From positions 1-64,000 of the forward strand of contig NZ_VFAC01000005.1 of assembly GCF_007644105.1 (NCBI RefSeq): a stretch of 64,000 nucleotides of DNA, in the 5' to 3' direction. The translations under genes and the position numbers were made by a program. Shown here piece by piece: positions 1 through 64,000 of this stretch (position 1 is its first letter; every line of letters begins with the position of its first letter). The stretch is from Elioraea rosea (GTDB lineage Bacteria; Pseudomonadota; Alphaproteobacteria; Acetobacterales; Acetobacteraceae). The notes below the pieces were generated by a model. It worked only from the letters and a program-made list of their open reading frames with translations, ran no database searches and was not told the DNA's origin.

Positions 1-1
1 G

Positions 2-1981
2 CCTGCGGCGGCGGTCGTCGTCGCGGTCGGGCTGTGGGGCGCCTTGACCGCCCTCGCCGCGGCCTTGATCGTCGCCCCCGAGGCGCTCGCGGCGCAGGCC
101 GGCGACGCCGGCGCGCTTCCCGTCGGGGCGATCTCGGTCGGCGCCGCGCTTGTGACCCTCGGCGCGTTCGCACTGGGGCTCCTGGTGCGGCCGCCCTCCG
201 GCAGCACCGCGGCCGAGGCGGCCGACGAGACGCCCAGGCCCATGGCTGGGACTTCGGAAACACACCGCCGCTTCGCCGCAGCCCTCGACAACATGTCGCA
301 GGGCCTCTGCATGTATGACCGGCATAACATGCTGCAGCTGGTCAACCGCCGCTTCTGCGAGATCTACCGCATCGACCCTGCCCGGATACGCCCGGGAATC
401 TCGTTCCGCGACGTGATCGCCGCCTCGATCGCCTCCGGCAATCACACCGCCACCGATGTCGACGGGCTCGTCGGCCGGCGCCTCGCCTTCGTCTCCCGGC
501 GCGTGCGCGCGACCTCCTTCCAGGAACTTGCCGACGGACGGGTGATCGCGATCTCGCACGAGCCGCTCGGCGATGGCGGCTGGGTCGTCACCTACGAGGA
601 CATCACCGAGCGCCGCCGCGCAGAGGCGCAGATCACCCACATGGCGCGCCATGACGGGCTGACGGGCCTGCCCAATCGTACGCATTTCCGCGAGCGGATC
701 GAGGCGGCAGCCGATGCCGGCGTACCTTTCGCCGTCCTCACGGTCGATCTCGACGATTTCCGGGCGATCAACGAGGCGCACGGCTCACAGGCCGGAGACG
801 CGGTGCTGCGCGAGACGGCGGCGCGGCTCATCGCCACCGCGCCGGAGGGAAGCATCGTCGGCCGCCTCGGGGGCGACGAGTTCGCCGTCATCCAGTGGCC
901 GGTCGCCGGCCCCGATGCTGCCTCCTGCCTCGCCGAACAGCTCATCGGCGCGCTCTCCGCGCCGATCGACGCAGGCGGGGTGACGCTTGCCGTGGGCGCC
1001 TCGATCGGCATCGCGGTCGCACCGGGTGACGGGGACTGCGCCGACAGCCTGCTCGCCCATGCCGACCTCGCGCGCGACCTCGCGCGGCGCGACGCGCGCG
1101 GTTCATTCCGCTTCTTCGAGCCGGGCATGGATGCGCGGCAGCAGAAGCGGCGGCTGCTCGAGGCCGATCTCCGCCACGCGCTCGGGCGCGGCGAGTTCGC
1201 GTTGCACTACCAGCCCCTCGTCGCCGTGCCGGACGGCACCGTGACGGGTCTCGAGGCGCTGCTTCGATGGCGGCATCCGCGGCGCGGCCTCGTCTCGCCC
1301 GCTGAGTTCATTCCGCTCGCGGAGCAGCTCGACCTGATCGGCCCGATCGGCGCCTGGGTGCTCGGCGAAGCCTGCCGCGAGGCGATGCGCTTCCCCCCAA
1401 CCATCCGCGTGGCCGTGAATGTCTCGCCGGTGCAGTTCCGCCGGCCCGGCCTCGTCGAGTCGGTGGCCGATGCGCTCGAGCGCTCCGGCCTTGCCCCGCA
1501 ACGGCTCGAGCTCGAGATCACCGAATCGGTCGTGCTCGACGACAGCGACCTGACGCGCGAGACGCTGCATCGCCTGAAGGCGCTCGGCGTCCGGATCGCG
1601 CTCGACGATTTCGGCACGGGCTACTCGTCACTGACGACGCTGCGCAGCTTCCCCATCGACAAGATCAAGATCGACCAGAGCTTCACGCGCGACCTCGGCA
1701 TCAGCCCCGACGCGCGCTCGATCGTCAACGCGATCGCGAGTCTCGGGCGCGCGCTCGAGATGAGCACCACGGCGGAGGGCGTCGAGACGGAGGAGCAGCT
1801 TGCGTGCCTCGCGGCGGAGGGCTGCGCCGAGGCGCAGGGCTACCTGTTCAGCCGCCCCCGCCCGGCCGAGGAGATCCCGGCCTTGCTGCGCACGCTCGAG
1901 GCGAAGAACGCCGCGCGTGCACAGCGCCTGGCCGGCTCCGCCTGCGACATCCTCATCCCCGTGGGCGCGACCGCGGCCTGA
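2..1981 (+). CDS. PAS-GGDEF-EAL cyclic-di-GMP signalling protein (5' partial)
   Basis: This is a bifunctional-type diguanylate cyclase/phosphodiesterase that would make or break the second messenger c-di-GMP at the inner membrane. The frame is open to the left window edge and the visible N-terminus is hydrophobic (two Ala/Val/Leu-rich stretches before about nt 200), so the gene very probably starts upstream with membrane segments. A PAS domain (nt 265-600, FAAALDNMSQGLCMYDR) is followed by GGDEF (motif codons 869-883, intact) and EAL (ELEAL-type motif at 1254-1262, and DDFGTGYSSL near 1605-1634). No RxxD inhibitory site precedes GGDEF. Both domains look potentially active, but which activity dominates cannot be told. 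A TTG at 44 is an unlikely start. The 3' end converges with nrdJ with a 7-base gap. Confidence 0.93.
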   Translation, partial: PAAAVVVAVGLWGALTALAAALIVAPEALAAQAGDAGALPVGAISVGAALVTLGAFALGLLVRPPSGSTAAEAADETPRPMAGTSETHRRFAAALDNMSQGLCMYDRHNMLQLVNRRFCEIYRIDPARIRPGISFRDVIAASIASGNHTATDVDGLVGRRLAFVSRRVRATSFQELADGRVIAISHEPLGDGGWVVTYEDITERRRAEAQITHMARHDGLTGLPNRTHFRERIEAAADAGVPFAVLTVDLDDFRAINEAHGSQAGDAVLRETAARLIATAPEGSIVGRLGGDEFAVIQWPVAGPDAASCLAEQLIGALSAPIDAGGVTLAVGASIGIAVAPGDGDCADSLLAHADLARDLARRDARGSFRFFEPGMDARQQKRRLLEADLRHALGRGEFALHYQPLVAVPDGTVTGLEALLRWRHPRRGLVSPAEFIPLAEQLDLIGPIGAWVLGEACREAMRFPPTIRVAVNVSPVQFRRPGLVESVADALERSGLAPQRLELEITESVVLDDSDLTRETLHRLKALGVRIALDDFGTGYSSLTTLRSFPIDKIKIDQSFTRDLGISPDARSIVNAIASLGRALEMSTTAEGVETEEQLACLAAEGCAEAQGYLFSRPRPAEEIPALLRTLEAKNAARAQRLAGSACDILIPVGATAA

Positions 1982-1988
1982 CGCGGCG

Positions 1989-4487
1989 CTACGCCGCCTC
2001 CTTGGCCGCGCCGTCCTTTGCGGCGGAGGCGTCGTTCGTTCCGAAGTCGATCGGGCACACCCCGCCCGCGCAGTCGACATGCTCGCGGCCGACATCCTCC
2101 GCAGCCGCTTCGGCGATGGCCGCGGCGATCATCTCGTACTCGGCCTTCGTCACGGCCTGCTCGGGCTGGTACTCGTAGGCGGTGCTGTCGGTCTGCGGCA
2201 TCACCGAGCAGGCACGCACCGTCGGCTGAAGCTGCATGATCGCGTCGCGGAACCCCGTGTAGTCGACGATCCTGGGGTCGTACTTCAGCGTGTAGCTGAC
2301 CTGGTTGCCCGTATCGGTCGCGAGCGGCTCGCCCGCCTCGTCGACGCCGCGGATCCAGTATTTCTCGAGAAGCTGCAGGTAGCGGTACTGCTCCTCGGGT
2401 GTCGCCTCGCCGGCGGTGACGAGCTTGTCGGACAGACCGAGCTCGTCGGCGAGGCGGACGATCTCGGGCTTCGTCGGGAAGCCGACCACAGTGGTGCCGC
2501 GATAGGTGGTGAGGCTGCGCACCGGATAGCCCTTCGCGCGGTACTCCTTCACCATCGGATCGTCGTTGCGGAACTGAACCCAGCGCAGGTACTCGCGCAT
2601 CGAGGGAAGATGCGCGCCCTCGGTCAGCCCGAACAGCTTGCTCGTGGTGCCGGCGGGCTTCATCGTCGTGTCGGTATGCGGCCGCGTAACGCCGAGCGCT
2701 GCGGCGTAGCGGGCCGCCTCGTCCGCAACCGCGCGCTTGAAACGCGCCATCGTCATCCAGAACGGCTTCGAGCGCGCCTCGTCGACAAGCTCCTTCCAGC
2801 CATAGCCGAAGCGCTTCAACGCGTATTCGTGCAGGCCGGTGATGCCGACACCGATGCGGTTCGTCCTCTGCGTCTCGGGCCTGTAGAGGCAGTCCATCAG
2901 GTTCACGCGGATCAGCGCGCGGGCGGCGGCGCGGAACGCGGCCTCGGCATCGTCGTCATCGGCCGCGTGGTAGGGCACCACGTCGGCGATCACGCAGTAG
3001 CCGCCGAGCATGAACAGGCTGATCTCGCCGCAGGGATTGGTGATCTGCGTGTAGCGGCTCGAGCGTGCGCGGGAGACGAGGTCGCCCAAGAGCGCGTGGC
3101 TCTCCTCGTCGGCGCGGTACTTGTCGCTGCCCATGAAGAGCGTGCCCGAGGCATAGGCGTCGAGCCCTTCGTCGTTGGCGACGAGCTTGTCCTGGTTGAT
3201 GAAGCCCGGCTCCCCCGTGCCGTCGTCATAGGCGGCGCGCACGGCGGCCTCGAACACGGCATGGGCATGTGCCCATTCCTCGCGCGTTTCCGCGCTCCAC
3301 GCGGCATCAGGCTCGGCGCGCCGAACATGCTCCCAGAACGCGGCATCGACGGTGATGGAATTGTTCGACGACCAGAGGAACCCGCCGCGCTTGACGGAGA
3401 TGAAGCCAAGCACGGAACGATCGCGCCAGGTCTTGGTGCTCATCCGCGCCGAGCGGCGCGCGCCGCCGACGAGCACGCATTCGGCAAGATAGTGATCGAC
3501 GAAGAGTGCCGCGCGCCACGGCTCCATGCCGGAGCCGCGCACCATCGCGACACGCGCGAGCGCCTGCATGTAGGGGCCGGGGCCGGAGGCAGGGCGGCCC
3601 TGCATGCCCATGATCGGCGCGCCCTTCGGCCGCACCTTGGTGAAGTCGAGCAACACCACGTCGTCGCGTCGCCTCTCGAAGGCCATGCGCTCGACGAGCT
3701 CGACTGCCTTGGCCCACCCCTCGCGCGAATCGCCAACCTCGTGAACCACGATCTGCCCGTGCGTGGCGTAGAGATGCTCGGCGTCGCGGCGCGTCAGGAA
3801 CCCGGTGATGATGCCGGCCTGCACATCGGCGTGCGACCAGTCGATCACCGGAACGACCAGCGGCATGTCGCGCGCCCAGTCGACCGCCATCATCTCGTCG
3901 TCATAGGCGCGGCCGACGCCCGAGCCGTTCAGCAGGAGCAGGTAGCAGAGGAAGCTCGTCGCGGCTGTGGAACAGTTGGTGAACACCTCCATGTTCCGCT
4001 GCGGCTGCGTCGCGTCGCCGTGCTGGAGGTGCCGGCCACTCATCAGCAGCGAAGCCTGGCGAAGATGGTGCCGCAGCGTCGCCCGCTCCGCCTCGCGCCA
4101 TTCCGCCCGCGGCTCGAGCAGCGCGTTGCCAAGAGAGACGCGCTCGGCCACGTCGGCCCAGGCCTCCGTCTCGACGCGCCCAACCGCGCCGATCCAGCCT
4201 GAGACCGAGACGTCGTCACCGTGCTCGACGAAGAACTGCCCCTCGTACGCCCAGCCCTCGCGGCGGGCCCAGGCCGTGAGCTGGCTCTCGAGCGAGGACG
4301 AATCGTCGCGCGACACCACGAAGGGCACGCGTTGCGGGGTCGGGAAGCGGCGAACGATCCGGCGGTTGATCGTCCTGTCCGCCACCGCCTGGCCCATGCC
4401 CGGGGCATAGGTGCGTGCCGGCGTCTCGCCCCAGGGAAGCAGCGGCTGGGACAGGAGCGCGGGCGGCACGGGCTGGATCAGCGTCAT
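1989..4487 (-). CDS. nrdJ: Adenosylcobalamin-dependent ribonucleoside-triphosphate reductase (class II RNR)
   Basis: The enzyme reduces ribonucleotides to deoxyribonucleotides with a B12-derived radical, independently of oxygen. It is 832 aa, comparable to the monomeric class II enzymes (about 740 aa) with extra N-terminal length. Visible residues: Cys172 (TNCSTA), Cys486 in NPCGEISL, Cys498, and the C-terminal pair Cys806/Cys811 (DCAGGVCPI), which matches the CX4C redox shuttle of the Lactobacillus RTPR. The nucleotide loop TTMKPAGTTSKLFG is present. I chose ATG 4487 because GAGG lies 8 bases upstream; an in-frame TTG at 4544 lacks a ribosome site. The product stands alone (no nrdAB nearby), as expected for this class. 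Upstream DNA shows no recognisable cobalamin riboswitch. Confidence 0.93.
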   Translation of the reverse strand: MTLIQPVPPALLSQPLLPWGETPARTYAPGMGQAVADRTINRRIVRRFPTPQRVPFVVSRDDSSSLESQLTAWARREGWAYEGQFFVEHGDDVSVSGWIGAVGRVETEAWADVAERVSLGNALLEPRAEWREAERATLRHHLRQASLLMSGRHLQHGDATQPQRNMEVFTNCSTAATSFLCYLLLLNGSGVGRAYDDEMMAVDWARDMPLVVPVIDWSHADVQAGIITGFLTRRDAEHLYATHGQIVVHEVGDSREGWAKAVELVERMAFERRRDDVVLLDFTKVRPKGAPIMGMQGRPASGPGPYMQALARVAMVRGSGMEPWRAALFVDHYLAECVLVGGARRSARMSTKTWRDRSVLGFISVKRGGFLWSSNNSITVDAAFWEHVRRAEPDAAWSAETREEWAHAHAVFEAAVRAAYDDGTGEPGFINQDKLVANDEGLDAYASGTLFMGSDKYRADEESHALLGDLVSRARSSRYTQITNPCGEISLFMLGGYCVIADVVPYHAADDDDAEAAFRAAARALIRVNLMDCLYRPETQRTNRIGVGITGLHEYALKRFGYGWKELVDEARSKPFWMTMARFKRAVADEAARYAAALGVTRPHTDTTMKPAGTTSKLFGLTEGAHLPSMREYLRWVQFRNDDPMVKEYRAKGYPVRSLTTYRGTTVVGFPTKPEIVRLADELGLSDKLVTAGEATPEEQYRYLQLLEKYWIRGVDEAGEPLATDTGNQVSYTLKYDPRIVDYTGFRDAIMQLQPTVRACSVMPQTDSTAYEYQPEQAVTKAEYEMIAAAIAEAAAEDVGREHVDCAGGVCPIDFGTNDASAAKDGAAKEAA

Positions 4488-4550
4488 GGTGGGGACCTCG
4501 GCGGCGGCGGATTCGGGATGTGAAGGATAGGCGACGGGCTTCAAGGTTGA

Positions 4551-4566
4551 AAACTACATAAAGGGT
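4551..4566. promoter_or_regulatory. Possible degenerate NrdR box upstream of nrdJ
   Basis: The 16 bases AAACTACATAAAGGGT lie 64-79 bp upstream of the nrdJ ATG. By eye they match about 11 of 16 positions of the NrdR consensus form ACACTACATCTTGTGT, best in the left half. NrdR represses ribonucleotide reductase genes in many bacteria and normally binds two boxes spaced by helical turns. I see only one here, so this is a weak candidate. The surrounding stretch is the only AT-richer DNA between the divergent nrdJ and 4694 genes and so probably holds their promoters. Confidence 0.2.
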
Positions 4567-4693
4567 CCGAGCGTTTGCTTCGCCCCTAGATGTTGCGTTG
4601 CTGCCACGCTGACCCGCAAGCCCCTGACATGGCGCGATGTTGCATGGCAGCAGGGGCGCTGCTACGCCGCGGCCACCCTGGAGGAGCATCGCC

Positions 4694-5725
4694 ATGACAG
4701 ACGCCCCCGCCGAACCGACCGTCCTGTCCGAGGTGACGCAGGGGGTGGGGCGACTCGTGCTTAACCGGCCGCGCGCGCTGAATGCGCTCGACCGCGGGAT
4801 GATCGACGCCGTGTCCGCCGCGCTTACCGCATGGCGCGATGACCCGGCGGTCGCGCTGGTGACGATCGAGGGTGCCGGCGGCCGCGCCTTCTGCGCGGGC
4901 GGGGACGTTCGCGCCGTTCGCACGCTTGCGCTCGCGGGCGAGACGGAGGCGATCGAGGAGTTCTTCGTCGCCGAGTACGCCGTCAACCGGATGATCGCCG
5001 AGTATCCGAAGCCCTATGTCGCGCTGATCGACGGCATCTCGATGGGTGGGGGCCTGGGCCTCTCCATCCATGGCAGCCACAGGGTGGTGACCGAGCACGC
5101 CGTCATGGCCATGCCGGAGACCGCCATCGCGCTGTTCCCCGACATCGGCGCCACCTATTTCCTGCCGCGCCTGCCCGGGCAGACCGGCATGTATCTCGCG
5201 CTGACGGGCGCGCGCGTCTCGCCTGGCGATGCGATCCATACCGGTCTTGCGACGCATTACGTGCCGCGCGGCGCGCTCGAGTCGCTGAAGGCCGGACTCG
5301 GGCGCGAGGGGATCGACGCCGTCGCCCGCCACGCCGCGCCACCGCCCGAGAGCCTTTTCGCCGCGGAGCGCGAGGCGATCGACCGCTGCTTCGCCGGACC
5401 GAGCGTGGCCGCCATCCTCGCCGCGCTGGAAGCGGAGGGAAGCGATTGGGCGAAGGCCACGCACGCGACGCTGCTGCAGATGTCGCCGACCTCTCTCTGG
5501 GTGAGCTTCGAGGCGATCCGCCGCGGCGCGTCGATGACGCTCGCCGAGTGCCTGGCGATGGAACTCGCCTTGACCCGCGGGGTGACGCGGCACCCAGATT
5601 TCGCGGAAGGCGTGCGCGCTCAGGTTATCGACAAGACGCGGGATCCGCGCTGGACCCCGGCGAGCGTCGAGGCGGTTGACCCGGCCGACATCGCCGCGCT
5701 CTTCGCGGGGCGCTGGCCCCGCTAG
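4694..5725 (+). CDS. Enoyl-CoA hydratase/isomerase family protein, 3-hydroxyisobutyryl-CoA hydrolase type
   Basis: This is a crotonase-fold enzyme of 343 aa, the length of the 3-hydroxyisobutyryl-CoA hydrolase (HIBCH) branch of valine catabolism rather than the about 260 aa hydratases. HIBCH hallmarks are visible: the oxyanion segment FCAGGDVRAV, DGISMGGGLGLS, and MPETAIALFPDIG carrying the catalytic Glu and Asp. The start ATG 4694 has GGAGGAG 9 bases upstream; a longer in-frame start at 4637 has none. The gene is divergent from nrdJ and its stop overlaps the stop of the GntR gene. Valine degradation partners are not adjacent, so another 3-hydroxyacyl-CoA is possible as substrate. Confidence 0.88.
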   Translation: MTDAPAEPTVLSEVTQGVGRLVLNRPRALNALDRGMIDAVSAALTAWRDDPAVALVTIEGAGGRAFCAGGDVRAVRTLALAGETEAIEEFFVAEYAVNRMIAEYPKPYVALIDGISMGGGLGLSIHGSHRVVTEHAVMAMPETAIALFPDIGATYFLPRLPGQTGMYLALTGARVSPGDAIHTGLATHYVPRGALESLKAGLGREGIDAVARHAAPPPESLFAAEREAIDRCFAGPSVAAILAALEAEGSDWAKATHATLLQMSPTSLWVSFEAIRRGASMTLAECLAMELALTRGVTRHPDFAEGVRAQVIDKTRDPRWTPASVEAVDPADIAALFAGRWPR

Positions 5726-6396
5726 AGGCGGGCGCGGGCCGGCGGCTGCGCCATCGCGAGCGCCAGAAGGTCGGCCATCGCGTTGTCGGAGGACGCGATG
5801 GCCAGCTCCGTCGCGCCCGTGGCATCGCGCCTGCGGAGGGCGGCAAGCAGCGCGCGATGGCTCTCGACAGACCGCGCGAGCCGCCCCGGCCCGAAGCCGA
5901 GGCGCAGGCGAAGCGCCTCGACGAGCGCCCAACTCCGCTCCATCACCGAAACGGCATCGCGGTTCCTCGCCGCGGCGAGAAGCGTGCGGTGAAAACCCTG
6001 GTTCTCCGCCATGGCCGCGGCGGCATCCCCCGCCGCGGCGGCCGCCTCGAACCGCGCCTCGATCGCCTCGAGCGCGTCGAGATCGGCCTCCGAGACATGT
6101 CGGACGACGTCGGGCATCAGCACGCCGAGCACTGCCGCGCGGAGGCGGTAGATGTTGCGGATGTCCTGCGGCGACAGCGCGCGCACCCAGGCGCCCCGGT
6201 TCGGGTGCGCCTCGACCAGCCCCTCGCCCTCGAGAAGCTTAAGCGCCGCGCGAACCGGCGTCGCGCCGACGGCGAGACGCTTCGCGAGCGCCGATACGGT
6301 CAGCTTCGACCCAGGGGCAAGTGCCCCCTCGACGATCATCCGCCTCAACCGGGAGAGGACCCTGTCCTCCGTCGTCACGTCATCTTCGCTCGTCAT
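5722..6396 (-). CDS. GntR family regulator, FadR (FCD) subfamily
   Basis: This is a 224 aa ligand-responsive DNA-binding repressor/activator. An N-terminal winged helix (residues about 10-75; KLTVSALAKRLAVGATPVRAAL is the recognition region) is followed by an all-helical FCD ligand domain. In the FCD family, Asp/His residues bind a metal and a carboxylate effector; here GFHRTLLAAARN and ESHRALLAAL supply such histidines. The gene diverges from the mannonate dehydratase-like/Bug pair (58 bp between starts), so it most likely controls that pair and itself in response to a sugar acid. Overlapping inverted repeats in the shared promoter support this. The ligand is unknown. Confidence 0.92.
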   Translation of the reverse strand: MTSEDDVTTEDRVLSRLRRMIVEGALAPGSKLTVSALAKRLAVGATPVRAALKLLEGEGLVEAHPNRGAWVRALSPQDIRNIYRLRAAVLGVLMPDVVRHVSEADLDALEAIEARFEAAAAAGDAAAAMAENQGFHRTLLAAARNRDAVSVMERSWALVEALRLRLGFGPGRLARSVESHRALLAALRRRDATGATELAIASSDNAMADLLALAMAQPPARARL

Positions 6397-6401
6397 GGCC
6401 C

Positions 6402-6421
6402 CTTGATCCTGTCAAGTTGAC
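6402..6421. promoter_or_regulatory. Overlapping inverted repeats, candidate GntR operator
   Basis: Two overlapping dyads sit between the divergent GntR and dehydratase genes: CTTGA-N5-TCAAG (6402-6416) and the odd palindrome GTCAA-G-TTGAC (6411-6421). A plausible promoter for the rightward genes, TTGATC (6403-6408) with a 17-base gap to TTAGAT (6426-6431), runs through them, so a bound regulator would block RNA polymerase. The match to a GntR site is inferred from position and symmetry only. Confidence 0.4.
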
Positions 6422-6454
6422 GAGATTAGATAAAATTCATCGGGAAGGAAACGT

Positions 6455-7486
6455 ATGCGCGTCGCCGCTGGCCAGTTCCGTGAGCTTACGCAGGAGGACC
6501 TCGCCTTCGCACGGCAGATCGGCTGCGCAGGCGTGACGATCAACAAGCCCGATTTCGACAGCCAGGCCTGGACAGGGTTCCTCGGCAAGCAGTTCACGGC
6601 CGCCTCCGGCCCGCGTGCGCCGACGCGCCGCTTCTCCGCGCTCGAGCTCGCCACGCTGCGCTCGGCCGTGGAGGCGCATGGGCTCGTTCTCGAATGCATC
6701 GAGGGCGTGCCGCGAAACCTCCTCGATCGCGTCATGCTCGGCCTGCCCGGCGCGGAGGAGCAGGTTGAGGACTTCAAGGCGACGATCCGCGCCATGGGCC
6801 AGGCAGGCATCCCGGTGCTCGGCTACAACTGGATCCCCGACGGGGTGTGGCGCACCACGAAGGCCGATCACGGCCGCGGCGGCGCGCTCGTCACCGGCTA
6901 CGACGACAGGCTCGGGCAAAGCATCGCTACCGGAACATTGCCTCCGCGTGACGAGCAGGCGATGTGGGCGAACTGGGAACGCTTCATCGAGGCGGTGCTT
7001 CCCGTCGCCGAGGGCGCGGGGGTGAAGCTCTCCCTCCACCCCGATGACCCGCCCGTTCCCGAGCTCGACGGCGTGGCCCGCATCTTCCGCGACGAGGCCG
7101 CTCTCGGCCGCGCGCTCGCCTTCGCCGACAGCCCGAACCACGGCCTAGCCTTCTGCACCGGCACGCTTGCGCAACGGAGTGCGGATGGGATGATGCACGC
7201 GCTCGGGCGCTTCGCCCGCGCCGGGCGCATCCACTACGTGCATCTCCGCTCCGTCGCGGGTGCGCTGCCGCGCTTCACGGAGGCCTTCATCGACGAAGGG
7301 AAGGTCGATGCAGTGGCGGTGCTGGAGACGCTCGCCGAGGCGGGGTTCGACGGGTTCGTGATCGACGATCACGTGCCGCATGTCGTGGGCGACACGGTGT
7401 GGGGCCACCGCTCGCGCGCCTACGCCACCGGCTACATTGCGGGGATCATCCGCGCACTCGAAAGAACGAAGGGGAGGATGGGATGA
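6455..7486 (+). CDS. Mannonate dehydratase (UxuA)-like TIM-barrel enzyme
   Basis: Family members dehydrate D-mannonate to 2-keto-3-deoxygluconate with a divalent metal in hexuronate catabolism. This protein has 343 aa against about 390 for E. coli UxuA. Conserved features seen are SLHPDDPP, GLAFCTGTLAQ, YVHLRSV and the C-terminal IDDHVPHVVGDTVWGHRSRAYATGYI segment with His/Asp metal ligands. ATG 6455 is preceded by GGAAGG. Its stop overlaps the Bug receptor start by four bases (ATGA), so the two form an operon next to a GntR regulator. Exact substrate could be another sugar acid, because shorter UxuA-like proteins are functionally uncharacterised. Confidence 0.85.
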   Translation: MRVAAGQFRELTQEDLAFARQIGCAGVTINKPDFDSQAWTGFLGKQFTAASGPRAPTRRFSALELATLRSAVEAHGLVLECIEGVPRNLLDRVMLGLPGAEEQVEDFKATIRAMGQAGIPVLGYNWIPDGVWRTTKADHGRGGALVTGYDDRLGQSIATGTLPPRDEQAMWANWERFIEAVLPVAEGAGVKLSLHPDDPPVPELDGVARIFRDEAALGRALAFADSPNHGLAFCTGTLAQRSADGMMHALGRFARAGRIHYVHLRSVAGALPRFTEAFIDEGKVDAVAVLETLAEAGFDGFVIDDHVPHVVGDTVWGHRSRAYATGYIAGIIRALERTKGRMG

Positions 7487-8457
7487 CGGTCACACCGAAG
7501 GGGCTCACGCGCCGTGCGGCACTGGCGCTGCCGGCAATCGTCGCGGCGGCCGGGGCCTCGGCGCAGGGGCGAACGCTCCGCGTCGTCGTTCCCTTTCCTC
7601 CCGGCGGCACGTCCGACCTGATCGCACGGCTGGTGCAGAACGACGTCCAGCGTCTCCTCGGCCAGCCGGTCGTGGTCGACAATCGCGGTGGTGCCGCTGG
7701 CAACCTCGGCGCCGACCATGTCGCGAAATCCGCGCCCGATGGCGCGACGGTGCTGCTGACCGACCCGGGGATCCTCACGACCGCGCCGGCGCTGTTCTCG
7801 CGGCTGACCTACAATCCCGCAACCGATCTCGCGCCGGTGACGATGCTGATCTACGCGCCGTACATCATGGCGGTGCATCCCTCGGTGCCGGCGAACAACG
7901 CCGCCGAGCTCGTCGCCTATGCCCGCGCCAATCCAACGAAGATCAACTTCGCTCATTCCGGCGTCGGCGCGGTGAACCACCTCACCGCGCTCGTCGTGGT
8001 TCAGCACTGGGGCACGGAAGTGACGGAGGTGTTCTATCGCGGCGGGATGCAGGGCATCCAGGCGGCGATCGCGAACGAGAGCCAGATGGTCGTCAATGGC
8101 GCGACCGCGACGCTGCCCTTCGTGAAGGATGGCAAGCTCCGCGCCATCGCCGTCACCGGCCCGCGCCGACTGCCCGACATCCCCGACGTGCCGACCTTCG
8201 CCGAGCTCGGCTGGCCAGCTGCCGAAAGCGGCATCTGGCAGGGGCTCCTTGCGCCAGCGGGAACGCCCGCGCCGACGGTGGACAGCATCTACCAGGCTTT
8301 CGCCGCGGCGCTGAAGGAACCGGCAACGCAGGCACGGCTCAACACGCTCGGCGCCGAGGTGCGCGCCGAAGGCCCCGAAAGCTTCCGCGCCTGGCTCGCG
8401 CGCGAGACCGAACTCTGGGGCGGCGTGATCCGCGCGCGCGGCATCAAGCTCGACTGA
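7483..8457 (+). CDS. Bug/TctC family periplasmic solute receptor
   Basis: This is a 324 aa tripartite tricarboxylate transporter (TTT) receptor that binds small carboxylates in the periplasm. A twin-arginine-like signal (LTRRAALALP followed by an Ala-rich stretch to ASAQG) leads to the family hallmark RVVVPFPPGGTSD, then VVDNRGGAAGNLGADHVAKS and LLAPAGTP. The start ATG 7483 overlaps the preceding dehydratase stop and has GGGGAGG upstream; earlier in-frame starts lack a signal. No TctA/TctB membrane genes are present, which is usual for the expanded Bug receptors. Co-transcription with a mannonate dehydratase-like enzyme suggests a sugar acid ligand (inference). Confidence 0.93.
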   Translation: MTVTPKGLTRRAALALPAIVAAAGASAQGRTLRVVVPFPPGGTSDLIARLVQNDVQRLLGQPVVVDNRGGAAGNLGADHVAKSAPDGATVLLTDPGILTTAPALFSRLTYNPATDLAPVTMLIYAPYIMAVHPSVPANNAAELVAYARANPTKINFAHSGVGAVNHLTALVVVQHWGTEVTEVFYRGGMQGIQAAIANESQMVVNGATATLPFVKDGKLRAIAVTGPRRLPDIPDVPTFAELGWPAAESGIWQGLLAPAGTPAPTVDSIYQAFAAALKEPATQARLNTLGAEVRAEGPESFRAWLARETELWGGVIRARGIKLD

Positions 8458-8463
8458 TTCCGG

Positions 8464-9378
8464 CTACCGTCCCGCGAGGATCAGCACCACGCCAGCGACC
8501 ACGAGGACGAGGCCGGTCACGTCCGCCCGCCGCACCGCCTCGCGCAGGTAGAGCCGCGAGAAGGCGAGCGTGAACACCATCTCGACCTGCCCGAGCGCGC
8601 GCACCAGCGCGACGGGCGCGAGCGCGAAGGCTGAGAACCAGCACGACGAGCCGCAGGCCGACAGCAACCCGACCCAGGCGGCGCTGCGCCAGGACGCGAA
8701 CGACAGGCGGAACTGCTCCGGCTCGGCGCGCGCGAGCCAGGCGCCGAGCATCAGTGTCTGCAGCACGTTCGTCACCAGAAGCGTCGCGAGCGCGCGGAGG
8801 ATCGGATCCTCCCCGGGAAGCGCGAAATTCGCCATCTTGAAGAACACGGCGGAGAGCGCGAACCCCGCTCCGGCGCCGAGGCCGCACAGGGCGGCGGGCT
8901 GGGCCACGCCGCGCGCGAGCTCGCCGAGCGCCATTCCTTGCTTCGGCAGCGACAGGACGAGCACGCCCGCGACACCGAGCGCGATGCCGCCCCAGGCGAG
9001 CGGCGAGAGCGCCTCGCCAAGGATGATCCAGGCCGCGACCGCACCCTGCACCGCCTCCGTCTTCGAGTAGGCGGTGCCGACGGCAAAGTTCCGGTAGCCG
9101 AAGGCGCGGATGAGAAGCGAGGTGCCGATGATCTGCGCGAGCCCTCCCGCGGCGCAGAGCAGCACAAACCAGGCATGCGCCGCGGGCGGCACCTGCCCTG
9201 TCGCGCCGCTCCACGCGGCCAGGAACAGCGCTGCGAAGGGCGCGCCGTAGAGGAAGCGCACGAAGGCCGCGGCGTTGACCGAGAGCGCGCCGCGCAGCTT
9301 CTGCTGCAACGCCGTGCGCCATGTCTGGAACAACGCGGCCGAAATCGTGATGGGGATCCAGAGATCGGCCCCAAACAT
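8464..9378 (-). CDS. EamA/DMT family transporter
   Basis: This is a 304 aa inner-membrane protein with about ten hydrophobic helices arranged as two EamA repeats, the drug/metabolite exporter fold. A glutamate-containing segment WIILGEALSPLAWGGIALGVAG marks the end of the first repeat and YLREAVRRADVTGLVLVVAG the second, both typical. It lies 13 bp downstream of the amidohydrolase gene and is probably the last gene of the five-gene run beginning at 14604. It may export or import a metabolite of that pathway. The substrate cannot be read from sequence. Confidence 0.9.
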   Translation of the reverse strand: MFGADLWIPITISAALFQTWRTALQQKLRGALSVNAAAFVRFLYGAPFAALFLAAWSGATGQVPPAAHAWFVLLCAAGGLAQIIGTSLLIRAFGYRNFAVGTAYSKTEAVQGAVAAWIILGEALSPLAWGGIALGVAGVLVLSLPKQGMALGELARGVAQPAALCGLGAGAGFALSAVFFKMANFALPGEDPILRALATLLVTNVLQTLMLGAWLARAEPEQFRLSFASWRSAAWVGLLSACGSSCWFSAFALAPVALVRALGQVEMVFTLAFSRLYLREAVRRADVTGLVLVVAGVVLILAGR

Positions 9379-9391
9379 CAGCGACGCACGG

Positions 9392-10822
9392 CTACAGCCG
9401 GACGCGGCCCCAACCGGGATCGCAGCGGATCATGTGGCCGAGACCGGAGCGGGAGAGCATCGTCTCCGTCTCCGCCGCGGCGGCGGCAAGGACATCGGCC
9501 TCGTCGACGCCCTCGACCACGCGCTCGCGCATCCGGATTCGGCCATCGACGATCACGTCGCGCACATCCGCCCCGCCGGCGAAGAACACCAGCCGGTGCA
9601 CCGGCATGTTCGGCGGATAGGCATGCGGCGTGGCAAGGTCGACGGTGATCACGTCGGCCTTCTTCCCCGGCGCGAGCGAGCCGATGGCATCGGCCATGCC
9701 GAGGCCCCGGGCAGCATCGGTGGTGATCATCTCGAGGAGCTTGCCCGGCGGCATCATGCGCTCATCCCGCGCCGCGCGCTGATGCAGCCGCGCGCACATC
9801 ACCATGTGGCGGAACATGTCGGTACCGCGATCGGGCGCGGTGCCGTCGGAGCCGATCATCACCGTCACGCCACGGTCGAGCAGAAGCGGCACGGGGCAAT
9901 GGCCGCGCACCTGCGCGATGGCGGTCGGGTTGTGCACGATCGAGACGCCGGTACGCGCCGCGCTGTCGATGTCCTCGTCGGTCAGGTCGGTGCAGTGGCT
10001 GTAGAACGCGTCCGGCCCGTTGAGGCCGAACATGCGCTCAGCCATCGCGATGGAGCCCTTCTGGTGGCCGTCCTGGTGGAACAGCGTGCCGGCCTTGCGG
10101 CCCAGGTCGCGGACGATCCGTCCCTGCCTTTCGATCAGCGCCACCTGCGCGGGGTCATGCTTCGCCTCGCGATAGACGGGCATGAGCGTGGCAATGGAAA
10201 GCCGCCCGTCCTGGCTTCCATGCAGGCGCTCGATCAACGTGCCGATCACCTCAGCTTGTTGCTCGAAGCTGACAGGGTGGTCGTTGCGGCGCGGCCCGTC
10301 CCAGGTCGCGTAAGGGCGCGGGTGCGGCGGCCGCGTGGGCCCGACGGCGACGATCGCGCGGATGCCGATCTCGGCAACGCCCTCGGCATGCGCCTCGCCA
10401 TGCGCGGGATCGTCGACGCGCATCACGCTGTCGCCGCCGCCGAGCAGCGAAACGCCGGTGGTGACGCCGTTCTTCAGCCGCTCGAGCGCGGCGAGCCGCG
10501 CCTCGGCCTTCCAGAAGGAGGGCGAGGAGGCAGTCGTGTAGATGATGCGGCAGGCTTCCGACCACGCAGCGCTGTCGCCGCCGCCCATCGTCTTCACGAG
10601 CGCATGGCCGGCATGGGCATGGCCGTCGATCAATCCGGGCAGCACCGCCCTGCCCTTCGCCTCGATGACGGTGCGCGCGCCGCCATGCGCGGCCTCGACC
10701 TCGGCACGCGGCCCGACGGCGACGATCCGGTCGCCGCTGATGGCCACCGCGCCATCCTCGATCACGCGGCGTGCCTCGTCCATCGCGACGACGGTGCCGC
10801 CGCTGATCAGGATGTCTGTCAT
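9392..10822 (-). CDS. Amidohydrolase family protein (ATZ/TRZ, MtaD-like)
   Basis: This is a cytoplasmic metal-dependent hydrolase of 476 aa, likely a deaminase or chlorohydrolase acting on an N-heterocycle or nucleoside. Metal ligands of the amidohydrolase barrel are visible: HxH in GLIDGHAHAGH, a His in LFHQDGHQKG, a His in FYSHCTDLTD, and the Asp in MIGSDGTAPDRGTD. The beta-sandwich flanks (ILISGGTVVAMD at the start, ADVITVDL near the end) are intact. It lies 11 bp downstream of the family 5 solute-binding protein gene, suggesting that the bound compound is hydrolysed by this enzyme. The substrate is not identifiable. Confidence 0.88.
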   Translation of the reverse strand: MTDILISGGTVVAMDEARRVIEDGAVAISGDRIVAVGPRAEVEAAHGGARTVIEAKGRAVLPGLIDGHAHAGHALVKTMGGGDSAAWSEACRIIYTTASSPSFWKAEARLAALERLKNGVTTGVSLLGGGDSVMRVDDPAHGEAHAEGVAEIGIRAIVAVGPTRPPHPRPYATWDGPRRNDHPVSFEQQAEVIGTLIERLHGSQDGRLSIATLMPVYREAKHDPAQVALIERQGRIVRDLGRKAGTLFHQDGHQKGSIAMAERMFGLNGPDAFYSHCTDLTDEDIDSAARTGVSIVHNPTAIAQVRGHCPVPLLLDRGVTVMIGSDGTAPDRGTDMFRHMVMCARLHQRAARDERMMPPGKLLEMITTDAARGLGMADAIGSLAPGKKADVITVDLATPHAYPPNMPVHRLVFFAGGADVRDVIVDGRIRMRERVVEGVDEADVLAAAAAETETMLSRSGLGHMIRCDPGWGRVRL

Positions 10823-10833
10823 CGGTGTTCCCG

Positions 10834-12408
10834 TCAGGGCATGCGAACGAGCCAGAGGCGCAGGCGGTTGTCCGGACCCTGCGCGAGCTCGACGCCGCGC
10901 TTGGAGGCCCAGACGATCGGCTGCTGGTGCAGCGGCACATGCGCGATGTCGCGGCGCTCGAGGTCGAACGCCTCGCGCATGATGGCGCGGCGCTTGGCCT
11001 CGTCGGTCTCGCGGCTCGCGGCCTGCGTCAGTTCGTCGATCTTCGGGTTGGAGTAGCGCCCGCCGTTCAGTCCGCCTGTGGTGGCAGACTTAGTCTGGAT
11101 CACCTCCGACAGCACGTACCACGCATCGGCAAGCGGCAGCCCGGCATGGCCAAGCATGAACATCGAGACATCGTGCTGGTTCACGCGGCGCGACCAGACG
11201 TTCAGCGGCTCGATCTGCGGCTGGACGCGGATGCCGACGCGCCCGAGCATCGCGATCGTCGCGAGGCAGATGCGCTCGTCATAGACGTAGCGGTCGTTCG
11301 GGCAGGAGAGGCCGACGGAGAACCCCTCCGGGTAGCCCGCCTCGGCGAGAAGCTTCTTCGAGGCCTCGGGATCATAGGGGAAGAGGCGCTGGTTCAGGTC
11401 CTGCGGCGCGCCGGTGAGGAAGGGGCTCGCCATCATCCCTGCGGGCCAGGACTGGCCCCGCATCACCTGGCGCTTGATCGCCTCGACGTCGATCGCCTGG
11501 TAGATCGCCTGGCGGACGCGGATATCCTTGAACGGGTTCTTGCCCTTGACGTCGCTGTAGAGAAGCTCGTCGCGGTGATGGTCGAACCCGAAATAGATCG
11601 TGCGAAGCTCCGGCCCCTGCACGATCTGGAGGCGCTGGTCAGCCTCGACGCGCGCCATGTCCTGAAGCGGCAGCTCCACCGTCGCGTCGAGCGCGCCGGA
11701 GAGCAGCGCGGCCGTGCGCGTCGCAGCGCTGCGGATCGGCTGGTAGATGACCTCCGTCAGGTTGTGCGCGGGCTTGTCCCACCAAGTGGTGTTCGCCTCG
11801 AGCACGGTGCGCGTGTCCGCCTCGCGCAGCTTCAGCCGGAACGGTCCCGTTCCGTTCGCCATGCGGCTCGCGGGGCTCTCCTGCCGCTCGGAGAGGTTCG
11901 AGGAGGTGGTGGCGTTGTTCTTCTCCGCCCAGGTCTTGCTCATGACGAAGAAATGGGTGAGCGAGGAGAGCAGCACCGGGTAGGGCTGCGAGGTGGTGAA
12001 CTCGACGGTATGATCGTCGATCTTCTTCACCTCCGTCACCGGCCCGATGGTGCGGCGCACGAGCGCGCCCTGCGTGTTCATCCGCTGCCAGGAGAACACC
12101 ACGTCATCGGCCGTGAAGGGCGAGCCGTCATGGAAGGTGACGCCGCGGCGGAGATGAAAGCGCCAGGTCGTCGGCGTGACGATCTCCCAGCGTTCCGCGA
12201 GCGCGGGCTCGATCTCGATCCGCGCGTTGTGGCGTGTCAGGCCCTCGTAGATGTTGTTGGCGAAGGCGTTGGTGAAGGTATTGTTCGACGCGTGCGGGTC
12301 GAGCGTCATGATGTCGGAGCTGAACGCCCAGGTGAAGCTCTTCGCCTGAAGCGGCGCAGCGGCAAGCATGCCCGCCAGCACCGCCGCACCGAGACCGATC
12401 GCACGCAT
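10834..12408 (-). CDS. ABC transporter solute-binding protein, family 5 (peptide/nickel type)
   Basis: This is a 524 aa periplasmic binding protein of the DppA/OppA class. Start ATG 12408 (MRAIGLGAAVLAGM) gives a proper signal peptide ending at APLQAKS and has GGGGAGA upstream; a TTG 57 bases earlier would bury the signal. Family motifs include SSDIMTLDPH near the N-terminus, IYEGLTRHN, and WRFHLRRGVTFHDGSPFTADDVVFSWQR (the family signature region, cited in part). No permease or ATPase gene is beside it, so it must either use a distant ABC transporter or be an orphan. Its neighbours are an amidohydrolase and an enolase-superfamily enzyme. Confidence 0.93.
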   Translation of the reverse strand: MRAIGLGAAVLAGMLAAAPLQAKSFTWAFSSDIMTLDPHASNNTFTNAFANNIYEGLTRHNARIEIEPALAERWEIVTPTTWRFHLRRGVTFHDGSPFTADDVVFSWQRMNTQGALVRRTIGPVTEVKKIDDHTVEFTTSQPYPVLLSSLTHFFVMSKTWAEKNNATTSSNLSERQESPASRMANGTGPFRLKLREADTRTVLEANTTWWDKPAHNLTEVIYQPIRSAATRTAALLSGALDATVELPLQDMARVEADQRLQIVQGPELRTIYFGFDHHRDELLYSDVKGKNPFKDIRVRQAIYQAIDVEAIKRQVMRGQSWPAGMMASPFLTGAPQDLNQRLFPYDPEASKKLLAEAGYPEGFSVGLSCPNDRYVYDERICLATIAMLGRVGIRVQPQIEPLNVWSRRVNQHDVSMFMLGHAGLPLADAWYVLSEVIQTKSATTGGLNGGRYSNPKIDELTQAASRETDEAKRRAIMREAFDLERRDIAHVPLHQQPIVWASKRGVELAQGPDNRLRLWLVRMP

Positions 12409-12478
12409 CGCCCGTCTCCCCGTTGTGTCGGGGATGAGCGTGGTCCGGCGCGCTCCTTCCGTCAATCAGCCTGACGCG

Positions 12479-13630
12479 TCAGCCGAGCCGCGGGTCGAGC
12501 CAGGAGCGTTCCATCCGCACCCAGGGCCGTTCCTCCGCCACCCCGCCGCGAAGCGTGCAGCCGAGGCCGGGCCCATCGGGAAGCGCGGCACGCCCGCCCG
12601 TCGCTGCCGGAACGTTCCCCGCCATGATGCCGGTGAAGAGTGGCGTCTCGCCGAACTGCACCTCGAGCATCGCCGCGTTCGGGATGGCAGCGCAGGCGTG
12701 CACCGAGTGCGCGTGGCAGACGGGGCCGGTGGGGTTGTGGGGCGCGATCTCGATGCCGTGGGCGAGCGCGAGCGCGGCGATCCGCCGCATCTCCTCGTGG
12801 CCGCCGCAATACTTGATGTCGGGCATCAGCACGTCATAGCCCTCCGCCGCGATCACCGGGGCGAAGCCTGCGAGGCCGGCAAGCGTCTCGGCACCGGCTA
12901 GCCGCATGCCGCGGTCATTGGCCATGCCCCGCAGGCGGCGGATCGCGGGGAGGTTCGCCTCCGCGACCGGGCATTCCACCCAGAAGAGCGAGAACCGCGC
13001 GAGATCGGCGATCGCCGCCGCTGCCCCGCCCGCGGAGAAGCGCCAGTGGCAATCGACCATCACCTCGATGCTCCGGCCAACCGCCTCGCGCACGGCCGCG
13101 ACCCGGTCGAGCCCCTGCGCGTAGGCTGAGCGGAAGCCCGGATCGGACGCATCCTCCCACACCAGCGGGTCGAACGGCGCGAGCTTGACCGCGCCGAACC
13201 CGTCCGCCACCGCGCGCCGCGCTGCAGCGGCGAAGCCGTCGGGCGTCCGTTCGGCCACGCCTCGGTTGATGTTGGCGTAGAGGGCGACGCTGTCGCGAAC
13301 CGCGCCGCCGAGGCGGAGATGGATGGGCTCTCCCGCGCGCTGGCCATCGAGGTCCCACAGCGCCTGGTCGAGCGCCGAGATGACCGCGTGACGCACGAGG
13401 CCGGCAGGCGCGTGCGGCAGCACCCGCGCAAGCGCGTTGCGGTGCCGTGCATCCGCGCCGGCGAGCGCGCGGGAGAGGCGTTCGACCTCGCCAGCGAGCG
13501 CGGCCTCGTGATTGGCGAGCGTTGCCTCGCCGATGCCCGTACGCCCATCCTCGGTGGTGACGACCAGGAACGACCAGTTCGTCTTCGGCGTCACGTTGAC
13601 GCCGGCGAAGCCGACCTGCGCGATGCGCAA
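12479..13630 (-). CDS. Enolase superfamily (mandelate racemase/muconate lactonizing type) dehydratase
   Basis: This is a 383 aa enzyme that should abstract an alpha proton from a carboxylate, for example in sugar acid dehydration. Metal ligands appear in order: Asp in VMVDCHW, Glu in WVECPV, Glu in LAGAETLAG. A His-Asp dyad is suggested by LMPDIKYCGG and IEIAPHNPTGPV. The usual second Lys of the KxK motif is replaced (AVKLAPFD), as in galactonate dehydratase-like members that use the His base. The start is a TTG at 13630 with AGGAG 8 bases upstream; it sits 5 bp after the Bug gene stop. The pairing with a Bug receptor suggests uptake and dehydration of one acid. Confidence 0.87.
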   Translation of the reverse strand: MRIAQVGFAGVNVTPKTNWSFLVVTTEDGRTGIGEATLANHEAALAGEVERLSRALAGADARHRNALARVLPHAPAGLVRHAVISALDQALWDLDGQRAGEPIHLRLGGAVRDSVALYANINRGVAERTPDGFAAAARRAVADGFGAVKLAPFDPLVWEDASDPGFRSAYAQGLDRVAAVREAVGRSIEVMVDCHWRFSAGGAAAAIADLARFSLFWVECPVAEANLPAIRRLRGMANDRGMRLAGAETLAGLAGFAPVIAAEGYDVLMPDIKYCGGHEEMRRIAALALAHGIEIAPHNPTGPVCHAHSVHACAAIPNAAMLEVQFGETPLFTGIMAGNVPAATGGRAALPDGPGLGCTLRGGVAEERPWVRMERSWLDPRLG

Positions 13631-13635
13631 CGCAT

Positions 13636-14604
13636 CTACTCCTGGGCGAGGTTCTTCTCGGTCACGAGCCGCTGCCATTTCGCGATGTCAGAGCGGATGC
13701 GCTCGTGGAACTGCTCGGGCGTCGAGGCGCGGGTGAAGCCGCCGATCAGCCTCACCTTCTCCACCACGTCCGGGATCGCGGAGATCTCGACGCACGCCGC
13801 ATGCAGCGCATCGATGACCGGCCGCGGCGTTCCCGCCGGCGCGAGAAGCCCGAACCAGGCGATCGTCTCGAAGCCGGGAAGCCCGCTTTCGGCAACCGTC
13901 GGGACGTCCGGGAGGTCCGGCGTGCGCTCGGCGGAGGTGACGGCGAGCGCGTGCAAGTCCCCACGCCGGATGAAGGCCATGGCGGGGGGAAGGTTCACGA
14001 ACATCACCGGCGGCTCGCCGGAGACGAGCGCCTGGAGCCCCGGCCCCGCGCCCCGGAACGGCACATGCTGGAGATCGACGCTAGCGAGCGACTTGAAGAG
14101 CTCCATGGTCAGATGCGCCGAGGTGCCGGGCCCGCCGGAGGCGTAGTTCAGCTCCCCGGGCTTCGTCTTGGCGAGCGCGATGAGCTCGGCCACGTCCTTC
14201 ACCGGAAGCTTCGCCTTGTTCACGACAAGCACGTTCGGCGCTTCGACGAGAAGGCTGATCGGCGCGAAGTCGCGCGCGATGTCGTAGGGCAGGTTCCGGT
14301 AGAGGGCGGCGTTGATGCCATGGCTGCCGGCATTGCCCATCACCAGCGTGTAGCCGTCATTCGGCGCGCGCACGGCCGCCTCCGTGCCGATGCGACCGCC
14401 CGCTCCGGTCCGGTTCTCGACGATGAAGCCCTGGCCGAACTTGCGCTCGAGGTAATGGGCGTAGAGACGCGCGATGCTGTCCCCGCCATCGCCGGGCGCG
14501 CTCGGCACGATCACGCGCACCGGGCGCGTGGGGTAGGCCTGGCCAAGCGCAGGCATCGCCAGGGCAACGCCCGCCGCCGCGAGAATGCTACGCCGTCCGA
14601 TCAT
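13636..14604 (-). CDS. Bug/TctC family periplasmic solute receptor
   Basis: This is a 322 aa carboxylate receptor. The signal peptide starts MIGRRSILAAAGVALAMP with cleavage after ALGQA. Family signatures are RVIVPSAPGDGGDS (a variant of the usual PFPPGG loop with Asp-Gly-Gly), IVENRTGAGGRIG and FGLLAPAGTPRP. It is the first gene of the minus-strand run 14604-8464 and is followed after 5 bp by the enolase-superfamily dehydratase. TctA/TctB partners are not in the window. The variant ligand loop hints at a ligand different from that of the two other Bug receptors here. Confidence 0.93.
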   Translation of the reverse strand: MIGRRSILAAAGVALAMPALGQAYPTRPVRVIVPSAPGDGGDSIARLYAHYLERKFGQGFIVENRTGAGGRIGTEAAVRAPNDGYTLVMGNAGSHGINAALYRNLPYDIARDFAPISLLVEAPNVLVVNKAKLPVKDVAELIALAKTKPGELNYASGGPGTSAHLTMELFKSLASVDLQHVPFRGAGPGLQALVSGEPPVMFVNLPPAMAFIRRGDLHALAVTSAERTPDLPDVPTVAESGLPGFETIAWFGLLAPAGTPRPVIDALHAACVEISAIPDVVEKVRLIGGFTRASTPEQFHERIRSDIAKWQRLVTEKNLAQE

Positions 14605-14661
14605 TGTCGTTTCCTCCCAAAGGGCCGGGCGAGTGTCGCGCCGCGCCCAGCAGCGGGCAAG

Positions 14662-15075
14662 TCAGGCGCCGGTCTCTGGCAGCGTCACGAGCACGACGGC
14701 GGCGATCTTCCAGGTGCCATCCCCCTGCCGCTCCATCGTGTAGAGGGCGAGGTGGGCGCGCCCGTCCGGCCCGCGCAGAAGGAGCCGCTGCACCACCGCG
14801 CCGTTCTCGACCGCGATCTCCCCGAACCGCATCGCCTGCGGCCGGTACACCGGCGCGTAGCCCGACCGCACCATGCGCATGAAGATCTCTGCGGTAGGGA
14901 ACAGCGCCTTCACGTTCGGCGCGGCGAACGCGTAGGCCGCAGGCCCGTCGTCGCGGCGGAAGGCGCCGATCTGCGCCGCAATCACCCCCTCGATGGCGGC
15001 ACGGTCGGCCGCCGCCACCTGCGCCCTGACGGGCACGGCGAGGACGATCAGGGCGAGGGCAGCGCGGCGCTTCAT
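14662..15075 (-). CDS. Exported DUF4864 protein
   Basis: This is a 137 aa protein with a short signal (MKRRAALALIVLAVPVRAQ) and then one small alpha/beta domain of the NTF2-like type. Conserved-looking segments are IEGVIAAQIGAFRRDDGPAAYAFAAPN and FGEIAVENGAVVQRLLLRG, typical of DUF4864 proteins in alphaproteobacteria. It is presumably periplasmic, with no known function. It is transcribed away from the ATC-hydrolase family gene and toward the Bug receptor gene 57 bp downstream, but probably is not part of that operon. Confidence 0.8.
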   Translation of the reverse strand: MKRRAALALIVLAVPVRAQVAAADRAAIEGVIAAQIGAFRRDDGPAAYAFAAPNVKALFPTAEIFMRMVRSGYAPVYRPQAMRFGEIAVENGAVVQRLLLRGPDGRAHLALYTMERQGDGTWKIAAVVLVTLPETGA

Positions 15076-15123
15076 GCTGGGCTACTCTGCCGGAAGGAGC
15101 GGACAAACAGAAGGAACGCGGCG

Positions 15124-15600
15124 ATGAGCGACGACATCGGCATCCTCCGGCAGAGGACGATCGAGGCCGCCTTCGCGAGGGAGCTGCATGCGGAGATGGC
15201 GGCCGAGCTCGGCGAGGAGAGGGCCACAGCCATCCTCGCCCGCGCCGTGATCCGCATGGCCAAGGCCGCGGGGGCGGAGTGGGCCAAGAAGGCGCCGGGC
15301 GGGCAGACGACCATCCAGAGTTTCGTCGATACGCTGCCGGCCTGGACCAAGGACGACGCGCTGCGCATCGAGGTACTGAAGCAGACCGAGACCGAGTTCC
15401 ACTTCAACGTCACACGCTGCCGCTATTCCGAAACGTACAAGGCAATGGGCATCGGCCATCTCGGCGCCGCGCTGTCCTGCAACCGCGACGGCACGTTCTG
15501 CGAGGGATACGACCCACGCCTGAAGCTCACCCGCACGCAGACGCTGATGGGCGGCGCGACGCATTGCGACTTCCGCTACAGGCTCGAGCAGGACGCGTGA
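15124..15600 (+). CDS. L-2-amino-thiazoline-4-carboxylic acid hydrolase family protein
   Basis: This is a 158 aa cytoplasmic protein matching the family named after the Pseudomonas enzyme that opens 2-amino-thiazoline-4-carboxylate to S-carbamoyl-cysteine. Diagnostic segments are FHFNVTRCRYSETYKAMG with its Cys, LGAALSCNRDGTFCEGYDP, and LMGGATHCDFRYRLE. These cysteines and the His-Cys pair recur in the family, but most members are uncharacterised, so the true reaction may differ. ATG 15124 has AAGGA upstream. The stop overlaps the GTG start of the methyltransferase gene (GTGA), so the two are co-translated. Confidence 0.82.
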   Translation: MSDDIGILRQRTIEAAFARELHAEMAAELGEERATAILARAVIRMAKAAGAEWAKKAPGGQTTIQSFVDTLPAWTKDDALRIEVLKQTETEFHFNVTRCRYSETYKAMGIGHLGAALSCNRDGTFCEGYDPRLKLTRTQTLMGGATHCDFRYRLEQDA

Positions 15601-16388
15601 CTGCCTACGCCGCCGACCCGGAGGCCTATGCGCGGGCGATGGGGCGGCTTTCGCGCCGGCTCGCCGCGCCCTTCCTCGACTTTGCCGGAGTGCCGGCGGG
15701 AGCGTCGGTGCTCGACCTCGGTTGCGGCACGGGCAACCTCGCCGCCGTGCTGGCCGAACGCGACCCGGCATCGCGCATCACCGGCATCGACATCGCGCCC
15801 GGCTTCATCGATGCCGCGCGGCGCGCCGTTCCCTCCGCCCGGTTCATGCTGGCGGACGCGATGGCCCTGCCCTTTCCGGGTGCCGCCTTCGATGCGGGCC
15901 TCGCGATGCTCGTGCTTCCTTTCCCGCCGGAGCCGGATGTCGCTGCGGCCGAGCTCCTCCGGGTCGTCCGCCCGGGAGCGGTGGTCGCCGCCGCGATGTG
16001 GGACGTCACGGGCGGCATGCCGATCTTCCGCCTGCTCGCCGACACGGTCGCGCTTGCCGTCCCCGGCGGGCAGGAGATGCGCGACCGGCTCTACCGCGTG
16101 CGCCTGACGCGGCCCGGCCGTCTCGCCGCGACGCTCGCCAAGGCCGGGCTGGCGGTCGAGCGCGAACAGGAGATCACGATCCGCGTTGACTACCCCGACG
16201 GTGCGAGCTTCTGGCGCGCCTGGTCGGGCCATTCCGGTGTGCTCGGGCCGTTCCTCGCCGCCCTGCCGGACGAGGAGCGCGCGGCGGCACGCGAGGCCGT
16301 GCTCGCCGCCTACCGTTCCGGCAGCCCGGACGGGCCACGCAGCTTCACCGCCACCGCCTTCGCCGTGCGGGGAAGGAAACCGGGCTGA
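15597..16388 (+). CDS. Class I SAM-dependent methyltransferase
   Basis: This is a 263 aa Rossmann-fold methyltransferase. The SAM-binding loop is VLDLGCGTGNLAAVL, the acidic ribose-binding end of strand 2 is ITGIDIAPGF, and LADAMALPFPGAAFD is motif II, as in the UbiE/Methyltransf_11 group. The start is GTG 15597, overlapping the previous stop by four bases. The acceptor substrate is not evident; coupling to the ATC-hydrolase family gene may mean a small thiol or carboxylate compound, but that is speculative. The 3' end converges with the SIMPL gene at 16392. Confidence 0.9.
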   Translation: MTAYAADPEAYARAMGRLSRRLAAPFLDFAGVPAGASVLDLGCGTGNLAAVLAERDPASRITGIDIAPGFIDAARRAVPSARFMLADAMALPFPGAAFDAGLAMLVLPFPPEPDVAAAELLRVVRPGAVVAAAMWDVTGGMPIFRLLADTVALAVPGGQEMRDRLYRVRLTRPGRLAATLAKAGLAVEREQEITIRVDYPDGASFWRAWSGHSGVLGPFLAALPDEERAAAREAVLAAYRSGSPDGPRSFTATAFAVRGRKPG

Positions 16389-16391
16389 ACC

Positions 16392-17072
16392 CTATCTCGG
16401 CTTGAGGATTGCATCGCCCTCGACCGTCGCGGCGATGGGCACCTCGGACGGCTCCGCCGAGGGGGGCGTGCGCGCCGCCTCTGCCGAGGCGGCAGCCATC
16501 GCGCGCGGCATCGGGGGCGGCATGGCGAAACGGCCGGCATCGACGCGAACCTCGCGGAAGCCTGCGAAGCTCATCCCCATCACGCCAGCGAGGCGCTCGG
16601 CCCGCTCCTTCAGCCCGGCGAGGGCTTCCGCCGTCACCGCCTCCCGCTCGCGCCGGGCGAGCGGCCGCGACACATCGTAGGACAGGCGGCTGATGGCGAG
16701 CCCCTGGCCCTGCAGCGTGCCGACGAGCTCGAGCAGCGCCGGCGCCGCGTCGGTCGCGGAGAGGCGGATGTCCTGGCTCGACAGCCACTGGTCGCGGCGC
16801 TCTCCCATGCGCCCGGTCCAGTAGCCCCCGGTCGAGACGGTGACGCCCTGCGTGGCGCGGGCCCGCTCGAGCGCTGCGGCGACCTGGCGGTTCACCTGCT
16901 CCTGCACCGCGGAGACGGAGCCGCCCGTCGCCTGCGCGCGCAGCACGGCGACGAGCTGGTCGGCGCGCACGATGCGCTCGGCCGTCTCCGACAGGCGAAG
17001 CAGCGTCTCCTGCTCCGCAAGCGCAGGCGAGGCAGAAAGCAGGGCGGCGGCCAGGATGAGAGGTCTGATCAC
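16392..17072 (-). CDS. Periplasmic SIMPL (DUF541) domain protein
   Basis: This is a 226 aa exported protein. GTG 17072 has GGAGGA 6 bases upstream and gives a clean signal peptide (VIRPLILAAALLSASPALAEQ). The body has the SIMPL pattern of repeated beta-alpha units: LLRLSETAERIVRADQL, TVSTGGYWTG, GLAISRLSYDVS and ALAGLKERAERLAGVMGM. SIMPL proteins are periplasmic or secreted and form ring-like assemblies of unclear function. One is linked with oxidative stress resistance in Brucella (BP26). A longer in-frame extension upstream is Arg-rich and unlikely to be translated. Confidence 0.85.
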   Translation of the reverse strand: MIRPLILAAALLSASPALAEQETLLRLSETAERIVRADQLVAVLRAQATGGSVSAVQEQVNRQVAAALERARATQGVTVSTGGYWTGRMGERRDQWLSSQDIRLSATDAAPALLELVGTLQGQGLAISRLSYDVSRPLARREREAVTAEALAGLKERAERLAGVMGMSFAGFREVRVDAGRFAMPPPMPRAMAAASAEAARTPPSAEPSEVPIAATVEGDAILKPR

Positions 17073-17139
17073 GGCGGTCCTCCGGGTACGGGCGGGATGA
17101 TGCTCGCGCCACGCCGCGGCGCCATCATGGCAAGGCCCA

Positions 17140-18885
17140 TCAGGCAAGCGCGAGCGCCTCGGCCAGCGAGAGCGGCGAGTCCTCGACCCACGCCTCGGCG
17201 ATCGCCGTCTCGGCCGCGACATCGCCGCGCGCGAGGGGGTCGCGCGCGGTCAGGCGGTGCTCGAGCACGAGCCGCGCCAGGGTCAGGCGGCGCGCGTCGC
17301 CCCGCATCTCGGCGAGCCGCGCGCCTTCCCAGGCGAACAGCACCGCGGTCGCGGCATGGTAGAGGCCCGAGGAGGCCTGGCGGTTCAGCATGCCCTCGCC
17401 GACGGACGCGGCTTCCTCGGCGAAGGCGGCCGCGCGGTTCAGCGCCTCCGCCACGGGGCCGGCGACGGGAAGCGGCACCTCGGCCAGACGTTCCGTCAGG
17501 GCGGCGACGAAGGGAGCAAGGCAGCCACCACGGCCGACGGCGCGGGCGATCGCGTCCTCCGCGACGACGTTGCTCGTGCCTTCCCAGATCGAGCCGAGAT
17601 GCGTGTCGCGCACCAACCGGGCCTCGACGAAGTCCTCGATGTAGCCGTTGCCGCCGCGCATCTCCATCGCATCGCCCGCCACCTTCCGGGCATCGCGGCA
17701 GGCGCGGAACTTCAGAAGCGGGGTTGCGAGGCGAAGCACCTTGGCGGCCTCCGCATCTCCGGCATCGGCGCGGCCCATCACGTCGGCGGCAAAGAGCGTG
17801 AAGGAGAGCGCCTGCTCGGCCGGCAGGCGGATCTTGAGGAGCTGGCGCCTGGCGCTCGGATAGTCGGCCACGCGGCGACCGAACGCTGCCCGGCCGGCGG
17901 CCGCGACCGAGGCCTCGATCAGCGCCCGCCGCATCATGCCCGCCGCCCGAACGCCGTTCGAAAGCCGCGAGACGTTCACCATCTCGAGCATCTGCGCGAA
18001 GCCGCGCGTCACGTCCCCGACGGGATAGGCGACGGCGCCGTCGAGCACCACCTCGCCCGAGGCCATCGATCGGGTGCCGAGCTTGTCCTTCAGCCGGACG
18101 ATCCGCCAGCGGTTGCGGCGCCCGCCGGGCAGGGTGCGCGGCAGCAGGAACAACCCGAGCCCCGCGGTTCCGGGCACGCCGCGGGCGCGGGCAAGGACGA
18201 GCGCGGCATCGCAGCCGGCGTTCGAGCAGAACCACTTGTCTCCGGTGAGGCTCCAGGTGCCGTCCGGCAGCGGCGTGGCGATCGTTGCCGTCGCGCCGAC
18301 ATCCGAGCCGGCCTGCTTCTCGGTCATGAACATCGCCCCCGTTGCCCAGGCATCGGGGTCCTGGCTCGAGAGCGCGGGCACCCAGGTCTCGGCGAGGGCG
18401 GGGTCGAAGCGGGAGAGGACGCGTGCCATGGAATCGGTCATCGAGATCGGGCAGAGCAGCCCGAACTCGGCCTGCGCGAACAGGTACTGGAAGGCGTATT
18501 TCGCGATCGGCGGCAGCTTGCCTGGCCAGCCGAGCACCCCCTCGCGATGGCTCATCGCCGCGAGGCCGAACCGGCCGAGGCCGATCTCCTGCATCGCGCG
18601 ATAGGCCGGGTGATGCTCGACCGCATCGATGTCGTTGCCGAACCGGTCACGATGCACGAGTACGGGGCCGTTCCGGTCGGCCTCCCGGGCGAGCGCATCG
18701 AGCCGGCCGCCGGCAAGCGTGCCGAGCGTCTCGAGATGCGGCTCGAGATGGGCACGGAGCCCCTCGTCCATCCAGAGATCCAGAAGCGGGCCGAGGGCAC
18801 CATCCGCCCGGTACAGGTTCAGGCCGGCGGCGTCGGAGGCGATGCCGCCCTGGGGCGGCTTCCCGGGAAGCAGATCATCGGGCAT
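17140..18885 (-). CDS. AidB-like acyl-CoA dehydrogenase family protein
   Basis: This is a 581 aa flavoprotein of the adaptive-response AidB branch of acyl-CoA dehydrogenases, longer than the about 390 aa catabolic enzymes. It has the N-terminal AidB segment (HPAYRAMQEIGLGRFGLAAM), the FAD/substrate loop MFMTEKQAGSDVGATAT, LTGDKWFCSNAGCDAALVLARA, and the Arg-containing VVLDGAVAYPVGDV and WEGTSNVVAEDA near the end. AidB proteins bind DNA and are induced by alkylating agents in E. coli; most homologues are not characterised. A possible FNR/CRP-type box lies 21 bp upstream of its start, shared with the divergent OmpA-like gene. Confidence 0.88.
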   Translation of the reverse strand: MPDDLLPGKPPQGGIASDAAGLNLYRADGALGPLLDLWMDEGLRAHLEPHLETLGTLAGGRLDALAREADRNGPVLVHRDRFGNDIDAVEHHPAYRAMQEIGLGRFGLAAMSHREGVLGWPGKLPPIAKYAFQYLFAQAEFGLLCPISMTDSMARVLSRFDPALAETWVPALSSQDPDAWATGAMFMTEKQAGSDVGATATIATPLPDGTWSLTGDKWFCSNAGCDAALVLARARGVPGTAGLGLFLLPRTLPGGRRNRWRIVRLKDKLGTRSMASGEVVLDGAVAYPVGDVTRGFAQMLEMVNVSRLSNGVRAAGMMRRALIEASVAAAGRAAFGRRVADYPSARRQLLKIRLPAEQALSFTLFAADVMGRADAGDAEAAKVLRLATPLLKFRACRDARKVAGDAMEMRGGNGYIEDFVEARLVRDTHLGSIWEGTSNVVAEDAIARAVGRGGCLAPFVAALTERLAEVPLPVAGPVAEALNRAAAFAEEAASVGEGMLNRQASSGLYHAATAVLFAWEGARLAEMRGDARRLTLARLVLEHRLTARDPLARGDVAAETAIAEAWVEDSPLSLAEALALA

Positions 18886-18905
18886 CGTTTCCCCCTCGAT
18901 ATTTC

Positions 18906-18919
18906 TTGACCTGGATCAG
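18906..18919. promoter_or_regulatory. FNR/CRP-family-like binding site
   Basis: TTGACCTGGATCAG fits the half sites TTGAY-N4-RTCAA of FNR/FixK/CRP-family regulators at nine of ten specified positions. It lies between the divergent AidB-like gene (start 18885) and the OmpA-like gene (start 18983). A TAGAAT hexamer at 18943-18948 is a candidate -10 element for the rightward gene, which would place the box about 37 bp before it. This is a single-site observation by eye. Confidence 0.35.
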
Positions 18920-18982
18920 CAACCGGGCTCACGGAGACTCGTTAGAATGCCACCTCCGGGCAGAGAGAACGAGGAGCCAGCC

Positions 18983-19450
18983 ATGTCACGTTTCCGCAAT
19001 GCGGCTTTCGCCGCCACTGCAGCCGTCTTCGTGGCCACCGCCGCGACATCCGCCTGGGCGCAGGCGGTGCCCGGAACGGGCGGCCGCGTCCAGTGCGCCT
19101 CCGTCTCGCCGGGCGATGCCGGGCGTGAGGAGTTCATCGTGTTCTTCCCCGTCGGCTCCTCGACGCTCGACCCTGCGGCCCGCGCCGTGGTGGAGCGTGC
19201 CGCCAGGCAGGCAACCGCGACGTTCAAGACGGAAATCTGCCTGATCGGCCGCACCTCGCCCACCGGCTCGGCTCAGGCGAACCAGCGCCTCGCCGAGCGC
19301 CGCGTCCAGACCGTGCGCAGCGGGCTGACCTCGCGCGGGGTAAAGGCCGAGACACTCGGGTCCTACGTCCCGGCCGCCGCGTTCGGCGCAAGGCGCGACC
19401 AGGCGGAGAACGAGGCCGACCGCAGCGTGACGATCATCTTCGTCCGGTAA
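18983..19450 (+). CDS. Small OmpA-family exported protein
   Basis: This is a 155 aa envelope protein with a signal peptide (MSRFRNAAFAATAAVF to SAWAQA) followed by one OmpA C-terminal-like peptidoglycan-binding domain. The segments IVFFPVGSSTLDPAARAVVE, RTSPTGSAQANQRLAERR and AENEADRSVTIIFVR correspond to the OmpA beta1, the N..L...R helix and the final strand. It has no beta-barrel and no lipobox, so it is probably a soluble periplasmic wall-binding protein. ATG 18983 has GAGGAG upstream. It stands as a single gene. Confidence 0.82.
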   Translation: MSRFRNAAFAATAAVFVATAATSAWAQAVPGTGGRVQCASVSPGDAGREEFIVFFPVGSSTLDPAARAVVERAARQATATFKTEICLIGRTSPTGSAQANQRLAERRVQTVRSGLTSRGVKAETLGSYVPAAAFGARRDQAENEADRSVTIIFVR

Positions 19451-19532
19451 CGGGCAGCCATGCCGGCGCCGCTCCCTTGACGCGGCGCCCGCATGGCCAG
19501 ACGCTCCTTTCGGCAACAATGCCGGGAGGACA

Positions 19533-20498
19533 ATGATGCACCGCCGGATTTTCCTCGGCGCCGCGGGCGTGGCCTTCGCGCTGCCCGCCGGAGCCCAGGC
19601 CGATTTCCCGAGCCGCCCTCTCCGCCTGATCGTTCCGTTCGCGCCAGGGGGCTCGTCCGACGTGATGGCCCGCCTCGTCGCCGGCCACATGGGCAACACG
19701 CTCGGCCAGTCGATCGTCGTCGAGAACCGGGGCGGTGCGGGCGGCAATATCGGCGCAGAAGCCGTCGCCCGCGCCGCGCCGGACGGCTACACGATCGGCA
19801 CCGGCTCGGTCTCCATCCTCTCGATCAACAAGCATCTCTACGCGCGGCTGCCCTTCGACCCCGACAAGGATTTCACCCCGATCGGCCTCGTCGGCGTGCT
19901 GCCGAACATCCTGATCGCACACCCCTCCGTGCCGGTGACCGACCTTGCCTCGCTGATCGCCTACGTGAGGGCGAACCCAGGCAAGCTCTCCTACGCCTCG
20001 ACCGGTTCGGGCACGTCGCAGCATCTCGCTATGGAGATGCTCAAGACCGCCGCGGGCCTCGACATTCCCGCCGTCACCTACCGCGGCAGCGGCCAGGCGA
20101 TCCCCGACCTCGTGGCCGGCCGTGTCGAGCTGATGGTCGACACGATGGTGACGGGTGCTCAGCTCGCCCGCGAGGGCCAGGTCCGCGCCATCGCGGTGAC
20201 GACGGAAGCGCCGTCCCACCTCGCTCCTGACATGCCGCGCGTTTCGCAGACAATCCCAGGCTTCGACGCCGGCTCCTGGCTGGGCATCATCGCGCCGGCG
20301 GGGGTTCCCGCCCCTGTGGCACGCAAGCTGGAGGCAGCTGTCGAGGCTGCGGTGAAGGACCCGACGGTGGCACAGCGCCTGCGCGACCTCGGCGTGACGC
20401 CGACCCCCCTGGTCGGCGAGGCCTTCGCACGCTTCGTCGCGGCAGAGAGCGCGAAGTGGGGCCCTGTCGTTCGCGCCTCCGGTGCGCGGGTGGAGTGA
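19533..20498 (+). CDS. Bug/TctC family periplasmic solute receptor
   Basis: This is a 321 aa receptor, the third in the window. It has an N-terminal twin-arginine signal (MMHRRIFLGAAGVAFALP, cleavage after AGAQA), the loop RLIVPFAPGGSSDVMARL, IVVENRGGAGGNIGAEAVAR, YRGSGQAIPDLVAGRVELM and LGIIAPAGVPAP. ATG 19533 has GGGAGGA upstream. It is followed after 4 bp by an RraA-like aldolase gene, so the ligand may be a hydroxy/keto dicarboxylate that the aldolase then cleaves (inference). No TctA/TctB genes are nearby. Confidence 0.93.
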   Translation: MMHRRIFLGAAGVAFALPAGAQADFPSRPLRLIVPFAPGGSSDVMARLVAGHMGNTLGQSIVVENRGGAGGNIGAEAVARAAPDGYTIGTGSVSILSINKHLYARLPFDPDKDFTPIGLVGVLPNILIAHPSVPVTDLASLIAYVRANPGKLSYASTGSGTSQHLAMEMLKTAAGLDIPAVTYRGSGQAIPDLVAGRVELMVDTMVTGAQLAREGQVRAIAVTTEAPSHLAPDMPRVSQTIPGFDAGSWLGIIAPAGVPAPVARKLEAAVEAAVKDPTVAQRLRDLGVTPTPLVGEAFARFVAAESAKWGPVVRASGARVE

Positions 20499-20502
20499 GA
20501 CG

Positions 20503-21207
20503 ATGACCGACGCGACCACGGCGACCGTCACCACCCTTCTGCTGAAGAAGCATGGCATCCGCTCCGCCCATTGCGGCGGGCTGACGGCGCTCGACCCCGC
20601 GCGCTGTCGCTTCGTGGGCCGCGCCGTCACCGCCCGCTACGTGCCACTCAGGGAAGATCGGCTTGCCGAGCAGAGCCTCTCCAACGCCAACGCGCTGATG
20701 CACACGATCCTCGCCTCCCTGAAGCCCGGCGACGTGCTGGTGCTGGACGGAATGGGGGTCGCCGACACCGGCCTGATCGGCGACGTGATCGCCGCGCGGC
20801 TGAAGGCGATCGGCGTCGCCGGCGTGGTGGCCGATGGCGCCGTGCGCGACGCCGCGGAGATCAGGGGTCTCGGCCTGCCGGTGTTCTGCAAGGGCGCCGC
20901 CCCGCCGCCATCCTTCACCAGGCTCATGCTCGCAGACATGGGCTGCCCCGTCGGCATCGGCGGGGCGACGGTGTTCCCCGGCGACACGATCATGGGCGAC
21001 GAGGACGGCGTGGTGGTGCTGCCGGCCGCGCTTGCCGGCCCGATCCTGACCGAGGCGGCCGAGCAGGACGCGGCCGAGAAGTGGATCCGCCTCCGCGTCG
21101 AGGCCGGCGAGGTCCTGGCCGGGCTCTACCCGCCGAGCGAGGCGACGATGGCGCAGTACCGCTCCTGGGTCGCTGCCGGAAGCGACACGGCGAAGCTCGT
21201 GCCGTGA
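20503..21207 (+). CDS. RraA family protein, 4-hydroxy-4-methyl-2-oxoglutarate aldolase-like
   Basis: This is a 234 aa protein of the RraA/HMG aldolase fold. The catalytic signature region GDVIAARLKAIGVAGVVADG plus AVRDAAEI supplies the Gly-rich phosphate-like loop and the Arg-Asp pair used for metal-assisted retro-aldol cleavage of 4-hydroxy-2-oxo acids. Proteins of this type near Bug receptors are usually aldolases or oxaloacetate decarboxylases rather than RNase E regulators. ATG 20503 has GGAG upstream; an in-frame start at 20482 would overlap the Bug gene. Confidence 0.87.
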   Translation: MTDATTATVTTLLLKKHGIRSAHCGGLTALDPARCRFVGRAVTARYVPLREDRLAEQSLSNANALMHTILASLKPGDVLVLDGMGVADTGLIGDVIAARLKAIGVAGVVADGAVRDAAEIRGLGLPVFCKGAAPPPSFTRLMLADMGCPVGIGGATVFPGDTIMGDEDGVVVLPAALAGPILTEAAEQDAAEKWIRLRVEAGEVLAGLYPPSEATMAQYRSWVAAGSDTAKLVP

Positions 21208-21296
21208 GGCGTTTGGTCACGCGCTCGTAACCGTCGCGGACTACCGCCGGCTACCTTGCGTGCCCATCTCCTGGGCAACCCCAGGGAGGACTTGAG

Positions 21297-21845
21297 ATGG
21301 CGGAGACGAGCCGTGCCTTGGCCACGTTCGGCGGTGGCTGCTTCTGGTGTCTCGAGCCGCTGTTCCGCGAGCTGCGCGGCGTGTCGGAGGTGACGAGCGG
21401 GTACGCCGGCGGGCATGTCGACAACCCGAGCTACGAGCAGGTGTGCGGCAAGAAGACCGGCCATGCCGAGGTCGTCCAGGTCGCCTACGACCCGACGATG
21501 ATCGACTATGCCGACCTTCTGCGCGTGTTCTTCACCGTCCATGACCCGACGACGAAAGACCAGCAGGGCGCCGATGTTGGCCCGCAATACCGCTCGATCA
21601 TCCTGACCCATGACGACGCCCAGGCCGAGACGGCGCGCCAGGTCATGGCGGAGATCAAGGCAGCAGGGATCTGGCCCGCGCCACTGACGACGGAGCTCGT
21701 TCCGCTGACGACGTTCTGGCCGGCCGAGGCGGAGCACCAGCGCTATTACGAGCGCAACCCCTGGGCCGGCTATTGCCGTGTGGTCATCGCGCCCAAGGTC
21801 GCCAAGTTCCGCAAGGCCTACGCGGCGCATCTCAAAGCGGCCTAG
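21297..21845 (+). CDS. msrA: Peptide-methionine (S)-S-oxide reductase
   Basis: MsrA repairs oxidised methionine residues with thioredoxin as reductant. The catalytic motif GGGCFWCLEPLF is at residues 12-23, followed by GVSEVTSGYAGGHVDNPSYEQVC, GHAEVVQVAYDP and the C-terminal EAEHQRYYERNP. Length is 182 aa, normal for a free-standing MsrA. ATG 21297 follows GGGAGGA. The Cys in YEQVC is a possible extra resolving residue but is not the classical C-terminal pair. The gene converges with the RidA gene across a structured spacer at 21846-22024. Confidence 0.97.
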   Translation: MAETSRALATFGGGCFWCLEPLFRELRGVSEVTSGYAGGHVDNPSYEQVCGKKTGHAEVVQVAYDPTMIDYADLLRVFFTVHDPTTKDQQGADVGPQYRSIILTHDDAQAETARQVMAEIKAAGIWPAPLTTELVPLTTFWPAEAEHQRYYERNPWAGYCRVVIAPKVAKFRKAYAAHLKAA

Positions 21846-21855
21846 TCATTCCGGG

Positions 21856-21909
21856 CGGCCTCCGGGCGCTGCCTCCTCGCGCGGCGCCAAGCGCCGCTGC
21901 CGGAGGCCG
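21856..21909. terminator. Nested stem-loop between convergent msrA and RidA genes
   Basis: A perfect 10-bp outer stem, CGGCCTCCGG (21856-21865) with CCGGAGGCCG (21900-21909), encloses a perfect 7-bp inner hairpin, GCGGCGC-CAA-GCGCCGC (21881-21897). There is no T-run on either side, so it is not a classical intrinsic terminator. It lies in the convergent spacer, where it could act as a bidirectional transcript-end structure. CCGGAGGCCG occurs again at 22001-22010 and could pair with the same left arm. Confidence 0.45.
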
Positions 21910-22024
21910 GCGCGACCTACCGGCGACGCTCCAGGGCCACGCAGTACCTGAGTGAGCTGCCGCCGGCAGAGGCGCGACCAGCGCCCCGCGAGGCGGCCAG
22001 CCGGAGGCCGCAGGAACGGCCCGG

Positions 22025-22459
22025 CTACTTCACGGCAACCGCGGCGATCTCCACCTTGACGTCGCGGGGCAGGCGGGCGACCTGGACGGTCGCGCGCGCC
22101 GGCGGGTTGGAGGGGAAGTACGTCGCGTACACGGCGTTCATGCGCGGGAACTCGTTGAGGTCGGCCATGAACACGGTCGTCGAGACGACATTGGCCATCG
22201 TCATGCCGGCGGCCTCAAGGACCGCCTTGAGGTTGTCGAGGACGAGCTTCGTCTCCTCCTCGATCGTGCCGGACTTGACCTGGTTGGTCGCGGGGTCGAT
22301 CGCGATCTGCCCGGCGAGGTAGAGCGTGTTGCCCGCCCTGATCGCCTGGCTGTACGGGCCGATCGCGGCCGGCGCGTTCGGCGTCGACACCACCTGGTTC
22401 TGCGCCAGCGCAGGCAGGGCAACGAGCGCGGCGGCGGCAAGCAGGGCAATCCTGGTCAT
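22025..22459 (-). CDS. RidA/YjgF family protein with signal peptide
   Basis: RidA proteins hydrolyse reactive enamine/imine intermediates. This 144 aa copy carries an N-terminal signal peptide (MTRIALLAAAALVALPALAQ), so it should be periplasmic, unlike canonical cytosolic RidA. Core motifs are present: AIGPYSQAIRAGNTLYLAGQ, NLKAVLEAAGM, PARATVQVARLP with the substrate-carboxylate-binding Arg, and KVEIAAVAV. It starts 32 bp after the amidase stop on the same strand, so it may be the last gene of the 32840-22025 operon. The reaction in the periplasm is unknown. Confidence 0.9.
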   Translation of the reverse strand: MTRIALLAAAALVALPALAQNQVVSTPNAPAAIGPYSQAIRAGNTLYLAGQIAIDPATNQVKSGTIEEETKLVLDNLKAVLEAAGMTMANVVSTTVFMADLNEFPRMNAVYATYFPSNPPARATVQVARLPRDVKVEIAAVAVK

Positions 22460-22490
22460 GCGATGTTTCCCCCGATCATGACGTGGACTG

Positions 22491-23888
22491 TCATGATACC
22501 GGATCGATCGCTCCCGTCACGCCCGCACGTGCCTCGATGATCTCGCCGAGCGCGAGGCAGATGTCCTCGCGGAACCGGGCGGCGACAATCTGCACACCGA
22601 GCGGGATGCCGTCCGCCATCGTCGCCGTCGGCACCGAGAGCCCGGGAAGTCCGAGCAGGTTGAAGACGTAGAGCGGCGCCTGGGCACGGAGGATGCGCGC
22701 CCCCGCTTCCGCGCCCTTCTGGTCGAGGTCCTGCGGGAAGGGCGGCTCGAGCGACACGGGAAGCAGTGCGGCCGCGTAGGCGGAGAGGAACACGCTCCAG
22801 TCACGCCAGATCGCCGTTCGGCGGGCGAGGCCGGCTGCGAAGGCCGCCGGCTCGAGCGTGGGCACGTTGGCCGCCCAGCCGGCATAGGCCGCCTTGATCT
22901 GGGCATCGCCGTACTTCTCGATGACGGGCGACATCACCCGCTCCCCCTCCGTCATCAGCAGGCCGCGCCAGAGCTCTGCCGCCTCCTCGAACCGGGGCAT
23001 GCCGACCTCCTCGACGGCGCAGCCAGCTTCCGCAAGCCACCCGGCCGCCTGGCGAAGCGCGGCCGCGACCGGCTCGTCGGCGCCGAGCGTCGAGAAGGCG
23101 ATGCGCCAGGGCCTCGGCGGCAACGGCAGCTCGAGCGGCGCCGGTGCGTACCAGGGATCGCGCGGGTCAGGCTGCGCCATGGCGGCGAGGCCGAGGCGAA
23201 GGTCGCCGACCGTGCGCGCGAGCGGGCCCTGCACGCTCATCATCTGCAGGGTGATTGGTCGCTCATCGGGCGCGGTGCCGTTGAAGGCGGGCACGCGGCC
23301 GAAGCTCGGGCGGATGCCGGCAACGCCCACGGCATAGGCCGGGTAGCGGATCGAGCCGCCGAGGTCATTGCCGTGCGCGATCGAAGCCACGCCGACCGCG
23401 ACAGATGCCGAGGCCCCGCCCGAGGAGCCGCCGGGCGTGAGGCGCGGGTTGCGGGGGTTCAGCGTGCGTCCGTGCAGCGCGTTGTCGGTGAAGAAGCGGT
23501 AGCTGAAGGCGGGCGTGTTCGTACGCCCCATCGGGATCGCGCCGGCGCGGCGCAGATTGGCGACGACCGGGCTGTCCACCGCCGCGACCTGGTCCTTGAA
23601 GGCGACCACGCCATTGGTCGTCGCGTAGCCCTGCTGGTCGATGTTGACCTTGAGCGTCACTGGCACGCCGTGCAGCGGCCCGAGGGCCTCGCCGCGCGCG
23701 ACCGCCCTGTCGGCCGCATCGGCCGCTTGCAGCGCCTCGTCCGCCCGCATCTCGACCAGGGCGTTGATCGCCGGGTGCGTCGCCTCATGGCGCGCAAGCA
23801 CGGCGGAGACGACCTCGCGCGCGCTGGCGGCACGCGTGCGGATGGCGCGCGCCTGCTCGGCGGCGGAGAGAGCCCAGAGTTCGGTCAT
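22491..23888 (-). CDS. Amidase (amidase signature family)
   Basis: This is a 465 aa Ser-cisSer-Lys hydrolase that cleaves an amide to acid and ammonia/amine. The catalytic Lys is in PVTLKVNID, the glycine-serine loop is TPGGSSGGASASVAVG, and the nucleophilic Ser is in GNDLGGSIRYPA. ATG 23888 follows AGGA after the acyl-CoA dehydrogenase stop (8 bp spacing); a longer in-frame extension runs into that gene and is rejected. As the distal gene of a CoA-ester degradation operon, it may release the acid that is then activated to CoA, or act on an amide-containing substrate. Confidence 0.93.
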   Translation of the reverse strand: MTELWALSAAEQARAIRTRAASAREVVSAVLARHEATHPAINALVEMRADEALQAADAADRAVARGEALGPLHGVPVTLKVNIDQQGYATTNGVVAFKDQVAAVDSPVVANLRRAGAIPMGRTNTPAFSYRFFTDNALHGRTLNPRNPRLTPGGSSGGASASVAVGVASIAHGNDLGGSIRYPAYAVGVAGIRPSFGRVPAFNGTAPDERPITLQMMSVQGPLARTVGDLRLGLAAMAQPDPRDPWYAPAPLELPLPPRPWRIAFSTLGADEPVAAALRQAAGWLAEAGCAVEEVGMPRFEEAAELWRGLLMTEGERVMSPVIEKYGDAQIKAAYAGWAANVPTLEPAAFAAGLARRTAIWRDWSVFLSAYAAALLPVSLEPPFPQDLDQKGAEAGARILRAQAPLYVFNLLGLPGLSVPTATMADGIPLGVQIVAARFREDICLALGEIIEARAGVTGAIDPVS

Positions 23889-23896
23889 CGATGGTC

Positions 23897-25066
23897 CTAT
23901 CCCGGAAGGCCGAGCACGTTCTTGGCGATGATGCCGCGCTGGATCTCGTTCGACCCGCCGTAGATCGACACGACGCGGCTCTGGATGAAGGAGGCCGCGG
24001 GGTTGAGCGAGCGGTTCCCGCCGATCGGGTTCACCATCACGCCTTCCTCGCCGGCGATCTCGAAGGCCGTTTCGGTGATGCGCTGGTAGAGCTCGCTCTG
24101 CCACACCTTCAGCATCGACACGTCCGCGCCGAGCTCCTCGCCGCGGCGAAGCTTGGCGACCTGCGTCTCGTAGAGCGCCTTCAGGTCCTCGAGGTCCATC
24201 CTCAGGCGCGTGAAGCGCTCGGCGAACACGGGATCGTCCGCCACGCCCATGTGCTCGGCCACCTGGGCGAGCTTGGCGAGCGCGTAGGTCGATTGCTTGG
24301 GCGAGCCCAGGAAGATGCGCTCGAAACCGAGCAGCGCCTTGGCCATCGTCCAGCCCTTGTTCGGCTGGCCGACCAGGTTCTCCGCCGGCACGCGCACGTT
24401 GTCGAAGAACACCTCGCAGAACTCGTCATGCATATCGAGCGTGACGATGGGGCGAACGGTGATCCCCGGCAGGTCCATCGGGCAGAGAAGGAAGGAGATG
24501 CCGTCCTGCTTCTTGGCCTGCCTGTCGGTCCGTACGAGAAGGAAGATCCAGTTCGCGTCGTTGGCGAGCGTGGTCCAGATCTTCGACCCGTTGACGACGT
24601 AGTGGCCGCCCTCCAGCACGGCCTCGGTGCGCAGCGAGGCGAGGTCCGACCCCGCGTTGGGCTCGGAGTAGCCTTGGCACCAGATGTCCTCGCCCGCGAG
24701 GATGCGGGGCAGGAACCGCGCGCGCTGCGCATCGGTTCCATAGCGGATCAGCAGCGGCCCGATCATGGTGATGCCCATGTCGTTCGTGCGCGGCGCGCCG
24801 TGACGCTCCAGCTCCTCAATGAAGATGATCTGCTTGGACGGCGAGAGTCCCATGCCGCCGACCTCGCGCGGCCAGCCAGGCGCGAGCCAGCCCTGCTTCG
24901 CGAGCGCCATGTACCAGGGCTTCGACTGCGACCAGTGAAGCCGCTTCGGCGGGTGGCGGAGCTCGGGCGGGCAGTTGGCCTGGATCCAGCCGCGGACATG
25001 GGTGCGGAACGCGTCGTCCGGCATGGCGTTGAGGTCGTCCGGGGCGGGGCGCGTCATCTCGTTCAT
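23897..25066 (-). CDS. Acyl-CoA dehydrogenase (first of two in operon)
   Basis: This is a 389 aa FAD enzyme of the FadE type that introduces an alpha-beta double bond into an acyl-CoA. FAD/substrate elements are visible: CQGYSEPNAGSDLASLRTEA, VVNGSKIWTTLANDANWIF and IYGGSNEIQRGIIAKNVLG. The canonical catalytic Glu position near the C-terminus (YEG in MCAD) is Gly here (IYGGS), as in many bacterial and heteromeric ACADs where the base is elsewhere or in the partner. ATG 25066 with AAGGAT upstream starts 1 bp after the enoyl-CoA hydratase stop. Confidence 0.92.
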   Translation of the reverse strand: MNEMTRPAPDDLNAMPDDAFRTHVRGWIQANCPPELRHPPKRLHWSQSKPWYMALAKQGWLAPGWPREVGGMGLSPSKQIIFIEELERHGAPRTNDMGITMIGPLLIRYGTDAQRARFLPRILAGEDIWCQGYSEPNAGSDLASLRTEAVLEGGHYVVNGSKIWTTLANDANWIFLLVRTDRQAKKQDGISFLLCPMDLPGITVRPIVTLDMHDEFCEVFFDNVRVPAENLVGQPNKGWTMAKALLGFERIFLGSPKQSTYALAKLAQVAEHMGVADDPVFAERFTRLRMDLEDLKALYETQVAKLRRGEELGADVSMLKVWQSELYQRITETAFEIAGEEGVMVNPIGGNRSLNPAASFIQSRVVSIYGGSNEIQRGIIAKNVLGLPG

Positions 25067-25067
25067 G

Positions 25068-25841
25068 TCACGATCCTTCTCCGAATCGGGCTTGCCGCTT
25101 CTCGAGGAAGGCGGCCTTGCCCTCGGCATGGTCGGGCGTGAGGTAGAGGGCCGATTGCAGATCCTGCTCGCGGGCAAGGGCCTGGTCGAGCCCCTCGGCG
25201 AGAACGGCCTTGGTGAGGGCCAGCGTCAGCGGCGCAAGAGAGGCGAGCACCTCCGCCCTCTCGCGCGCCACCTTCAGCGCCGACCCGGCAGGGACGACCC
25301 TGTCGGCGAGCCCGATCGCCTCTGCGCGGGGAGCATCGAGCGCCTCGGCGAAGAGCAGCATCTCCCGCGCCCGGGCTTGGCCGACGCGCGCAGGAAGCGT
25401 GTGCAGCAGGCCGAGATCCGGCAGCAGGCCGACCTTCCCGAAGCTCGCGAGGAACTTCGCTTCCGCTCCCGCAACCACATGGTCCGACGCGCAGGCGAGC
25501 GAGATGCCGGCACCGGCGCACCAGCCCTCGATGGCGGCGACGATGGGACAGCGCGCATGCACCATCAGGCGGATGAGCCTGTGCGCATGGCGCATCCTCT
25601 CGCGGCCTTCCGCGACGCTCTCCACATGCATGCCGGTGAGGTCGCCGCCGGCGCAGAAATGCTCGCCGGTTCCGGTGAGGATCACCGCGCGGACGGTCCT
25701 GTCGGCCTCGAGGTCCTCGATCGCATCCGCCAGGCGGTGGCGCATCGCGACGGAGAGCGCGTTGCGGCGCTCCGGCCAGTTCAGCGTGAGCGTGACGATG
25801 CCCCCGTCGCGCGAGACGAGAACCGGCTCCGTCGCGATCAT
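25068..25841 (-). CDS. Enoyl-CoA hydratase/isomerase family protein
   Basis: This is a crotonase-fold enzyme of about 257 aa. The oxyanion-hole segment is GEHFCAGGDLTG and the second is EGWCAGAGISLACASD. The catalytic region FLASFGKVGLLPDLGLLHTLP has Asp in the second acidic position, in the manner of PaaG/isomerase-like members rather than the two-Glu hydratases. I chose ATG 25841 (GGGGGG just upstream); ATG 25865 is an alternative eight residues longer that would overlap the upstream dehydrogenase gene. It sits between the two acyl-CoA dehydrogenase genes. Confidence 0.9.
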   Translation of the reverse strand: MIATEPVLVSRDGGIVTLTLNWPERRNALSVAMRHRLADAIEDLEADRTVRAVILTGTGEHFCAGGDLTGMHVESVAEGRERMRHAHRLIRLMVHARCPIVAAIEGWCAGAGISLACASDHVVAGAEAKFLASFGKVGLLPDLGLLHTLPARVGQARAREMLLFAEALDAPRAEAIGLADRVVPAGSALKVARERAEVLASLAPLTLALTKAVLAEGLDQALAREQDLQSALYLTPDHAEGKAAFLEKRQARFGEGS

Positions 25842-25851
25842 GTGCCCCCCA

Positions 25852-26946
25852 TCAGGCGTCGACATCCAGCGGTGGCGCCGCCTCGGCGTAGCGGCGGCGA
25901 TGCGCGGTCGCGGTGCCGAAGCACGCGGCGAGCACCATCGCCCGGCGCAGGAACAGCCCGATATCCGCCTCGTCGGTGTAGCCGATGCCACCGTGAAGCT
26001 GGATCGCCTGGCGGGTGACGGTCAACGCCGCGTCGGAGGCGCGGGCCTTCGCAAGCGACGCGGCGGCGGCACGTTGCGCGGCGGGTGCGCCATCGTCGCA
26101 CACCGAGGCGGCGTGGCTCACAGCCGCGCGCGCCAGCTCCAGCTGGATCTTGAGGTCGGCGGCACGGTGCTGCAGCACCTGGAACGCGCCGATCGGCTTG
26201 CCGAACTGCTGGCGCGTGTTGAGGTAGTCGAGCGTGATGGCAAAGGCCCGGTCCATCAGCCCGACGAGCTCCGCCGCCGTCGCGATCGCAGCCTCGTCGA
26301 GCAGCCGGGCGATGCGGGAGGAGGCGTCCTCCGCGACGCGCACACAGCGCGCGGCCTCGAGCGTCAGCGTGCCGAGATGCCCGCCATCGACCGTCGACTC
26401 GGCGTGCAGCGTGACGCCCGGCACGCCGGTCTCGACGAGCACGACCGACAGCGCGTCGCCCTCGCGCGCCGTGACGAGGAACCCGTCGGCACCGGCGGCC
26501 ATTGGCACGGCGATCTTGCGGCCGGTGACGCGAAGCGTCGCGCCGTCGATCGCAGCACTCGTCGTGCCACTGGCGTCGACCGCATGCGGCTTCTCCGCCC
26601 ACGCGGGAAGCAGGACGCGCGCGCCGGCGATCACATCCTCTTCCGGAACGAGCGGCGCGGCGATGGCGGCGACGGCGACGAAGGGCTCGGGCGCGAGGCC
26701 ATGGCCGAGTTCCTCGGCAAGCGCGCAGAGCTCCGCGACGCCGAGACCGGCCCCGCCCGCCTCCTCCGCCACGCGAAGCCCGAGCCAGCCGAGCGCGCCC
26801 ATCTCGGCGAGCACCGCGCGGTCGAACCCCGCCTCGGTGCTGCGCAGCGCCCGGACGCGCCCGAGCGGGCCGTTGCGGGGGCTGATGGCGGCCGCACTAT
26901 CGCGGAGGAGCCGGATGCCCTCCGCACGATCCTCCACCGCGCTCAT
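25852..26946 (-). CDS. Acyl-CoA dehydrogenase (second of two in operon)
   Basis: This is a 364 aa ACAD-fold protein, somewhat divergent. It has FDRAVLAEMGALGWLGLRVAE at the N-terminus, TRQQFGKPIGAFQVLQHRAADL, and QLHGGIGYTDEADIGLFLRRA near the end. The usual C-terminal YEG Glu segment is replaced by ACFGTATAHRRRYAE, so this subunit probably has no canonical base there. Together with the 23897 gene it looks like the two halves of an alpha2-beta2 ACAD, as ChsE1-ChsE2 in mycobacteria (inference). ATG 26946 overlaps the CoA-transferase B stop (ATGA). Confidence 0.88.
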   Translation of the reverse strand: MSAVEDRAEGIRLLRDSAAAISPRNGPLGRVRALRSTEAGFDRAVLAEMGALGWLGLRVAEEAGGAGLGVAELCALAEELGHGLAPEPFVAVAAIAAPLVPEEDVIAGARVLLPAWAEKPHAVDASGTTSAAIDGATLRVTGRKIAVPMAAGADGFLVTAREGDALSVVLVETGVPGVTLHAESTVDGGHLGTLTLEAARCVRVAEDASSRIARLLDEAAIATAAELVGLMDRAFAITLDYLNTRQQFGKPIGAFQVLQHRAADLKIQLELARAAVSHAASVCDDGAPAAQRAAAASLAKARASDAALTVTRQAIQLHGGIGYTDEADIGLFLRRAMVLAACFGTATAHRRRYAEAAPPLDVDA

Positions 26947-27602
26947 GCCGGGAGATGGAGCCTGGCTTCGCTCCGCGCCTGCAGCGCCTCGAGCGTCAGG
27001 CCGGGGATCATCTCGCGCACGACGAAGCCGCGCGGCTCGACATCGATGACTGCCAGGTTCGTGTAGATTCGCTTGACGGCGCCGAGCGCTGTGAGGGGGT
27101 AGGAGCAGCGCCGCACCAGCCGCGGGCGGCCATCCTTCGTCGTGTGTTCCATCACGACCCAGAGGCGCCTCGCACCGGCGGCGAGGTCCATCGCGCCGCC
27201 GACGGCCGGTGCCTTCTCGTTCGCGCCGGTCGACCAGTTGGCGATGTCGCCGTTCTCGGCCACCTCGAAGGCGCCGAGCACGCAGAGGTCGAGATGCCCG
27301 CCGCGGATCAGCGCGAAGCTGTCGGCGTGGTGCACATAGGCCCCGCCGGTACGCAGCGTGACGTGCTGCTTGCCGGCGTTGATCAGCCACGGGTCGCGGG
27401 CATCCTCCGCCGGAGCGGGGCCGACGCCGATCACGCCGTTCTCGCTGTGGAAGATCACCTCGCGGTCCTCGGGCACGTGATCGGCCACCAGGGTGGGAAT
27501 GCCGATGCCGAGATTGACGATCCAGCCCTCTGGGATGTCGGCCGCCACGCGGGCTGCCATCTGCGTGCGGTTCAGCGGCTTGGGCTCGACCACAGCGTCC
27601 AT
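26943..27602 (-). CDS. 3-oxoacid CoA-transferase family, subunit B
   Basis: This is a 219 aa beta subunit of a family I CoA-transferase that moves CoA between a donor such as succinyl-CoA or acetyl-CoA and an acid. The catalytic Glu lies in FHSENGVIGVGPAP. Other signatures are VNLGIGIPTLVADHV, GGHLDLCVLGAFEV and MEHTTKDG. ATG 27602 has GGAGG 6 bases upstream. The A subunit gene is immediately upstream (13 bp gap). The acid substrate is unknown; the context favours the intermediate of this operon rather than acetoacetate. Confidence 0.93.
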   Translation of the reverse strand: MDAVVEPKPLNRTQMAARVAADIPEGWIVNLGIGIPTLVADHVPEDREVIFHSENGVIGVGPAPAEDARDPWLINAGKQHVTLRTGGAYVHHADSFALIRGGHLDLCVLGAFEVAENGDIANWSTGANEKAPAVGGAMDLAAGARRLWVVMEHTTKDGRPRLVRRCSYPLTALGAVKRIYTNLAVIDVEPRGFVVREMIPGLTLEALQARSEARLHLPA

Positions 27603-27615
27603 CTCTGTCCTCCCG

Positions 27616-28311
27616 TCAATAGAGCGGCTTGCCGAGATCGGGCTCACCGTAGGGGATATGCACGACGCGGTCCACGAACACGCCGGGCGTGACGATCGCC
27701 TCGGGGTCGAGGGCGCCGAGCTCCGCCACGTGCTGCGTCTGCGCGATGGTCAGCTCGGCGGCCATCGCCATGACCGGGTTGAAGTTCCGCCCTGCCTTCC
27801 GATAGGTCAGGTTCCCCCAGCGATCGGCCTGCCAGGCCTCGACCAGCGCCACGTCGCCTCTCAGCGCGCGCTCGAGCACATAGGTGCGGCCGTCGAACTC
27901 GCGCGTCTCCTTCCCCTCGGCGAGCGCCGTGCCGAGGCCGGTTGGCGTGTAGAAGGCGGGAAGCCCGGCGGAGGCGGCGCGCATCCGTTCCGCCATCGTT
28001 CCCTGGGGCACGATCTCGAGCTCGATCTTCCCCTCCTTGTACAGCTCCTCGAGCACCACCGAACCCGCGCTGCGCGGGAAGGAGCAGATGATCTTGCGGA
28101 CCCGTCCCTCTGCCATCACACGCGCGAGCCCGTGCGTGCCGGTGCCGGCGTTGTTGCACACCACCGTCAGGTCGCGCAGGTCCGCCTCCGACAGCGCCTC
28201 GATCAGCGCGTTCGGCGTGCCGACCTGGCCGAACCCGCCGATCAGGATCGTCGCGCCGCTCCTCACCCCGGCGAGCGCCTCGGCCGTGCCGCGCACGAAC
28301 TTGTCGATCAT
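27616..28311 (-). CDS. 3-oxoacid CoA-transferase family, subunit A
   Basis: This is a 231 aa alpha subunit partner of the gene that follows. CoA-binding features are ILIGGFGQVGTPNALIEAL and VVCNNAGTGTHGLARVM, then SFPRSAGSVVLEELYKEG and a C-terminal YGEPDLGKPLY tail. ATG 28311 has GAGG 7 bases upstream and overlaps the stop of the MaoC-like gene by four bases. Subunits A and B as separate adjacent genes are the usual ScoA/ScoB or PcaI/PcaJ arrangement. Confidence 0.93.
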   Translation of the reverse strand: MIDKFVRGTAEALAGVRSGATILIGGFGQVGTPNALIEALSEADLRDLTVVCNNAGTGTHGLARVMAEGRVRKIICSFPRSAGSVVLEELYKEGKIELEIVPQGTMAERMRAASAGLPAFYTPTGLGTALAEGKETREFDGRTYVLERALRGDVALVEAWQADRWGNLTYRKAGRNFNPVMAMAAELTIAQTQHVAELGALDPEAIVTPGVFVDRVVHIPYGEPDLGKPLY

Positions 28312-29168
28312 GGCGCCACCTCGCAAAGCCCATTGTTGATCACCATCGTCTCGCGCTCGGCGGCAAGGGCGGTGAAGCCGAACCGGCCGCCGCCCTCATC
28401 CCACACCTCGGTGACGATCGTTTCGCCCGGGAAGACGGGGGCCGAGAAGCGGAGGTCGATGCGCTTCATCCGGCCCGGTTCGCCGCCGCAGCAGAGGCGG
28501 AGAAGCGCGTGGCCGACGACGCCCATGGTGCAGAGCCCGTGCAGGATCGGGCGCGGGAAGCCTGCCTTCGCCGCCACCGCCGGGTCCGCGTGCAGCGGGT
28601 TGTGGTCGCCGTTGAGGCGATAGAGCAGCGCCTGCTCGGGGCGGGTGGTGAGCGACAGCGTCGCGTCCGGCGCGCGGTCGGGGATCGCGTGCGGCGCCTT
28701 CACGGGCCCGGTCGCGCCGCCGAACCCGCCATCGCCGCGGAGGAAGGTCGTGCTCTCGAGCGTCGCCAGCAGCGAGCCCGCGGAATCGAGCACCTCGCGC
28801 GCGGAGTAGAGCAGGGCACCTTTGCCAGCACCGCGGTCAACCAGGCCGGTGACGCGTGAGCGGCCGATAATCTCGCCCTCCACAGGCAGCGGGCGATGCA
28901 GGGTGACCGACTGTTCGCCATGCACGAGCCGCGTCGCGTCCACGCCCGTATCGGGCCGGCCGAGCCAGAAGCCCGGATAGCCGAGCACGACCGCCATGGT
29001 CGGGAGTGCGATGAGCTCGGGCTCGTACACGAAGCGGCGCTGCCAGTCGTCCACGGGGTCCTGCCCGAGGCCGACTGAGAGCGCGTAGAGCATCGTGTCC
29101 TTGCGCGTGAGCGCCTGGCGGATCTCGGGGATGGGGTAGGCGAGCAGCTTCGCGGGGTCGAGCGGCAT
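28308..29168 (-). CDS. MaoC-like (R)-enoyl-CoA hydratase, double hotdog
   Basis: This is a 286 aa protein with two hotdog domains, like the hydratase-2 part of peroxisomal multifunctional enzyme 2. The C-terminal half carries the hydratase-2 motif YRLNGDHNPLHADPAVAAKA followed by GFPRPILHGLCTMG, with the catalytic Asp and His. The N-terminal half (PTMAVVLGYPGFW, HGEQSVTLHRPLPVEGEI) is the substrate-binding hotdog. It would hydrate an enoyl-CoA to the (R)-3-hydroxyacyl-CoA. It is co-translated with CoA-transferase A and 1 bp from the acyl-CoA ligase gene. It is analogous in position and fold to ChsH1 of the igr operon. Confidence 0.9.
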   Translation of the reverse strand: MPLDPAKLLAYPIPEIRQALTRKDTMLYALSVGLGQDPVDDWQRRFVYEPELIALPTMAVVLGYPGFWLGRPDTGVDATRLVHGEQSVTLHRPLPVEGEIIGRSRVTGLVDRGAGKGALLYSAREVLDSAGSLLATLESTTFLRGDGGFGGATGPVKAPHAIPDRAPDATLSLTTRPEQALLYRLNGDHNPLHADPAVAAKAGFPRPILHGLCTMGVVGHALLRLCCGGEPGRMKRIDLRFSAPVFPGETIVTEVWDEGGGRFGFTALAAERETMVINNGLCEVAP

Positions 29169-29169
29169 G

Positions 29170-31263
29170 TCAGTCCTCCAGCGTCAGCACCGCATCGAGC
29201 GCGAGCGCGCCGCGGCCTTCCGGCAACACCATCAGCGGGTTCACCTCCACGCCAGCGAGGCGCGGCCCTGCGGAGGCGGCGAAGCAGGAGAGGCGCGAGA
29301 GCGCGGCGGCCAGCGCGGCGACGTCCATGCGCGGGCGGCCGCGCGCGCCGTGGAGCAGCGGGAAGCCGCGGAGCGAGCGGATCATTGCGAGCGCCTCAGC
29401 CTCACCGAAGGGGCATAGGCGAAGGCACACGTCGCGCAGCACCTCGACGAACACCCCGCCCAGGCCGACCATCGCGACGGGCCCGAACACGGGGTCGCGC
29501 GTGACGCCGATGACGCATTCGACGCCGCCCGAGACCATCGGCGTGACGAGCACGCCCGCCACGCGCGCCTCGGGCGCATGCCGCGCGGCATTGGCCACGA
29601 TCTCGTCATGGGCGGATCGCACCGACTCCGCATCTTCCAGCCCGAGCTTCACGCCGCCGATCTCGCTCTTGTGCAGCACGTCAGGTGAGACGAGCTTCAT
29701 CGCGACGGGAAAGCCGAGGCGATCGGCCGCCGCGGCGGCGGCTTCGGCCGAAGCGCACAGCACCTCCTCCGGCGAGGCGATGCCAATGGCCGCGAGAATC
29801 CGTTTCGCTTCCGCCTCGTCGGGCGACGCAGCGGGCAGGTCGGGAGGGTTCGCAAGCATAGGCGCGCTCGCAGCCGGTCGCGCGAAGGCCTCGCCGAAGC
29901 GGCCCATTGCGGCCAGCGCGCCCACCGCACGTGTCGGGTCCTCGAACACGAGATAGCCGCCGTCCTGCCAGGCTCGGATCGTCTCGTCCGGCCCCGTCAC
30001 CGATAGGATGAACAGCCTGTCGGGAAACTTCGCCACCGTCGCATCGAGTTGCTTGCGCAACGAGGGCGCGATGCTGCGCGAGGCGCCCACCTGGGTGAAG
30101 AAGGCGATGGCGCTCGTATAGCCGCCGTCGCCCAGCATGCTCTCTGCAAATCGGCCGATCACCGACATGTCGTTGAAGGCCTGCGCGGTGCAGTCCACCG
30201 GGTTGACGGAGGACGAGAACGGCACGAGCGCCTTCAGCCGGGCCTGCGCCTCCTCCGGCATCGGCGGCATGGCGAGCCCCACCGCCTCTGCCGCGTCGGA
30301 GATCAGCACCCCCGCACCGCCGGAGATGGTGACGACGCCAAGCGTGTTTCCCACGGGGTAGATGCGCCGCGTCGAGACCTCGGCAACGTCGAGCAGCTCC
30401 TCGGTGTTACGCGCGCGGAACACGCCGGCATCGCGCAGCACCGCATCCGTTACCGCATCGTCGCCGGCGATCGAGGCGGTGTGGCTGCGCGCCGCCCTCG
30501 CGCCGAGCGCGGAGCGGCCGACCTTGATCATCGCCACGGGCTTCTGCGCACGCCGCGCCGTCTCGATCGCCGCAAGGAAGGAGGGAGCATCGCGCACGCC
30601 TTCCGAGTACGCGACGATCACGTCCGTCTCGGGGTCCTCCGCGAGCCAGCCGATGGCTTCCCCGAGCGTCACGTCCGCCTCGTTTCCGGTGGTGACCAGG
30701 ATTGGCGTGCCAAGGCGGCGGTCACGCGCCAGCGCGAAGAGATGCGTGCCGTAGGCGCCGGACTGGCTCGCGATGCCGATGCGCCCAGGGTGCGGCCAGC
30801 CATTCTCGAAGCTCGAGGAGAAGATCGGGTAGTAGCCGAGCCGCGCGTTGAAGAGGCCGAGCGCGTTCGGCCCGAGAAGCCGCATGCCGGCTGCCTTCGC
30901 CGCCGCGGTGAAGCGTGCCTGCACGGCAGCGCCGGCCTCGTCCACCTCCGCGAAGCCGGCGGTGAACATGATCGCCGCCTTCACGCCCTTGGCGATGCAA
31001 TCGGCCACCGCCTGCTCGGCCGCAGCGCCAGGTACGGCGATGATCGCGGCATCCACCTCGCCCGGAACGTCTGCCAGCGTCGGGTAGGCGCGCAGGCCCT
31101 GCACCCTGTCGCGGTTCGGGTTCACCGGCAGGATCGGGCCGGCGAAGCCGCGCTCCTTCATGTAGGCGATCGGCCGGCCGCCGATCCGAATGGGGTCCTG
31201 GCTCGCGCCGAGGATGGCGATGCTGCGCGGCGCGAGAAGCGGCGTCAGCGATGCGAAGCGCAT
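29170..31263 (-). CDS. ADP-forming acyl-CoA synthetase (acetate-CoA ligase family)
   Basis: This is a 697 aa fused alpha-beta enzyme that makes acyl-CoA from acid, ATP and CoA with ADP release, or runs the reverse. The order is: CoA-binding domain (SIAILGASQDPIRIGGRP), ligase-like domains with the phospho-His segment ARSHTASIAGDDAV, and a C-terminal ATP-grasp (LGFPVAMKLVSPDVLHKSEIG; FGPVAMVGLGGVFVE). The start ATG 31263 lies 5 bp after the thiolase-like gene stop with a weak ribosome site. Long upstream extension of the frame overlaps that gene and is rejected. It gives the operon its own substrate activation step besides the CoA-transferase. Confidence 0.92.
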   Translation of the reverse strand: MRFASLTPLLAPRSIAILGASQDPIRIGGRPIAYMKERGFAGPILPVNPNRDRVQGLRAYPTLADVPGEVDAAIIAVPGAAAEQAVADCIAKGVKAAIMFTAGFAEVDEAGAAVQARFTAAAKAAGMRLLGPNALGLFNARLGYYPIFSSSFENGWPHPGRIGIASQSGAYGTHLFALARDRRLGTPILVTTGNEADVTLGEAIGWLAEDPETDVIVAYSEGVRDAPSFLAAIETARRAQKPVAMIKVGRSALGARAARSHTASIAGDDAVTDAVLRDAGVFRARNTEELLDVAEVSTRRIYPVGNTLGVVTISGGAGVLISDAAEAVGLAMPPMPEEAQARLKALVPFSSSVNPVDCTAQAFNDMSVIGRFAESMLGDGGYTSAIAFFTQVGASRSIAPSLRKQLDATVAKFPDRLFILSVTGPDETIRAWQDGGYLVFEDPTRAVGALAAMGRFGEAFARPAASAPMLANPPDLPAASPDEAEAKRILAAIGIASPEEVLCASAEAAAAAADRLGFPVAMKLVSPDVLHKSEIGGVKLGLEDAESVRSAHDEIVANAARHAPEARVAGVLVTPMVSGGVECVIGVTRDPVFGPVAMVGLGGVFVEVLRDVCLRLCPFGEAEALAMIRSLRGFPLLHGARGRPRMDVAALAAALSRLSCFAASAGPRLAGVEVNPLMVLPEGRGALALDAVLTLED

Positions 31264-31268
31264 CGCCG

Positions 31269-32420
31269 CTACAGTGCCGCCTCGTTGCCGAGCAGCGCCG
31301 TCACCTGGCTCGAAAGCGTCCCGCCATTGCCATGCACGAGCGCCACATCGCATCGCTCGAGCTGCCTCTCGCCGGCACGGCCACGAAGCTGCTGAACCGC
31401 CTCGACGATCAGGAACATCCCGTACATGCCGGGATGGACGCAGGAGAGCCCACCGCCATTGGTGTTCACCGCAAGCCGCCCGCCTGGCGCGATCGCGCCG
31501 TCCATCACGAAGCGCCCACCCTCGCCCTTCGGGCAGAAGCCGAGATCCTCGAGGAAGAGTATAGTGTTGATGGTGAAGGCGTCGTAGAGCATCGCCAGAT
31601 GCACATCCGACGGCGAGAGCCCGGCATGGGCGAAGGCACGCGGGCCGCTCTCGGAAGCCGCGGTGATGGCGAGATCCGGCATCGAGGAGATGGTGCGATG
31701 CCACTGCGCGCCGGCACCGCCAAGGAAGTAGGCGGGCTTATGCTTCAGGTGCCTGGCGCGATCCGCCCGCGTCATGATGCAGGCCGCACCGCCATCGGTG
31801 ACGAGGCAGCAATCGAGCACCGAGAGCGGATCCGACACCATCCGGCTCTTCAGCACATCTTCGCGCGAGAGCGGGCCGCGGGCGAAGGCGTTGGGGTTCA
31901 GGTTCGCCCAGGCCCGCGCCGCGACGGCCACCTCGGCGAGCATCTCGCGCGTCGTACCGAACTCGTGCATGTGGCGCGAGGCCGCGAGCGCGTAGGCCGT
32001 AATCGGGTGGCGCGGCTTGAACGGCGCCTCCCACACCTGCGGCTCCGACATCGAGACCAGCTTGCCGCCCGCCGTGCGCTGGTTCGAGCCGTAGCAGATG
32101 AGTGCCACGTCGCAGAGCCCGGCATCGAGGGCGAGCGATGCGTGCAGCAGATGCGCCTCGAAGCTCGATCCGCCGACATTCGTGCCGTCGAAGTATTTCG
32201 GCTTGATGCCGAGATACTCGCCGACCGAAAGGGTCGGGAAGGCATGCACCGAGGTCGCGGTGAAGATGCCGTCGACCTCGGCAACCGTCAGCCCGGCATC
32301 GGCGACGGCAGCGATCGACGCCTCGGCGAGTAGCTCGATCGCCGACCGCCCCGGCGCCTCGCCCGTGCCCGCCGTGCCGATGCCGACGATCGCCGCCTTG
32401 CCGCGAAGGGAGTGTGCCAT
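31269..32420 (-). CDS. Thiolase-fold protein lacking the nucleophilic Cys (Ltp2/SCP2-type, probable retro-aldolase)
   Basis: This is a 383 aa SCP2-type thiolase-like protein. Where thiolases carry the acyl-accepting Cys it has NVGGSSFEAH (residues 81-90), with Ser and no Cys. Later features are intact: MLYDAFTI (278-284), the NTNGGGLSCVHPGMYGM loop with His329, and a final GNGGTLSSQ. This pattern matches Ltp-type proteins, of which actinobacterial Ltp2 is a retro-aldolase working with a DUF35 partner, not a thiolase. Here the DUF35 gene is directly upstream (12 bp). True thiolysis is therefore unlikely, and C-C cleavage of a 3-hydroxyacyl-CoA with a branched or tertiary carbon is my inference. 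Confidence 0.88.
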   Translation of the reverse strand: MAHSLRGKAAIVGIGTAGTGEAPGRSAIELLAEASIAAVADAGLTVAEVDGIFTATSVHAFPTLSVGEYLGIKPKYFDGTNVGGSSFEAHLLHASLALDAGLCDVALICYGSNQRTAGGKLVSMSEPQVWEAPFKPRHPITAYALAASRHMHEFGTTREMLAEVAVAARAWANLNPNAFARGPLSREDVLKSRMVSDPLSVLDCCLVTDGGAACIMTRADRARHLKHKPAYFLGGAGAQWHRTISSMPDLAITAASESGPRAFAHAGLSPSDVHLAMLYDAFTINTILFLEDLGFCPKGEGGRFVMDGAIAPGGRLAVNTNGGGLSCVHPGMYGMFLIVEAVQQLRGRAGERQLERCDVALVHGNGGTLSSQVTALLGNEAAL

Positions 32421-32432
32421 CTCTCGTTCCCC

Positions 32433-32840
32433 TCAGGCCGGGTCGAACACGACGTTGGGCGCGCCATCGACGGTCGCGACCCGCGCCTTCACGCGCATCC
32501 CGATCGTCACCTTGTCGGGGGCGATGCCTTCGACGCGGCTCATCATGCGTGGGCCTTCGTCGAGCGCGATGATGGCGATGTTGTAGTCGGCCGAGGAGCC
32601 GTCGGGGTTCGGGCGCTGCCGCGTCACCGTGGTGGCGTAGACCGTGCCGAGGCCGGATGCCTCGACCCATTCGAGGTCGGTCTCGCCGGTGCTGGGAACG
32701 GCGACGCGGGGGTAGAAGACATGCACACCCGCGGAAGCGCTCCGCTGCAGCATGAACTTCCCTTCGGCGAGATGGGCGCGGAACACGGCCTCGGGCCCCG
32801 GCGCCGTGCCTGCGGCTGGCCCGGATTTCTGTTCGGACAC
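32433..32840 (-). CDS. DUF35 OB-fold protein without zinc-ribbon cysteines
   Basis: This is a 135 aa acyl-CoA-binding-type partner protein. The C-terminal OB-fold is normal for the family: WVEASGLGTVYATTVTR, NIAIIALDEGPRMMSRV and VTIGMRVKARV. The N-terminal rubredoxin-like ribbon, which usually has four Cys (QRC..CG...YPR..CP.CG), reads LQRSASAGVHVFYPRVAVPS and continues TGETDLEW; the whole protein contains no Cys. DUF35 proteins bind and scaffold thiolase-like enzymes. GTG 32840 with GAGGAA upstream is the first gene of the minus-strand operon. Zinc binding must have been lost in this copy. Confidence 0.88.
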   Translation of the reverse strand: MSEQKSGPAAGTAPGPEAVFRAHLAEGKFMLQRSASAGVHVFYPRVAVPSTGETDLEWVEASGLGTVYATTVTRQRPNPDGSSADYNIAIIALDEGPRMMSRVEGIAPDKVTIGMRVKARVATVDGAPNVVFDPA

Positions 32841-32944
32841 GGTTCGTTTCCTCGTCGTGGCAATACCCGCGGGCGCGGGCCGGATGTCACGACAGCATGC
32901 CGCGCCGAAAGGCCGGCGGCAACCTCGCGGGGCTCAGGCCAGGC

Positions 32945-34057
32945 TCAGCCCTGCGCGTCGGGAGAGAGCGCCACGCAAGTGCGGTTCGCGCGCTCCAGCC
33001 TCTGGCAGGCTGCGACGGCGGCGTCGGCCGACAGGCCCGCGAGCCTGGCGCGCGTGAGCGTCCCCGACGAGGTCCGCACCTGGCGGAGATCGGGCCGCGC
33101 CGAGGCGAGGATGTCGGGCGCGGCGCGGCGGGCCGCCTCCGTGGCCGATCGCGCCTGGGCCTCGGCCTGGAACGCGCCGACCTGGATCGCCCAGTCGCCC
33201 ACCAGGGCGGTCGGCCGCGGTGCACCGAAGGATGGCGCGGCGTGGGCCGAGGAGATCAGGCGGAACCCGCCCTGCGAAGGCGGAGCGGGGCTGCGCGTGG
33301 TCGCGGCGACCACCACGGGCTCGCGCACCGGCGCCCTGACCGGCGCGGCGGCGACCTGCGTTGGCGGGGCAGGCGGCGGGCGGGGCGGCGAGTAGGAGGC
33401 AAGTTGCGTCGGCATCGCGCCGGGGCGACGGCGACCGGCCGGGATGTTCGTGGGGATCGCGGCCATCTGGTACACGACCGGGTCGGCGCGGTAGCGCGGA
33501 TGCGTGCCGGCGATCTGCGGCGCGATCTTGGCGACGTAGTTGCGCGTCTCGTTCGGCAGGCCGCGGCGCCCGGCGAGGTAGTTGTCGAAGGTGCCTGGTC
33601 CCCCGTTGTACGCGGCGAGAAAGCCCGGGTTGCCGAAGCGCTCATACATCTCGCGGATATAGGCCGTGCCGGCGAGGATATTGTCCTTCGGGTAGTAGGG
33701 ATCCGGCCCGAGACCGTGACGCTCGGCGAGTTCCGCATAGGTGGCAGGCATCACCTGCATCAGCCCCATCGCGCCGGCGCCGGACAGCGCCATCGGACGG
33801 CCGGCGCTTTCGACGCGCATCACCTCGCGGATCCATGCCTCCGGCACGTCATAGCGCTGGGAGGCCTCGACGATGTAGGGGCCCCAGGGGTCATGCGGCG
33901 GGCCGGGAGGCGAATAGTCGCGCGGGCCGCTTGCGTAGTGGGCCCGGTTGCCGCCGCTTCCGCCGCAGGCCGCAAGGCCGCCGAGGGCAACGCAGCAGAG
34001 GAGCATCCGGAGGATGGTGGCCGCGCTCGACCCACGCACGCCCTGCCTGCTCGCCAT
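32945..34057 (-). CDS. Lytic transglycosylase lipoprotein with SPOR domain
   Basis: This is a 370 aa envelope enzyme that cleaves peptidoglycan between MurNAc and GlcNAc. ATG 34057 (GAGGGG upstream) gives a lipoprotein signal ending in LGGLAAC. The SLT domain follows: catalytic Glu in VMRVESAGRP, then SGAGAMGLMQVMPATYAEL and FLAAYNGGPGTFDNYL. A Pro/Ala-rich linker leads to a C-terminal SPOR domain (GDWAIQVGAFQAEAQARSA) that binds denuded septal glycan. This suggests a role at division or daughter-cell separation, similar in layout to RlpA/MltE combinations. It is a single gene. Confidence 0.92.
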   Translation of the reverse strand: MASRQGVRGSSAATILRMLLCCVALGGLAACGGSGGNRAHYASGPRDYSPPGPPHDPWGPYIVEASQRYDVPEAWIREVMRVESAGRPMALSGAGAMGLMQVMPATYAELAERHGLGPDPYYPKDNILAGTAYIREMYERFGNPGFLAAYNGGPGTFDNYLAGRRGLPNETRNYVAKIAPQIAGTHPRYRADPVVYQMAAIPTNIPAGRRRPGAMPTQLASYSPPRPPPAPPTQVAAAPVRAPVREPVVVAATTRSPAPPSQGGFRLISSAHAAPSFGAPRPTALVGDWAIQVGAFQAEAQARSATEAARRAAPDILASARPDLRQVRTSSGTLTRARLAGLSADAAVAACQRLERANRTCVALSPDAQG

Positions 34058-34307
34058 GCCACCCCTCTCCGAACACCAGCCGGCAGATATGCCGCACTGC
34101 AACAGGAAGCGAAACGCCTTCCGGCGCGACGTTGACGGTCGCGCTCAAAAACGGCCTTTAAATGGCTACAACCGAACGCTAGGCCGTGCCAAGCATATGA
34201 AGTGGGCTCGGGTCGCAATTCGATCATCGCGACACGATCCTGTTGCGGAGGCGCCACAGGGTCTGGCATCCCTGACCCGATCCGCGCAACGCCTGGAGGG
34301 GTGGAGG

Positions 34308-34769
34308 ATGGTCATCTCCGTCAAGCCGTTCGCGGCGCTGCTCATGGCAGCCGCCCTGTTCGCCGGCTGCGCGCCGACCAACACCGCCACGACCTATTCG
34401 CCCGAGCAGATGAACCGCGAGGCGCAGGTCGAAACCGGCACGATCGTCTCGATCAGGCCCGTCTCCGTCGAGGGTTCGGGGCGCACGGGCACCCTGCTCG
34501 GCGGCGCCGCGGGAGGCGTGGCGGGCAGCTTCATCGGCGGGGACTGGCGGTCGAACCTTCTGGCGGGCCTCGCCGGCGCGGTCGTCGGCGGCGTCGCAGG
34601 GAGCGCGGCCGAACGGTCGCTCACCACCACGACCGCGAACGAGTTCATCGTCGAGCTCGAAGGCGGCGGCACGATCGCGGTGGTGCAGACGAACGAGCAG
34701 GGCCTGAGGGTGGGCGACCGCGTGACGGTGCTGCGCGGCGACCGGACGCGCATCACCCCGAGGGCCTGA
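34308..34769 (+). CDS. Glycine-zipper 2TM outer-membrane lipoprotein
   Basis: This is a 153 aa lipoprotein with the lipobox LFAGC (signal MVISVKPFAALLMAAA). The middle carries a glycine zipper, GTLLGGAAGGVAGSFIGG and LLAGLAGAVVGGVAGSAAE, the pattern of the 17-kDa surface antigen/SlyB family. The C-terminal part (FIVELEGGGTIAVVQ, VGDRVTVLRGDRTRI) is a small beta domain. SlyB-type proteins stabilise the outer membrane. ATG 34308 lies about 7 bases after GGAGGG. The 3' end overlaps the end of the EamA gene on the other strand by 17 bp. Confidence 0.87.
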   Translation: MVISVKPFAALLMAAALFAGCAPTNTATTYSPEQMNREAQVETGTIVSIRPVSVEGSGRTGTLLGGAAGGVAGSFIGGDWRSNLLAGLAGAVVGGVAGSAAERSLTTTTANEFIVELEGGGTIAVVQTNEQGLRVGDRVTVLRGDRTRITPRA

Positions 34770-35676
34770 CCTCCGCCCGCCTGAGCCGCGCAAGCTGCGC
34801 CTCGCGGCGGGCGATGTAGGCGACCGAGAGCATCATCAGCGAAGCGCCCGCGAAGAGCGGCCAGCCGGGGCGTTCGGCGAAGGCGAAGAAGCCGATCAGC
34901 GCGCCGATCGGCACCTGCACGAACTCGACCGGCGCAAGCAGGCTCGCCTCCGCACGCCGCGCGGCGAAGGAGGCGCAGAAATCCCCGGCGATCGCGCAGA
35001 ACGCGGCGATGACGAGCAGCAGCGCCTGTTCCGCCGTGGGCGTCTGCCAGACGATGACGCTCGGCGGCGTCCAGACGACGAGGCTGACTGCGGCGTAGAG
35101 GAACACGACCCGGAACGGCGGCTCGCCCACCGCGGCGAGGCGGCGGACGAAGGCGCCGACGCCCGCCCCGGCGATCGAGCCGGTCAGCGCAGCGATGGTT
35201 CCGGCGTTCAGTCCCATTCCCGCCCCCGCCCCGCGCTCGCCGAACGCGACGACGAGCACGCCGGCGAACCCGATCAACCCCGCGAGAGGTCGCCGCCAGC
35301 CGACCTTCTCGCCAAGGAACAGCACAGCGATCGCCAGAAGCCAGAGCGGCCGCGCCTGGTTCAGCGCGATCGCATCGGCGAGCGGTATGAGCGTCAGCGC
35401 GAGCGTGCCGAGCCCCATCGAGGCGACGCCGCAGAGGCCGCGCCCGAGATGCATCCAGGGCCGGCGCGTGGCGAGAAGCCCTGCGCCGCCGCGGCGCAGC
35501 AGCCATGGCGAGAGCGCCAGCATCGTCACCACCGCGCGCGAGAGCATGAAGAGCGGCAACGGCAGCCCCGTGCCGAGCACGGCCTTGCCGCAGGCGCTCA
35601 TCACCGAGAAGAACGCCATCGCGACGAGCATCCACCCGACGCCTGCCAGTGGCGAATGCGCGCCGAGCAGCCTCAC
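34753..35676 (-). CDS. EamA/DMT family transporter
   Basis: This is a 307 aa membrane protein with about ten predicted helices in two EamA repeats (GVGWMLVAMAFFSVMSACGK at the start; FLGEKVGWRRPLAGLIGFAG closing repeat one). It is related to RarD/S-adenosylmethionine-type permeases by overall pattern, but the substrate cannot be assigned. It overlaps by four bases the end of the preceding EamA gene 35673-36656, so the two may form a heteromeric or simply co-expressed pair. The C-terminal tail is Arg-rich (cytosolic). Confidence 0.9.
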   Translation of the reverse strand: MRLLGAHSPLAGVGWMLVAMAFFSVMSACGKAVLGTGLPLPLFMLSRAVVTMLALSPWLLRRGGAGLLATRRPWMHLGRGLCGVASMGLGTLALTLIPLADAIALNQARPLWLLAIAVLFLGEKVGWRRPLAGLIGFAGVLVVAFGERGAGAGMGLNAGTIAALTGSIAGAGVGAFVRRLAAVGEPPFRVVFLYAAVSLVVWTPPSVIVWQTPTAEQALLLVIAAFCAIAGDFCASFAARRAEASLLAPVEFVQVPIGALIGFFAFAERPGWPLFAGASLMMLSVAYIARREAQLARLRRAEVRPSG

Positions 35677-36656
35677 CGCCGCCCCGCGAGCGCGACGCCG
35701 CCGACGATCAGCAGAAATCCCACGAAATGATAGGCGCGCACCTCCTCGCCCAGCAGCGGCACGGCGAGCAGCGCGGCGAACAGCGGCAGGAGGTGCAGGA
35801 ACGGACCCGACGCGGCCGGCCCGACCAGCGCGACCCCGCCGTTCCAGCAGAGATAGGCCGCGATCGAGGCGAACAGGGCGGTGTAGCCGACGAGGGCAAG
35901 CGAGGCGGCATCGTAGGGCATGGCGATGCCGCCGAGAGCATGCTCGAGCAGGTGGCAGAGGCCGATCACCGGAAGGCCGAAGACGATGGCCGCGAGCAGA
36001 ACGCCCATCGGCCCGAGCCGCGCGCGAAGAGCGGCCGGAACGCGGCGCAGCAGCACCGTGTAGAGGCCCCAGGCCACCACGGCGATCAGCATGATGAGGT
36101 CGCCGCTGTTCACGGCGAGGCCCGCGAGCGAACCGACGTCGCCACGCGCGACGATCACCGCCACGCCGGCAAGCGAGAGGGCGAGGCCCGCAAGCTGCCA
36201 GAGCCTCGGGCGCTCGCGGTCGATCACGAACGCGGCGAACAGGATGGAGATGGGGATCAGCGAATTGGTCAGCGCCGCGTTGATCGCCTCGGTGCGCGAG
36301 AGCGCGATGTAGGTCAGCGTGTTGAAGCTGCCGACGCCGAACAGGCCAAGCGCGAAGAACAGCCAGCCGTGGCGGAGGATCTCCGACCTGTCGCGCCAGA
36401 CCGCCGGGGCGGCGAAGGGTGCGAGCACCGCGCCGGCAAGCGCCCAGCGCCAGAAGGCGAGGCCGATCGGCGGCACGTCTCCCGAGGCTGCGCGGCCGAG
36501 AACGAAGTTCCCCGCCCAGAACAGGCTCGCCGCGGCAAGCAGGACGGCTGCGCGGAGCCGCGGACGCGCCAGCGCTTCGCGAGGCCCCTCCCCGCCCGAC
36601 ACCCCGGGCGCTGCCCGCGACGCACTGCCCACACGCCCCTCCGCCTCCGCCACCAC
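35673..36656 (-). CDS. EamA/DMT family transporter
   Basis: This is a 327 aa membrane protein of the same superfamily as its downstream neighbour but not a close copy. Features include LLAAASLFWAGNFVLGR (helix 1), YIALSRTEAINAALTNSLIP typical of DMT repeat one, and LLGEEVRAYHFVGFLLIVGG at the end. GTG 36656 is the furthest start; it lacks a clear ribosome site, and a shorter start within the Arg/Pro-rich first 30 residues is possible. It is co-translated with the next EamA gene through an ATGA-type overlap. Confidence 0.87.
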   Translation of the reverse strand: MVAEAEGRVGSASRAAPGVSGGEGPREALARPRLRAAVLLAAASLFWAGNFVLGRAASGDVPPIGLAFWRWALAGAVLAPFAAPAVWRDRSEILRHGWLFFALGLFGVGSFNTLTYIALSRTEAINAALTNSLIPISILFAAFVIDRERPRLWQLAGLALSLAGVAVIVARGDVGSLAGLAVNSGDLIMLIAVVAWGLYTVLLRRVPAALRARLGPMGVLLAAIVFGLPVIGLCHLLEHALGGIAMPYDAASLALVGYTALFASIAAYLCWNGGVALVGPAASGPFLHLLPLFAALLAVPLLGEEVRAYHFVGFLLIVGGVALAGRR

Positions 36657-36759
36657 GGCAGGCTTAGCCTCTTCAAGCCCGATCGGCCATGCGGCGTGAG
36701 CAGGGCGGCGGGCCAGGCGGGCGGCCTTGCGCTCCTCGAAGCCATTGGGTATCGGCGCC

Positions 36760-36779
36760 CCGTTCCCGCGAGGGAACGG
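36760..36779 (+). other. Perfect GNRA-loop hairpin in the aminopeptidase leader
   Basis: CCGTTCCC, tetraloop GCGA, GGGAACGG: a perfect 8-bp stem ending 26 bases before the ATG of the M17 aminopeptidase gene. There is no T-run after it, so it is not an intrinsic terminator. It could be an mRNA-stabilising or regulatory leader structure, or chance in GC-rich DNA. Confidence 0.35.
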
Positions 36780-36805
36780 TCACGCCCGCGTGTCGAGGAG
36801 AGACG

Positions 36806-38167
36806 ATGCTGCCCTGTTTCGCGCCGATGGATGCTGCAGCGCTGCCGCTGCACGCGGTTTCGGCATCGTCCCTGCGCGGCCTGCTCGCGACACTGCCCAA
36901 CGCTGTGGGGCGCTTCGTGGAGGCTTCCGGATTCGCTGCCAAGCAGGGCGAGACGGTTCTGCTTCCCGGCGATTCGGGGCTTGCGGGCGCGATGATCGGC
37001 CTTGGCGACGGCACGAGCCCGCGTGCTGCCTTCGGTTCGGCGGCGACCGCGTTGCCCGAGGGAACCGTATGGCGCCTTGCCGGCGAGGTCGACGAGGAGG
37101 CAGCGACCCTCGGCTGGGCGCTCGGCGCCTACCGGTACGGGCGGTTCCGGCAGGGCCGGGCGGCGGCCCGACTTGCCATCTCCGCCAAGGCCGGCTTCGC
37201 GGAGGCCGAGGCGGAGGCGGTGTGGGCTGCGCGCGACCTTGTGAACCACCCCGCCAACGTGCTCGGGCCGTCCGAGCTTGCCGAGGCGGTCGCGGATGTT
37301 GGCCGCGAGGCGGGCGCTTCGGTGACGCTGACGCGGGGCGAGACGCTCGAGCACGCCTACCCGACGGTCGCGATGGTCGGCCGCGGCAGCGCGCGCCCAC
37401 CGGTGGTGGCGGATCTGTCGTGGAATGGCGCAGGACCGGATGCGCCTCTCGTGGTGCTGTGCGGCAAGGGCGTCGTGTTCGACACGGGCGGGTATGACCT
37501 CAAGCCCCCCGCGATGATGTTGCGCATGAAGAAGGACATGGGCGGGGCGGCGGTCGCGCTCGGCGTGGCGCGACTCGTGATGCGAGCTGGCCTGAAGGTG
37601 CGGCTCAGGCTGCTCGTCGGCGCGGTTGAGAACGCCATTGGCGCGCATGCGATGCGGCCTCTCGACATCGTGCGCACGCGCAAGGGCATCACAGTCGAGG
37701 TCGGCAACACGGATGCCGAGGGTCGTCTCGTCCTTTGCGACCTGCTTGCGGATGCGGATGCGGCCAACCCCGCGGCGATTCTCGATTTCGCGACGCTCAC
37801 CGGCGCGGCCCGCGTGGCGCTGGGGCCCGACGTCGCGGCGCTGTTCTCGAACGACGATGCGCTGGCAGCGGAGCTCGTGACGGCCGGCATGGAGGCAGAG
37901 GACGCGCTGTGGCGGCTGCCGCTGTGGCAGCCCTATGCCTCGTGGCTCGAGAAGGGGCCGGCCGATCTCGCGAACGTGTCCGGGAACACGCATGCGGGAG
38001 CAATCGTCGCAGCCTTGTTCCTTCAGCGTTTCGTATCGCCTGCCATCCCGTGGGCGCATATCGATCTCTACGCCTGGAACGACGCCACGCGGCCCTGCCG
38101 GCCGGAGGGAGGCGAGGCGACCGCGCTGAGAGCCACGTTCCGCGCGCTTTCCGCGCGATTCGCGTGA
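36806..38167 (+). CDS. Leucyl aminopeptidase family protein (peptidase M17)
   Basis: This is a 453 aa cytosolic two-metal aminopeptidase that trims N-terminal residues from peptides. All expected active-site elements are visible: GKGVVFDTGGYDLKP (Lys and Asp ligands), MKKDMGGAA (Asp) and the M17 signature NTDAEGRLVL (Asp, Glu, Arg). The N-terminal domain is shorter and diverged from E. coli PepA (503 aa), similar to the alphaproteobacterial PepB-like group. ATG 36806 follows GAGGAGAG; longer in-frame starts upstream have none. Nearby genes (MarR regulator, transporters) do not define a pathway. Confidence 0.93.
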   Translation: MLPCFAPMDAAALPLHAVSASSLRGLLATLPNAVGRFVEASGFAAKQGETVLLPGDSGLAGAMIGLGDGTSPRAAFGSAATALPEGTVWRLAGEVDEEAATLGWALGAYRYGRFRQGRAAARLAISAKAGFAEAEAEAVWAARDLVNHPANVLGPSELAEAVADVGREAGASVTLTRGETLEHAYPTVAMVGRGSARPPVVADLSWNGAGPDAPLVVLCGKGVVFDTGGYDLKPPAMMLRMKKDMGGAAVALGVARLVMRAGLKVRLRLLVGAVENAIGAHAMRPLDIVRTRKGITVEVGNTDAEGRLVLCDLLADADAANPAAILDFATLTGAARVALGPDVAALFSNDDALAAELVTAGMEAEDALWRLPLWQPYASWLEKGPADLANVSGNTHAGAIVAALFLQRFVSPAIPWAHIDLYAWNDATRPCRPEGGEATALRATFRALSARFA

Positions 38168-38240
38168 GCCGCGGCCCGTCACGTTCCTGATCACTTGTCT
38201 CGTAATCGCAACGCTGCCCCGCATTGCGCGAGCAGCCCTT

Positions 38241-38252
38241 TGGTCACGACCA
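38241..38252. promoter_or_regulatory. Short inverted repeat upstream of MarR gene
   Basis: TGGTC-AC-GACCA forms a 5-bp dyad about 105 bp before the chosen MarR start. MarR proteins commonly bind dyads in their own promoter. The short arms make this a weak candidate. The rest of 38168-38357 shows only an AT-richer tract (38253-38288) that probably holds the promoter. Confidence 0.2.
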
Positions 38253-38357
38253 TGAAACTTTTTCGTTCCGGGGGGTGGTTTTTCCTGCGGGATGCAATAC
38301 ATCACTCTCCACGAGGCGGCCGTTTCGGTGCCGCCATCACAAGCCGAGGACAATGAT

Positions 38358-38729
38358 ATGGCAGCAAACCCCGCAAGCGAGCACCTTCTCTCCGTGCTCC
38401 GTGAGACCATCGTTTCGCTCGTGCGCCGCGACGGGCCAGACCTTTCCGCCCGCCAGCTCGGCGTGTTCCTGACGGTGTATCTCACCGAGGGTCCGCACAC
38501 GGTTCGTGGCCTTGCCCACGAGCTGAACGTCTCGAAGCCCGCGATCACCCGCGCGCTCGATCGCCTCGGCGAGCTCGACCTCGCCCGCCGCAAGGTCGAC
38601 CCGCAGGACCGCCGCAGCGTGATCGTTCAGCAGACGCTGAAGGGTGCGGCCTTCCTCCGCGAGATGCGCAAGATCATGGGCGAGGCCGCAGGCACGGGCC
38701 GTGGCTACGGGCTCAAGCGCGCAGGCTGA
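38358..38729 (+). CDS. MarR family transcriptional regulator
   Basis: This is a 123 aa (145 aa if the ATG at 38292 is used) winged-helix dimer. The recognition region is VRGLAHELNVSKPAITRALD, followed by the wing LARRKVDPQDRRSVIVQQT. I prefer ATG 38358 because GAGGA lies 8 bases before it; the 38292 start has no clear ribosome site and adds 22 unstructured residues. The protein is shorter than classical MarR (about 145 aa), with little C-terminal helix. It is single, followed by a strong terminator. Targets and ligand are unknown. Confidence 0.88.
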   Translation: MAANPASEHLLSVLRETIVSLVRRDGPDLSARQLGVFLTVYLTEGPHTVRGLAHELNVSKPAITRALDRLGELDLARRKVDPQDRRSVIVQQTLKGAAFLREMRKIMGEAAGTGRGYGLKRAG

Positions 38730-38772
38730 GCGCAGGCGCCCGAAAGGGCGCAACGCCTTGATCGCACAAGCG

Positions 38773-38811
38773 AAAGGCCCGGCATCGAAAGATGCCGGGC
38801 CTTTTCCTTTT
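38773..38811 (+). terminator. Intrinsic terminator after the MarR gene
   Basis: A 14-bp perfect stem AAAGGCCCGGCATC / GATGCCGGGCCTTT (38773-38786 with 38791-38804), loop GAAA, runs into TTTTCCTTTT (38802-38811). It ends the rightward MarR transcript. Because it lies between convergent genes, it may also serve the leftward Yej-GhrA operon, although the T-run on that strand is short. Confidence 0.9.
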
Positions 38812-38816
38812 CCCCT

Positions 38817-39749
38817 TCAGTAGCCGACCGACACGTCCACCACGTTGGCGAGCGGGCGGCCTTCCCGCAGCCGGGCGAGGTTGTCGATGACCTGAGGCGC
38901 AACGCTTCGGGGAATCGTGATGCTCGCCGCATGCGGGGTCAGGATCACGTTCGGGTGCGTCCAGAACCGGTGCTCGCGCGGCAGGGGCTCTGTGCGGAAC
39001 ACGTCGAGCGTGGCACCGGACACTTGGCCGGAATCGAGCGCGGCGAGCAGGTCCTCCTCCACCACATGCGCGCCCCGCGCTGCGTTGATCACATATGCGC
39101 CATGCGGCAACCCGGCGAGGGTTCGCGCGTTGATGATGCCCTCCGTCTCAGGCGTGAGCGGGAGCAGGCAGACGAGGATGTCGGTTCGCGCAAGAAACGG
39201 CATCAGTCCGTCCGCCCCCGCGAACGTTTCGATCCCGTCAAGCTGCTTCGGCGTACGCGACCATCCCGCCACCTGGAAGTTGAGTGCGGCGAGCTTGCGG
39301 GCCGCATCGGCGCCGAGATTGCCCAGACCCATGACGCCGATCCGCGTTGCCTCGGTATCCGGTGCAGGAAGTTCCTCCCACTCGCGCCGTGCCTGCAGCG
39401 CGCGATAACCAGCGTCCTGCCGGTGGTGACGCAGAACTGCGAGCAGCACGTACTCGCTCATCGCCGTCGTCAGCAGCCGGTCAACGAGGCGGACGACCGC
39501 GACGCCAGGCGGCGGCCCGGGCGGGCGGAACAGATGGTCGACGCCCGCGCCCATCGAGATCAGCAGCTTCAGGTTCGGGTAGCGGTAGAGGTCCTCCGGC
39601 GGGTGGTTCCACGTCACCGCCGCGGTGATGTCCTCGACCGGCCCGCTTTCGGGGTGCAGGCGTATGTCGAGCGCGGGGTCGAGCGCGAGCAGCTCCTCCC
39701 GCCACACCTGCATCGTCGCCGGCTTCGTCGAAACCAGAAGCGCGTTCAT
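38817..39749 (-). CDS. Glyoxylate/hydroxypyruvate reductase A-like D-2-hydroxyacid dehydrogenase
   Basis: This is a 310 aa NAD(P)-dependent enzyme of the GhrA branch that reduces glyoxylate or hydroxypyruvate. The nucleotide loop is IGVMGLGNLGADAARKL. The catalytic Arg is in INAARGAHVV, an acidic residue in TLDVFRTEPLP, and the His in ILTPHAASITIP. Length fits GhrA (312 aa). ATG 39749 overlaps the stop of the preceding membrane protein gene (ATGA), placing it at the end of the YejABEF-type operon. A role in peptide-derived serine/glycine metabolism is speculative. Confidence 0.92.
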   Translation of the reverse strand: MNALLVSTKPATMQVWREELLALDPALDIRLHPESGPVEDITAAVTWNHPPEDLYRYPNLKLLISMGAGVDHLFRPPGPPPGVAVVRLVDRLLTTAMSEYVLLAVLRHHRQDAGYRALQARREWEELPAPDTEATRIGVMGLGNLGADAARKLAALNFQVAGWSRTPKQLDGIETFAGADGLMPFLARTDILVCLLPLTPETEGIINARTLAGLPHGAYVINAARGAHVVEEDLLAALDSGQVSGATLDVFRTEPLPREHRFWTHPNVILTPHAASITIPRSVAPQVIDNLARLREGRPLANVVDVSVGY

Positions 39750-40195
39750 CTCACCCCGTCTTCCCTGTCCAGTTCCTCTTGCGTCTTCGTCGCCCTGACG
39801 AAGGCCATCCAGTCTCCCGGCGGGCGGCAGTCCTCGCCGTCGCGCTGCAGCGTGACGGCCTTGGCGTCCCACACGCTCACGAAGGCGTCGGGGTCCGACG
39901 TCACGTAGCCGAGGGTGCGCTCGTACACCTGGTCCTTCATCCGCGGTAGGATCACCAGGAACCAGATGCCGAGACCGGCCATGAGCGCGACGAGGCCGAG
40001 CGGGAACCCGCCGATGGCGACGGCGCCGACAACGCCCATGATCCCGAGGAAGATCGGCAGCGCCGTCTCGATGCGTCGGAAGACCGGAGAGCCTGGCCGG
40101 TTCATCAGCCCGACATTCACCCCGAGCCGGATACGGTTCTCGCGCACGAGGCGAACGAGGAGGGCATGCGCGTCGCGGACCCTTCGGTCAGCCAT
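39746..40195 (-). CDS. Uncharacterised small membrane protein
   Basis: This is a 149 aa protein that I do not recognise. Residues about 42-84 hold two adjacent hydrophobic helices (LPIFLGIMGVVGAVAIGGF and LGLVALMAGLGIWFLVILP), flanked by Arg-rich cytosolic ends. The C-terminal 55 residues form a soluble part (YVTSDPDAFVSVWDAKAVTL). It lies 19 bp downstream of the YejF-like ATPase gene and overlaps the GhrA-like gene by four bases, so it belongs to that operon. An accessory role in transport is possible but not shown. Confidence 0.75.
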   Translation of the reverse strand: MADRRVRDAHALLVRLVRENRIRLGVNVGLMNRPGSPVFRRIETALPIFLGIMGVVGAVAIGGFPLGLVALMAGLGIWFLVILPRMKDQVYERTLGYVTSDPDAFVSVWDAKAVTLQRDGEDCRPPGDWMAFVRATKTQEELDREDGVR

Positions 40196-40214
40196 GAACG
40201 GAGGCGCCCATGGT

Positions 40215-41842
<1,628 letters not shown>

Positions 41843-41846
<4 letters not shown>

Positions 41847-42877
41847 CGCCCTCCTCCCGGAAGCTTGCGCGGGTCGAACGCGTCGCGCACCGCCTCGCCG
41901 ATGAAGGTGAGAAGCGTGAGCTGCACCGCAAGCACGATGAAGCCGGTGATGCCGAGCCACGGCGCCTGGAGGTTGTTCTTGCCCTGCGAGAGAAGCTCGC
42001 CGAGCGAAGGCGAGCCAGGCGGCAGGCCGAAACCGAGGAAGTCGAGGCTGGTCAGCACCGTCACGGAGCCGGCGAGGATGAAGGGCATGAAGGTCAGCGT
42101 CGCGACCATCGCGTTGGGAAGGATATGGCGCACCATCACCCGCACGTCCGACAGTCCCATGGCCTTGGCAGCGCGCACGTAGTCGAAGTTCCTCCCGCGC
42201 AGGAACTCCGCGCGCACGACGCCGACGAGCCCCATCCACGAGAACAGAAGCAGGAAGACGAGCAGGATCCAGAAGGTCGGCGTGATGATCGAGGCGAGGA
42301 TGATGAGGAGGTAGAGCGTCGGCAGGCCCGACCAGATCTCGATGAAGCGCTGGAAGGCGAGGTCGACCCAGCCGCCGTAGTAGCCCTGCACCGCACCGGC
42401 CGCGACGCCGACGATCGAGGAGACGATGGTCAGCGTGAAGCCGAACAGGACCGAGATGCGGAAGCCGTAGACGACGCGCGCGAGCACGTCGCGCGCCTGG
42501 TCGTCGGTTCCGAGGAGGTTCGTCCACGAAGGCGGGGCGGGGGCGGGAACGGGAAGGTCCTTCACCACCGTGTCGTAGCGGAACGGAACGGCGGGCCAGA
42601 TCATCCAGCCCTTCTCGCGGATCAGCTCCTGCACTGCGGGGTCGTGATAGTCGGTCGTGGTCGGGAAGAAGCCGCCGAACGTCGTCTCCGGATAGTCGAC
42701 CATCACGGGAACGTAGAACGCTCCGTCGTAGCGCACGAGCAAAGGGCGGTCATTGGCGATGAGCTCGGCGAAGAGCGTGACCACGAAAAGCAGGGCGAAG
42801 AGCCAGAGGCTTGCATGGCCGCGCCGGTTGGCACGGAAATTGGCGAGCCTGCGCTGGTTCAGGGGAGAGAGGCGCAT
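41843..42877 (-). CDS. yejE: YejE-type oligopeptide ABC permease
   Basis: This is a 344 aa inner-membrane permease. The long periplasmic N-terminal loop typical of YejE follows helix 1 (WLFALLFVVTLFAELIAND, then TTTDYHDPAVQELI and HDP-type YejE motif region). The permease signature EFLRGRNFDYVRAAKAMGLSD contains the EAA loop that contacts the ATPase. It ends AVRDAFDPRKLPGGGR, as in this family. It is flanked by yejB (6 bp) and yejF (overlap). Confidence 0.95.
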
Positions 42878-42883
42878 CCCGCC

Positions 42884-43984
42884 TCAGCGCCGCGCGGAGA
42901 AGTCGATCCGCGGATCGACGACCGTGTACATGATGTCGCCCACGATCTGCATGACGAGGCCGAGCAGCGTGAACATGTAGAGCGTTCCGAACATCACCGG
43001 ATAGTCGCGCCGTATCGCCGCCTCGAAGCCGAGCAGGCCGAGACCGTCGAGGCTGAAGATGATCTCGATGAGCAGTGCGCCGGTGAAGAGGATGCCGATG
43101 AAGGCGGAAGGAAAGCCCGCGATGATCAGGAGCATCGCGTTGCGGAACACGTGGCCGTAGAGGACGCGGCTCTCCGTCGCGCCCTTCGCGCGCGCCGTCA
43201 TGACGTACTGCTTGCCGATCTCGTCGAGGAAGGAGTTCTTGGTCAGGAGCGTCAGAGAGGCGAAGCCGCCGATCACCATCGCCGTGATGGGCAGCGCCAT
43301 GTGCCAGAAATAATCGATGATCTTCGCCCCGAAGCTCATCTCCGCCCAGCCGGGACTCGTCAGGCCCCGCAAGGGGAACCATTGCAGGAACGACCCGCCG
43401 GCGAAGAGCACGACGAGCAGGATGGCGAACAGGAAGCCCGGGATCGCGTAGCCGATCAGAACGACGGCAGAGGTCGCGACATCGAAGCGGGAGCCGTCGC
43501 GCACTGCCTTCTGAACGCCGAGCGGAATGGAGATCAGGTAGACGAGAAGCGTGGTCCAGAGCCCGAGCGAGATGGAGACGGGCATCTTCTCGAGGATCAG
43601 CTCGACCACTGTCCGGTCACGGAAGAAGCTGCGGCCGAAATCGAAGGTGAGGTAGTTGCCCATCATGTCGACGAAGCGTTCGAGAGGCGGCTTGTCGAAG
43701 CCGAACATCCTCTCGATCTCCTTCACGATGGCCGGGTCGAGCCCGCGCGCACCGCGATAGGCGCTCTCGCCTGAGGAGGCCGAACCGCTGTCGGGCGCGC
43801 GCAGCGTCTCGCCCTGGCCTCCGCTGATCCGTTCCGTGGCCGAGACGGCCGTGCCGCGAAGCTCGGCGATCATCTGCTCGACGGGGCCGCCCGGCGCGAA
43901 CTGGATCACGGCGAAGTTGATCACCATGATGCCGAACAGCGTCGGGATCACCAGCAGCAATCGCCGGAGGATATAGGCTCCCAT
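42884..43984 (-). CDS. yejB: YejB-type oligopeptide ABC permease
   Basis: This is a 366 aa inner-membrane permease starting [20 protein letters not shown], the DppB/OppB-type N-terminus. A long inserted periplasmic loop (about residues 45-85, [16 protein letters not shown]) is characteristic of YejB. The EAA loop is [20 protein letters not shown] and the end is [14 protein letters not shown]. It pairs with YejE to form the channel. It lies 15 bp from the binding protein gene and 6 bp from yejE. Confidence 0.95.
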
Positions 43985-43999
43985 CGCGGGCGCGGGACC

Positions 44000-45856
44000 T
44001 CAGCCGCCGCTGCGCCGGGCTTCGGCGAGCCGTGCCTCGCGCGCGGTGTCGACCCACCAGGTGTCGAAGCCGAGCCCATAGCGCGGCGGCGTGGCCGGCC
44101 TGTCGAACTTGTCCCAGAAGGCGACGCGGAACACGCGGCTGTGCCAGTGCGGCACGACGTAGTGGCCCCAGAGAAGCACGCGGTCGAGCGCGCGGGTGCG
44201 CGTGATCAGCTGCTCGCGGTCCGGCGCGTTGATGACGAGCTCGACGAGCTCGTCGATCACGGGATCGCACACGCCAATCGTGTTGCGCGAGCCTTCGAGC
44301 TTCGCCTTCTCGCAGGTCCAGTAGTCGCGCTGCTCGTTGCCTGGCGAGAGCGACTGGCCGAACACGTCCACCGTCATGTCGAAATCGAAGCTGTCCGTTC
44401 GCGCCTGGTACTGCGCGGTGTCCACCGTTCGCGTCCGCATCTCGATGCCGAGGCGCTGGAGCTGCTGGGCATAGGGCAGGGCCACGCGCTCGAAGCTTGG
44501 CGAGGACAGCAGCATCTCGAAGCTGAACGGCTCGCCGCGGGCGTTGACGAGGCGCTGGTTGCGCACCGTCCACCCCGCCTGCTGCAGGAGCGTCAGCGCG
44601 CGGCGGAGATTGTCGCGGTTGTTGCCCGAGCCGTCCGTCACCGGAAGCTTGAACTCGGTGGTGAACACCTCCTCCGGGACCTTGCCGCGGAAGCGCTCGA
44701 GCAGGGCAAGCTCCTCGCCCTGAGGCAGGCCGGAGGAGGCGAGCTCGCTATTCGAGAAGTATGAGCTCGTCCGCGCGTAGGCATCGAAGAAGAGGTTGCG
44801 GTTCGACCACTCGAAGTCGAAGGCGAGCATCAGCGCCTCGCGCACCCGCCTGTCCTTGAACAGCGGGCGGCGGATGTTCATCGCGAAGGCCTGCATGCCG
44901 GTGGGCAGCTCGTGGCGGATCTCCTCGAGCTTCACGAGGCCGCGGCGGCGGGCGGGGAAGTCGTAGCCCGTCGCCCATTCCTTGGCGACGTTCTCCGCAC
45001 GGAAGTCGATCTGGCCTGCCTTGAACGCCTCGAAGGCGACCGTTGCGTCACGGAAATACTCGTAGCGCATCACGTCGAAATTGTCGGTGCCGCGTTCGGA
45101 GGGAAGGTCCTTGGCCCACCAGTCCGCGACGCGGCGATACGTTACCGTCCTCCCCGCCTCGAACCGGTCGACGCGGTAGGCGCCCGAGCCGAGCGGCGGC
45201 TCGAGAAGGGGGCGGGTGAAGTCGCGCCCCTCCCACCAGTGCTTGGGCAGGATCATGAGCTGGCCGAGGATGAGCGGCAGCTCGCGGTTCGCGCCGTCGC
45301 GGAAGCGGAACACAGCGCGCCGCTGCCCCTCGGCAACCGCCTCCGTCACGTCGCCCCAGTAGGCGCGATAGAACGGCCGCCCGTTCTGGCGAAGCGTGTC
45401 GAAGGTCCACACCACGTCGTCTGCCGTGATGGGCCGGCCGTCGTGCCACACGGCCTTGGGGTTGATCTCGAACGCGACCCACGTGCCGTCGCGCGCGATC
45501 TCGACCCATTCGGCCAGGTTGGCGTACTCGGTACTCGCCTCGTCCTGCGAGGATTTCAGCAGCGTCATCCAGACGCCGCCGATGCCTGCGGCGGCGACGC
45601 CGCGGACGATGAACGGGTTGAAGCTGTCGTAGCTGCCGATGGCAGCGAGCGTCACCTCGCCGCCCTTCGGCGCATTCGGGTTCACGTACGAGAAGTGCGT
45701 GAAGTCGGGCGGATAGCGCGGCTCGCCGAGAAGGCTCAGCGCGTGCGTCCGGACGGAGCCGGCGGGAGCCTGGGCGGCGGCCGGGCGCAGCCCGGCCGGA
45801 AGCGAGGCCGCGACGGGCACGGCCAGGGACGCCGAAACGATCTCGCGACGACGCAT
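44000..45856 (-). CDS. yejA: YejA-type oligopeptide-binding protein
   Basis: This is a 618 aa periplasmic family 5 solute-binding protein, the first gene of the yej operon. The signal peptide is MRRREIVSASLAVPVAASLP with a processing region at AAAQAPA; GGAGGAG precedes ATG 45856. YejA-type features include YPPDFTHFSYVNPNAPKGGE near the mature N-terminus, SYDSFNPFIVRG, WHDGRPITADDVVWTFDTL and the C-terminal PPRYGLGFDTWW. The protein should deliver oligopeptides to YejBE. The spacer upstream (45857-45981) probably holds the operon promoter. Confidence 0.94.
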   Translation of the reverse strand: MRRREIVSASLAVPVAASLPAGLRPAAAQAPAGSVRTHALSLLGEPRYPPDFTHFSYVNPNAPKGGEVTLAAIGSYDSFNPFIVRGVAAAGIGGVWMTLLKSSQDEASTEYANLAEWVEIARDGTWVAFEINPKAVWHDGRPITADDVVWTFDTLRQNGRPFYRAYWGDVTEAVAEGQRRAVFRFRDGANRELPLILGQLMILPKHWWEGRDFTRPLLEPPLGSGAYRVDRFEAGRTVTYRRVADWWAKDLPSERGTDNFDVMRYEYFRDATVAFEAFKAGQIDFRAENVAKEWATGYDFPARRRGLVKLEEIRHELPTGMQAFAMNIRRPLFKDRRVREALMLAFDFEWSNRNLFFDAYARTSSYFSNSELASSGLPQGEELALLERFRGKVPEEVFTTEFKLPVTDGSGNNRDNLRRALTLLQQAGWTVRNQRLVNARGEPFSFEMLLSSPSFERVALPYAQQLQRLGIEMRTRTVDTAQYQARTDSFDFDMTVDVFGQSLSPGNEQRDYWTCEKAKLEGSRNTIGVCDPVIDELVELVINAPDREQLITRTRALDRVLLWGHYVVPHWHSRVFRVAFWDKFDRPATPPRYGLGFDTWWVDTAREARLAEARRSGG

Positions 45857-45981
45857 CCTGCTCTCCTCCCGCGTTGACCTCACGGCGATTAGATCATCGA
45901 CAGCGATGCGCCCCGCAAGGGAGAACGGCCGGGCCGCTGCGTCACGCTCGCGCCAGAAGCCTCACGCGGGGGCAAACTTGC

Positions 45982-46776
45982 TCACGAACCCGAAAGGATC
46001 GCCAGTGCCTCGGCATGCAGCGCTGCGGAGCCGGCGGCAAGCACCGAGCCATCCGCCCCCGGGCGAAGCGGCCTGCCGGACCAGTCGGTGATCACCCCGC
46101 CCGCGCCTTCGACAACGGGCACGATCGCCGCCCAGTCCCAGATCTTGTAGGTCGTCTCGGCCACCAGATCGACCGTGCCGAGGGCAAGAAGCCCGTGCGC
46201 GTAGCAGTCCCCGCCCCAGGTCACCTGCGCGACGCGGGCAGCGAGCCGCTCCCAGCGCGGGCGCGTCTCTGCGGTGAAGAGGTCGAGCGTCGTGCAGGAG
46301 AGCTGCGCATCGGCGAGCGCAACATCCTGCCGCGTGCCGCAGGGGGCGGCGAGGCCAGGCGGCGCGCTGAACCGCGTCGGCCGCCCAGCGAGGCCGACCC
46401 AGCGCTCGCCGGTGATCGGCTGGTTGATCACGCCGAGCACGGGCACGCCCTCGTGCAGGAGCGCGATCAGTGTGCCGAAGCTCGGGCGGCCGGTGATGAA
46501 GCTCTTCGTGCCGTCGATCGGGTCGAGCACCCACTGGAAGGGGCTCTCCTCCCGCTCCGGGCCGAACTCCTCGCCGAGGATGCCATGCTCGGGAAACCGC
46601 TCCGACAGAAGCGCGCGGATGGCCTTCTCCGCGGCACGGTCGGCCGCGGTGACGGGGCTTGCATCGCCCTTGCGGACGATGCCGATGCGTTCGCGGAAGA
46701 AGGGGCGGATGACGGCAGCCGCAACGTCGGCCGCCGCTTCGGCGACGCGCGCCGCGGCCTCGAGGTCGTGCCCCAC
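45982..46776 (-). CDS. hisN: Inositol monophosphatase family, histidinol-phosphatase (HisN) type
   Basis: This is a 264 aa Mg-dependent phosphatase. Metal site motifs are visible: ILGEEFGPE (Glu-Glu), WVLDPIDGTKSFITGRPSFG (Asp-x-Ile-Asp-Gly-Thr) and TYKIWDWAAIVPVVEGAGG (Trp-Asp). The insertion-free length and KSFITGRPSFG resemble the alphaproteobacterial HisN that dephosphorylates histidinol phosphate; an inositol phosphatase remains possible. GTG 46776 begins 8 bp after the cytochrome c stop. There are no other his genes nearby. Confidence 0.85.
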   Translation of the reverse strand: MGHDLEAAARVAEAAADVAAAVIRPFFRERIGIVRKGDASPVTAADRAAEKAIRALLSERFPEHGILGEEFGPEREESPFQWVLDPIDGTKSFITGRPSFGTLIALLHEGVPVLGVINQPITGERWVGLAGRPTRFSAPPGLAAPCGTRQDVALADAQLSCTTLDLFTAETRPRWERLAARVAQVTWGGDCYAHGLLALGTVDLVAETTYKIWDWAAIVPVVEGAGGVITDWSGRPLRPGADGSVLAAGSAALHAEALAILSGS

Positions 46777-46784
46777 CGCCGCGC

Positions 46785-47324
46785 TCAGGGCAGCGGCTTC
46801 GGCTCGGCCGCGAGCGAGCGGAGATAGGCGATCACGTCGGCGCGCTGGGCGGCCGAGGAGATGCCGTTGAACGCCATGCGGGTGCCCGGCGCATAGGCGC
46901 GCGGACCGGCGAGGAACTTGTTCAGTTCCTCATAGTCCCACGGCTTGTCGCGCATGCCGGCAATCGCGGGCGAGTAGTTGAACCCCTCGGCATGGGCGTG
47001 CGGCGCGCCGACGATGCCCCAGAGGTTGGGGCCGACGCCGTTGCGGCCGCCCTCGTTGAAGCTGTGGCAGGAGGCGCACTGGCGCTGCGCCAGGGTCTGG
47101 CCGTTCTGCGGATTGGCGGCGGCAAGCAGCGGGGCGATCGGCTCGATGGCAGGCGCCGCCGGGGCGGCCGGCGCGCCCGCGGGAGGTTCGGGCGCGGCGA
47201 TCTGCAGGACGGACTGCTCGAGCCGGTGCGGGTGGACGATCGTGTTGCCGATGATCCCGGTCACCATGAAAAGGATGCCGGCCACCAGGATCGCGGCGAC
47301 CGCCTTGTTCATCTCCATGCTCAT
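46785..47324 (-). CDS. Membrane-anchored c-type cytochrome (CycM/c552-like)
   Basis: This is a 179 aa electron carrier. The N-terminal helix KAVAAILVAGILFMVTGIIG is an uncleaved anchor. An Ala/Pro-rich linker (about residues 42-66) leads to a class I cytochrome c domain: heme site RQCASCHSFNEGG, then GPNLWGIVGAPHAH and the axial Met in PGTRMAFNGIS. The layout matches CycM, which links the bc1 complex to aa3 oxidase in alphaproteobacteria. The start is taken at ATG 47324 (MSMEMNKAV); ATG 47357 is an alternative. The gene is divergent from kdsB. Confidence 0.92.
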   Translation of the reverse strand: MSMEMNKAVAAILVAGILFMVTGIIGNTIVHPHRLEQSVLQIAAPEPPAGAPAAPAAPAIEPIAPLLAAANPQNGQTLAQRQCASCHSFNEGGRNGVGPNLWGIVGAPHAHAEGFNYSPAIAGMRDKPWDYEELNKFLAGPRAYAPGTRMAFNGISSAAQRADVIAYLRSLAAEPKPLP

Positions 47325-47498
47325 CGCGCCAGCACCACCCTTTTCGTCACGCGCCATGCGCGCCCCCGGCGCCCCGCCCGTGCCGGCGGGGGCTTCCCAG
47401 GAGCGCAGCCGTCCATTAGGCCATCGCCCGCGACCTCTCAACCCTTCTCGCCGCCGAAACCGCGCGGCAGGACGTCACGAAGCCCAGGCACCGGATAC

Positions 47499-48239
47499 GT
47501 GAACCCCATCGTCCTTATCCCAGCCCGCATGGCGTCCTCCCGCCTGCCGGGCAAGCCGCTCGCGACCATCGCCGGCCGCCCGATGATCGCCCATGTGCTC
47601 GACCGCGCCCGCGAGGCCGGCGTCGGCCCGGTTGCCGTCGCCTGCGCCGAGGAGGAGATCGCCGAGGCCGTCCGCGCTGCCGGCGGCGTCGCGGTGATCA
47701 CCGACGCCGCGTTGCCCTCCGGGTCGGACCGGTGCTTCGCCGCCCTCGCCGCCCTCGACCCGGAGGGACGCCACGACGTGGTGGTGAACCTCCAGGGCGA
47801 CCTGCCGACGCTCGACCCCTCCGCCATCCGTGCCGTGCTCGGCCCGCTCGAGGACCCGCAGGTGGACATCGCCACGCTGGTGACCGCGATCCACGATGCC
47901 TCGGAGGCGATGGCGCCCAACTTCGTCAAGGCAGCCGTGGTGTTCGGCGAGGGGCAGGCTGCCGCGCGGGCGCTCTATTTCTCCCGCCTTCCCGTGCCCT
48001 ACGGGCCCGGCCCGCTCTGGCACCACATCGGCATCTACGCCTGGCGGCGCTCGGCGCTTGCCCGGTTCGTAACCCTTCCCCCCTCCGGTCTCGAGCAGCG
48101 CGAGAAGCTCGAGCAGCTCCGCGCCATGGAGGCGGGGATGACCATCGCCTGCGCGCAGATCGACAGCGCGCCGTTCGGCGTCGACACGCCGGAGGACCTC
48201 GCGCGCGCGCGCCAGCTCATCGAAGGAACCGCACGGTGA
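47499..48239 (+). CDS. kdsB: 3-deoxy-manno-octulosonate cytidylyltransferase
   Basis: KdsB activates Kdo as CMP-Kdo for lipopolysaccharide core synthesis in the cytosol. This 246 aa protein has the expected N-terminal loop IPARMASSRLPGKPLATIAG, PSGSDRCFAAL, the metal motif VVNLQGDLPTLDP, HHIGIYAWRRSAL and the C-terminal Asp in FGVDTPEDLARA. The start is GTG 47499 with a poor ribosome site; the protein length matches E. coli KdsB (248 aa). The stop overlaps the pheA start (GTGA), so LPS and phenylalanine genes are translationally coupled. Confidence 0.95.
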   Translation: MNPIVLIPARMASSRLPGKPLATIAGRPMIAHVLDRAREAGVGPVAVACAEEEIAEAVRAAGGVAVITDAALPSGSDRCFAALAALDPEGRHDVVVNLQGDLPTLDPSAIRAVLGPLEDPQVDIATLVTAIHDASEAMAPNFVKAAVVFGEGQAAARALYFSRLPVPYGPGPLWHHIGIYAWRRSALARFVTLPPSGLEQREKLEQLRAMEAGMTIACAQIDSAPFGVDTPEDLARARQLIEGTAR

Positions 48240-49087
48240 CGGAGAAGATCGCCTTCCAGGGCCTGCCGGGGGCCTATTCCGACCTCGCCTGCCGCAACGC
48301 CTACCCCGACCTCGAGACGCTCCCCTGCCCGAGCTTCGAGGACGCGATCGCCGCGGTGCGCGAGGGCCGGGCACGGCTCGCCATGCTGCCCTGCGAGAAC
48401 AGCCTGGCCGGCCGGGTGCCCGACATCCACCGCCTTCTGCCAGACAGCGGGCTGCACGTGGTGGCAGAGCAGTTCCAGCGCGTCGAGCACTGCCTGCTCG
48501 CGCCGAAGGGGGCGACGATCGCGGGGCTGAAGCGCGCGCGGAGCCATGCCGTCGCGCTCGGCCAGGTGCGCAACGTGCTCAGGGAGCTGAACCTCACCCC
48601 CATCATCGAGGCAGACACCGCCGGCGCGGCGGCGCATGTGGCCGAGATGGGCGGCACGGAGGACGCCGCCATCGCCTCCTCGCTCGCGGGCGAGATCTAC
48701 GGGCTCGAGATCCTCCGCCACAACGTCGAGGACGCGGCCCACAACACCACTCGCTTCTATGTCATGGCGCGCGAGGCCGCGCCGCCGCCGCCCGAGACGC
48801 CGGGGCTGATGACGACCTTCGTTTTCCGGGTCCGCAACGTCCCCGCCGCCCTCTACAAGGCGCTCGGCGGGTTCGCCACCAACGGCGTGAACATGACCAA
48901 GCTCGAGAGCTACATGGTCGGCGGCGCCTTCACCGCAACGCAGTTCCTCTGCGACGTCGAGGGCCACCCCGAGCAGGGGCCGCTGCGCCGCGCGCTCGAG
49001 GAACTGCAGTTCTTCTCGCGCGAGGCGCGGATCCTCGGCGTCTACCCGGCGCACCCCTATCGCGACGAGATGGGCGCGGGAGACTGA
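48236..49087 (+). CDS. pheA: Prephenate dehydratase
   Basis: This 283 aa enzyme converts prephenate to phenylpyruvate, the committed step to phenylalanine. The catalytic domain shows FQGLPGAYSDLA at the start, MLPCENSLAGRVPDIH and the HNTTRFYVMA motif with the TRF Thr. A C-terminal ACT domain (PAALYKALGGFATNGVNMTK, LES) should give feedback inhibition by Phe. There is no chorismate mutase domain, so the enzyme is monofunctional as in most alphaproteobacteria. GTG 48236 lies inside the kdsB stop. Confidence 0.95.
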   Translation: MTEKIAFQGLPGAYSDLACRNAYPDLETLPCPSFEDAIAAVREGRARLAMLPCENSLAGRVPDIHRLLPDSGLHVVAEQFQRVEHCLLAPKGATIAGLKRARSHAVALGQVRNVLRELNLTPIIEADTAGAAAHVAEMGGTEDAAIASSLAGEIYGLEILRHNVEDAAHNTTRFYVMAREAAPPPPETPGLMTTFVFRVRNVPAALYKALGGFATNGVNMTKLESYMVGGAFTATQFLCDVEGHPEQGPLRRALEELQFFSREARILGVYPAHPYRDEMGAGD

Positions 49088-49096
49088 GCCGGCGCC

Positions 49097-49627
49097 TCAG
49101 CCCAGCCGGGCGTCGTACTCGTCCTTGAGCCTGAGCCAGCCCTCCCAGAACGGCTCTGCCTCGCGGCCCTCGGCGACGGCTCGCAGCACGTCGAGATGCA
49201 TGTGCCAGCCCGCCGCGACCTTCAGCATCGTCGGGCGATCAGGCAGGCGTCGGTGAACGAGGGTCAGCAGCACCCGAGCCCCGCGCGGCTCTAGGCTGAA
49301 GGACACCTCGCCGCTTTCGCCCCAGGCGATGACGAGGTGCCGGGGGGGGTCGACCGCGATGATTCGGCTCGCCATGCTGTGCTCCTCGGGGAACCCCTCC
49401 GGCCGCCGGCTTGGCCGGGCACTCAGGTCGTCGTTCCGCCAGGTCAGGGTGAAGGCCGCGCCCTCCCGCAGCTCCATCGTCCCCGCGGCGAGCCACTTGC
49501 TGCGCAGCTCCCCATCGGTCAGGTAGCGCCAGACGCGGTCCACCGGCCCAGGCAGAATCCTCTGGATGGTGAGCGTCGCGGGCTCGATCAGCCTGCCATA
49601 GGCGTCGATCTCGGCGGTCTCGGTCAT
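49097..49627 (-). CDS. SRPBCC (AHSA1-type) protein
   Basis: This is a 176 aa helix-grip (START-like) protein. Typical elements are ATLTIQRILPGPVDRVWRYL, ELRSKWLAAGTMELREGAAF, VDPPRHLVIAWGES and MLKVAAGWHMHLDVLRAVA. Such proteins bind hydrophobic ligands in a deep pocket, and their reaction is unknown. ATG 49627 overlaps the ArsR regulator stop (ATGA), the common ArsR-SRPBCC pair. Expression is therefore probably controlled by the operators at 49982-50037. Confidence 0.92.
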   Translation of the reverse strand: MTETAEIDAYGRLIEPATLTIQRILPGPVDRVWRYLTDGELRSKWLAAGTMELREGAAFTLTWRNDDLSARPSRRPEGFPEEHSMASRIIAVDPPRHLVIAWGESGEVSFSLEPRGARVLLTLVHRRLPDRPTMLKVAAGWHMHLDVLRAVAEGREAEPFWEGWLRLKDEYDARLG

Positions 49628-49989
49628 CGGTCATCTCCTTTGGATGGGGAGGGGCGGGCGGCGTCCTCGGCGCGGAGCAGCCGGTCGAGCGTGTCGAGGC
49701 GGGATGTCCAGAACGCCTCGTAGAGCGAGAGCCATTCATGGGCGGAGGCGAGCGGCCCAGGCTCGAGGCGGCAGAGATGGGTCCGCCCGCGCACCTCGCG
49801 GCGGATCAGCCCTGCCTTCTCGAGCGCCTTGATGTGCTTCGACGCGGCGGCGAGCGAGATGGCGAAGGGCCGGGCAAGCTCGCCGACGGTGCGCTCCCCG
49901 GCCATGAGCTCACCGAGCATCTGCCGGCGCGTGGCGTCGCCGAGGGCATGGAACACGGCATTGAGCTCGGGCTGGCGTCGTTCAACCAT
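49624..49989 (-). CDS. ArsR family transcriptional regulator
   Basis: This is a 121 aa winged-helix repressor. The core is FHALGDATRRQMLGELMAGE, then TVGELARPFAISLAAASKHI as the recognition helix and GLIRREVRGRTHLCRL as the wing. No Cys pair for metal sensing (ELCVCDL type) is present, so it belongs to the non-metal group that travels with SRPBCC proteins. ATG 49989 sits about where transcription should begin from the TTGACA/AATATT promoter, so the mRNA may be leaderless. A TTG at 50025 in frame overlaps the -35 and is rejected. Confidence 0.92.
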   Translation of the reverse strand: MVERRQPELNAVFHALGDATRRQMLGELMAGERTVGELARPFAISLAAASKHIKALEKAGLIRREVRGRTHLCRLEPGPLASAHEWLSLYEAFWTSRLDTLDRLLRAEDAARPSPSKGDDR

Positions 49990-49997
49990 ACGGTTGA
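49982..49997. promoter_or_regulatory. Operator A of the ArsR-SRPBCC operon
   Basis: TCAACCATACGGTTGA: the dyad TCAACC-N4-GGTTGA covers the predicted transcription start and the ArsR start codon. With the flanking base on each side it extends to TTCAACC / GGTTGAA, 7-bp arms. It is nearly identical to operator B, 40 bp away centre to centre. Binding by the adjacent ArsR protein is inferred. Confidence 0.7.
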
Positions 49998-50025
49998 ATA
50001 TTCCATCGTGCCTTCTGAATGTCAA
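49997..50025 (-). promoter_or_regulatory. Sigma70-type promoter of arsR-SRPBCC
   Basis: On the minus strand TTGACA (50025-50020) is followed after 17 bases by AATATT (50002-49997), or after 16 by GAATAT. The -35 is a perfect consensus, rare in this GC-rich window. The expected start point is near 49990, next to the ArsR ATG at 49989. The -35 lies inside operator B and the -10 touches operator A. Confidence 0.75.
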
Positions 50026-50037
50026 CCAGTTGGTTGA
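50022..50037. promoter_or_regulatory. Operator B of the ArsR-SRPBCC operon
   Basis: TCAACCAGTTGGTTGA: 7-bp arms TCAACCA / TGGTTGA with a 2-base centre, overlapping the -35 hexamer. It shares TCAACCA and GGTTGA with operator A. Two near-identical dyads bracketing one promoter are strong evidence of a cooperative repressor site. Confidence 0.7.
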
Positions 50038-50072
50038 ACGATCAGCCGATCAACGTCTGGTAGAGGGCTCGC

Positions 50073-50462
50073 TCAGTAGCCCGACGGCCTGGGCGGGTCG
50101 GGCGTGCCGATCGGCGTGGTCGGCGGCGGCACCGTATCGTCGGGCGAGAAGCTCGTCGGGTTCACCCGCGCGACCCCGCCTGGTGCCTGGGCCAGCGCGC
50201 CTTCACGCACGAGGCACCCGATGAAGGCGTTGCGCTCGGCATCGGCGAGCTCGTTCTGCCAGCGGGCATGGGCGTCGCCATAAGTGGGCGGCACCTGCCT
50301 TCGACCCAGCGCACGGACTCGCGGGCTATCGAGCGCCTCCGCCCGGCAACGCGACACGCGCGGGTCGTTGGCCGCAACGCCCTCGGGCGGTGCGAGGGTG
50401 GACCGCGACGCGCAGGCGCCGAGCGCAAGCAGCCCGACGAGGATGAGCGCACGCCCGGTCAT
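50073..50462 (-). CDS. Small putative lipoprotein
   Basis: This is a 129 aa protein of unknown function. The signal MTGRALILVGLLALGAC ends in a lipobox (LGAC). The mature part contains two Cys (RVSRCRAEAL and FIGCLVREGAL) that could form a disulfide, RWQNELADAERNAF, and a Pro/Thr-rich C-terminal tail (DDTVPPPTTPIGTP). It overlaps the nudC stop by four bases, so it is co-transcribed downstream of nudC. I do not recognise a family. Confidence 0.75.
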   Translation of the reverse strand: MTGRALILVGLLALGACASRSTLAPPEGVAANDPRVSRCRAEALDSPRVRALGRRQVPPTYGDAHARWQNELADAERNAFIGCLVREGALAQAPGGVARVNPTSFSPDDTVPPPTTPIGTPDPPRPSGY

Positions 50463-51391
50463 TCCACCCAGTCCTCGATGAGGCGCCGTGCGATGCTGTC
50501 GATGCGCGGCAGCCTGAGGCCGAGCGCGTCGATGTTCCGGATCTCATCGCGCGTGAACCAGCGCGCGTCCATCAGCTCCTCGCTGTCGACCGTCAGCGCC
50601 GCATCGTCGGCCACGGCGTAGAAGCCGAGCATGATCGAGGAGGGGAACGGCCAGGGCTGGCTCGAATGGTAGGTGACGTCGCGCACGCGCACGCCGGCCT
50701 CCTCGAACACCTCGCGCGCGACGGCCTCCTCGAGGCTCTCGCCAGGCTCAACGAAGCCGGCGAGCGTCGAGTACATCTTCACCATCGGGAAGCGGTGGCT
50801 GTGCGCGAGCAGGCAGCGCTCCACACCCTCGGCATCGGTGTGCGACACGAGCATGATCACGGCAGGGTCGGTGCGGGGGAAATGCACCGCGCTGCATTTC
50901 GGGCAGACCATCGAGTGGCCGCCGCTTCTCGGCGCGCACTGGCTGCCGCAGACGCCGCAGAACAGGTTCCGCGTACGCCAGTGCATCAGCCCGCGCGCAT
51001 GCGCGAGCACCGACGCTTCAGAGGCATCGAGCTGCCCAGCCACCTGCCGCAGATCGGTGAACTCGACGCGTCCGAGCTCGGCAAAAAGGGGGGCGGGGTC
51101 ATCCTCGTCCGACAGGTCGAGCGCGAACACAGCCCGACCGTTCCAGACGCCGAGGAAGGCATGCGGCCGCTGCTCGATGCCGACCGCGGCGGCGGCAAGC
51201 GTGGTGAGCAGCACGGCTTCCGGCGTGCCGGTCTCGACGCTGCGCAGAAGCGACTTCGCCCGCCAGACGGGGACGTAGAGCGTCTCCCCATCCGCAAGGG
51301 CAGCAGCAAGGAACGCGGCATCGTCGCGCCGGTTCGAGGCACGGTCGAGCGGGCTGCCGGTGTAGCTGTTCGGACGACTGGCGCGGCGCAT
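50459..51391 (-). CDS. nudC: NAD(+) diphosphatase / NADH pyrophosphatase (Nudix)
   Basis: NudC hydrolyses NAD(H) and removes NAD caps from RNA. This 310 aa protein has the NudC N-terminal domain, a four-Cys zinc ribbon (FCGVCGSQCAP ... MVCPKCSAVHFPR), the Nudix box GFVEPGESLEEAVAREVFEE ending AGVRV, and the diagnostic SQPWPFPSS. ATG 51391 is chosen for homology length (MRRASRPNSYTGSPLDRAS); an upstream in-frame ATG at 51445 is possible. The gene diverges from the SRP RNA gene. Confidence 0.93.
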   Translation of the reverse strand: MRRASRPNSYTGSPLDRASNRRDDAAFLAAALADGETLYVPVWRAKSLLRSVETGTPEAVLLTTLAAAAVGIEQRPHAFLGVWNGRAVFALDLSDEDDPAPLFAELGRVEFTDLRQVAGQLDASEASVLAHARGLMHWRTRNLFCGVCGSQCAPRSGGHSMVCPKCSAVHFPRTDPAVIMLVSHTDAEGVERCLLAHSHRFPMVKMYSTLAGFVEPGESLEEAVAREVFEEAGVRVRDVTYHSSQPWPFPSSIMLGFYAVADDAALTVDSEELMDARWFTRDEIRNIDALGLRLPRIDSIARRLIEDWVE

Positions 51392-51502
51392 GGGTTTCGC
51401 GCGGCAAGGTGCCACGCCGATCCGGCCCCGTCCATGCACCGCCATACAGGTCCTGCGCCGGCCGGGGGTGGCCGCGCGGGGCGGCATCGTGCTAGAGGAA
51501 AT

Positions 51503-51602
51503 GTGGGAGGTTGGTGGCGGACGGGCTCCTCGCCAACCGGTCAGGTCCGGAAGGAAGCAGCCGTAACGGGTTCTTGCCCGGGTCGTTCGCCAGCCTCCCA
51601 CC
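51503..51602 (+). ncRNA. ffs: Signal recognition particle RNA, small bacterial type (4.5S)
   Basis: This RNA scaffolds Ffh to target membrane proteins co-translationally. The invariant domain IV core GGTCAGGTCCGGAAGGAAGC begins at 51539, with the GGAA tetraloop at 51549-51552. The 5' end GTGGGAGG (51503-51510) pairs with CCTCCCAC (51594-51601) and the hairpin closes between, giving about 100 nt, normal for the small SRP RNA. There is no Alu domain. The 3' end lies only 8 bases from the dnaX ATG, so the two may share a transcript that must be processed. A CTAGAG at 51492-51497 is a possible -10 element. Confidence 0.96.
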
Positions 51603-51609
51603 TCCCCGC

Positions 51610-53463
51610 ATGAAGGACGACCACGGGACGGGCGACAGGGGGCTGACCGGCGCGATGGCTGGGCTGTTCGGAGACACGCCGGAGGACGACGCGCCGCCCC
51701 CCGCCGAGGGCCCGGGCCTGTTCGGCGCCGCCGCGGAGGCCGCGCCCGCCACTACGACGAGCGCCTCGCCCGCCGCCTATCGCGTTCTTGCCCGCAAGTA
51801 CCGGCCGCAGGATTTCGAGGCGCTGATCGGCCAGGAAGCGATGGTGAGAACGCTCACCAACGCCTTCGCGCAGGGCCGCATCGCGCACGCCTTCATGCTG
51901 ACCGGCGTGCGTGGCGTCGGCAAGACGACGACCGCTCGCATCATCGCCCGCGCGCTGAACTGCCTCGGCGTCGACGGCACGAACGACCGCCCGACCATCA
52001 CGCCCTGCGGCGTGTGCGCCAATTGCCGCGCCATCGCCGAGGACCGCCACACCGACGTGATGGAAATGGATGCCGCCTCGCGCACCGGCGTCGACGACAT
52101 CCGCGAGATCATCGAGGGGGTGCGCTTCCGGCCGCTGTCTGCGCGGCAGAAGGTCTACATCATCGACGAAGTGCACATGCTCTCGCGCAACGCCTTCAAC
52201 GCGCTGTTGAAGACGCTCGAGGAGCCTCCCGCGCACGTCACCTTCATCTTCGCGACGACAGAGATCCGCAAGGTTCCCGTCACCGTCCTCTCGCGCTGCC
52301 AGCGCTTCGACCTGCGGCGGATCGCTGCCGACCGGCTCGCCTCGCATTTCGGCGCGATCGCGGAGAAGGAGGGCGCGCGCATCGAGGAGGGCGCGCTGCG
52401 TCTGATCGCCCGCGCGGCGGACGGTTCGGTGCGCGACGGGCTCTCGCTGCTCGACCAGGCGATCGTGCTTGCGGGCGAGGACACCGTCACCGAGGCCGCC
52501 GTGCGCGACATGCTCGGGCTCGCCGACCGTGAGGCCGTGTTCGACCTGTTCGAGGCCGCCATGGCGGGGCGCGTGGCGGATGCGCTCGCGCTTCTCGCAG
52601 AAGGCAACGCCGTCGGCGCCGATCCGGGCGTGGTGATCGCAGACCTGCTCGGCATCACCCACACGGTCACGCGGCTGAAGCTCGCACCCGCGCTCGCAGA
52701 ACGCGCAGCCCTGTCGGAGGCAGAGCGCACGCGCGGCACGGCGCTCGCCGCCGCCCTCTCGCTGCCGCAGCTCGGGCGCGCGTGGCAGATGCTCCTGAAG
52801 GGCGGGGCGGAGGTGAACGAGGCGCCTGACCGGCTTGCCGCGGCAGAGATGGTCCTGATCCGCCTCGCCCATGTCGCCGACCTGCCGACGCCGGGCGACA
52901 TCATCCGCAAGCTGACCAATGGCGAGGGCATCGCCGCGGCAACGCCTGCCCCGCGGGGGAACCCGGGCGGCGGCGGCTTGCGCGCGATCGCCGGCGGAGG
53001 GCGCGCCGTGGCGGCGGCGAGCGTACCCATCAGCGCGGAGCCCGCGCCCGGTATCGCCATCACAGGGCTGGCCGACATCGCAGCGCTCGCAGTCGCGCGG
53101 CGCGAGGCGACGCTTGCCGCCAACATCGCGAGCCGGGTCCACCTCGTGCGCATCGAGGACGGGCTTCTCGAGATCCGCCCCGATGCCGACGCGCCGCGCG
53201 ACCTCAGCTCGAAGATCGCAGCGCTGCTCAGCGAGGCGACCGGCCGCCGCTGGACCGTCGCGATCTCGACCGAGGCCGGCGCGCCGACGCTCGCCGAGCT
53301 CGAGCATGCGGAGGCCCTGCAGCTCCGCGCCTCGGTCGAGCAGGATCCGCTGGTGCGCGCGATCCTGGAGGCCTTTCCCGGCGCGGTGATCGAGGCGATC
53401 CGCGAGGCCGCACCGCCGCCCGACACGATCGACCCTGCGATGGATGAGGACGAGGACGAATGA
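51610..53463 (+). CDS. dnaX: DNA polymerase III subunits gamma and tau
   Basis: DnaX is the clamp-loader ATPase of the replisome. The 617 aa product shows YRVLARKYRPQDFEALIGQE, Walker A GVRGVGKTTTARIIARAL, a four-Cys zinc module (CLGVDG ... CGVCANC), Walker B IIDEVHMLS, sensor 1 FIFATTE and FNALLKTLEEPPAHVTF. A Gly/Ala-rich hinge (about 455-480) precedes the C-terminal tau part, ending in an acidic tail DEDEDE. ATG 51610 is the first after the SRP RNA; ATG 51655 (MAGLFGDTPEDD) is an alternative, and neither has a strong ribosome site. A tau-only product is likely, as I saw no slippery A-run. Confidence 0.95.
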   Translation: MKDDHGTGDRGLTGAMAGLFGDTPEDDAPPPAEGPGLFGAAAEAAPATTTSASPAAYRVLARKYRPQDFEALIGQEAMVRTLTNAFAQGRIAHAFMLTGVRGVGKTTTARIIARALNCLGVDGTNDRPTITPCGVCANCRAIAEDRHTDVMEMDAASRTGVDDIREIIEGVRFRPLSARQKVYIIDEVHMLSRNAFNALLKTLEEPPAHVTFIFATTEIRKVPVTVLSRCQRFDLRRIAADRLASHFGAIAEKEGARIEEGALRLIARAADGSVRDGLSLLDQAIVLAGEDTVTEAAVRDMLGLADREAVFDLFEAAMAGRVADALALLAEGNAVGADPGVVIADLLGITHTVTRLKLAPALAERAALSEAERTRGTALAAALSLPQLGRAWQMLLKGGAEVNEAPDRLAAAEMVLIRLAHVADLPTPGDIIRKLTNGEGIAAATPAPRGNPGGGGLRAIAGGGRAVAAASVPISAEPAPGIAITGLADIAALAVARREATLAANIASRVHLVRIEDGLLEIRPDADAPRDLSSKIAALLSEATGRRWTVAISTEAGAPTLAELEHAEALQLRASVEQDPLVRAILEAFPGAVIEAIREAAPPPDTIDPAMDEDEDE

Positions 53464-53783
53464 AGAACCTGGCCAACATGATGAAGCAGGCGCAGGAAAT
53501 GCAGTCGCGCATGCAGGAGATGCAGGAGCGCCTCGGCCAGGCGGAGGTCTCCGGCCAGTCGGGTGCCGGCATGGTGCAGGTGACGATGACCGGCAAGGGC
53601 GAGGTGCGCCGGCTGAAGATCGACAAGGCTCTGGTCGACCCAGCAGAGGTCGAGGTGCTCGAGGATCTCGTCGTCGCCGCGATCGCCGATGCGAAGGCGA
53701 AGGCCGAGGCGATGATGTCTGAGGAGATGGGCAAGCTCACGGGCGGGCTGAACCTCCCCGCAGGACTGAAGCTCCCCTTCTGA
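53460..53783 (+). CDS. ybaB: YbaB/EbfC family nucleoid-associated protein
   Basis: This is a 107 aa DNA-binding protein with the usual long N-terminal helix rich in Met/Gln ([19 protein letters not shown]), the central beta region [19 protein letters not shown] and C-terminal helix with [17 protein letters not shown]. It forms tweezer-like dimers on DNA. ATG 53460 overlaps the dnaX stop, and recR follows after 4 bp, the classical dnaX-ybaB-recR order. Confidence 0.96.
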
Positions 53784-53787
53784 CCCC

Positions 53788-54381
53788 ATGATGGGCCCCG
53801 AGCTCGAGCGGCTGGTGATGCTGCTCGCGAAGCTGCCGGGCTTCGGGCCACGCAGCGCGCGGCGGGCCGCGCTTTCGCTCCTGCAGAAGCGCGAGGTGCT
53901 GATGCGCCCGCTCGCCGATGCCCTGCTCGCGGCGGCCGAGGCGATACGCCCGTGCTCGGTCTGCGGCAATCTCGACACGACAGACCCGTGCGGCCTCTGT
54001 GCCGATGCGCGGCGCGACCGAGCGACGATCTGCGTCGTCGAGACGGTGGGCGATCTGTGGGCGCTCGAGCGCGCGCATGCACACAAGGGGCTGTACCACG
54101 TGCTCGGCGGCACGCTGTCCGCCCTCGCGGGGCAGAGGCCCGAGGACCTCTCGGTCGAGCCGCTTCTCCGCCGCGCCGCCTCGGGCGAGGTGCGCGAGGT
54201 GATCCTCGCCACCTCTGCCACCGTCGATGGCCAGACCACGGCGCACTACCTCGCCGGCCGGCTTCGCGACACGGGCGTGGCCGTCACGCGGCTCGCGCAT
54301 GGCGTGCCGGTGGGCGGCGAGCTCGGCTATCTCGACGACGGAACCCTCACCGCAGCACTCGCCTCGCGCCGGCCTGCGTGA
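53788..54381 (+). CDS. recR: Recombination protein RecR
   Basis: This 197 aa protein acts with RecF/RecO to load RecA at gaps. It shows an N-terminal helix-hairpin-helix ([20 protein letters not shown]), a C4 zinc finger ([16 protein letters not shown]), a Toprim domain ([34 protein letters not shown]) and a C-terminal [16 protein letters not shown]. All key elements are intact. The neighbour order supports the call. The gene converges with a DUF421 gene. Confidence 0.97.
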
Positions 54382-54390
54382 GCGCGCTGC

Positions 54391-54879
54391 TCAGCCGATC
54401 GGAGCGTCGCGCCGCGGCGCCGGTAGGGCCTCGCCCTGCTCCTTCGGGACGATCGTGATCGTGCCGTCTGTCTCCAGGATTGCGTAGCGCACGCCCTCCA
54501 GCGACAGGATGGCCCGGCTTGCGCGGGCTGCCTGAAGTACATCGTCCTCGCTCAGCCGCGCCTTGTGAATCCTGTCGGCAAGCACACGCCCGTTCTCGAC
54601 CAGGATCGTCGGAACACCGTCCAGCACCTTCTCGGCCAGCTTCCAGCGCCGCTTCACGAGCGACAGCACGACATCGACCAGAAGTAGGGTGACGATCACT
54701 ATCAGCGCGTTGGTGAGGGAGGGATCGCCTCCGAGAAGCGCGTCCTGCGCCGCCTCGCCGATCAGCAGCAGCAGGACGAGGTCGAATGGCGTCGCCTGGG
54801 CGAGGCTGCGCCGCCCCGTCACCCGGAACAGGCCGAAGATCACGAGGTACATCACGATGGCGGAGGCGACGGCGTGCAT
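54391..54879 (-). CDS. DUF421 (YetF-like) membrane protein
   Basis: This is a 162 aa protein with three hydrophobic helices (SAIVMYLVIFGLFRVTG, FDLVLLLLIGEAAQDALLGG, NALIVIVTLLLVDVVLSL) followed by a cytosolic domain, VPTILVENGRVLADRIHKAR and LSEDDVLQAARASR, typical of DUF421/YetF, which forms dimers and influences spore germination or stress in Bacillus. It is shorter than Bacillus YetF (about 230 aa), the usual alphaproteobacterial size. The next gene upstream (54889) is 9 bp away on the same strand. Confidence 0.88.
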   Translation of the reverse strand: MHAVASAIVMYLVIFGLFRVTGRRSLAQATPFDLVLLLLIGEAAQDALLGGDPSLTNALIVIVTLLLVDVVLSLVKRRWKLAEKVLDGVPTILVENGRVLADRIHKARLSEDDVLQAARASRAILSLEGVRYAILETDGTITIVPKEQGEALPAPRRDAPIG

Positions 54880-54888
54880 CGTCGTTTC

Positions 54889-55344
54889 TCAGGGAAGCAC
54901 GAGGATGCGGAGGCCGCGAGGCGGCAGCCCCGCGACGTCGAGCGTTGCGCGGTGCAGCCCAGCACTTCGCATGCTCGCGCGGATCGCGATCGTCCCGCCC
55001 GCCGGCAGTGCGATGCGGAGCGTGTCCTCCGCCAGCGATTCGACCACTGTCCCGGGCTGGTCGGCCAGGTTCAGCCTGGCGACGGCCGGCCCGGCGAAGG
55101 TTGCGAGGACCGGCACGGCGCCTCCGTTGCGCACCAACACGCGGCTCTCGCGCCCGGTACGCTGGATACGCTCATACGCCATCGAAACGTCGCCGACGCG
55201 TATGGCTGCCTCGGCGAGCCTTCCGTCGCCGAACATCCCGACCACCGATGCGGCGACGATCGCGGCCATGCAGGCCCAGCCCAGGCGCTGGATGCGCCAG
55301 AAGGTCCGCTGCAGGCCAATGTCGTCTTCTACCGGTTCTGCCAC
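54889..55344 (-). CDS. Uncharacterised single-span membrane protein
   Basis: This is a protein of about 151 aa. One transmembrane helix (RLGWACMAAIVAASVVGMFG, residues about 20-40) separates a short cytosolic head from a beta-rich periplasmic domain (FAGPAVARLNLADQPGTVV; DTLRIALPAGGTIAIRA; RGLRILVLP at the end). I recognise no family. GTG 55344 is the best start that keeps the helix near the N-terminus, but the ribosome site is weak. It is paired with the DUF421 gene, so the two may form one membrane complex. Confidence 0.7.
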   Translation of the reverse strand: MAEPVEDDIGLQRTFWRIQRLGWACMAAIVAASVVGMFGDGRLAEAAIRVGDVSMAYERIQRTGRESRVLVRNGGAVPVLATFAGPAVARLNLADQPGTVVESLAEDTLRIALPAGGTIAIRASMRSAGLHRATLDVAGLPPRGLRILVLP

Positions 55345-55406
55345 AGCCTGGGTGATCCTTGTCCGGATCAGGAACAACGGCCGGGAGAAGGCAGAGTTGC
55401 GGGGCG

Positions 55407-56663
55407 TCAGCCGGGCAGGAGGATGCCCACCGCAGCGCCCGTCATGCAGCAGGCGAGCATGCCGCCGACAAGCGCCGCCGGGCCGAGCGCGGCGATCTCG
55501 CCCCGTCGTTCCGGCACCAGCGTGCTCATGCCGCCGACGATGATGCCCATCGAGCCCGGATTGGCGAAGCCGCACAGTGCCCAGGCGAGGATGATGCGCG
55601 AGCGCTCCGACATCGCCGCCCCCGATGTGCCGAAGTCGAGATAGGCGACGAACTCGTTGATCACGACCTTCAGCCCGAGAAGACGCGACGCCTCGGCGAC
55701 ATCCGGTGTGGCGATGCCCATCAGCACCGCGATCGGCCACATCGCCCAGGCGGCGAGCTGCTGCAGAGTCACGCCGGCAAGCGGCAGGAGCGCCATGTTG
55801 GCGAGCGCGACGAGGGCAATGAACACGATGAGCGCTGCGATGACCCCGAGCATGATGGCGAGCCCATCGGCCGTGCCGCGCACGATCGCCTCCATCGCGC
55901 CGACATAGAGCTTCGGCGGCGCCTGCTCCTCGACCGCCGCCTGGCCAGGGTCGGGCGGAAGCATGAGCCGCGCGACGAGTACCGCGGCCGGAGCGCTGAC
56001 CAGGCTTGCCGCGAGAAGCTGCCCCGCCGCATCGGGCAGGACGTCGCGCAGGAACAGCGCGTAGACGGCGAGCGTGTTGCCCGAGATCGTCGCAAGCCCC
56101 GCGACCATGACGACGAAGAGATCGGCCCGCGGCAGCGACGCGAGATAGGGGCGCACCAGCAGCGGCGCCTCGACCATGCCGACGAACACGTTCGCCGCCG
56201 TGGCGAATCCCGCCGCGCCGCCGAGGCCGAGGCCCCGCGACAGCAGGGCCGCCATGCCGCGCACGGCGAGCGGCAGGATGCCTAGATGGTAGAGCAGCGC
56301 CGAGAGCGCGCCGACGACGAGGATGAGCGGTAGGGCACGGAAGGCGAGGATGAACGAGGCGCCTGGCGCGGTCTCCGCGAAGGGAAGCGGCCCGCCGCCC
56401 AGATAGCCGAAGACGAGCGCGGTGCCTTCCGTCGTCGCCCGCGCGAGCGCATCAACCGCGTGCCCGACCGCGCCGAGCGCGGCGCGGAGGGGCGGCAGGT
56501 GAAGCATCAGGGCAGCCAGAACGATCTGGGCGGCGAGGCCGATCAGGATCAGCCGCCACGGAATCGCGGCCGGCCCACGGGCGCGTCCCCAGGCCCAGGC
56601 CAACGCGGCGAGCGCCGCGAGCCCGACGCCCGAGACGAGTTGCCCCGTCACATAGCCCGTCAC
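55407..56663 (-). CDS. Concentrative nucleoside transporter (NupC/CNT family)
   Basis: This is a 418 aa inner-membrane symporter for nucleosides driven by proton or sodium. Gly-rich helices typical of CNT are visible: [21 protein letters not shown] (containing the E in MVEAP), [31 protein letters not shown] and [15 protein letters not shown]. These are the conserved inverted hairpin and ligand-binding motifs. ATG 56663 overlaps the rmuC stop by four bases. Its position in the purH-rmuC stretch may link purine salvage with synthesis, but that is not shown. Confidence 0.93.
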
Positions 56664-57799
56664 GGGGCCTTCGGAAGCGCGGGAGGGGGGTCGTCGAACT
56701 CGACCGCGACGATCTGCTGCGCGCGCCGCGATACGGCGCCGGCCGAGATCTCGATCTGGTCGATGTCCTTCTGCGCCTGCTCGAAATGCCTGCGCAGGTT
56801 GCTCACCCGCTCGGCCAAGCGTCCGACATCAGCGGCGAGCTTCGTGACCTCGACCTGGATCGTGCGCGCCTCCTTGCGCATCCGCACGTCGCGCATCACC
56901 GCCTGCATCGTGTTCAGGATCGCCATCATCGTCGTCGGCGAGACGATCCACACGCGGGCCTTGAAGGCGGCGTCGATCACGTCCTCGAACTCGGCATGCA
57001 GCGTCGCGTAGATCGCCTCGGAGGGGACGAACAGAAGCGCGCTGTCGGCGGTCTCGTTCGCAATGATGTATTTCGAGCCGACATCCTTGACGTGCTTGCC
57101 GACATCGCTTCGGAACTGCCGCGCCGCGACCGCACGCTCGGCCTCGTTCGCCGCATCGCGAAGCCGGCGGAACGCCTCGAGCGGGAACTTGCTGTCCACG
57201 GCGATCGGCCCAGGCGGATCGGCGAGCCGCAGAAGGCAGTCGACGCGCGTGGTGTTCGAGAGAACGCACTGGAACTCGTAGTCGGACGGCGCGAGCACGT
57301 CGCGCACCAGGGCCTCGAGCTGGGCCTCGCCGAACGCGCCGCGCGCCTGCTTGTTGCCCAGGAGGTTGGACAGCCCCGTCACCTGCTCCGACAGAGCGGT
57401 GATGGTGGCCTGCGCAGCATCGATCACGGCGAGCCTCTCGCCAACCTTGGCGAGGCTTTCGAGCGTGGCCTCCGAGGCGGAGGAAAGACGCGCGTTGATC
57501 CGCTCGTTCAGCGTATCGACGGCGGAGGAAAGGGCGAGTTGTTGCGCCGCGAGCCGGTCTGCCAGCGCGGTCTCCTGCGCGGTGATCGCCATCGCCTGGG
57601 CCTGCTGGTCACGCCCGAGCTGGTCGAGCCGGCCGCCGAGCATCGCCTGCTGGTCACGCAGCGCCGAGAAGGCGGCAAGCATCTCCGGCGGCACGGCCGG
57701 GCGGCGGACAAGCGCGATCAGCAGCACCGCCACGAGGAGGCCGAGCGCAAGCGGCGCCCAGTCCTGCCAGCGGGACAGGATCTCCTCGATCGGGCTCAA
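56660..57799 (-). CDS. rmuC: DNA recombination protein RmuC
   Basis: RmuC limits sequence inversion at short repeats and is a predicted nuclease-fold protein. This 379 aa protein has an N-terminal transmembrane anchor ([19 protein letters not shown]), a long coiled coil (residues about 50-150) and the RmuC nuclease-like core: [32 protein letters not shown], and AVDSKFP-type active site residues followed by [14 protein letters not shown]-like [18 protein letters not shown]. The start is TTG 57799 overlapping the purH stop; no ATG in frame fits before the anchor. Confidence 0.92.
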
Positions 57800-59373
57800 T
57801 GGCGGAAATGCCGCATGCTGGTGAAGACCATGGCAAGCCCCCGCTCGTCCGCCGCGGTGATCACTTCGGCGTCGCGCATCGACCCGCCTGGCTGGATCAC
57901 TGCCGTGGCACCCGCCTCGGCGGCGCTGATCAGCCCGTCTGCAAAGGGGAAGAAAGCATCGGAGGCGACGACCGATCCCTTCGCCAGAGGCTCCGCGAGC
58001 CCGGCCGCCTTCGCTGCCTCGGCGCTCTTCCAGGCAGCGATGCGGGCACTGTCCACGCGGCTCATCTGCCCCGCGCCGATGCCGACGGTCGCGCGGTTCT
58101 TCGCGTACACGATGGCGTTGGACTTGACGTGCTTGGCGACGCGGAAGGCGAAGACGAGATCGGCGAGCTCGGCCTCTGTCGGCGCACGCTTCGTGACCAC
58201 GCGGAGCGACGCGGCATCGACGCGGCCGGCGTCGCGCGTCTGCGCGAGGAAGCCGCCGGAGACCGAACGATAGGCAAGGCCTGGCTGAGCGGGATCGGGA
58301 AGCGCGCCGGCGAGCAGCAGGCGGAGGTTCTTCTTCCGCGCGAACACCGCCCGCGCCGCCGCCGTCGCATCCGGAGCGATCACCACCTCGGTGAAGATCG
58401 CAGCGATCTTCTCGGCCGCCGCCTCGTCGAGCGCACGATTGGCCGCGACGATTCCGCCGAAGGCAGAGACGGGGTCGCAGCGCAGCGCGGCATCCCAGGC
58501 TTCGGCCAGCGTGCCGGCAACCGCGACGCCGCACGGGTTGGCGTGCTTGACGATGACGATCGCGGGCGCGTCGAACTCGGAGACGCATTCGTAGGCCGCA
58601 TCCGTGTCGGCGATGTTGTTGTAGGAAAGCTCCTTGCCTTGCACCTGCTCGGCGGTGGCCACCCCGGCTCGGCCATCGGTTCGGTAGAACGCAGCGGCCT
58701 GATGGGGATTCTCGCCGTAGCGGAGCGTCTGCACGAGCGAGCCTGCGAAGGCGACGCGCGGCGGGAACGCCACCTCGTTCGCGGAGGAAAACCAGCGCGC
58801 GATCGCGGCATCGTAGGCGGCCGTGCGCGCATAGGCTTCCGCGGCGAGGCGGCGGCGCAGGGCGAGCGTGGTGCCGCCATGCTGCATCAGCGCCTGCCGC
58901 ACCTCTGCGAGATGCGCGGGTGCGGTGAGCACGGCGACGAAATCGTGGTTTTTCGCCGCGGCGCGGATCAACGCCGGGCCGCCGATGTCGATGTTCTCGA
59001 CGCAGTCGTCGAAGCCGCGGCCCTCTGCCACCGTCGCCTCGAACGGGTAGAGGTTCACCGCGAGAAGATCGATCGGGCCGATGCCGTGGGCAGAGAGCGC
59101 AGCCATGTGATGCGGGTCGTCGCGCCGCGCGAGCAGGCCACCATGCACCTGCGGCACGAGCGTCTTGACCCGCCCGTCGAGGATCTCTGGAAAGCCCGAC
59201 AGCTCCGCCACGTCGCGCACGGCAAGCCCCGCCTCGCGCAGCGCCCGCGCCGTGCCGCCCGTCGAGACGAGCTCGACGCCGAGCCCTGCGAGGAAGGTCG
59301 CGAAAGGCACGATACCCGTCTTGTCGGAGACGGAGATCAGCGCGCGGCGGACGGGGAGGGGAGCATCTGTCAT
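57796..59373 (-). CDS. purH: Bifunctional AICAR transformylase/IMP cyclohydrolase
   Basis: PurH catalyses the last two steps of IMP synthesis. This 525 aa protein has an IMP cyclohydrolase domain ([43 protein letters not shown]) and an AICAR transformylase domain ([49 protein letters not shown]). The usual VKTLHPKVHGG segment reads [11 protein letters not shown], a local variant. ATG 59373 is chosen at [14 protein letters not shown]. Its stop overlaps the rmuC start. Confidence 0.96.
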
Positions 59374-59404
59374 GGGGAACCGTTCCGGAATCGTTCGTCG
59401 TGGA

Positions 59405-60529
59405 TCATAGACCGAGAAGCGCGATCTGGCGCGCGATGACCTTGGCCTCGTCGTATTCCGCGCGGGCGCGGGCAAGCGAGGCCGCGCCCATCCGCGCGCG
59501 CAAGGCCGGATCGCCGGCGAGCCGGCCCAGGGCCTCGGCGAGCGCGGCCTCGTCCTTCACCGGCACGAGGAAGCCCGTCTCGCCGTCGATCACCTGTTCC
59601 CGCGCGCCGCGGATACGCGTGGCGACGACGGGAAGCCCGGTCATCATCGCCTCGATGATCGCGCGCGGCATGCCTTCGCGGTGGGAGGGAAGCACGAAGA
59701 GATCGGCGCCGCGAAGCAGCGCCGCAACGTCGGTGCGGTAGCCGAGCAGCTTCAGGCGCGATGCGGTCGCCGGGTCGCCTTGCGCAGCAGCGAGCGCGGC
59801 GTCCACCGCGCCCTCGTGGTCGCTCTCGAGCCGGGTGCCGATGCAGGCGAGCGTGAGGCGCGGCACGCGCGCGAGCGCGGCGAAGAGCTCGGGGTAGCCC
59901 TTCTCGGCAACCATTCGCCCGATCATCACCGCGACGACGTCATCGGGCCCGACGCCCATCGCCGCCCGCGCGGCAGCACGTTCCTCCGCCGTGCCGGGAC
60001 GGAACAGCGAGGGATCGACGCCGTTGCCGATCACCGTGACCGCCCCGTCGGGTGCGAGGCGTTCTGCCTTCGCCGTCTCTGCATCCTCCGCGCTCTGCGT
60101 CATCAGCACATCGGTGAAGCGGCGGCCGAAGCGTTCCAGCAGCACATGCGCGCGGTAGGTGGAGGGGCGCATCCGTTCGTGGAAATAGAAGCCGTGCGCC
60201 GTGTAGGCGATGCGCGGAATGCCGGCGACGCGGCCCGCGATGCGGCCGACGAGGCCGGCAAGCGGCGTGTGCACGTGGAGGAGGTCGAACCGCTCCTCGC
60301 GGAAAAGGCGCACGAGCGCGAGGAAGGCAGGTAGGTTGGCGAGCGGGTTGGCGCTGCGCGCGAAGGGGATGGGCGCGATGCGGAACCCCTCCTCCCGCGC
60401 CGGCGCGAGCTTCGGCCCATCGGCGCAGATACCGACGACCTCGTGGCCGCGCGCGCGCAGCTCGCGCATCAGCGGCAGCAGGAAATGCGTCAGCGAGAAA
60501 TCGACGTTGGTGAGCTGCGCGATCTTCAC
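59405..60529 (-). CDS. Glycosyltransferase family 4
   Basis: This is a 374 aa GT-B retaining transferase that adds a sugar from a nucleotide-sugar donor, probably in surface polysaccharide synthesis. The N-terminal acceptor domain has [19 protein letters not shown] and [17 protein letters not shown]. The C-terminal donor domain has [31 protein letters not shown] and the E-x7-E motif in [23 protein letters not shown] 60529 overlaps the asparagine synthase stop (GTGA), which makes a two-gene unit. The sugar is unknown. Confidence 0.93.
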
Positions 60530-62412
60530 GCCCGCGCCTCCAGCCAGCCCGCGAGCATCAGCACGGTCCAGAGCGCGGGCGCGCGATCGCGCCGCCCGGC
60601 CTGGTGCTCCTCCCACGCGGCTCGGATCGGCGCCTCCCGCACGAGGGCCGAGTGCCGCAGCGCCGGCGAGGCAAGCAGGTCTCCGGCCCACTCCCGCAAC
60701 GGCCCGCGCAGCCAGGCGCCGACGGGGAAGGAGAAGCCGGTCTTCTCCCGCTCGAAGAACGGGCGCGGGAGGTGGCGCGCGAGCGCGTCGCGCAGCACCG
60801 CCTTGCCGCCATCGCCGCGCACCAGCAGCCCGTGCGGCAGGGAGAAGGCGAGCGCGATCATCGCGGGCGAGAGCATCGGCACGCGCACCTCGAGCGCGAC
60901 GGACATCGAGGCGCGATCGACCTTCGTCAGCACGTCGTCATGCATGTAGGTGGCGGCATCCTGCGCGCGCATGCGCGCAAGCGGCTCGTCAGGGAGATCG
61001 AGCACGGCGCGTGACGGCTCGGGCCCGGCGGCGACCTCCTCCTCCCAGGCCGAGATCAGCCGCGCATAGGCCGCATCGAGATCAGGCGAGGCGAGGACGA
61101 GCGCGGTCTTGTGCAGCGTCTCGCCAGGGCGCCGCGGCGCGCCGGGAAGCCAGGCGAGCGCCCGGTCCCAGCCGCGCGGCGGCACCGCCGAGACGAGGCG
61201 TGCGAGCGTGGTGCGGAACGGAATGCGGTCGGCCTTCGCCCACAGCCCGGCGGCAAGCCGGTGGCGGCGGTAGCCACCGAACAGCTCGTCCCCCCCATCG
61301 CCCGAAAGCGCGACGGTGACGTGTCCGCGCGTCAGCCGCGACAGAAGAAGCGTCGGCAGTTGCGAGGAATCCGCGAAAGGTTCGTCGGACAGCCGCGGCA
61401 GTTCCGGCGCGAGCGCGACGGCCTCGGCCCCCGTCGCGCGCAGGATGGTGTGGCGCACGCCGAGCCGCTCCGCGATGGCCGCAGCCGCCGCGCTCTCGTC
61501 ATAGGCCGGGTCATCGAAGCCGATGGTGAAGGCGTGCGCAGCGCCGGGTGCCACGCGCGCCATCGCCGCCACGACGGAGGAGCTGTCCACCCCGCCCGAC
61601 AGGAAGGCGCCGACGCCAACATCGGCGACGAGCTGGGTGCGGACGCTCTCCTCGAGAAGCGCATCGACACGCGCGGCGGCCTCCTCGGCACCGATGGCGA
61701 GCGGCCGCGCATCACGCGCCACGGCGGCGATGTCGTACCAACGCCGTTCCGCGACCGTTCCGTCCATGCCGAAGCGCACGATGCCGCCGGGCGGCAGCTT
61801 GCGAACGCCCTTGAACACGGTGAGCGGTGCTGGAATGCAGCCAAGCCGGAGATAGGCGGCCACGGCCCCGGCGTCGATCTCCAACGGCGGTGTGGCGGCC
61901 TCGACGGCGCCGAGCTCGGAGCCGAAGAACACGCCCTCTGCCGTCGCCGCCCAGGCGAGCGGCTTGATCCCGGCATGGTCGCGCACGAGGGTCAGCGTGC
62001 GCTCGGCGCGGTCCCACAAGGCGAAGGCGAACATCGCGTCGAGCTTCGCGAGGGCCCGCTCGAGGCCCCAGGCGGCGATGGCCTCGAGAAGCACAGCCGT
62101 GTCGGACGCGCTGTCGATGACCACGCCTTCGGCGGCAAGCTCGTTCCGCAGGGCGACGTAGTTGTAGAGCTCGCCGTTGTAGCTGATCGCGTATCGGCCC
62201 GAGGCCGACAGCATCGGCTGCGCGCCGCCGGGCGAGAGGTCGATGATCGCGAGGCGGCGGTGAGCGAGCGCGAGCCCGGCCTCCTCGTCAGCCCACTGCC
62301 CCTCCCCATCGGGGCCACGATGGGCGATCGCCTCGCCCATCGCACGGGCACGCGCGAGCAGCGCCGCGCGATCGTCCGGCCGGCGCAGGAACAGCCCGGC
62401 GATGCCGCACAT
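60526..62412 (-). CDS. Asparagine synthase, glutamine-hydrolysing (AsnB type)
   Basis: This is a 628 aa two-domain enzyme. The N-terminal glutaminase starts MCGIAGLF with the Cys2 nucleophile, then AHRGPDGEGQW, AHRRLAIIDLSPGG and YNGELYNYVALR. The C-terminal synthetase has the PP-loop VGAFLSGGVDSSSV, ALSGDGGDELFGGYRRHR and YMHDDVLTKVDRASMSVALE. AsnB homologues of this kind in polysaccharide clusters often amidate a sugar or a surface polymer rather than aspartate. The glycosyltransferase overlap here favours such a role (inference), though free asparagine synthesis is not excluded. Confidence 0.92.
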   Translation of the reverse strand: MCGIAGLFLRRPDDRAALLARARAMGEAIAHRGPDGEGQWADEEAGLALAHRRLAIIDLSPGGAQPMLSASGRYAISYNGELYNYVALRNELAAEGVVIDSASDTAVLLEAIAAWGLERALAKLDAMFAFALWDRAERTLTLVRDHAGIKPLAWAATAEGVFFGSELGAVEAATPPLEIDAGAVAAYLRLGCIPAPLTVFKGVRKLPPGGIVRFGMDGTVAERRWYDIAAVARDARPLAIGAEEAAARVDALLEESVRTQLVADVGVGAFLSGGVDSSSVVAAMARVAPGAAHAFTIGFDDPAYDESAAAAAIAERLGVRHTILRATGAEAVALAPELPRLSDEPFADSSQLPTLLLSRLTRGHVTVALSGDGGDELFGGYRRHRLAAGLWAKADRIPFRTTLARLVSAVPPRGWDRALAWLPGAPRRPGETLHKTALVLASPDLDAAYARLISAWEEEVAAGPEPSRAVLDLPDEPLARMRAQDAATYMHDDVLTKVDRASMSVALEVRVPMLSPAMIALAFSLPHGLLVRGDGGKAVLRDALARHLPRPFFEREKTGFSFPVGAWLRGPLREWAGDLLASPALRHSALVREAPIRAAWEEHQAGRRDRAPALWTVLMLAGWLEARA

Positions 62413-62430
62413 GCCCCTCTTCCCTCTTGC

Positions 62431-64000
62431 TCAGCCGAGCTTGGAGATCGCCCATTTCACGAGGCACGGCCCGTCCTGCGGCGTGCCGGAGAGAACCACC
62501 TGCTCGCTGCGGCGCGGCTCGGACGTGCCTGCATAGATGCTCTCCTCGAGCGCGAGCTTCGCGCCCTCGGCGCGCAGCACCCAGCCCGTGCCGGATGGCG
62601 TGCGCAGCAGGACGCCCGATCCGTCCTGCTGCATCGAGGCATCGACCGTGGGGTGGAGATGGAAGCGGATGGCGAAGGGCTGCGGGTTCGGGGCCTCGAT
62701 GCTGTCCTCGCCGCGCACATCCTCACCGCTCTCGCCGAGATAGAGGCGGCGGCGATGGATCGCGCCGAACGGCTTCTTCCACCCGTCATGGCTCGCATCG
62801 AGCCAGTGCGCCCCATTGGCCTCGTGCCGCTGCACCGACACCTGCTCGGGCCGGCGGCCGAGCCCCTCCTCCTTCAGCTCGGAGGAGTTCACGTCGGCGA
62901 TCACCAGCGTCGAATGCGCGGCGGTGGCGCGCAGCGCGTCGCGCCATTCGGCCCCCGCCGCGGGGGCGGCGCCGCAATTGACGATCAGCCGGTCGCGGCC
63001 GACGGACATCTCGAAGGCAAGCGTTCCGGCGTGGGCGAGGCGGTCCTGCCCCCTCGGCGGCGGCGCGCCGGTATCGAGAACGAGCACGGTCCGGCCGGCG
63101 GCAAGGCGCTGGAACCCCATGTCCGGCAGGCGCTGCGCTGCGCGGGCCCGCGGCTGGGCCTGGGCGAAGGCGGCTGAGAGCGCGCCCGCGATCTCCTCGC
63201 GCGTGCCGTTGAACAGCGCCGGGCCACCGTCGCCATGGCGAAGTGCGGCGAGCGCCGGGGCGATGCGGTCGATCGCCGAACCGAGCGCCTCCGGCACCGG
63301 CTGCTTCACCGCGCCGAGCAGGCCGCGGATCTCGAGAAGGTCCTGCAGCACAGAGAGCAGCGCGGCGGGGCTGCGCTCCACATGCCCGCCATCGGGGAGA
63401 ACCTGGCGGCCGAGCTCCTGGTCGAGGAACCGCATCGCGCGCGTGTAGTAGGCCTCGGCCCCCGGAAGCGCGACGCCGGCAACGGCAAGGCCACGCAGCG
63501 CTGCGAAGGCGCGCGCATCCATCTCCTCCGCCGGAAGGGCCGCGGCGAGCGCGCGCGCGTCCTCGACGATCTGCGCCATCACCGCGGCACGGAACTGGTC
63601 CTCCCCGCTTTCGGCGACGAAGTCCCAATGGCAGAGCAGGGCGGAGACCCGATTGCCCAGGACGTCAGCCCGCGCGGCGACGGGGGCGCCTCGGCCGGCG
63701 CCGGCGATCCAGGCCGAGACCAGCGCGCGCGCCTTCATCCGCGCGGCATCGGACCCGACGGCACGAAGATCGCGCAGCCAAAGGAACCCATGCGCCGCGG
63801 CAGCCCAAAACGCCGTGGGTTCCGCCCCGCCCCACACGGCCGTGTCGAGCGGCCGCGTGGTGCCTTCGACGGCGAACTCGCCCTTCAGCACCCGCGCGCC
63901 CGATTGCGGGTCGCCCGCCCAAGGGTCGCGCACGGGAATGGAAGGCGCGTCGGGAAGCCGGCTCATCCGCACGCCAGGCTGCGGCAGGCGCCCGAAGAGG
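62431..64000 (-). CDS. Heparinase II/III family protein (5' partial)
   Basis: The visible 520 or so residues comprise an (alpha/alpha) toroid (LRALVSAW-type helices; AYYTRAMRFLDQELGRQVLP; GGHVERSPAALLSVLQDLLE) and a C-terminal beta-sandwich (GRTVLVLDTGAPP; HAGTLAFEMSVGRDRLIVNC; AHSTLVIADVNSSEL; HDGWKKPFGAIHRRRLYL). Catalytic-type His/Tyr residues of the lyase family are in VERSP and THDG-like SHDGW regions. The frame remains open to the window end (LFGRLPQPGVRM...), so the true start lies outside; GTG 63972 and ATG 63966 are internal. Alphaproteobacterial homologues sit next to purH and rsmB. Confidence 0.9.
   Translation of the reverse strand, partial: LFGRLPQPGVRMSRLPDAPSIPVRDPWAGDPQSGARVLKGEFAVEGTTRPLDTAVWGGAEPTAFWAAAAHGFLWLRDLRAVGSDAARMKARALVSAWIAGAGRGAPVAARADVLGNRVSALLCHWDFVAESGEDQFRAAVMAQIVEDARALAAALPAEEMDARAFAALRGLAVAGVALPGAEAYYTRAMRFLDQELGRQVLPDGGHVERSPAALLSVLQDLLEIRGLLGAVKQPVPEALGSAIDRIAPALAALRHGDGGPALFNGTREEIAGALSAAFAQAQPRARAAQRLPDMGFQRLAAGRTVLVLDTGAPPPRGQDRLAHAGTLAFEMSVGRDRLIVNCGAAPAAGAEWRDALRATAAHSTLVIADVNSSELKEEGLGRRPEQVSVQRHEANGAHWLDASHDGWKKPFGAIHRRRLYLGESGEDVRGEDSIEAPNPQPFAIRFHLHPTVDASMQQDGSGVLLRTPSGTGWVLRAEGAKLALEESIYAGTSEPRRSEQVVLSGTPQDGPCLVKWAISKLG

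Follow-up and report, generated by a model that had tools for sequence, protein, structure and literature searches.

Among the closest described systems, a thiolase-fold enzyme is paired with DUF35 in the igr operon (Ltp2-ChsH2; gene content based on the available part of PMC12502768) and in the bile-acid aldolase CtSal-Shy. According to the accessible text of PMC2954200, the DUF35 family was first suggested to deliver acyl-CoA, and the accessible portion of PMC6996347 states that a zinc ribbon was present in every DUF35 structure known in 2019. In CtSal, the replacement of the Cys of the YDCY motif by Ala abolished activity, as described in the available sections of PMC12329534. We analyzed a 64,000-nucleotide stretch of the Elioraea rosea contig NZ_VFAC01000005.1 (the window), in which ten genes had been predicted to form an igr-like operon.

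Gene content and neighborhood of the operon

All ten genes are located on the minus strand (as are all features below), in agreement with the original prediction, and Pfam profiles support the family of each product. The ADP-forming acyl-CoA ligase (ACD; 29170..31263) has a conserved His261 in the SHTASIAGDD motif, found in all 64 ungapped rows of a 70-row alignment. The MaoC protein (28308..29168), a double-hotdog protein of the hydratase-2 type, retains Asp188 and His193 in 59/59 rows, a motif that we take to be a mark of hydratase-2, and its PDB matches include MFE-2 hydratases. The 3-oxoacid CoA-transferase subunits A (27616..28311) and B (26943..27602) scored 339.6 bits against TIGR02429 (cut-off 128.5) and 290.3 bits against TIGR02428 (cut-off 243.55), respectively, and Glu54 of the SENG motif of subunit B was present in 15/15 rows. 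ACAD1 (25852..26946), a small-subunit-type acyl-CoA dehydrogenase resembling PimD and Tcur3481, and ACAD2 (23897..25066), a large-subunit-type one resembling PimC and Tcur3483, both had as their best PDB match the Tcur3481/Tcur3483 subunits of the heteromeric acyl-CoA dehydrogenase 6wy8; they scored below the PimD and PimC cut-offs, and PimC/PimD are as plausible kin as a ChsE1-ChsE2-type pair of igr. The crotonase-fold protein (ECH; 25068..25865, alternative start 25841) is a case in which the proposed label, enoyl-CoA hydratase, needs correction. Pfam and NCBIfam support the family; Asp150 is conserved in 42/42 ungapped rows, there is no conserved Glu at two sites that we presume to be the catalytic Glu sites of hydratases, and by its residues the protein looks like a PaaG-type isomerase. 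The amidase signature enzyme (22491..23888) is supported by Pfam and by NF005687 (PRK07487). The remaining two genes encode the thiolase-fold protein (THIO; 31269..32420) and the DUF35 protein (32433..32840) discussed below.

The packing is tight, with overlaps of at most 14 bp or gaps of at most 13 bp; the 31 bp gap that had been counted within the operon lies outside the ten-gene set, between the amidase gene and a gene labeled RidA-like by reading (22025..22459). This RidA-like gene adjoins the operon in close relatives too. The upstream flank is a lytic transglycosylase gene (SLT, labeled by reading; 32945..34057), which holds this position in many Acetobacteraceae with or without the DUF35-THIO pair, and a nearby gene for an AidB-type acyl-CoA dehydrogenase (17140..18885) shows a weaker association, with homologs in 10 of 80 named cassette loci.

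The neighborhood was surveyed at these 80 named loci, the best of 415, of which 65 had full flanks (21 of them from Pseudomonas). Genes of the relatives were called by our own codon-usage script, not taken from annotation; the counts depend on identity thresholds, and labels other than those of scanned genes denote similarity clusters. Frequent partners in the full-flank loci were the ADP-forming ligase (55), an SDR (55) and the hydratase-2 MaoC (49). ACAD1 and ACAD2 each occurred in 31 of the 65, with both in 29, neither in 32 and a single one in 4. Separate tblastn counts in the 80 loci gave 62 for the ligase, 57 for MaoC, 36 for ACAD2, and 30 each for ACAD1 and ECH. In independent-pair tests, about 6 of 8 supported pairs agreed for ACAD1-ACAD2 and none opposed (median p 0.03), and no significance was obtained for ligase-MaoC, MaoC-SDR, ligase-SDR, ACAD2-ECH, CoA-transferase-TRAP or n17-n18. 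One aldehyde dehydrogenase cluster was seen, and in none of the 55 ligase loci did it accompany the ligase. The cassette of the ADP-forming ligase and MFE-2-like genes occurs in most of 35 genera or groups examined. The predicted co-occurrence was thus borne out, and since the genes recur together in other genomes, the arrangement is not due to chance. The amidase was rejected as a widely conserved core member, as only 6 of the 80 named loci (3 of the 65 full-flank ones), each with Elioraea in its title, carried it at 55% identity or more; among 20 Acetobacteraceae ligase loci, 7 had weaker homologs, of 48-52% identity.

A large part of the ligase/MaoC/CoA-transferase/ACAD operon is also found where DUF35-THIO is lacking, in many cases at the corresponding place on the chromosome. 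The pair was missing from 18 of the 20 Acetobacteraceae ligase loci, which, like 20 further THIO loci, were hand-picked out of hit lists, and which include two (L237 and L238) known beforehand to have a distant THIO nearby and one (L226) on a 6.4 kb contig. DUF35-THIO is therefore a separable module. The ligase had been regarded as an addition to an igr-like core; because much of the operon also stands without DUF35-THIO, the relation is the reverse, with the ligase as a frequent partner and the pair as the removable part. Among 200 family genomes, a THIO homolog (E≤1e-50) was found in 103 of 105 with the ligase (E≤1e-150) versus 16 of 95 without it, an association that ignores genome size and descent. 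Since ligase homologs occurred in 105 and MaoC homologs in 71 of these genomes, versus 17 with THIO at 73% identity or more, the case for a specific partnership of the THIO clade with these two genes is weakened.

Residues and phylogeny of THIO and its DUF35 partner

THIO scored 660.5 bits against NF004811 (PRK06158; cut-off 421). Its nucleophile site is occupied by Gly84, in 121/121 aligned rows, within a GGSS/GGAS motif, versus ACAS, ACSA, NCST or ACAT in five Cys-thiolase references. Tyr279 (codon 31584..31586), the first residue of a YDAF motif, aligned with Tyr294 of Ltp2 and Tyr302 of Sal, whose roles are taken from the available part of PMC12329534; the five Cys thiolases have His at this position (HDAF/HDCF). 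Tyr279 was present in all 121 rows and, together with His329 (codon 31434..31436), which aligned with Tyr344 of Ltp2 and Gln352 of Sal, in 105/105 tallied rows. YDAF was read in 100/100 close rows and in all 16 rows (L036-L051) outside the tally. THIO thus has YDAF and His329 instead of the YDHF and Tyr344 of Ltp2 proper, and Ala281 at the position of the Cys of YDCY in Sal proper. Eight of the 59 tree rows, none of them from THIO's own clade, have a Cys one residue past the nucleophile site.

In a 36-row tree with long branches, from which the L205 paralog and two classic thiolases had been dropped, THIO fell on the side of CtSal and TcLtp2, apart from the five Cys thiolases, with a support of 100/100; the same split was obtained at 92/89 when the dropped sequences were retained. 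The AU test on Sal and Ltp2 as one clade gave p 0.415. The structure discriminates weakly: the best matches of THIO were CtSal (Z 50.9), 4u4e (50.3), TbSLP (49.8) and Ltp2 (49.7), an archaeal Cys thiolase followed at 48.7, only 2.2 below the best, and PhlC-like structures matched at about 45; such fold searches carry no word on function, and absence from the match lists does not count against a family. Residues and tree together rule out THIO as a Cys thiolase, and the original prediction of an Ltp-type protein in place of a true thiolase is supported. As judged from residues and phylogeny, THIO-type proteins are unlikely to be ordinary thiolases. Because the Elioraea rosea genome also encodes a Cys-type SCP2 thiolase and further classic-thiolase-family matches, ordinary thiolysis is provided elsewhere.

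The DUF35 protein contains the OB-fold domain PF01796 (74.6 bits; cut-off 27.1), and its predicted model (pLDDT 92.9) best matched 6htj_B (Z 15.6), 6ok1_D (14.6) and 9myr_B (14.1). In alignment with the zinc-bearing relatives L071-L075, its zinc-ribbon loop (residues 34-51; 32688..32741) is degenerate, with Ser34, Ala37, Val48 and Thr51 at the zinc-ligand positions. A Cys at any of these four positions was found in 0 of 79 group-1 rows, a count that drops L182 (short) and L205 (second copy). By its sequence, this DUF35 protein is not zinc-binding. All four Cys were absent only in THIO's own clade and in 12 of 19 of its more distant rows. Degenerate sites as such were rejected as an exclusive mark of this clade, since partial loss (one Cys of four remaining) occurs in other clades alongside zinc-bearing members.

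Candidate reactions of the cassette

The cassette SDR, an MFE-2-like (3R)-hydroxyacyl-CoA dehydrogenase, has an ortholog in Elioraea rosea that is unlinked, on another contig, and is 61% identical to the query and 73% to the operon SDRs; as in Rhodobacteraceae clusters, it adjoins TAXI-TRAP genes and a FAS1_DH-type hydratase gene. The MFE-2-type features are a hydratase-2 MaoC with its Asp/His pair in this operon and the SDR in 55 of 65 loci elsewhere. We know of no such dehydrogenase in the igr operon.

Given the families, synteny, residues and phylogeny, we judge it somewhat better than an even chance that this is a catabolic operon for organic-acid-CoA compounds with a Tyr/His retro-aldolase module. 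The ligase would form the CoA thioester of an organic acid, perhaps branched or dicarboxylic, with the CoA-transferase serving 3-oxoacids; the ACAD1/ACAD2 pair would desaturate the thioester and the hydratase-2 MaoC would add water. Ordinary 3-hydroxyacyl-CoAs could be oxidized by the unlinked SDR, and DUF35-THIO may act on a 3-hydroxyacyl-CoA barred from that route, such as the tertiary alcohol that a beta-branched acid gives, splitting its C-C bond in a retro-aldol reaction that yields acetyl- or propionyl-CoA together with a ketone, a keto acid or an aldehyde. The base in this reaction would be Tyr279 and the acid His329, with neither a Cys nucleophile nor zinc in DUF35; since Ala281 occupies the position of the acid Cys of CtSal, another acid would be needed, for which His329 is a candidate. 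As 18 of the 20 hand-picked ligase loci are without DUF35-THIO, the pathway may also run without the pair.

The absence of the aldehyde dehydrogenase cluster from ligase loci counts against retro-aldol cleavage and speaks for a rather unlikely alternative, in which DUF35-THIO cleaves the 3-ketoacyl-CoA from MaoC and SDR, a split MFE-2, by a Cys-free retro-Claisen reaction, e.g., a hydrolytic one, and the ligase re-activates the acid. With MaoC and SDR, both MFE-2-domain-like and as frequent as described above, the cassette amounts to a full peroxisome-style beta-oxidation turn minus the thiolase, and His329 corresponds to the thiolase His; the frequent dehydrogenase is no less compatible with cleavage of a ketoacyl-CoA than with the retro-aldol reaction. 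However, the Tyr shared with Ltp2 and Sal in place of the His of Cys thiolases, and the position among the aldolases in the tree, argue against it, and a Cys-free retro-Claisen reaction has, to our knowledge, no precedent in the thiolase fold.

The igr-like label is partly right. The original prediction, an ACAD pair, a hydratase and an Ltp2-type retro-aldolase acting in sequence on a non-steroid substrate, draws support from the 6wy8 match of both ACADs and from the aldolase-side position of THIO, but as a whole it now seems improbable. MaoC resembles MFE-2 hydratases, none of its 31 PDB matches being named ChsH1 or ChsH2; DUF35 (32433-32840) is encoded apart from MaoC (28308-29168), with no fusion as in igr and no zinc ligands; the YDAF/His329 set differs from that of Ltp2; and the recurrent set is another, with each ACAD in fewer than half of the full-flank loci and DUF35-THIO mostly missing from the hand-picked ones. 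More improbable still is that DUF35-THIO, instead of being a lyase, binds acyl-CoA, transfers acyl groups or takes part in condensation (compare PhlABC), or that it is a near-inactive thiolase relative. The matches to PhlC-like structures, the dispensability of the pair in relatives and the acyl-CoA delivery first proposed for DUF35 would suit such a role, but PhlC has a nucleophile Cys, which THIO lacks, and the fact that even distant rows strictly retain the GG loop along with Tyr279 and His329 argues for catalysis.

If the preferred retro-aldol reading is taken further, DUF35-THIO could give the thiolase superfamily a third mode of catalysis, with a C-C lyase that uses a Tyr/His pair, needs neither zinc nor a nucleophilic Cys, and is encoded as a two-gene module in a ligase and MFE-2-like cassette, a proposal to which we give a little less than an even chance. 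Branched acyl-CoAs would then be cleavable where normal beta-oxidation halts, and a zinc-free partner would show that the zinc ribbon is dispensable for the partner of a thiolase fold. Proteins like THIO are named acetyl-CoA acetyltransferase by the NCBIfam model; should they prove to be aldolases, this widespread name would be mistaken, and a way of breaking down branched organic acids could be put to the test. As far as the literature searched shows, the cassette with DUF35-THIO is uncharacterized: no paper was found on PRK06158, none that combined three of four modern annotation names, and nothing relevant among the papers listed for Elioraea. Related papers that turned up concerned steroids, PhlABC and Trf/SSO2064.

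Comparison with described systems

Ltp2-ChsH2 of igr (6ok1) shares with the pair the fold, a DUF35 partner and the Tyr of YDxF, and THIO is 36% identical to Ltp2 over 368 aligned residues; Ltp2 differs in its YDHF motif and acid Tyr344, ChsH2 in its C4 zinc site, and the operon partners are different. CtSal (9myr) is 37% identical over 370 aligned residues and has in common the fold, the DUF35 partner, the Gly at the nucleophile site and the catalytic Tyr, whereas its acid is Cys304, with Gln352 where THIO has His329, and its DUF35, which has a C3H1 zinc site, is a part of Shy, a protein that also bears MaoC (available part of PMC12329534). The benzoylsuccinyl-CoA thiolase BbsAB (7pxp) is also DUF35-paired and shares the His of HPxG and that of HxxG; unlike THIO and its partner, it has a nucleophile Cys and HDAF, and its DUF35 subunit keeps the zinc cysteines, according to the same part of that paper. 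The uncharacterized thiolase-fold protein 4u4e of Sphaerobacter thermophilus is 54% identical to THIO over 350 residues and shares GGSS, His329 and HGxG, with YDSF in place of YDAF.

IpfE is a DUF35 protein. IpfDE of ibuprofen degradation, likened here by description, is a two-gene thiolase-type pair said to release propionyl-CoA, in the available part of PMC9195938, whose main text does not use the term DUF35. In comparison with MFE-2 and SCPx, the cassette MaoC resembles the hydratase-2 domain and the SDR the (3R)-hydroxyacyl-CoA dehydrogenase domain, but here the genes are separate, and the cleaving enzyme has no nucleophile Cys and is paired with DUF35.

Conservation of the operon around THIO

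The operon (22491-32840) comprises ten genes, as originally predicted: all lie on the minus strand, nearly contiguous, and each family is backed by Pfam. NCBIfam matches were obtained for nine of the ten proteins (all except DUF35), several under the curated cut-offs, and the thiolase-fold protein THIO (31269-32420) matched PRK06158 at 660.5 bits. Its closest relative among named records was that of Elioraea sp. bin.267 (94% identity).

At an identity of at least 73%, THIO was found in 17 of 200 genomes of the family. All 17 loci, 16 retrieved ones and the window itself, had the partner gene DUF35 (32433-32840) directly upstream of THIO, and the ADP-forming acyl-CoA ligase gene (29170-31263) came next in 15. 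One of the two exceptions had an ATP-grasp fragment; the other, on a contig of 7.7 kb, was surrounded by different genes, the ligase being encoded elsewhere in the same genome. By tblastn, no ligase was found at 19 loci whose THIO was 57-62% identical, several of them short contigs. Among the best 80 of 415 named loci, 65 had full flanks and represented, by their titles, 35 genera or unnamed groups of Alpha-, Beta- and Gammaproteobacteria. The partners in these 65 loci were DUF35 (64), the ligase (55), SDR (55), the MaoC hydratase (49), the crotonase-fold ECH (36), the acyl-CoA dehydrogenases ACAD1 and ACAD2 (31 each), CoA-transferase A (19) and B (13), and the amidase (3).

Pseudomonas loci additionally carried an IclR regulator, an MFS transporter (AAHS-like, below cut-off), a thioesterase and a nitronate-monooxygenase-family flavoprotein, while Rhodobacteraceae loci brought TAXI-TRAP transporters, with a CaiB-type transferase, an ACAD, a FAS1_DH-type hydratase and a CitE-type lyase (RipC-like, below cut-off) close by. 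These added genes suggest organic acids as substrates, possibly dicarboxylic or methyl-branched ones. The operon is best read as a unit for the catabolism of acid-CoA compounds, built on an MFE-2-like core, in which the amidase may free the acid from an amide.

Several variant arrangements were observed. A ligase-less second cluster type of the same THIO clade, encoding an aldehyde dehydrogenase as well as additional ACADs, occurred in Pseudomonas/Zestomonas (L147, L153, L155, L156, L168 and L188); none of the 65 full-flank loci combined this kind of aldehyde dehydrogenase with the ligase. Beside the first group, Methylobacterium indicum (L205) had a second THIO/DUF35/ligase group, which was about 36-38% identical and came with TctC-type receptors. 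An extra gene separated THIO from the ligase in L048 (nitroreductase-family), L049 and L051, three loci that likewise held a TctC-type receptor within the operon; L048 also held a PEP-mutase-type gene. Reduced operons of uncultured Elioraea (L139, L140 and L141) consisted of DUF35, THIO, an ECH-type protein, amidase and RidA, and no ligase, MaoC, CoA-transferase or ACADs were found at these loci. In the window, an AidB-type acyl-CoA dehydrogenase (17140-18885, minus strand) lies 3.1 kb past the flanking RidA-like gene (22025-22459), and in 10 of the best 80 of 415 named loci its homologs (45-58% identity) were no more than roughly 10 kb away from the cassette. Genes for TctC, the tripartite tricarboxylate transporter receptor, were assigned by Pfam at 7483-8457 (plus) and 13636-14604 (minus) and by similarity clustering at 19533-20498 (plus), the last adjoined by an RraA-like gene (20503-21207).

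DUF35-THIO as a separable module

Under the same settings, the ligase was found in 105 and MaoC in 71 of the 200 genomes. We hand-picked 20 ligase loci, all from genomes without a close THIO, and found MaoC in 17, CoA-transferase A and B in 13, ECH in 12, both ACADs in 11 and a weaker amidase in 7; ten lay downstream of the SLT gene that also flanks the operon in the window (32945-34057), at a distance of zero to two genes. DUF35-THIO was present in only two, where it belonged to another clade (43-45% identity) and adjoined the SDR, and all 20 genomes had some THIO homolog somewhere. Of 20 additional hand-picked THIO homologs, 18 had an adjacent DUF35, and in two of these 18 the SDR came after one ACAD. 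Any THIO homolog accompanied the ligase in 103 of 105 genomes, as compared with 16 of 95 without the ligase, a count that ignores descent and size and includes many small genomes among those lacking a match. DUF35 and THIO form an attachable module, probably a lyase, that belongs to the aldolase side of the thiolase superfamily.

Phylogeny, active site and zinc site

A phylogeny of the kind proposed with the original prediction placed THIO with the aldolases: in a 36-row tree, from which two classic thiolases and one paralog were left out, THIO, CtSal and Ltp2 were separated from five Cys thiolases with support of 100/100. With those three included, the same split received 92/89, and long branches meet. 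The solved structures nearest to THIO by sequence were 4u4e, then CtSal and Ltp2, Cys-type DUF35 thiolases scoring lower. The AlphaFold model (pLDDT 87.8) matched CtSal (Z 50.9), 4u4e (50.3), TbSLP (49.8) and Ltp2 (49.7), values too close to rank, followed by a Cys thiolase from an archaeon (48.7), then BbsB (45.4), with classic thiolases at about 35. One in-frame stop (TAA, TAG or TGA) lay within the matched stretch of some THIO homologs (45-49% identity) in G033, G119 and G171.

Gly84 occupies the nucleophile site in 121/121 aligned rows. The YDAF motif was found without exception in 81 close rows, including the window, and 19 intermediate rows, and His329 in 105/105 rows, five more distant YDSF rows among these. 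PMC12329534 reports Tyr294/Tyr344 of Ltp2 and Tyr302/Cys304 of Sal as catalytic, argues that the Gly which replaces Cys excludes thiolysis in Sal, and describes Sal as inactive once the YDCY Cys is changed to Ala. THIO has Ala at this Cys position, which counts against an easy transfer of function from Sal. Since His329, by alignment, replaces Tyr344 of Ltp2 and Gln352 of Sal, the residue set of THIO is unlike both. We cautiously consider retro-aldol cleavage by a Tyr/His pair to be the likeliest mechanism. The main rival, in which DUF35-THIO would cleave the SDR product by a Cys-free retro-Claisen reaction, appears rather improbable. In THIO homologs of other clades, GGCS, with Cys one residue past the usual nucleophile site, was seen in x_L237, x_L248, x_L250, x_L251, x_L252, x_L255, x_L259 and x_L260.

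The window DUF35 has S, A, V and T at the four zinc positions, and none of 79 closest rows, including the window, had Cys at any of them. Cys occurred at the third position only in 7 of 19 intermediate rows, and at all four in 4/4 more distant rows; in a wider sample, the DUF35 partners of other clades included some that bear zinc ligands (CCCC) and others that are degenerate in part (CTST, NTCD). The predicted model retains the overall DUF35 architecture. According to PMC6996347, every DUF35 structure known by then binds zinc, and we recognised no description of a zinc-less DUF35 in the literature searched, mostly as listing entries.

Unlinked SDR and likeness to known systems

On another contig, the E. 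rosea genome encodes an SDR with 61% identity to the query SDR and 73% to operon SDRs; its neighbours are a glyoxalase-fold gene, an ACAD, TAXI-TRAP genes and a FAS1_DH-type hydratase. Counting E. rosea itself, 13 of 15 genomes searched had the SDR and nine had ACAD2 orthologs of at least 67% identity; five had only ACAD2 paralogs (at most 47%), and one incomplete genome gave no match at threshold.

The likeness to igr, the mycobacterial steroid side-chain operon originally invoked, held for the ACADs and for the broad kinship of THIO, but not for the gene set as a whole. The best PDB matches of the SDR include the MFE-2-type (3R)-hydroxyacyl-CoA dehydrogenases 2et6, 1zbq, 1gz6 and 3oml, and those of MaoC include hydratases of MFE-2, the peroxisomal multifunctional enzyme type 2.
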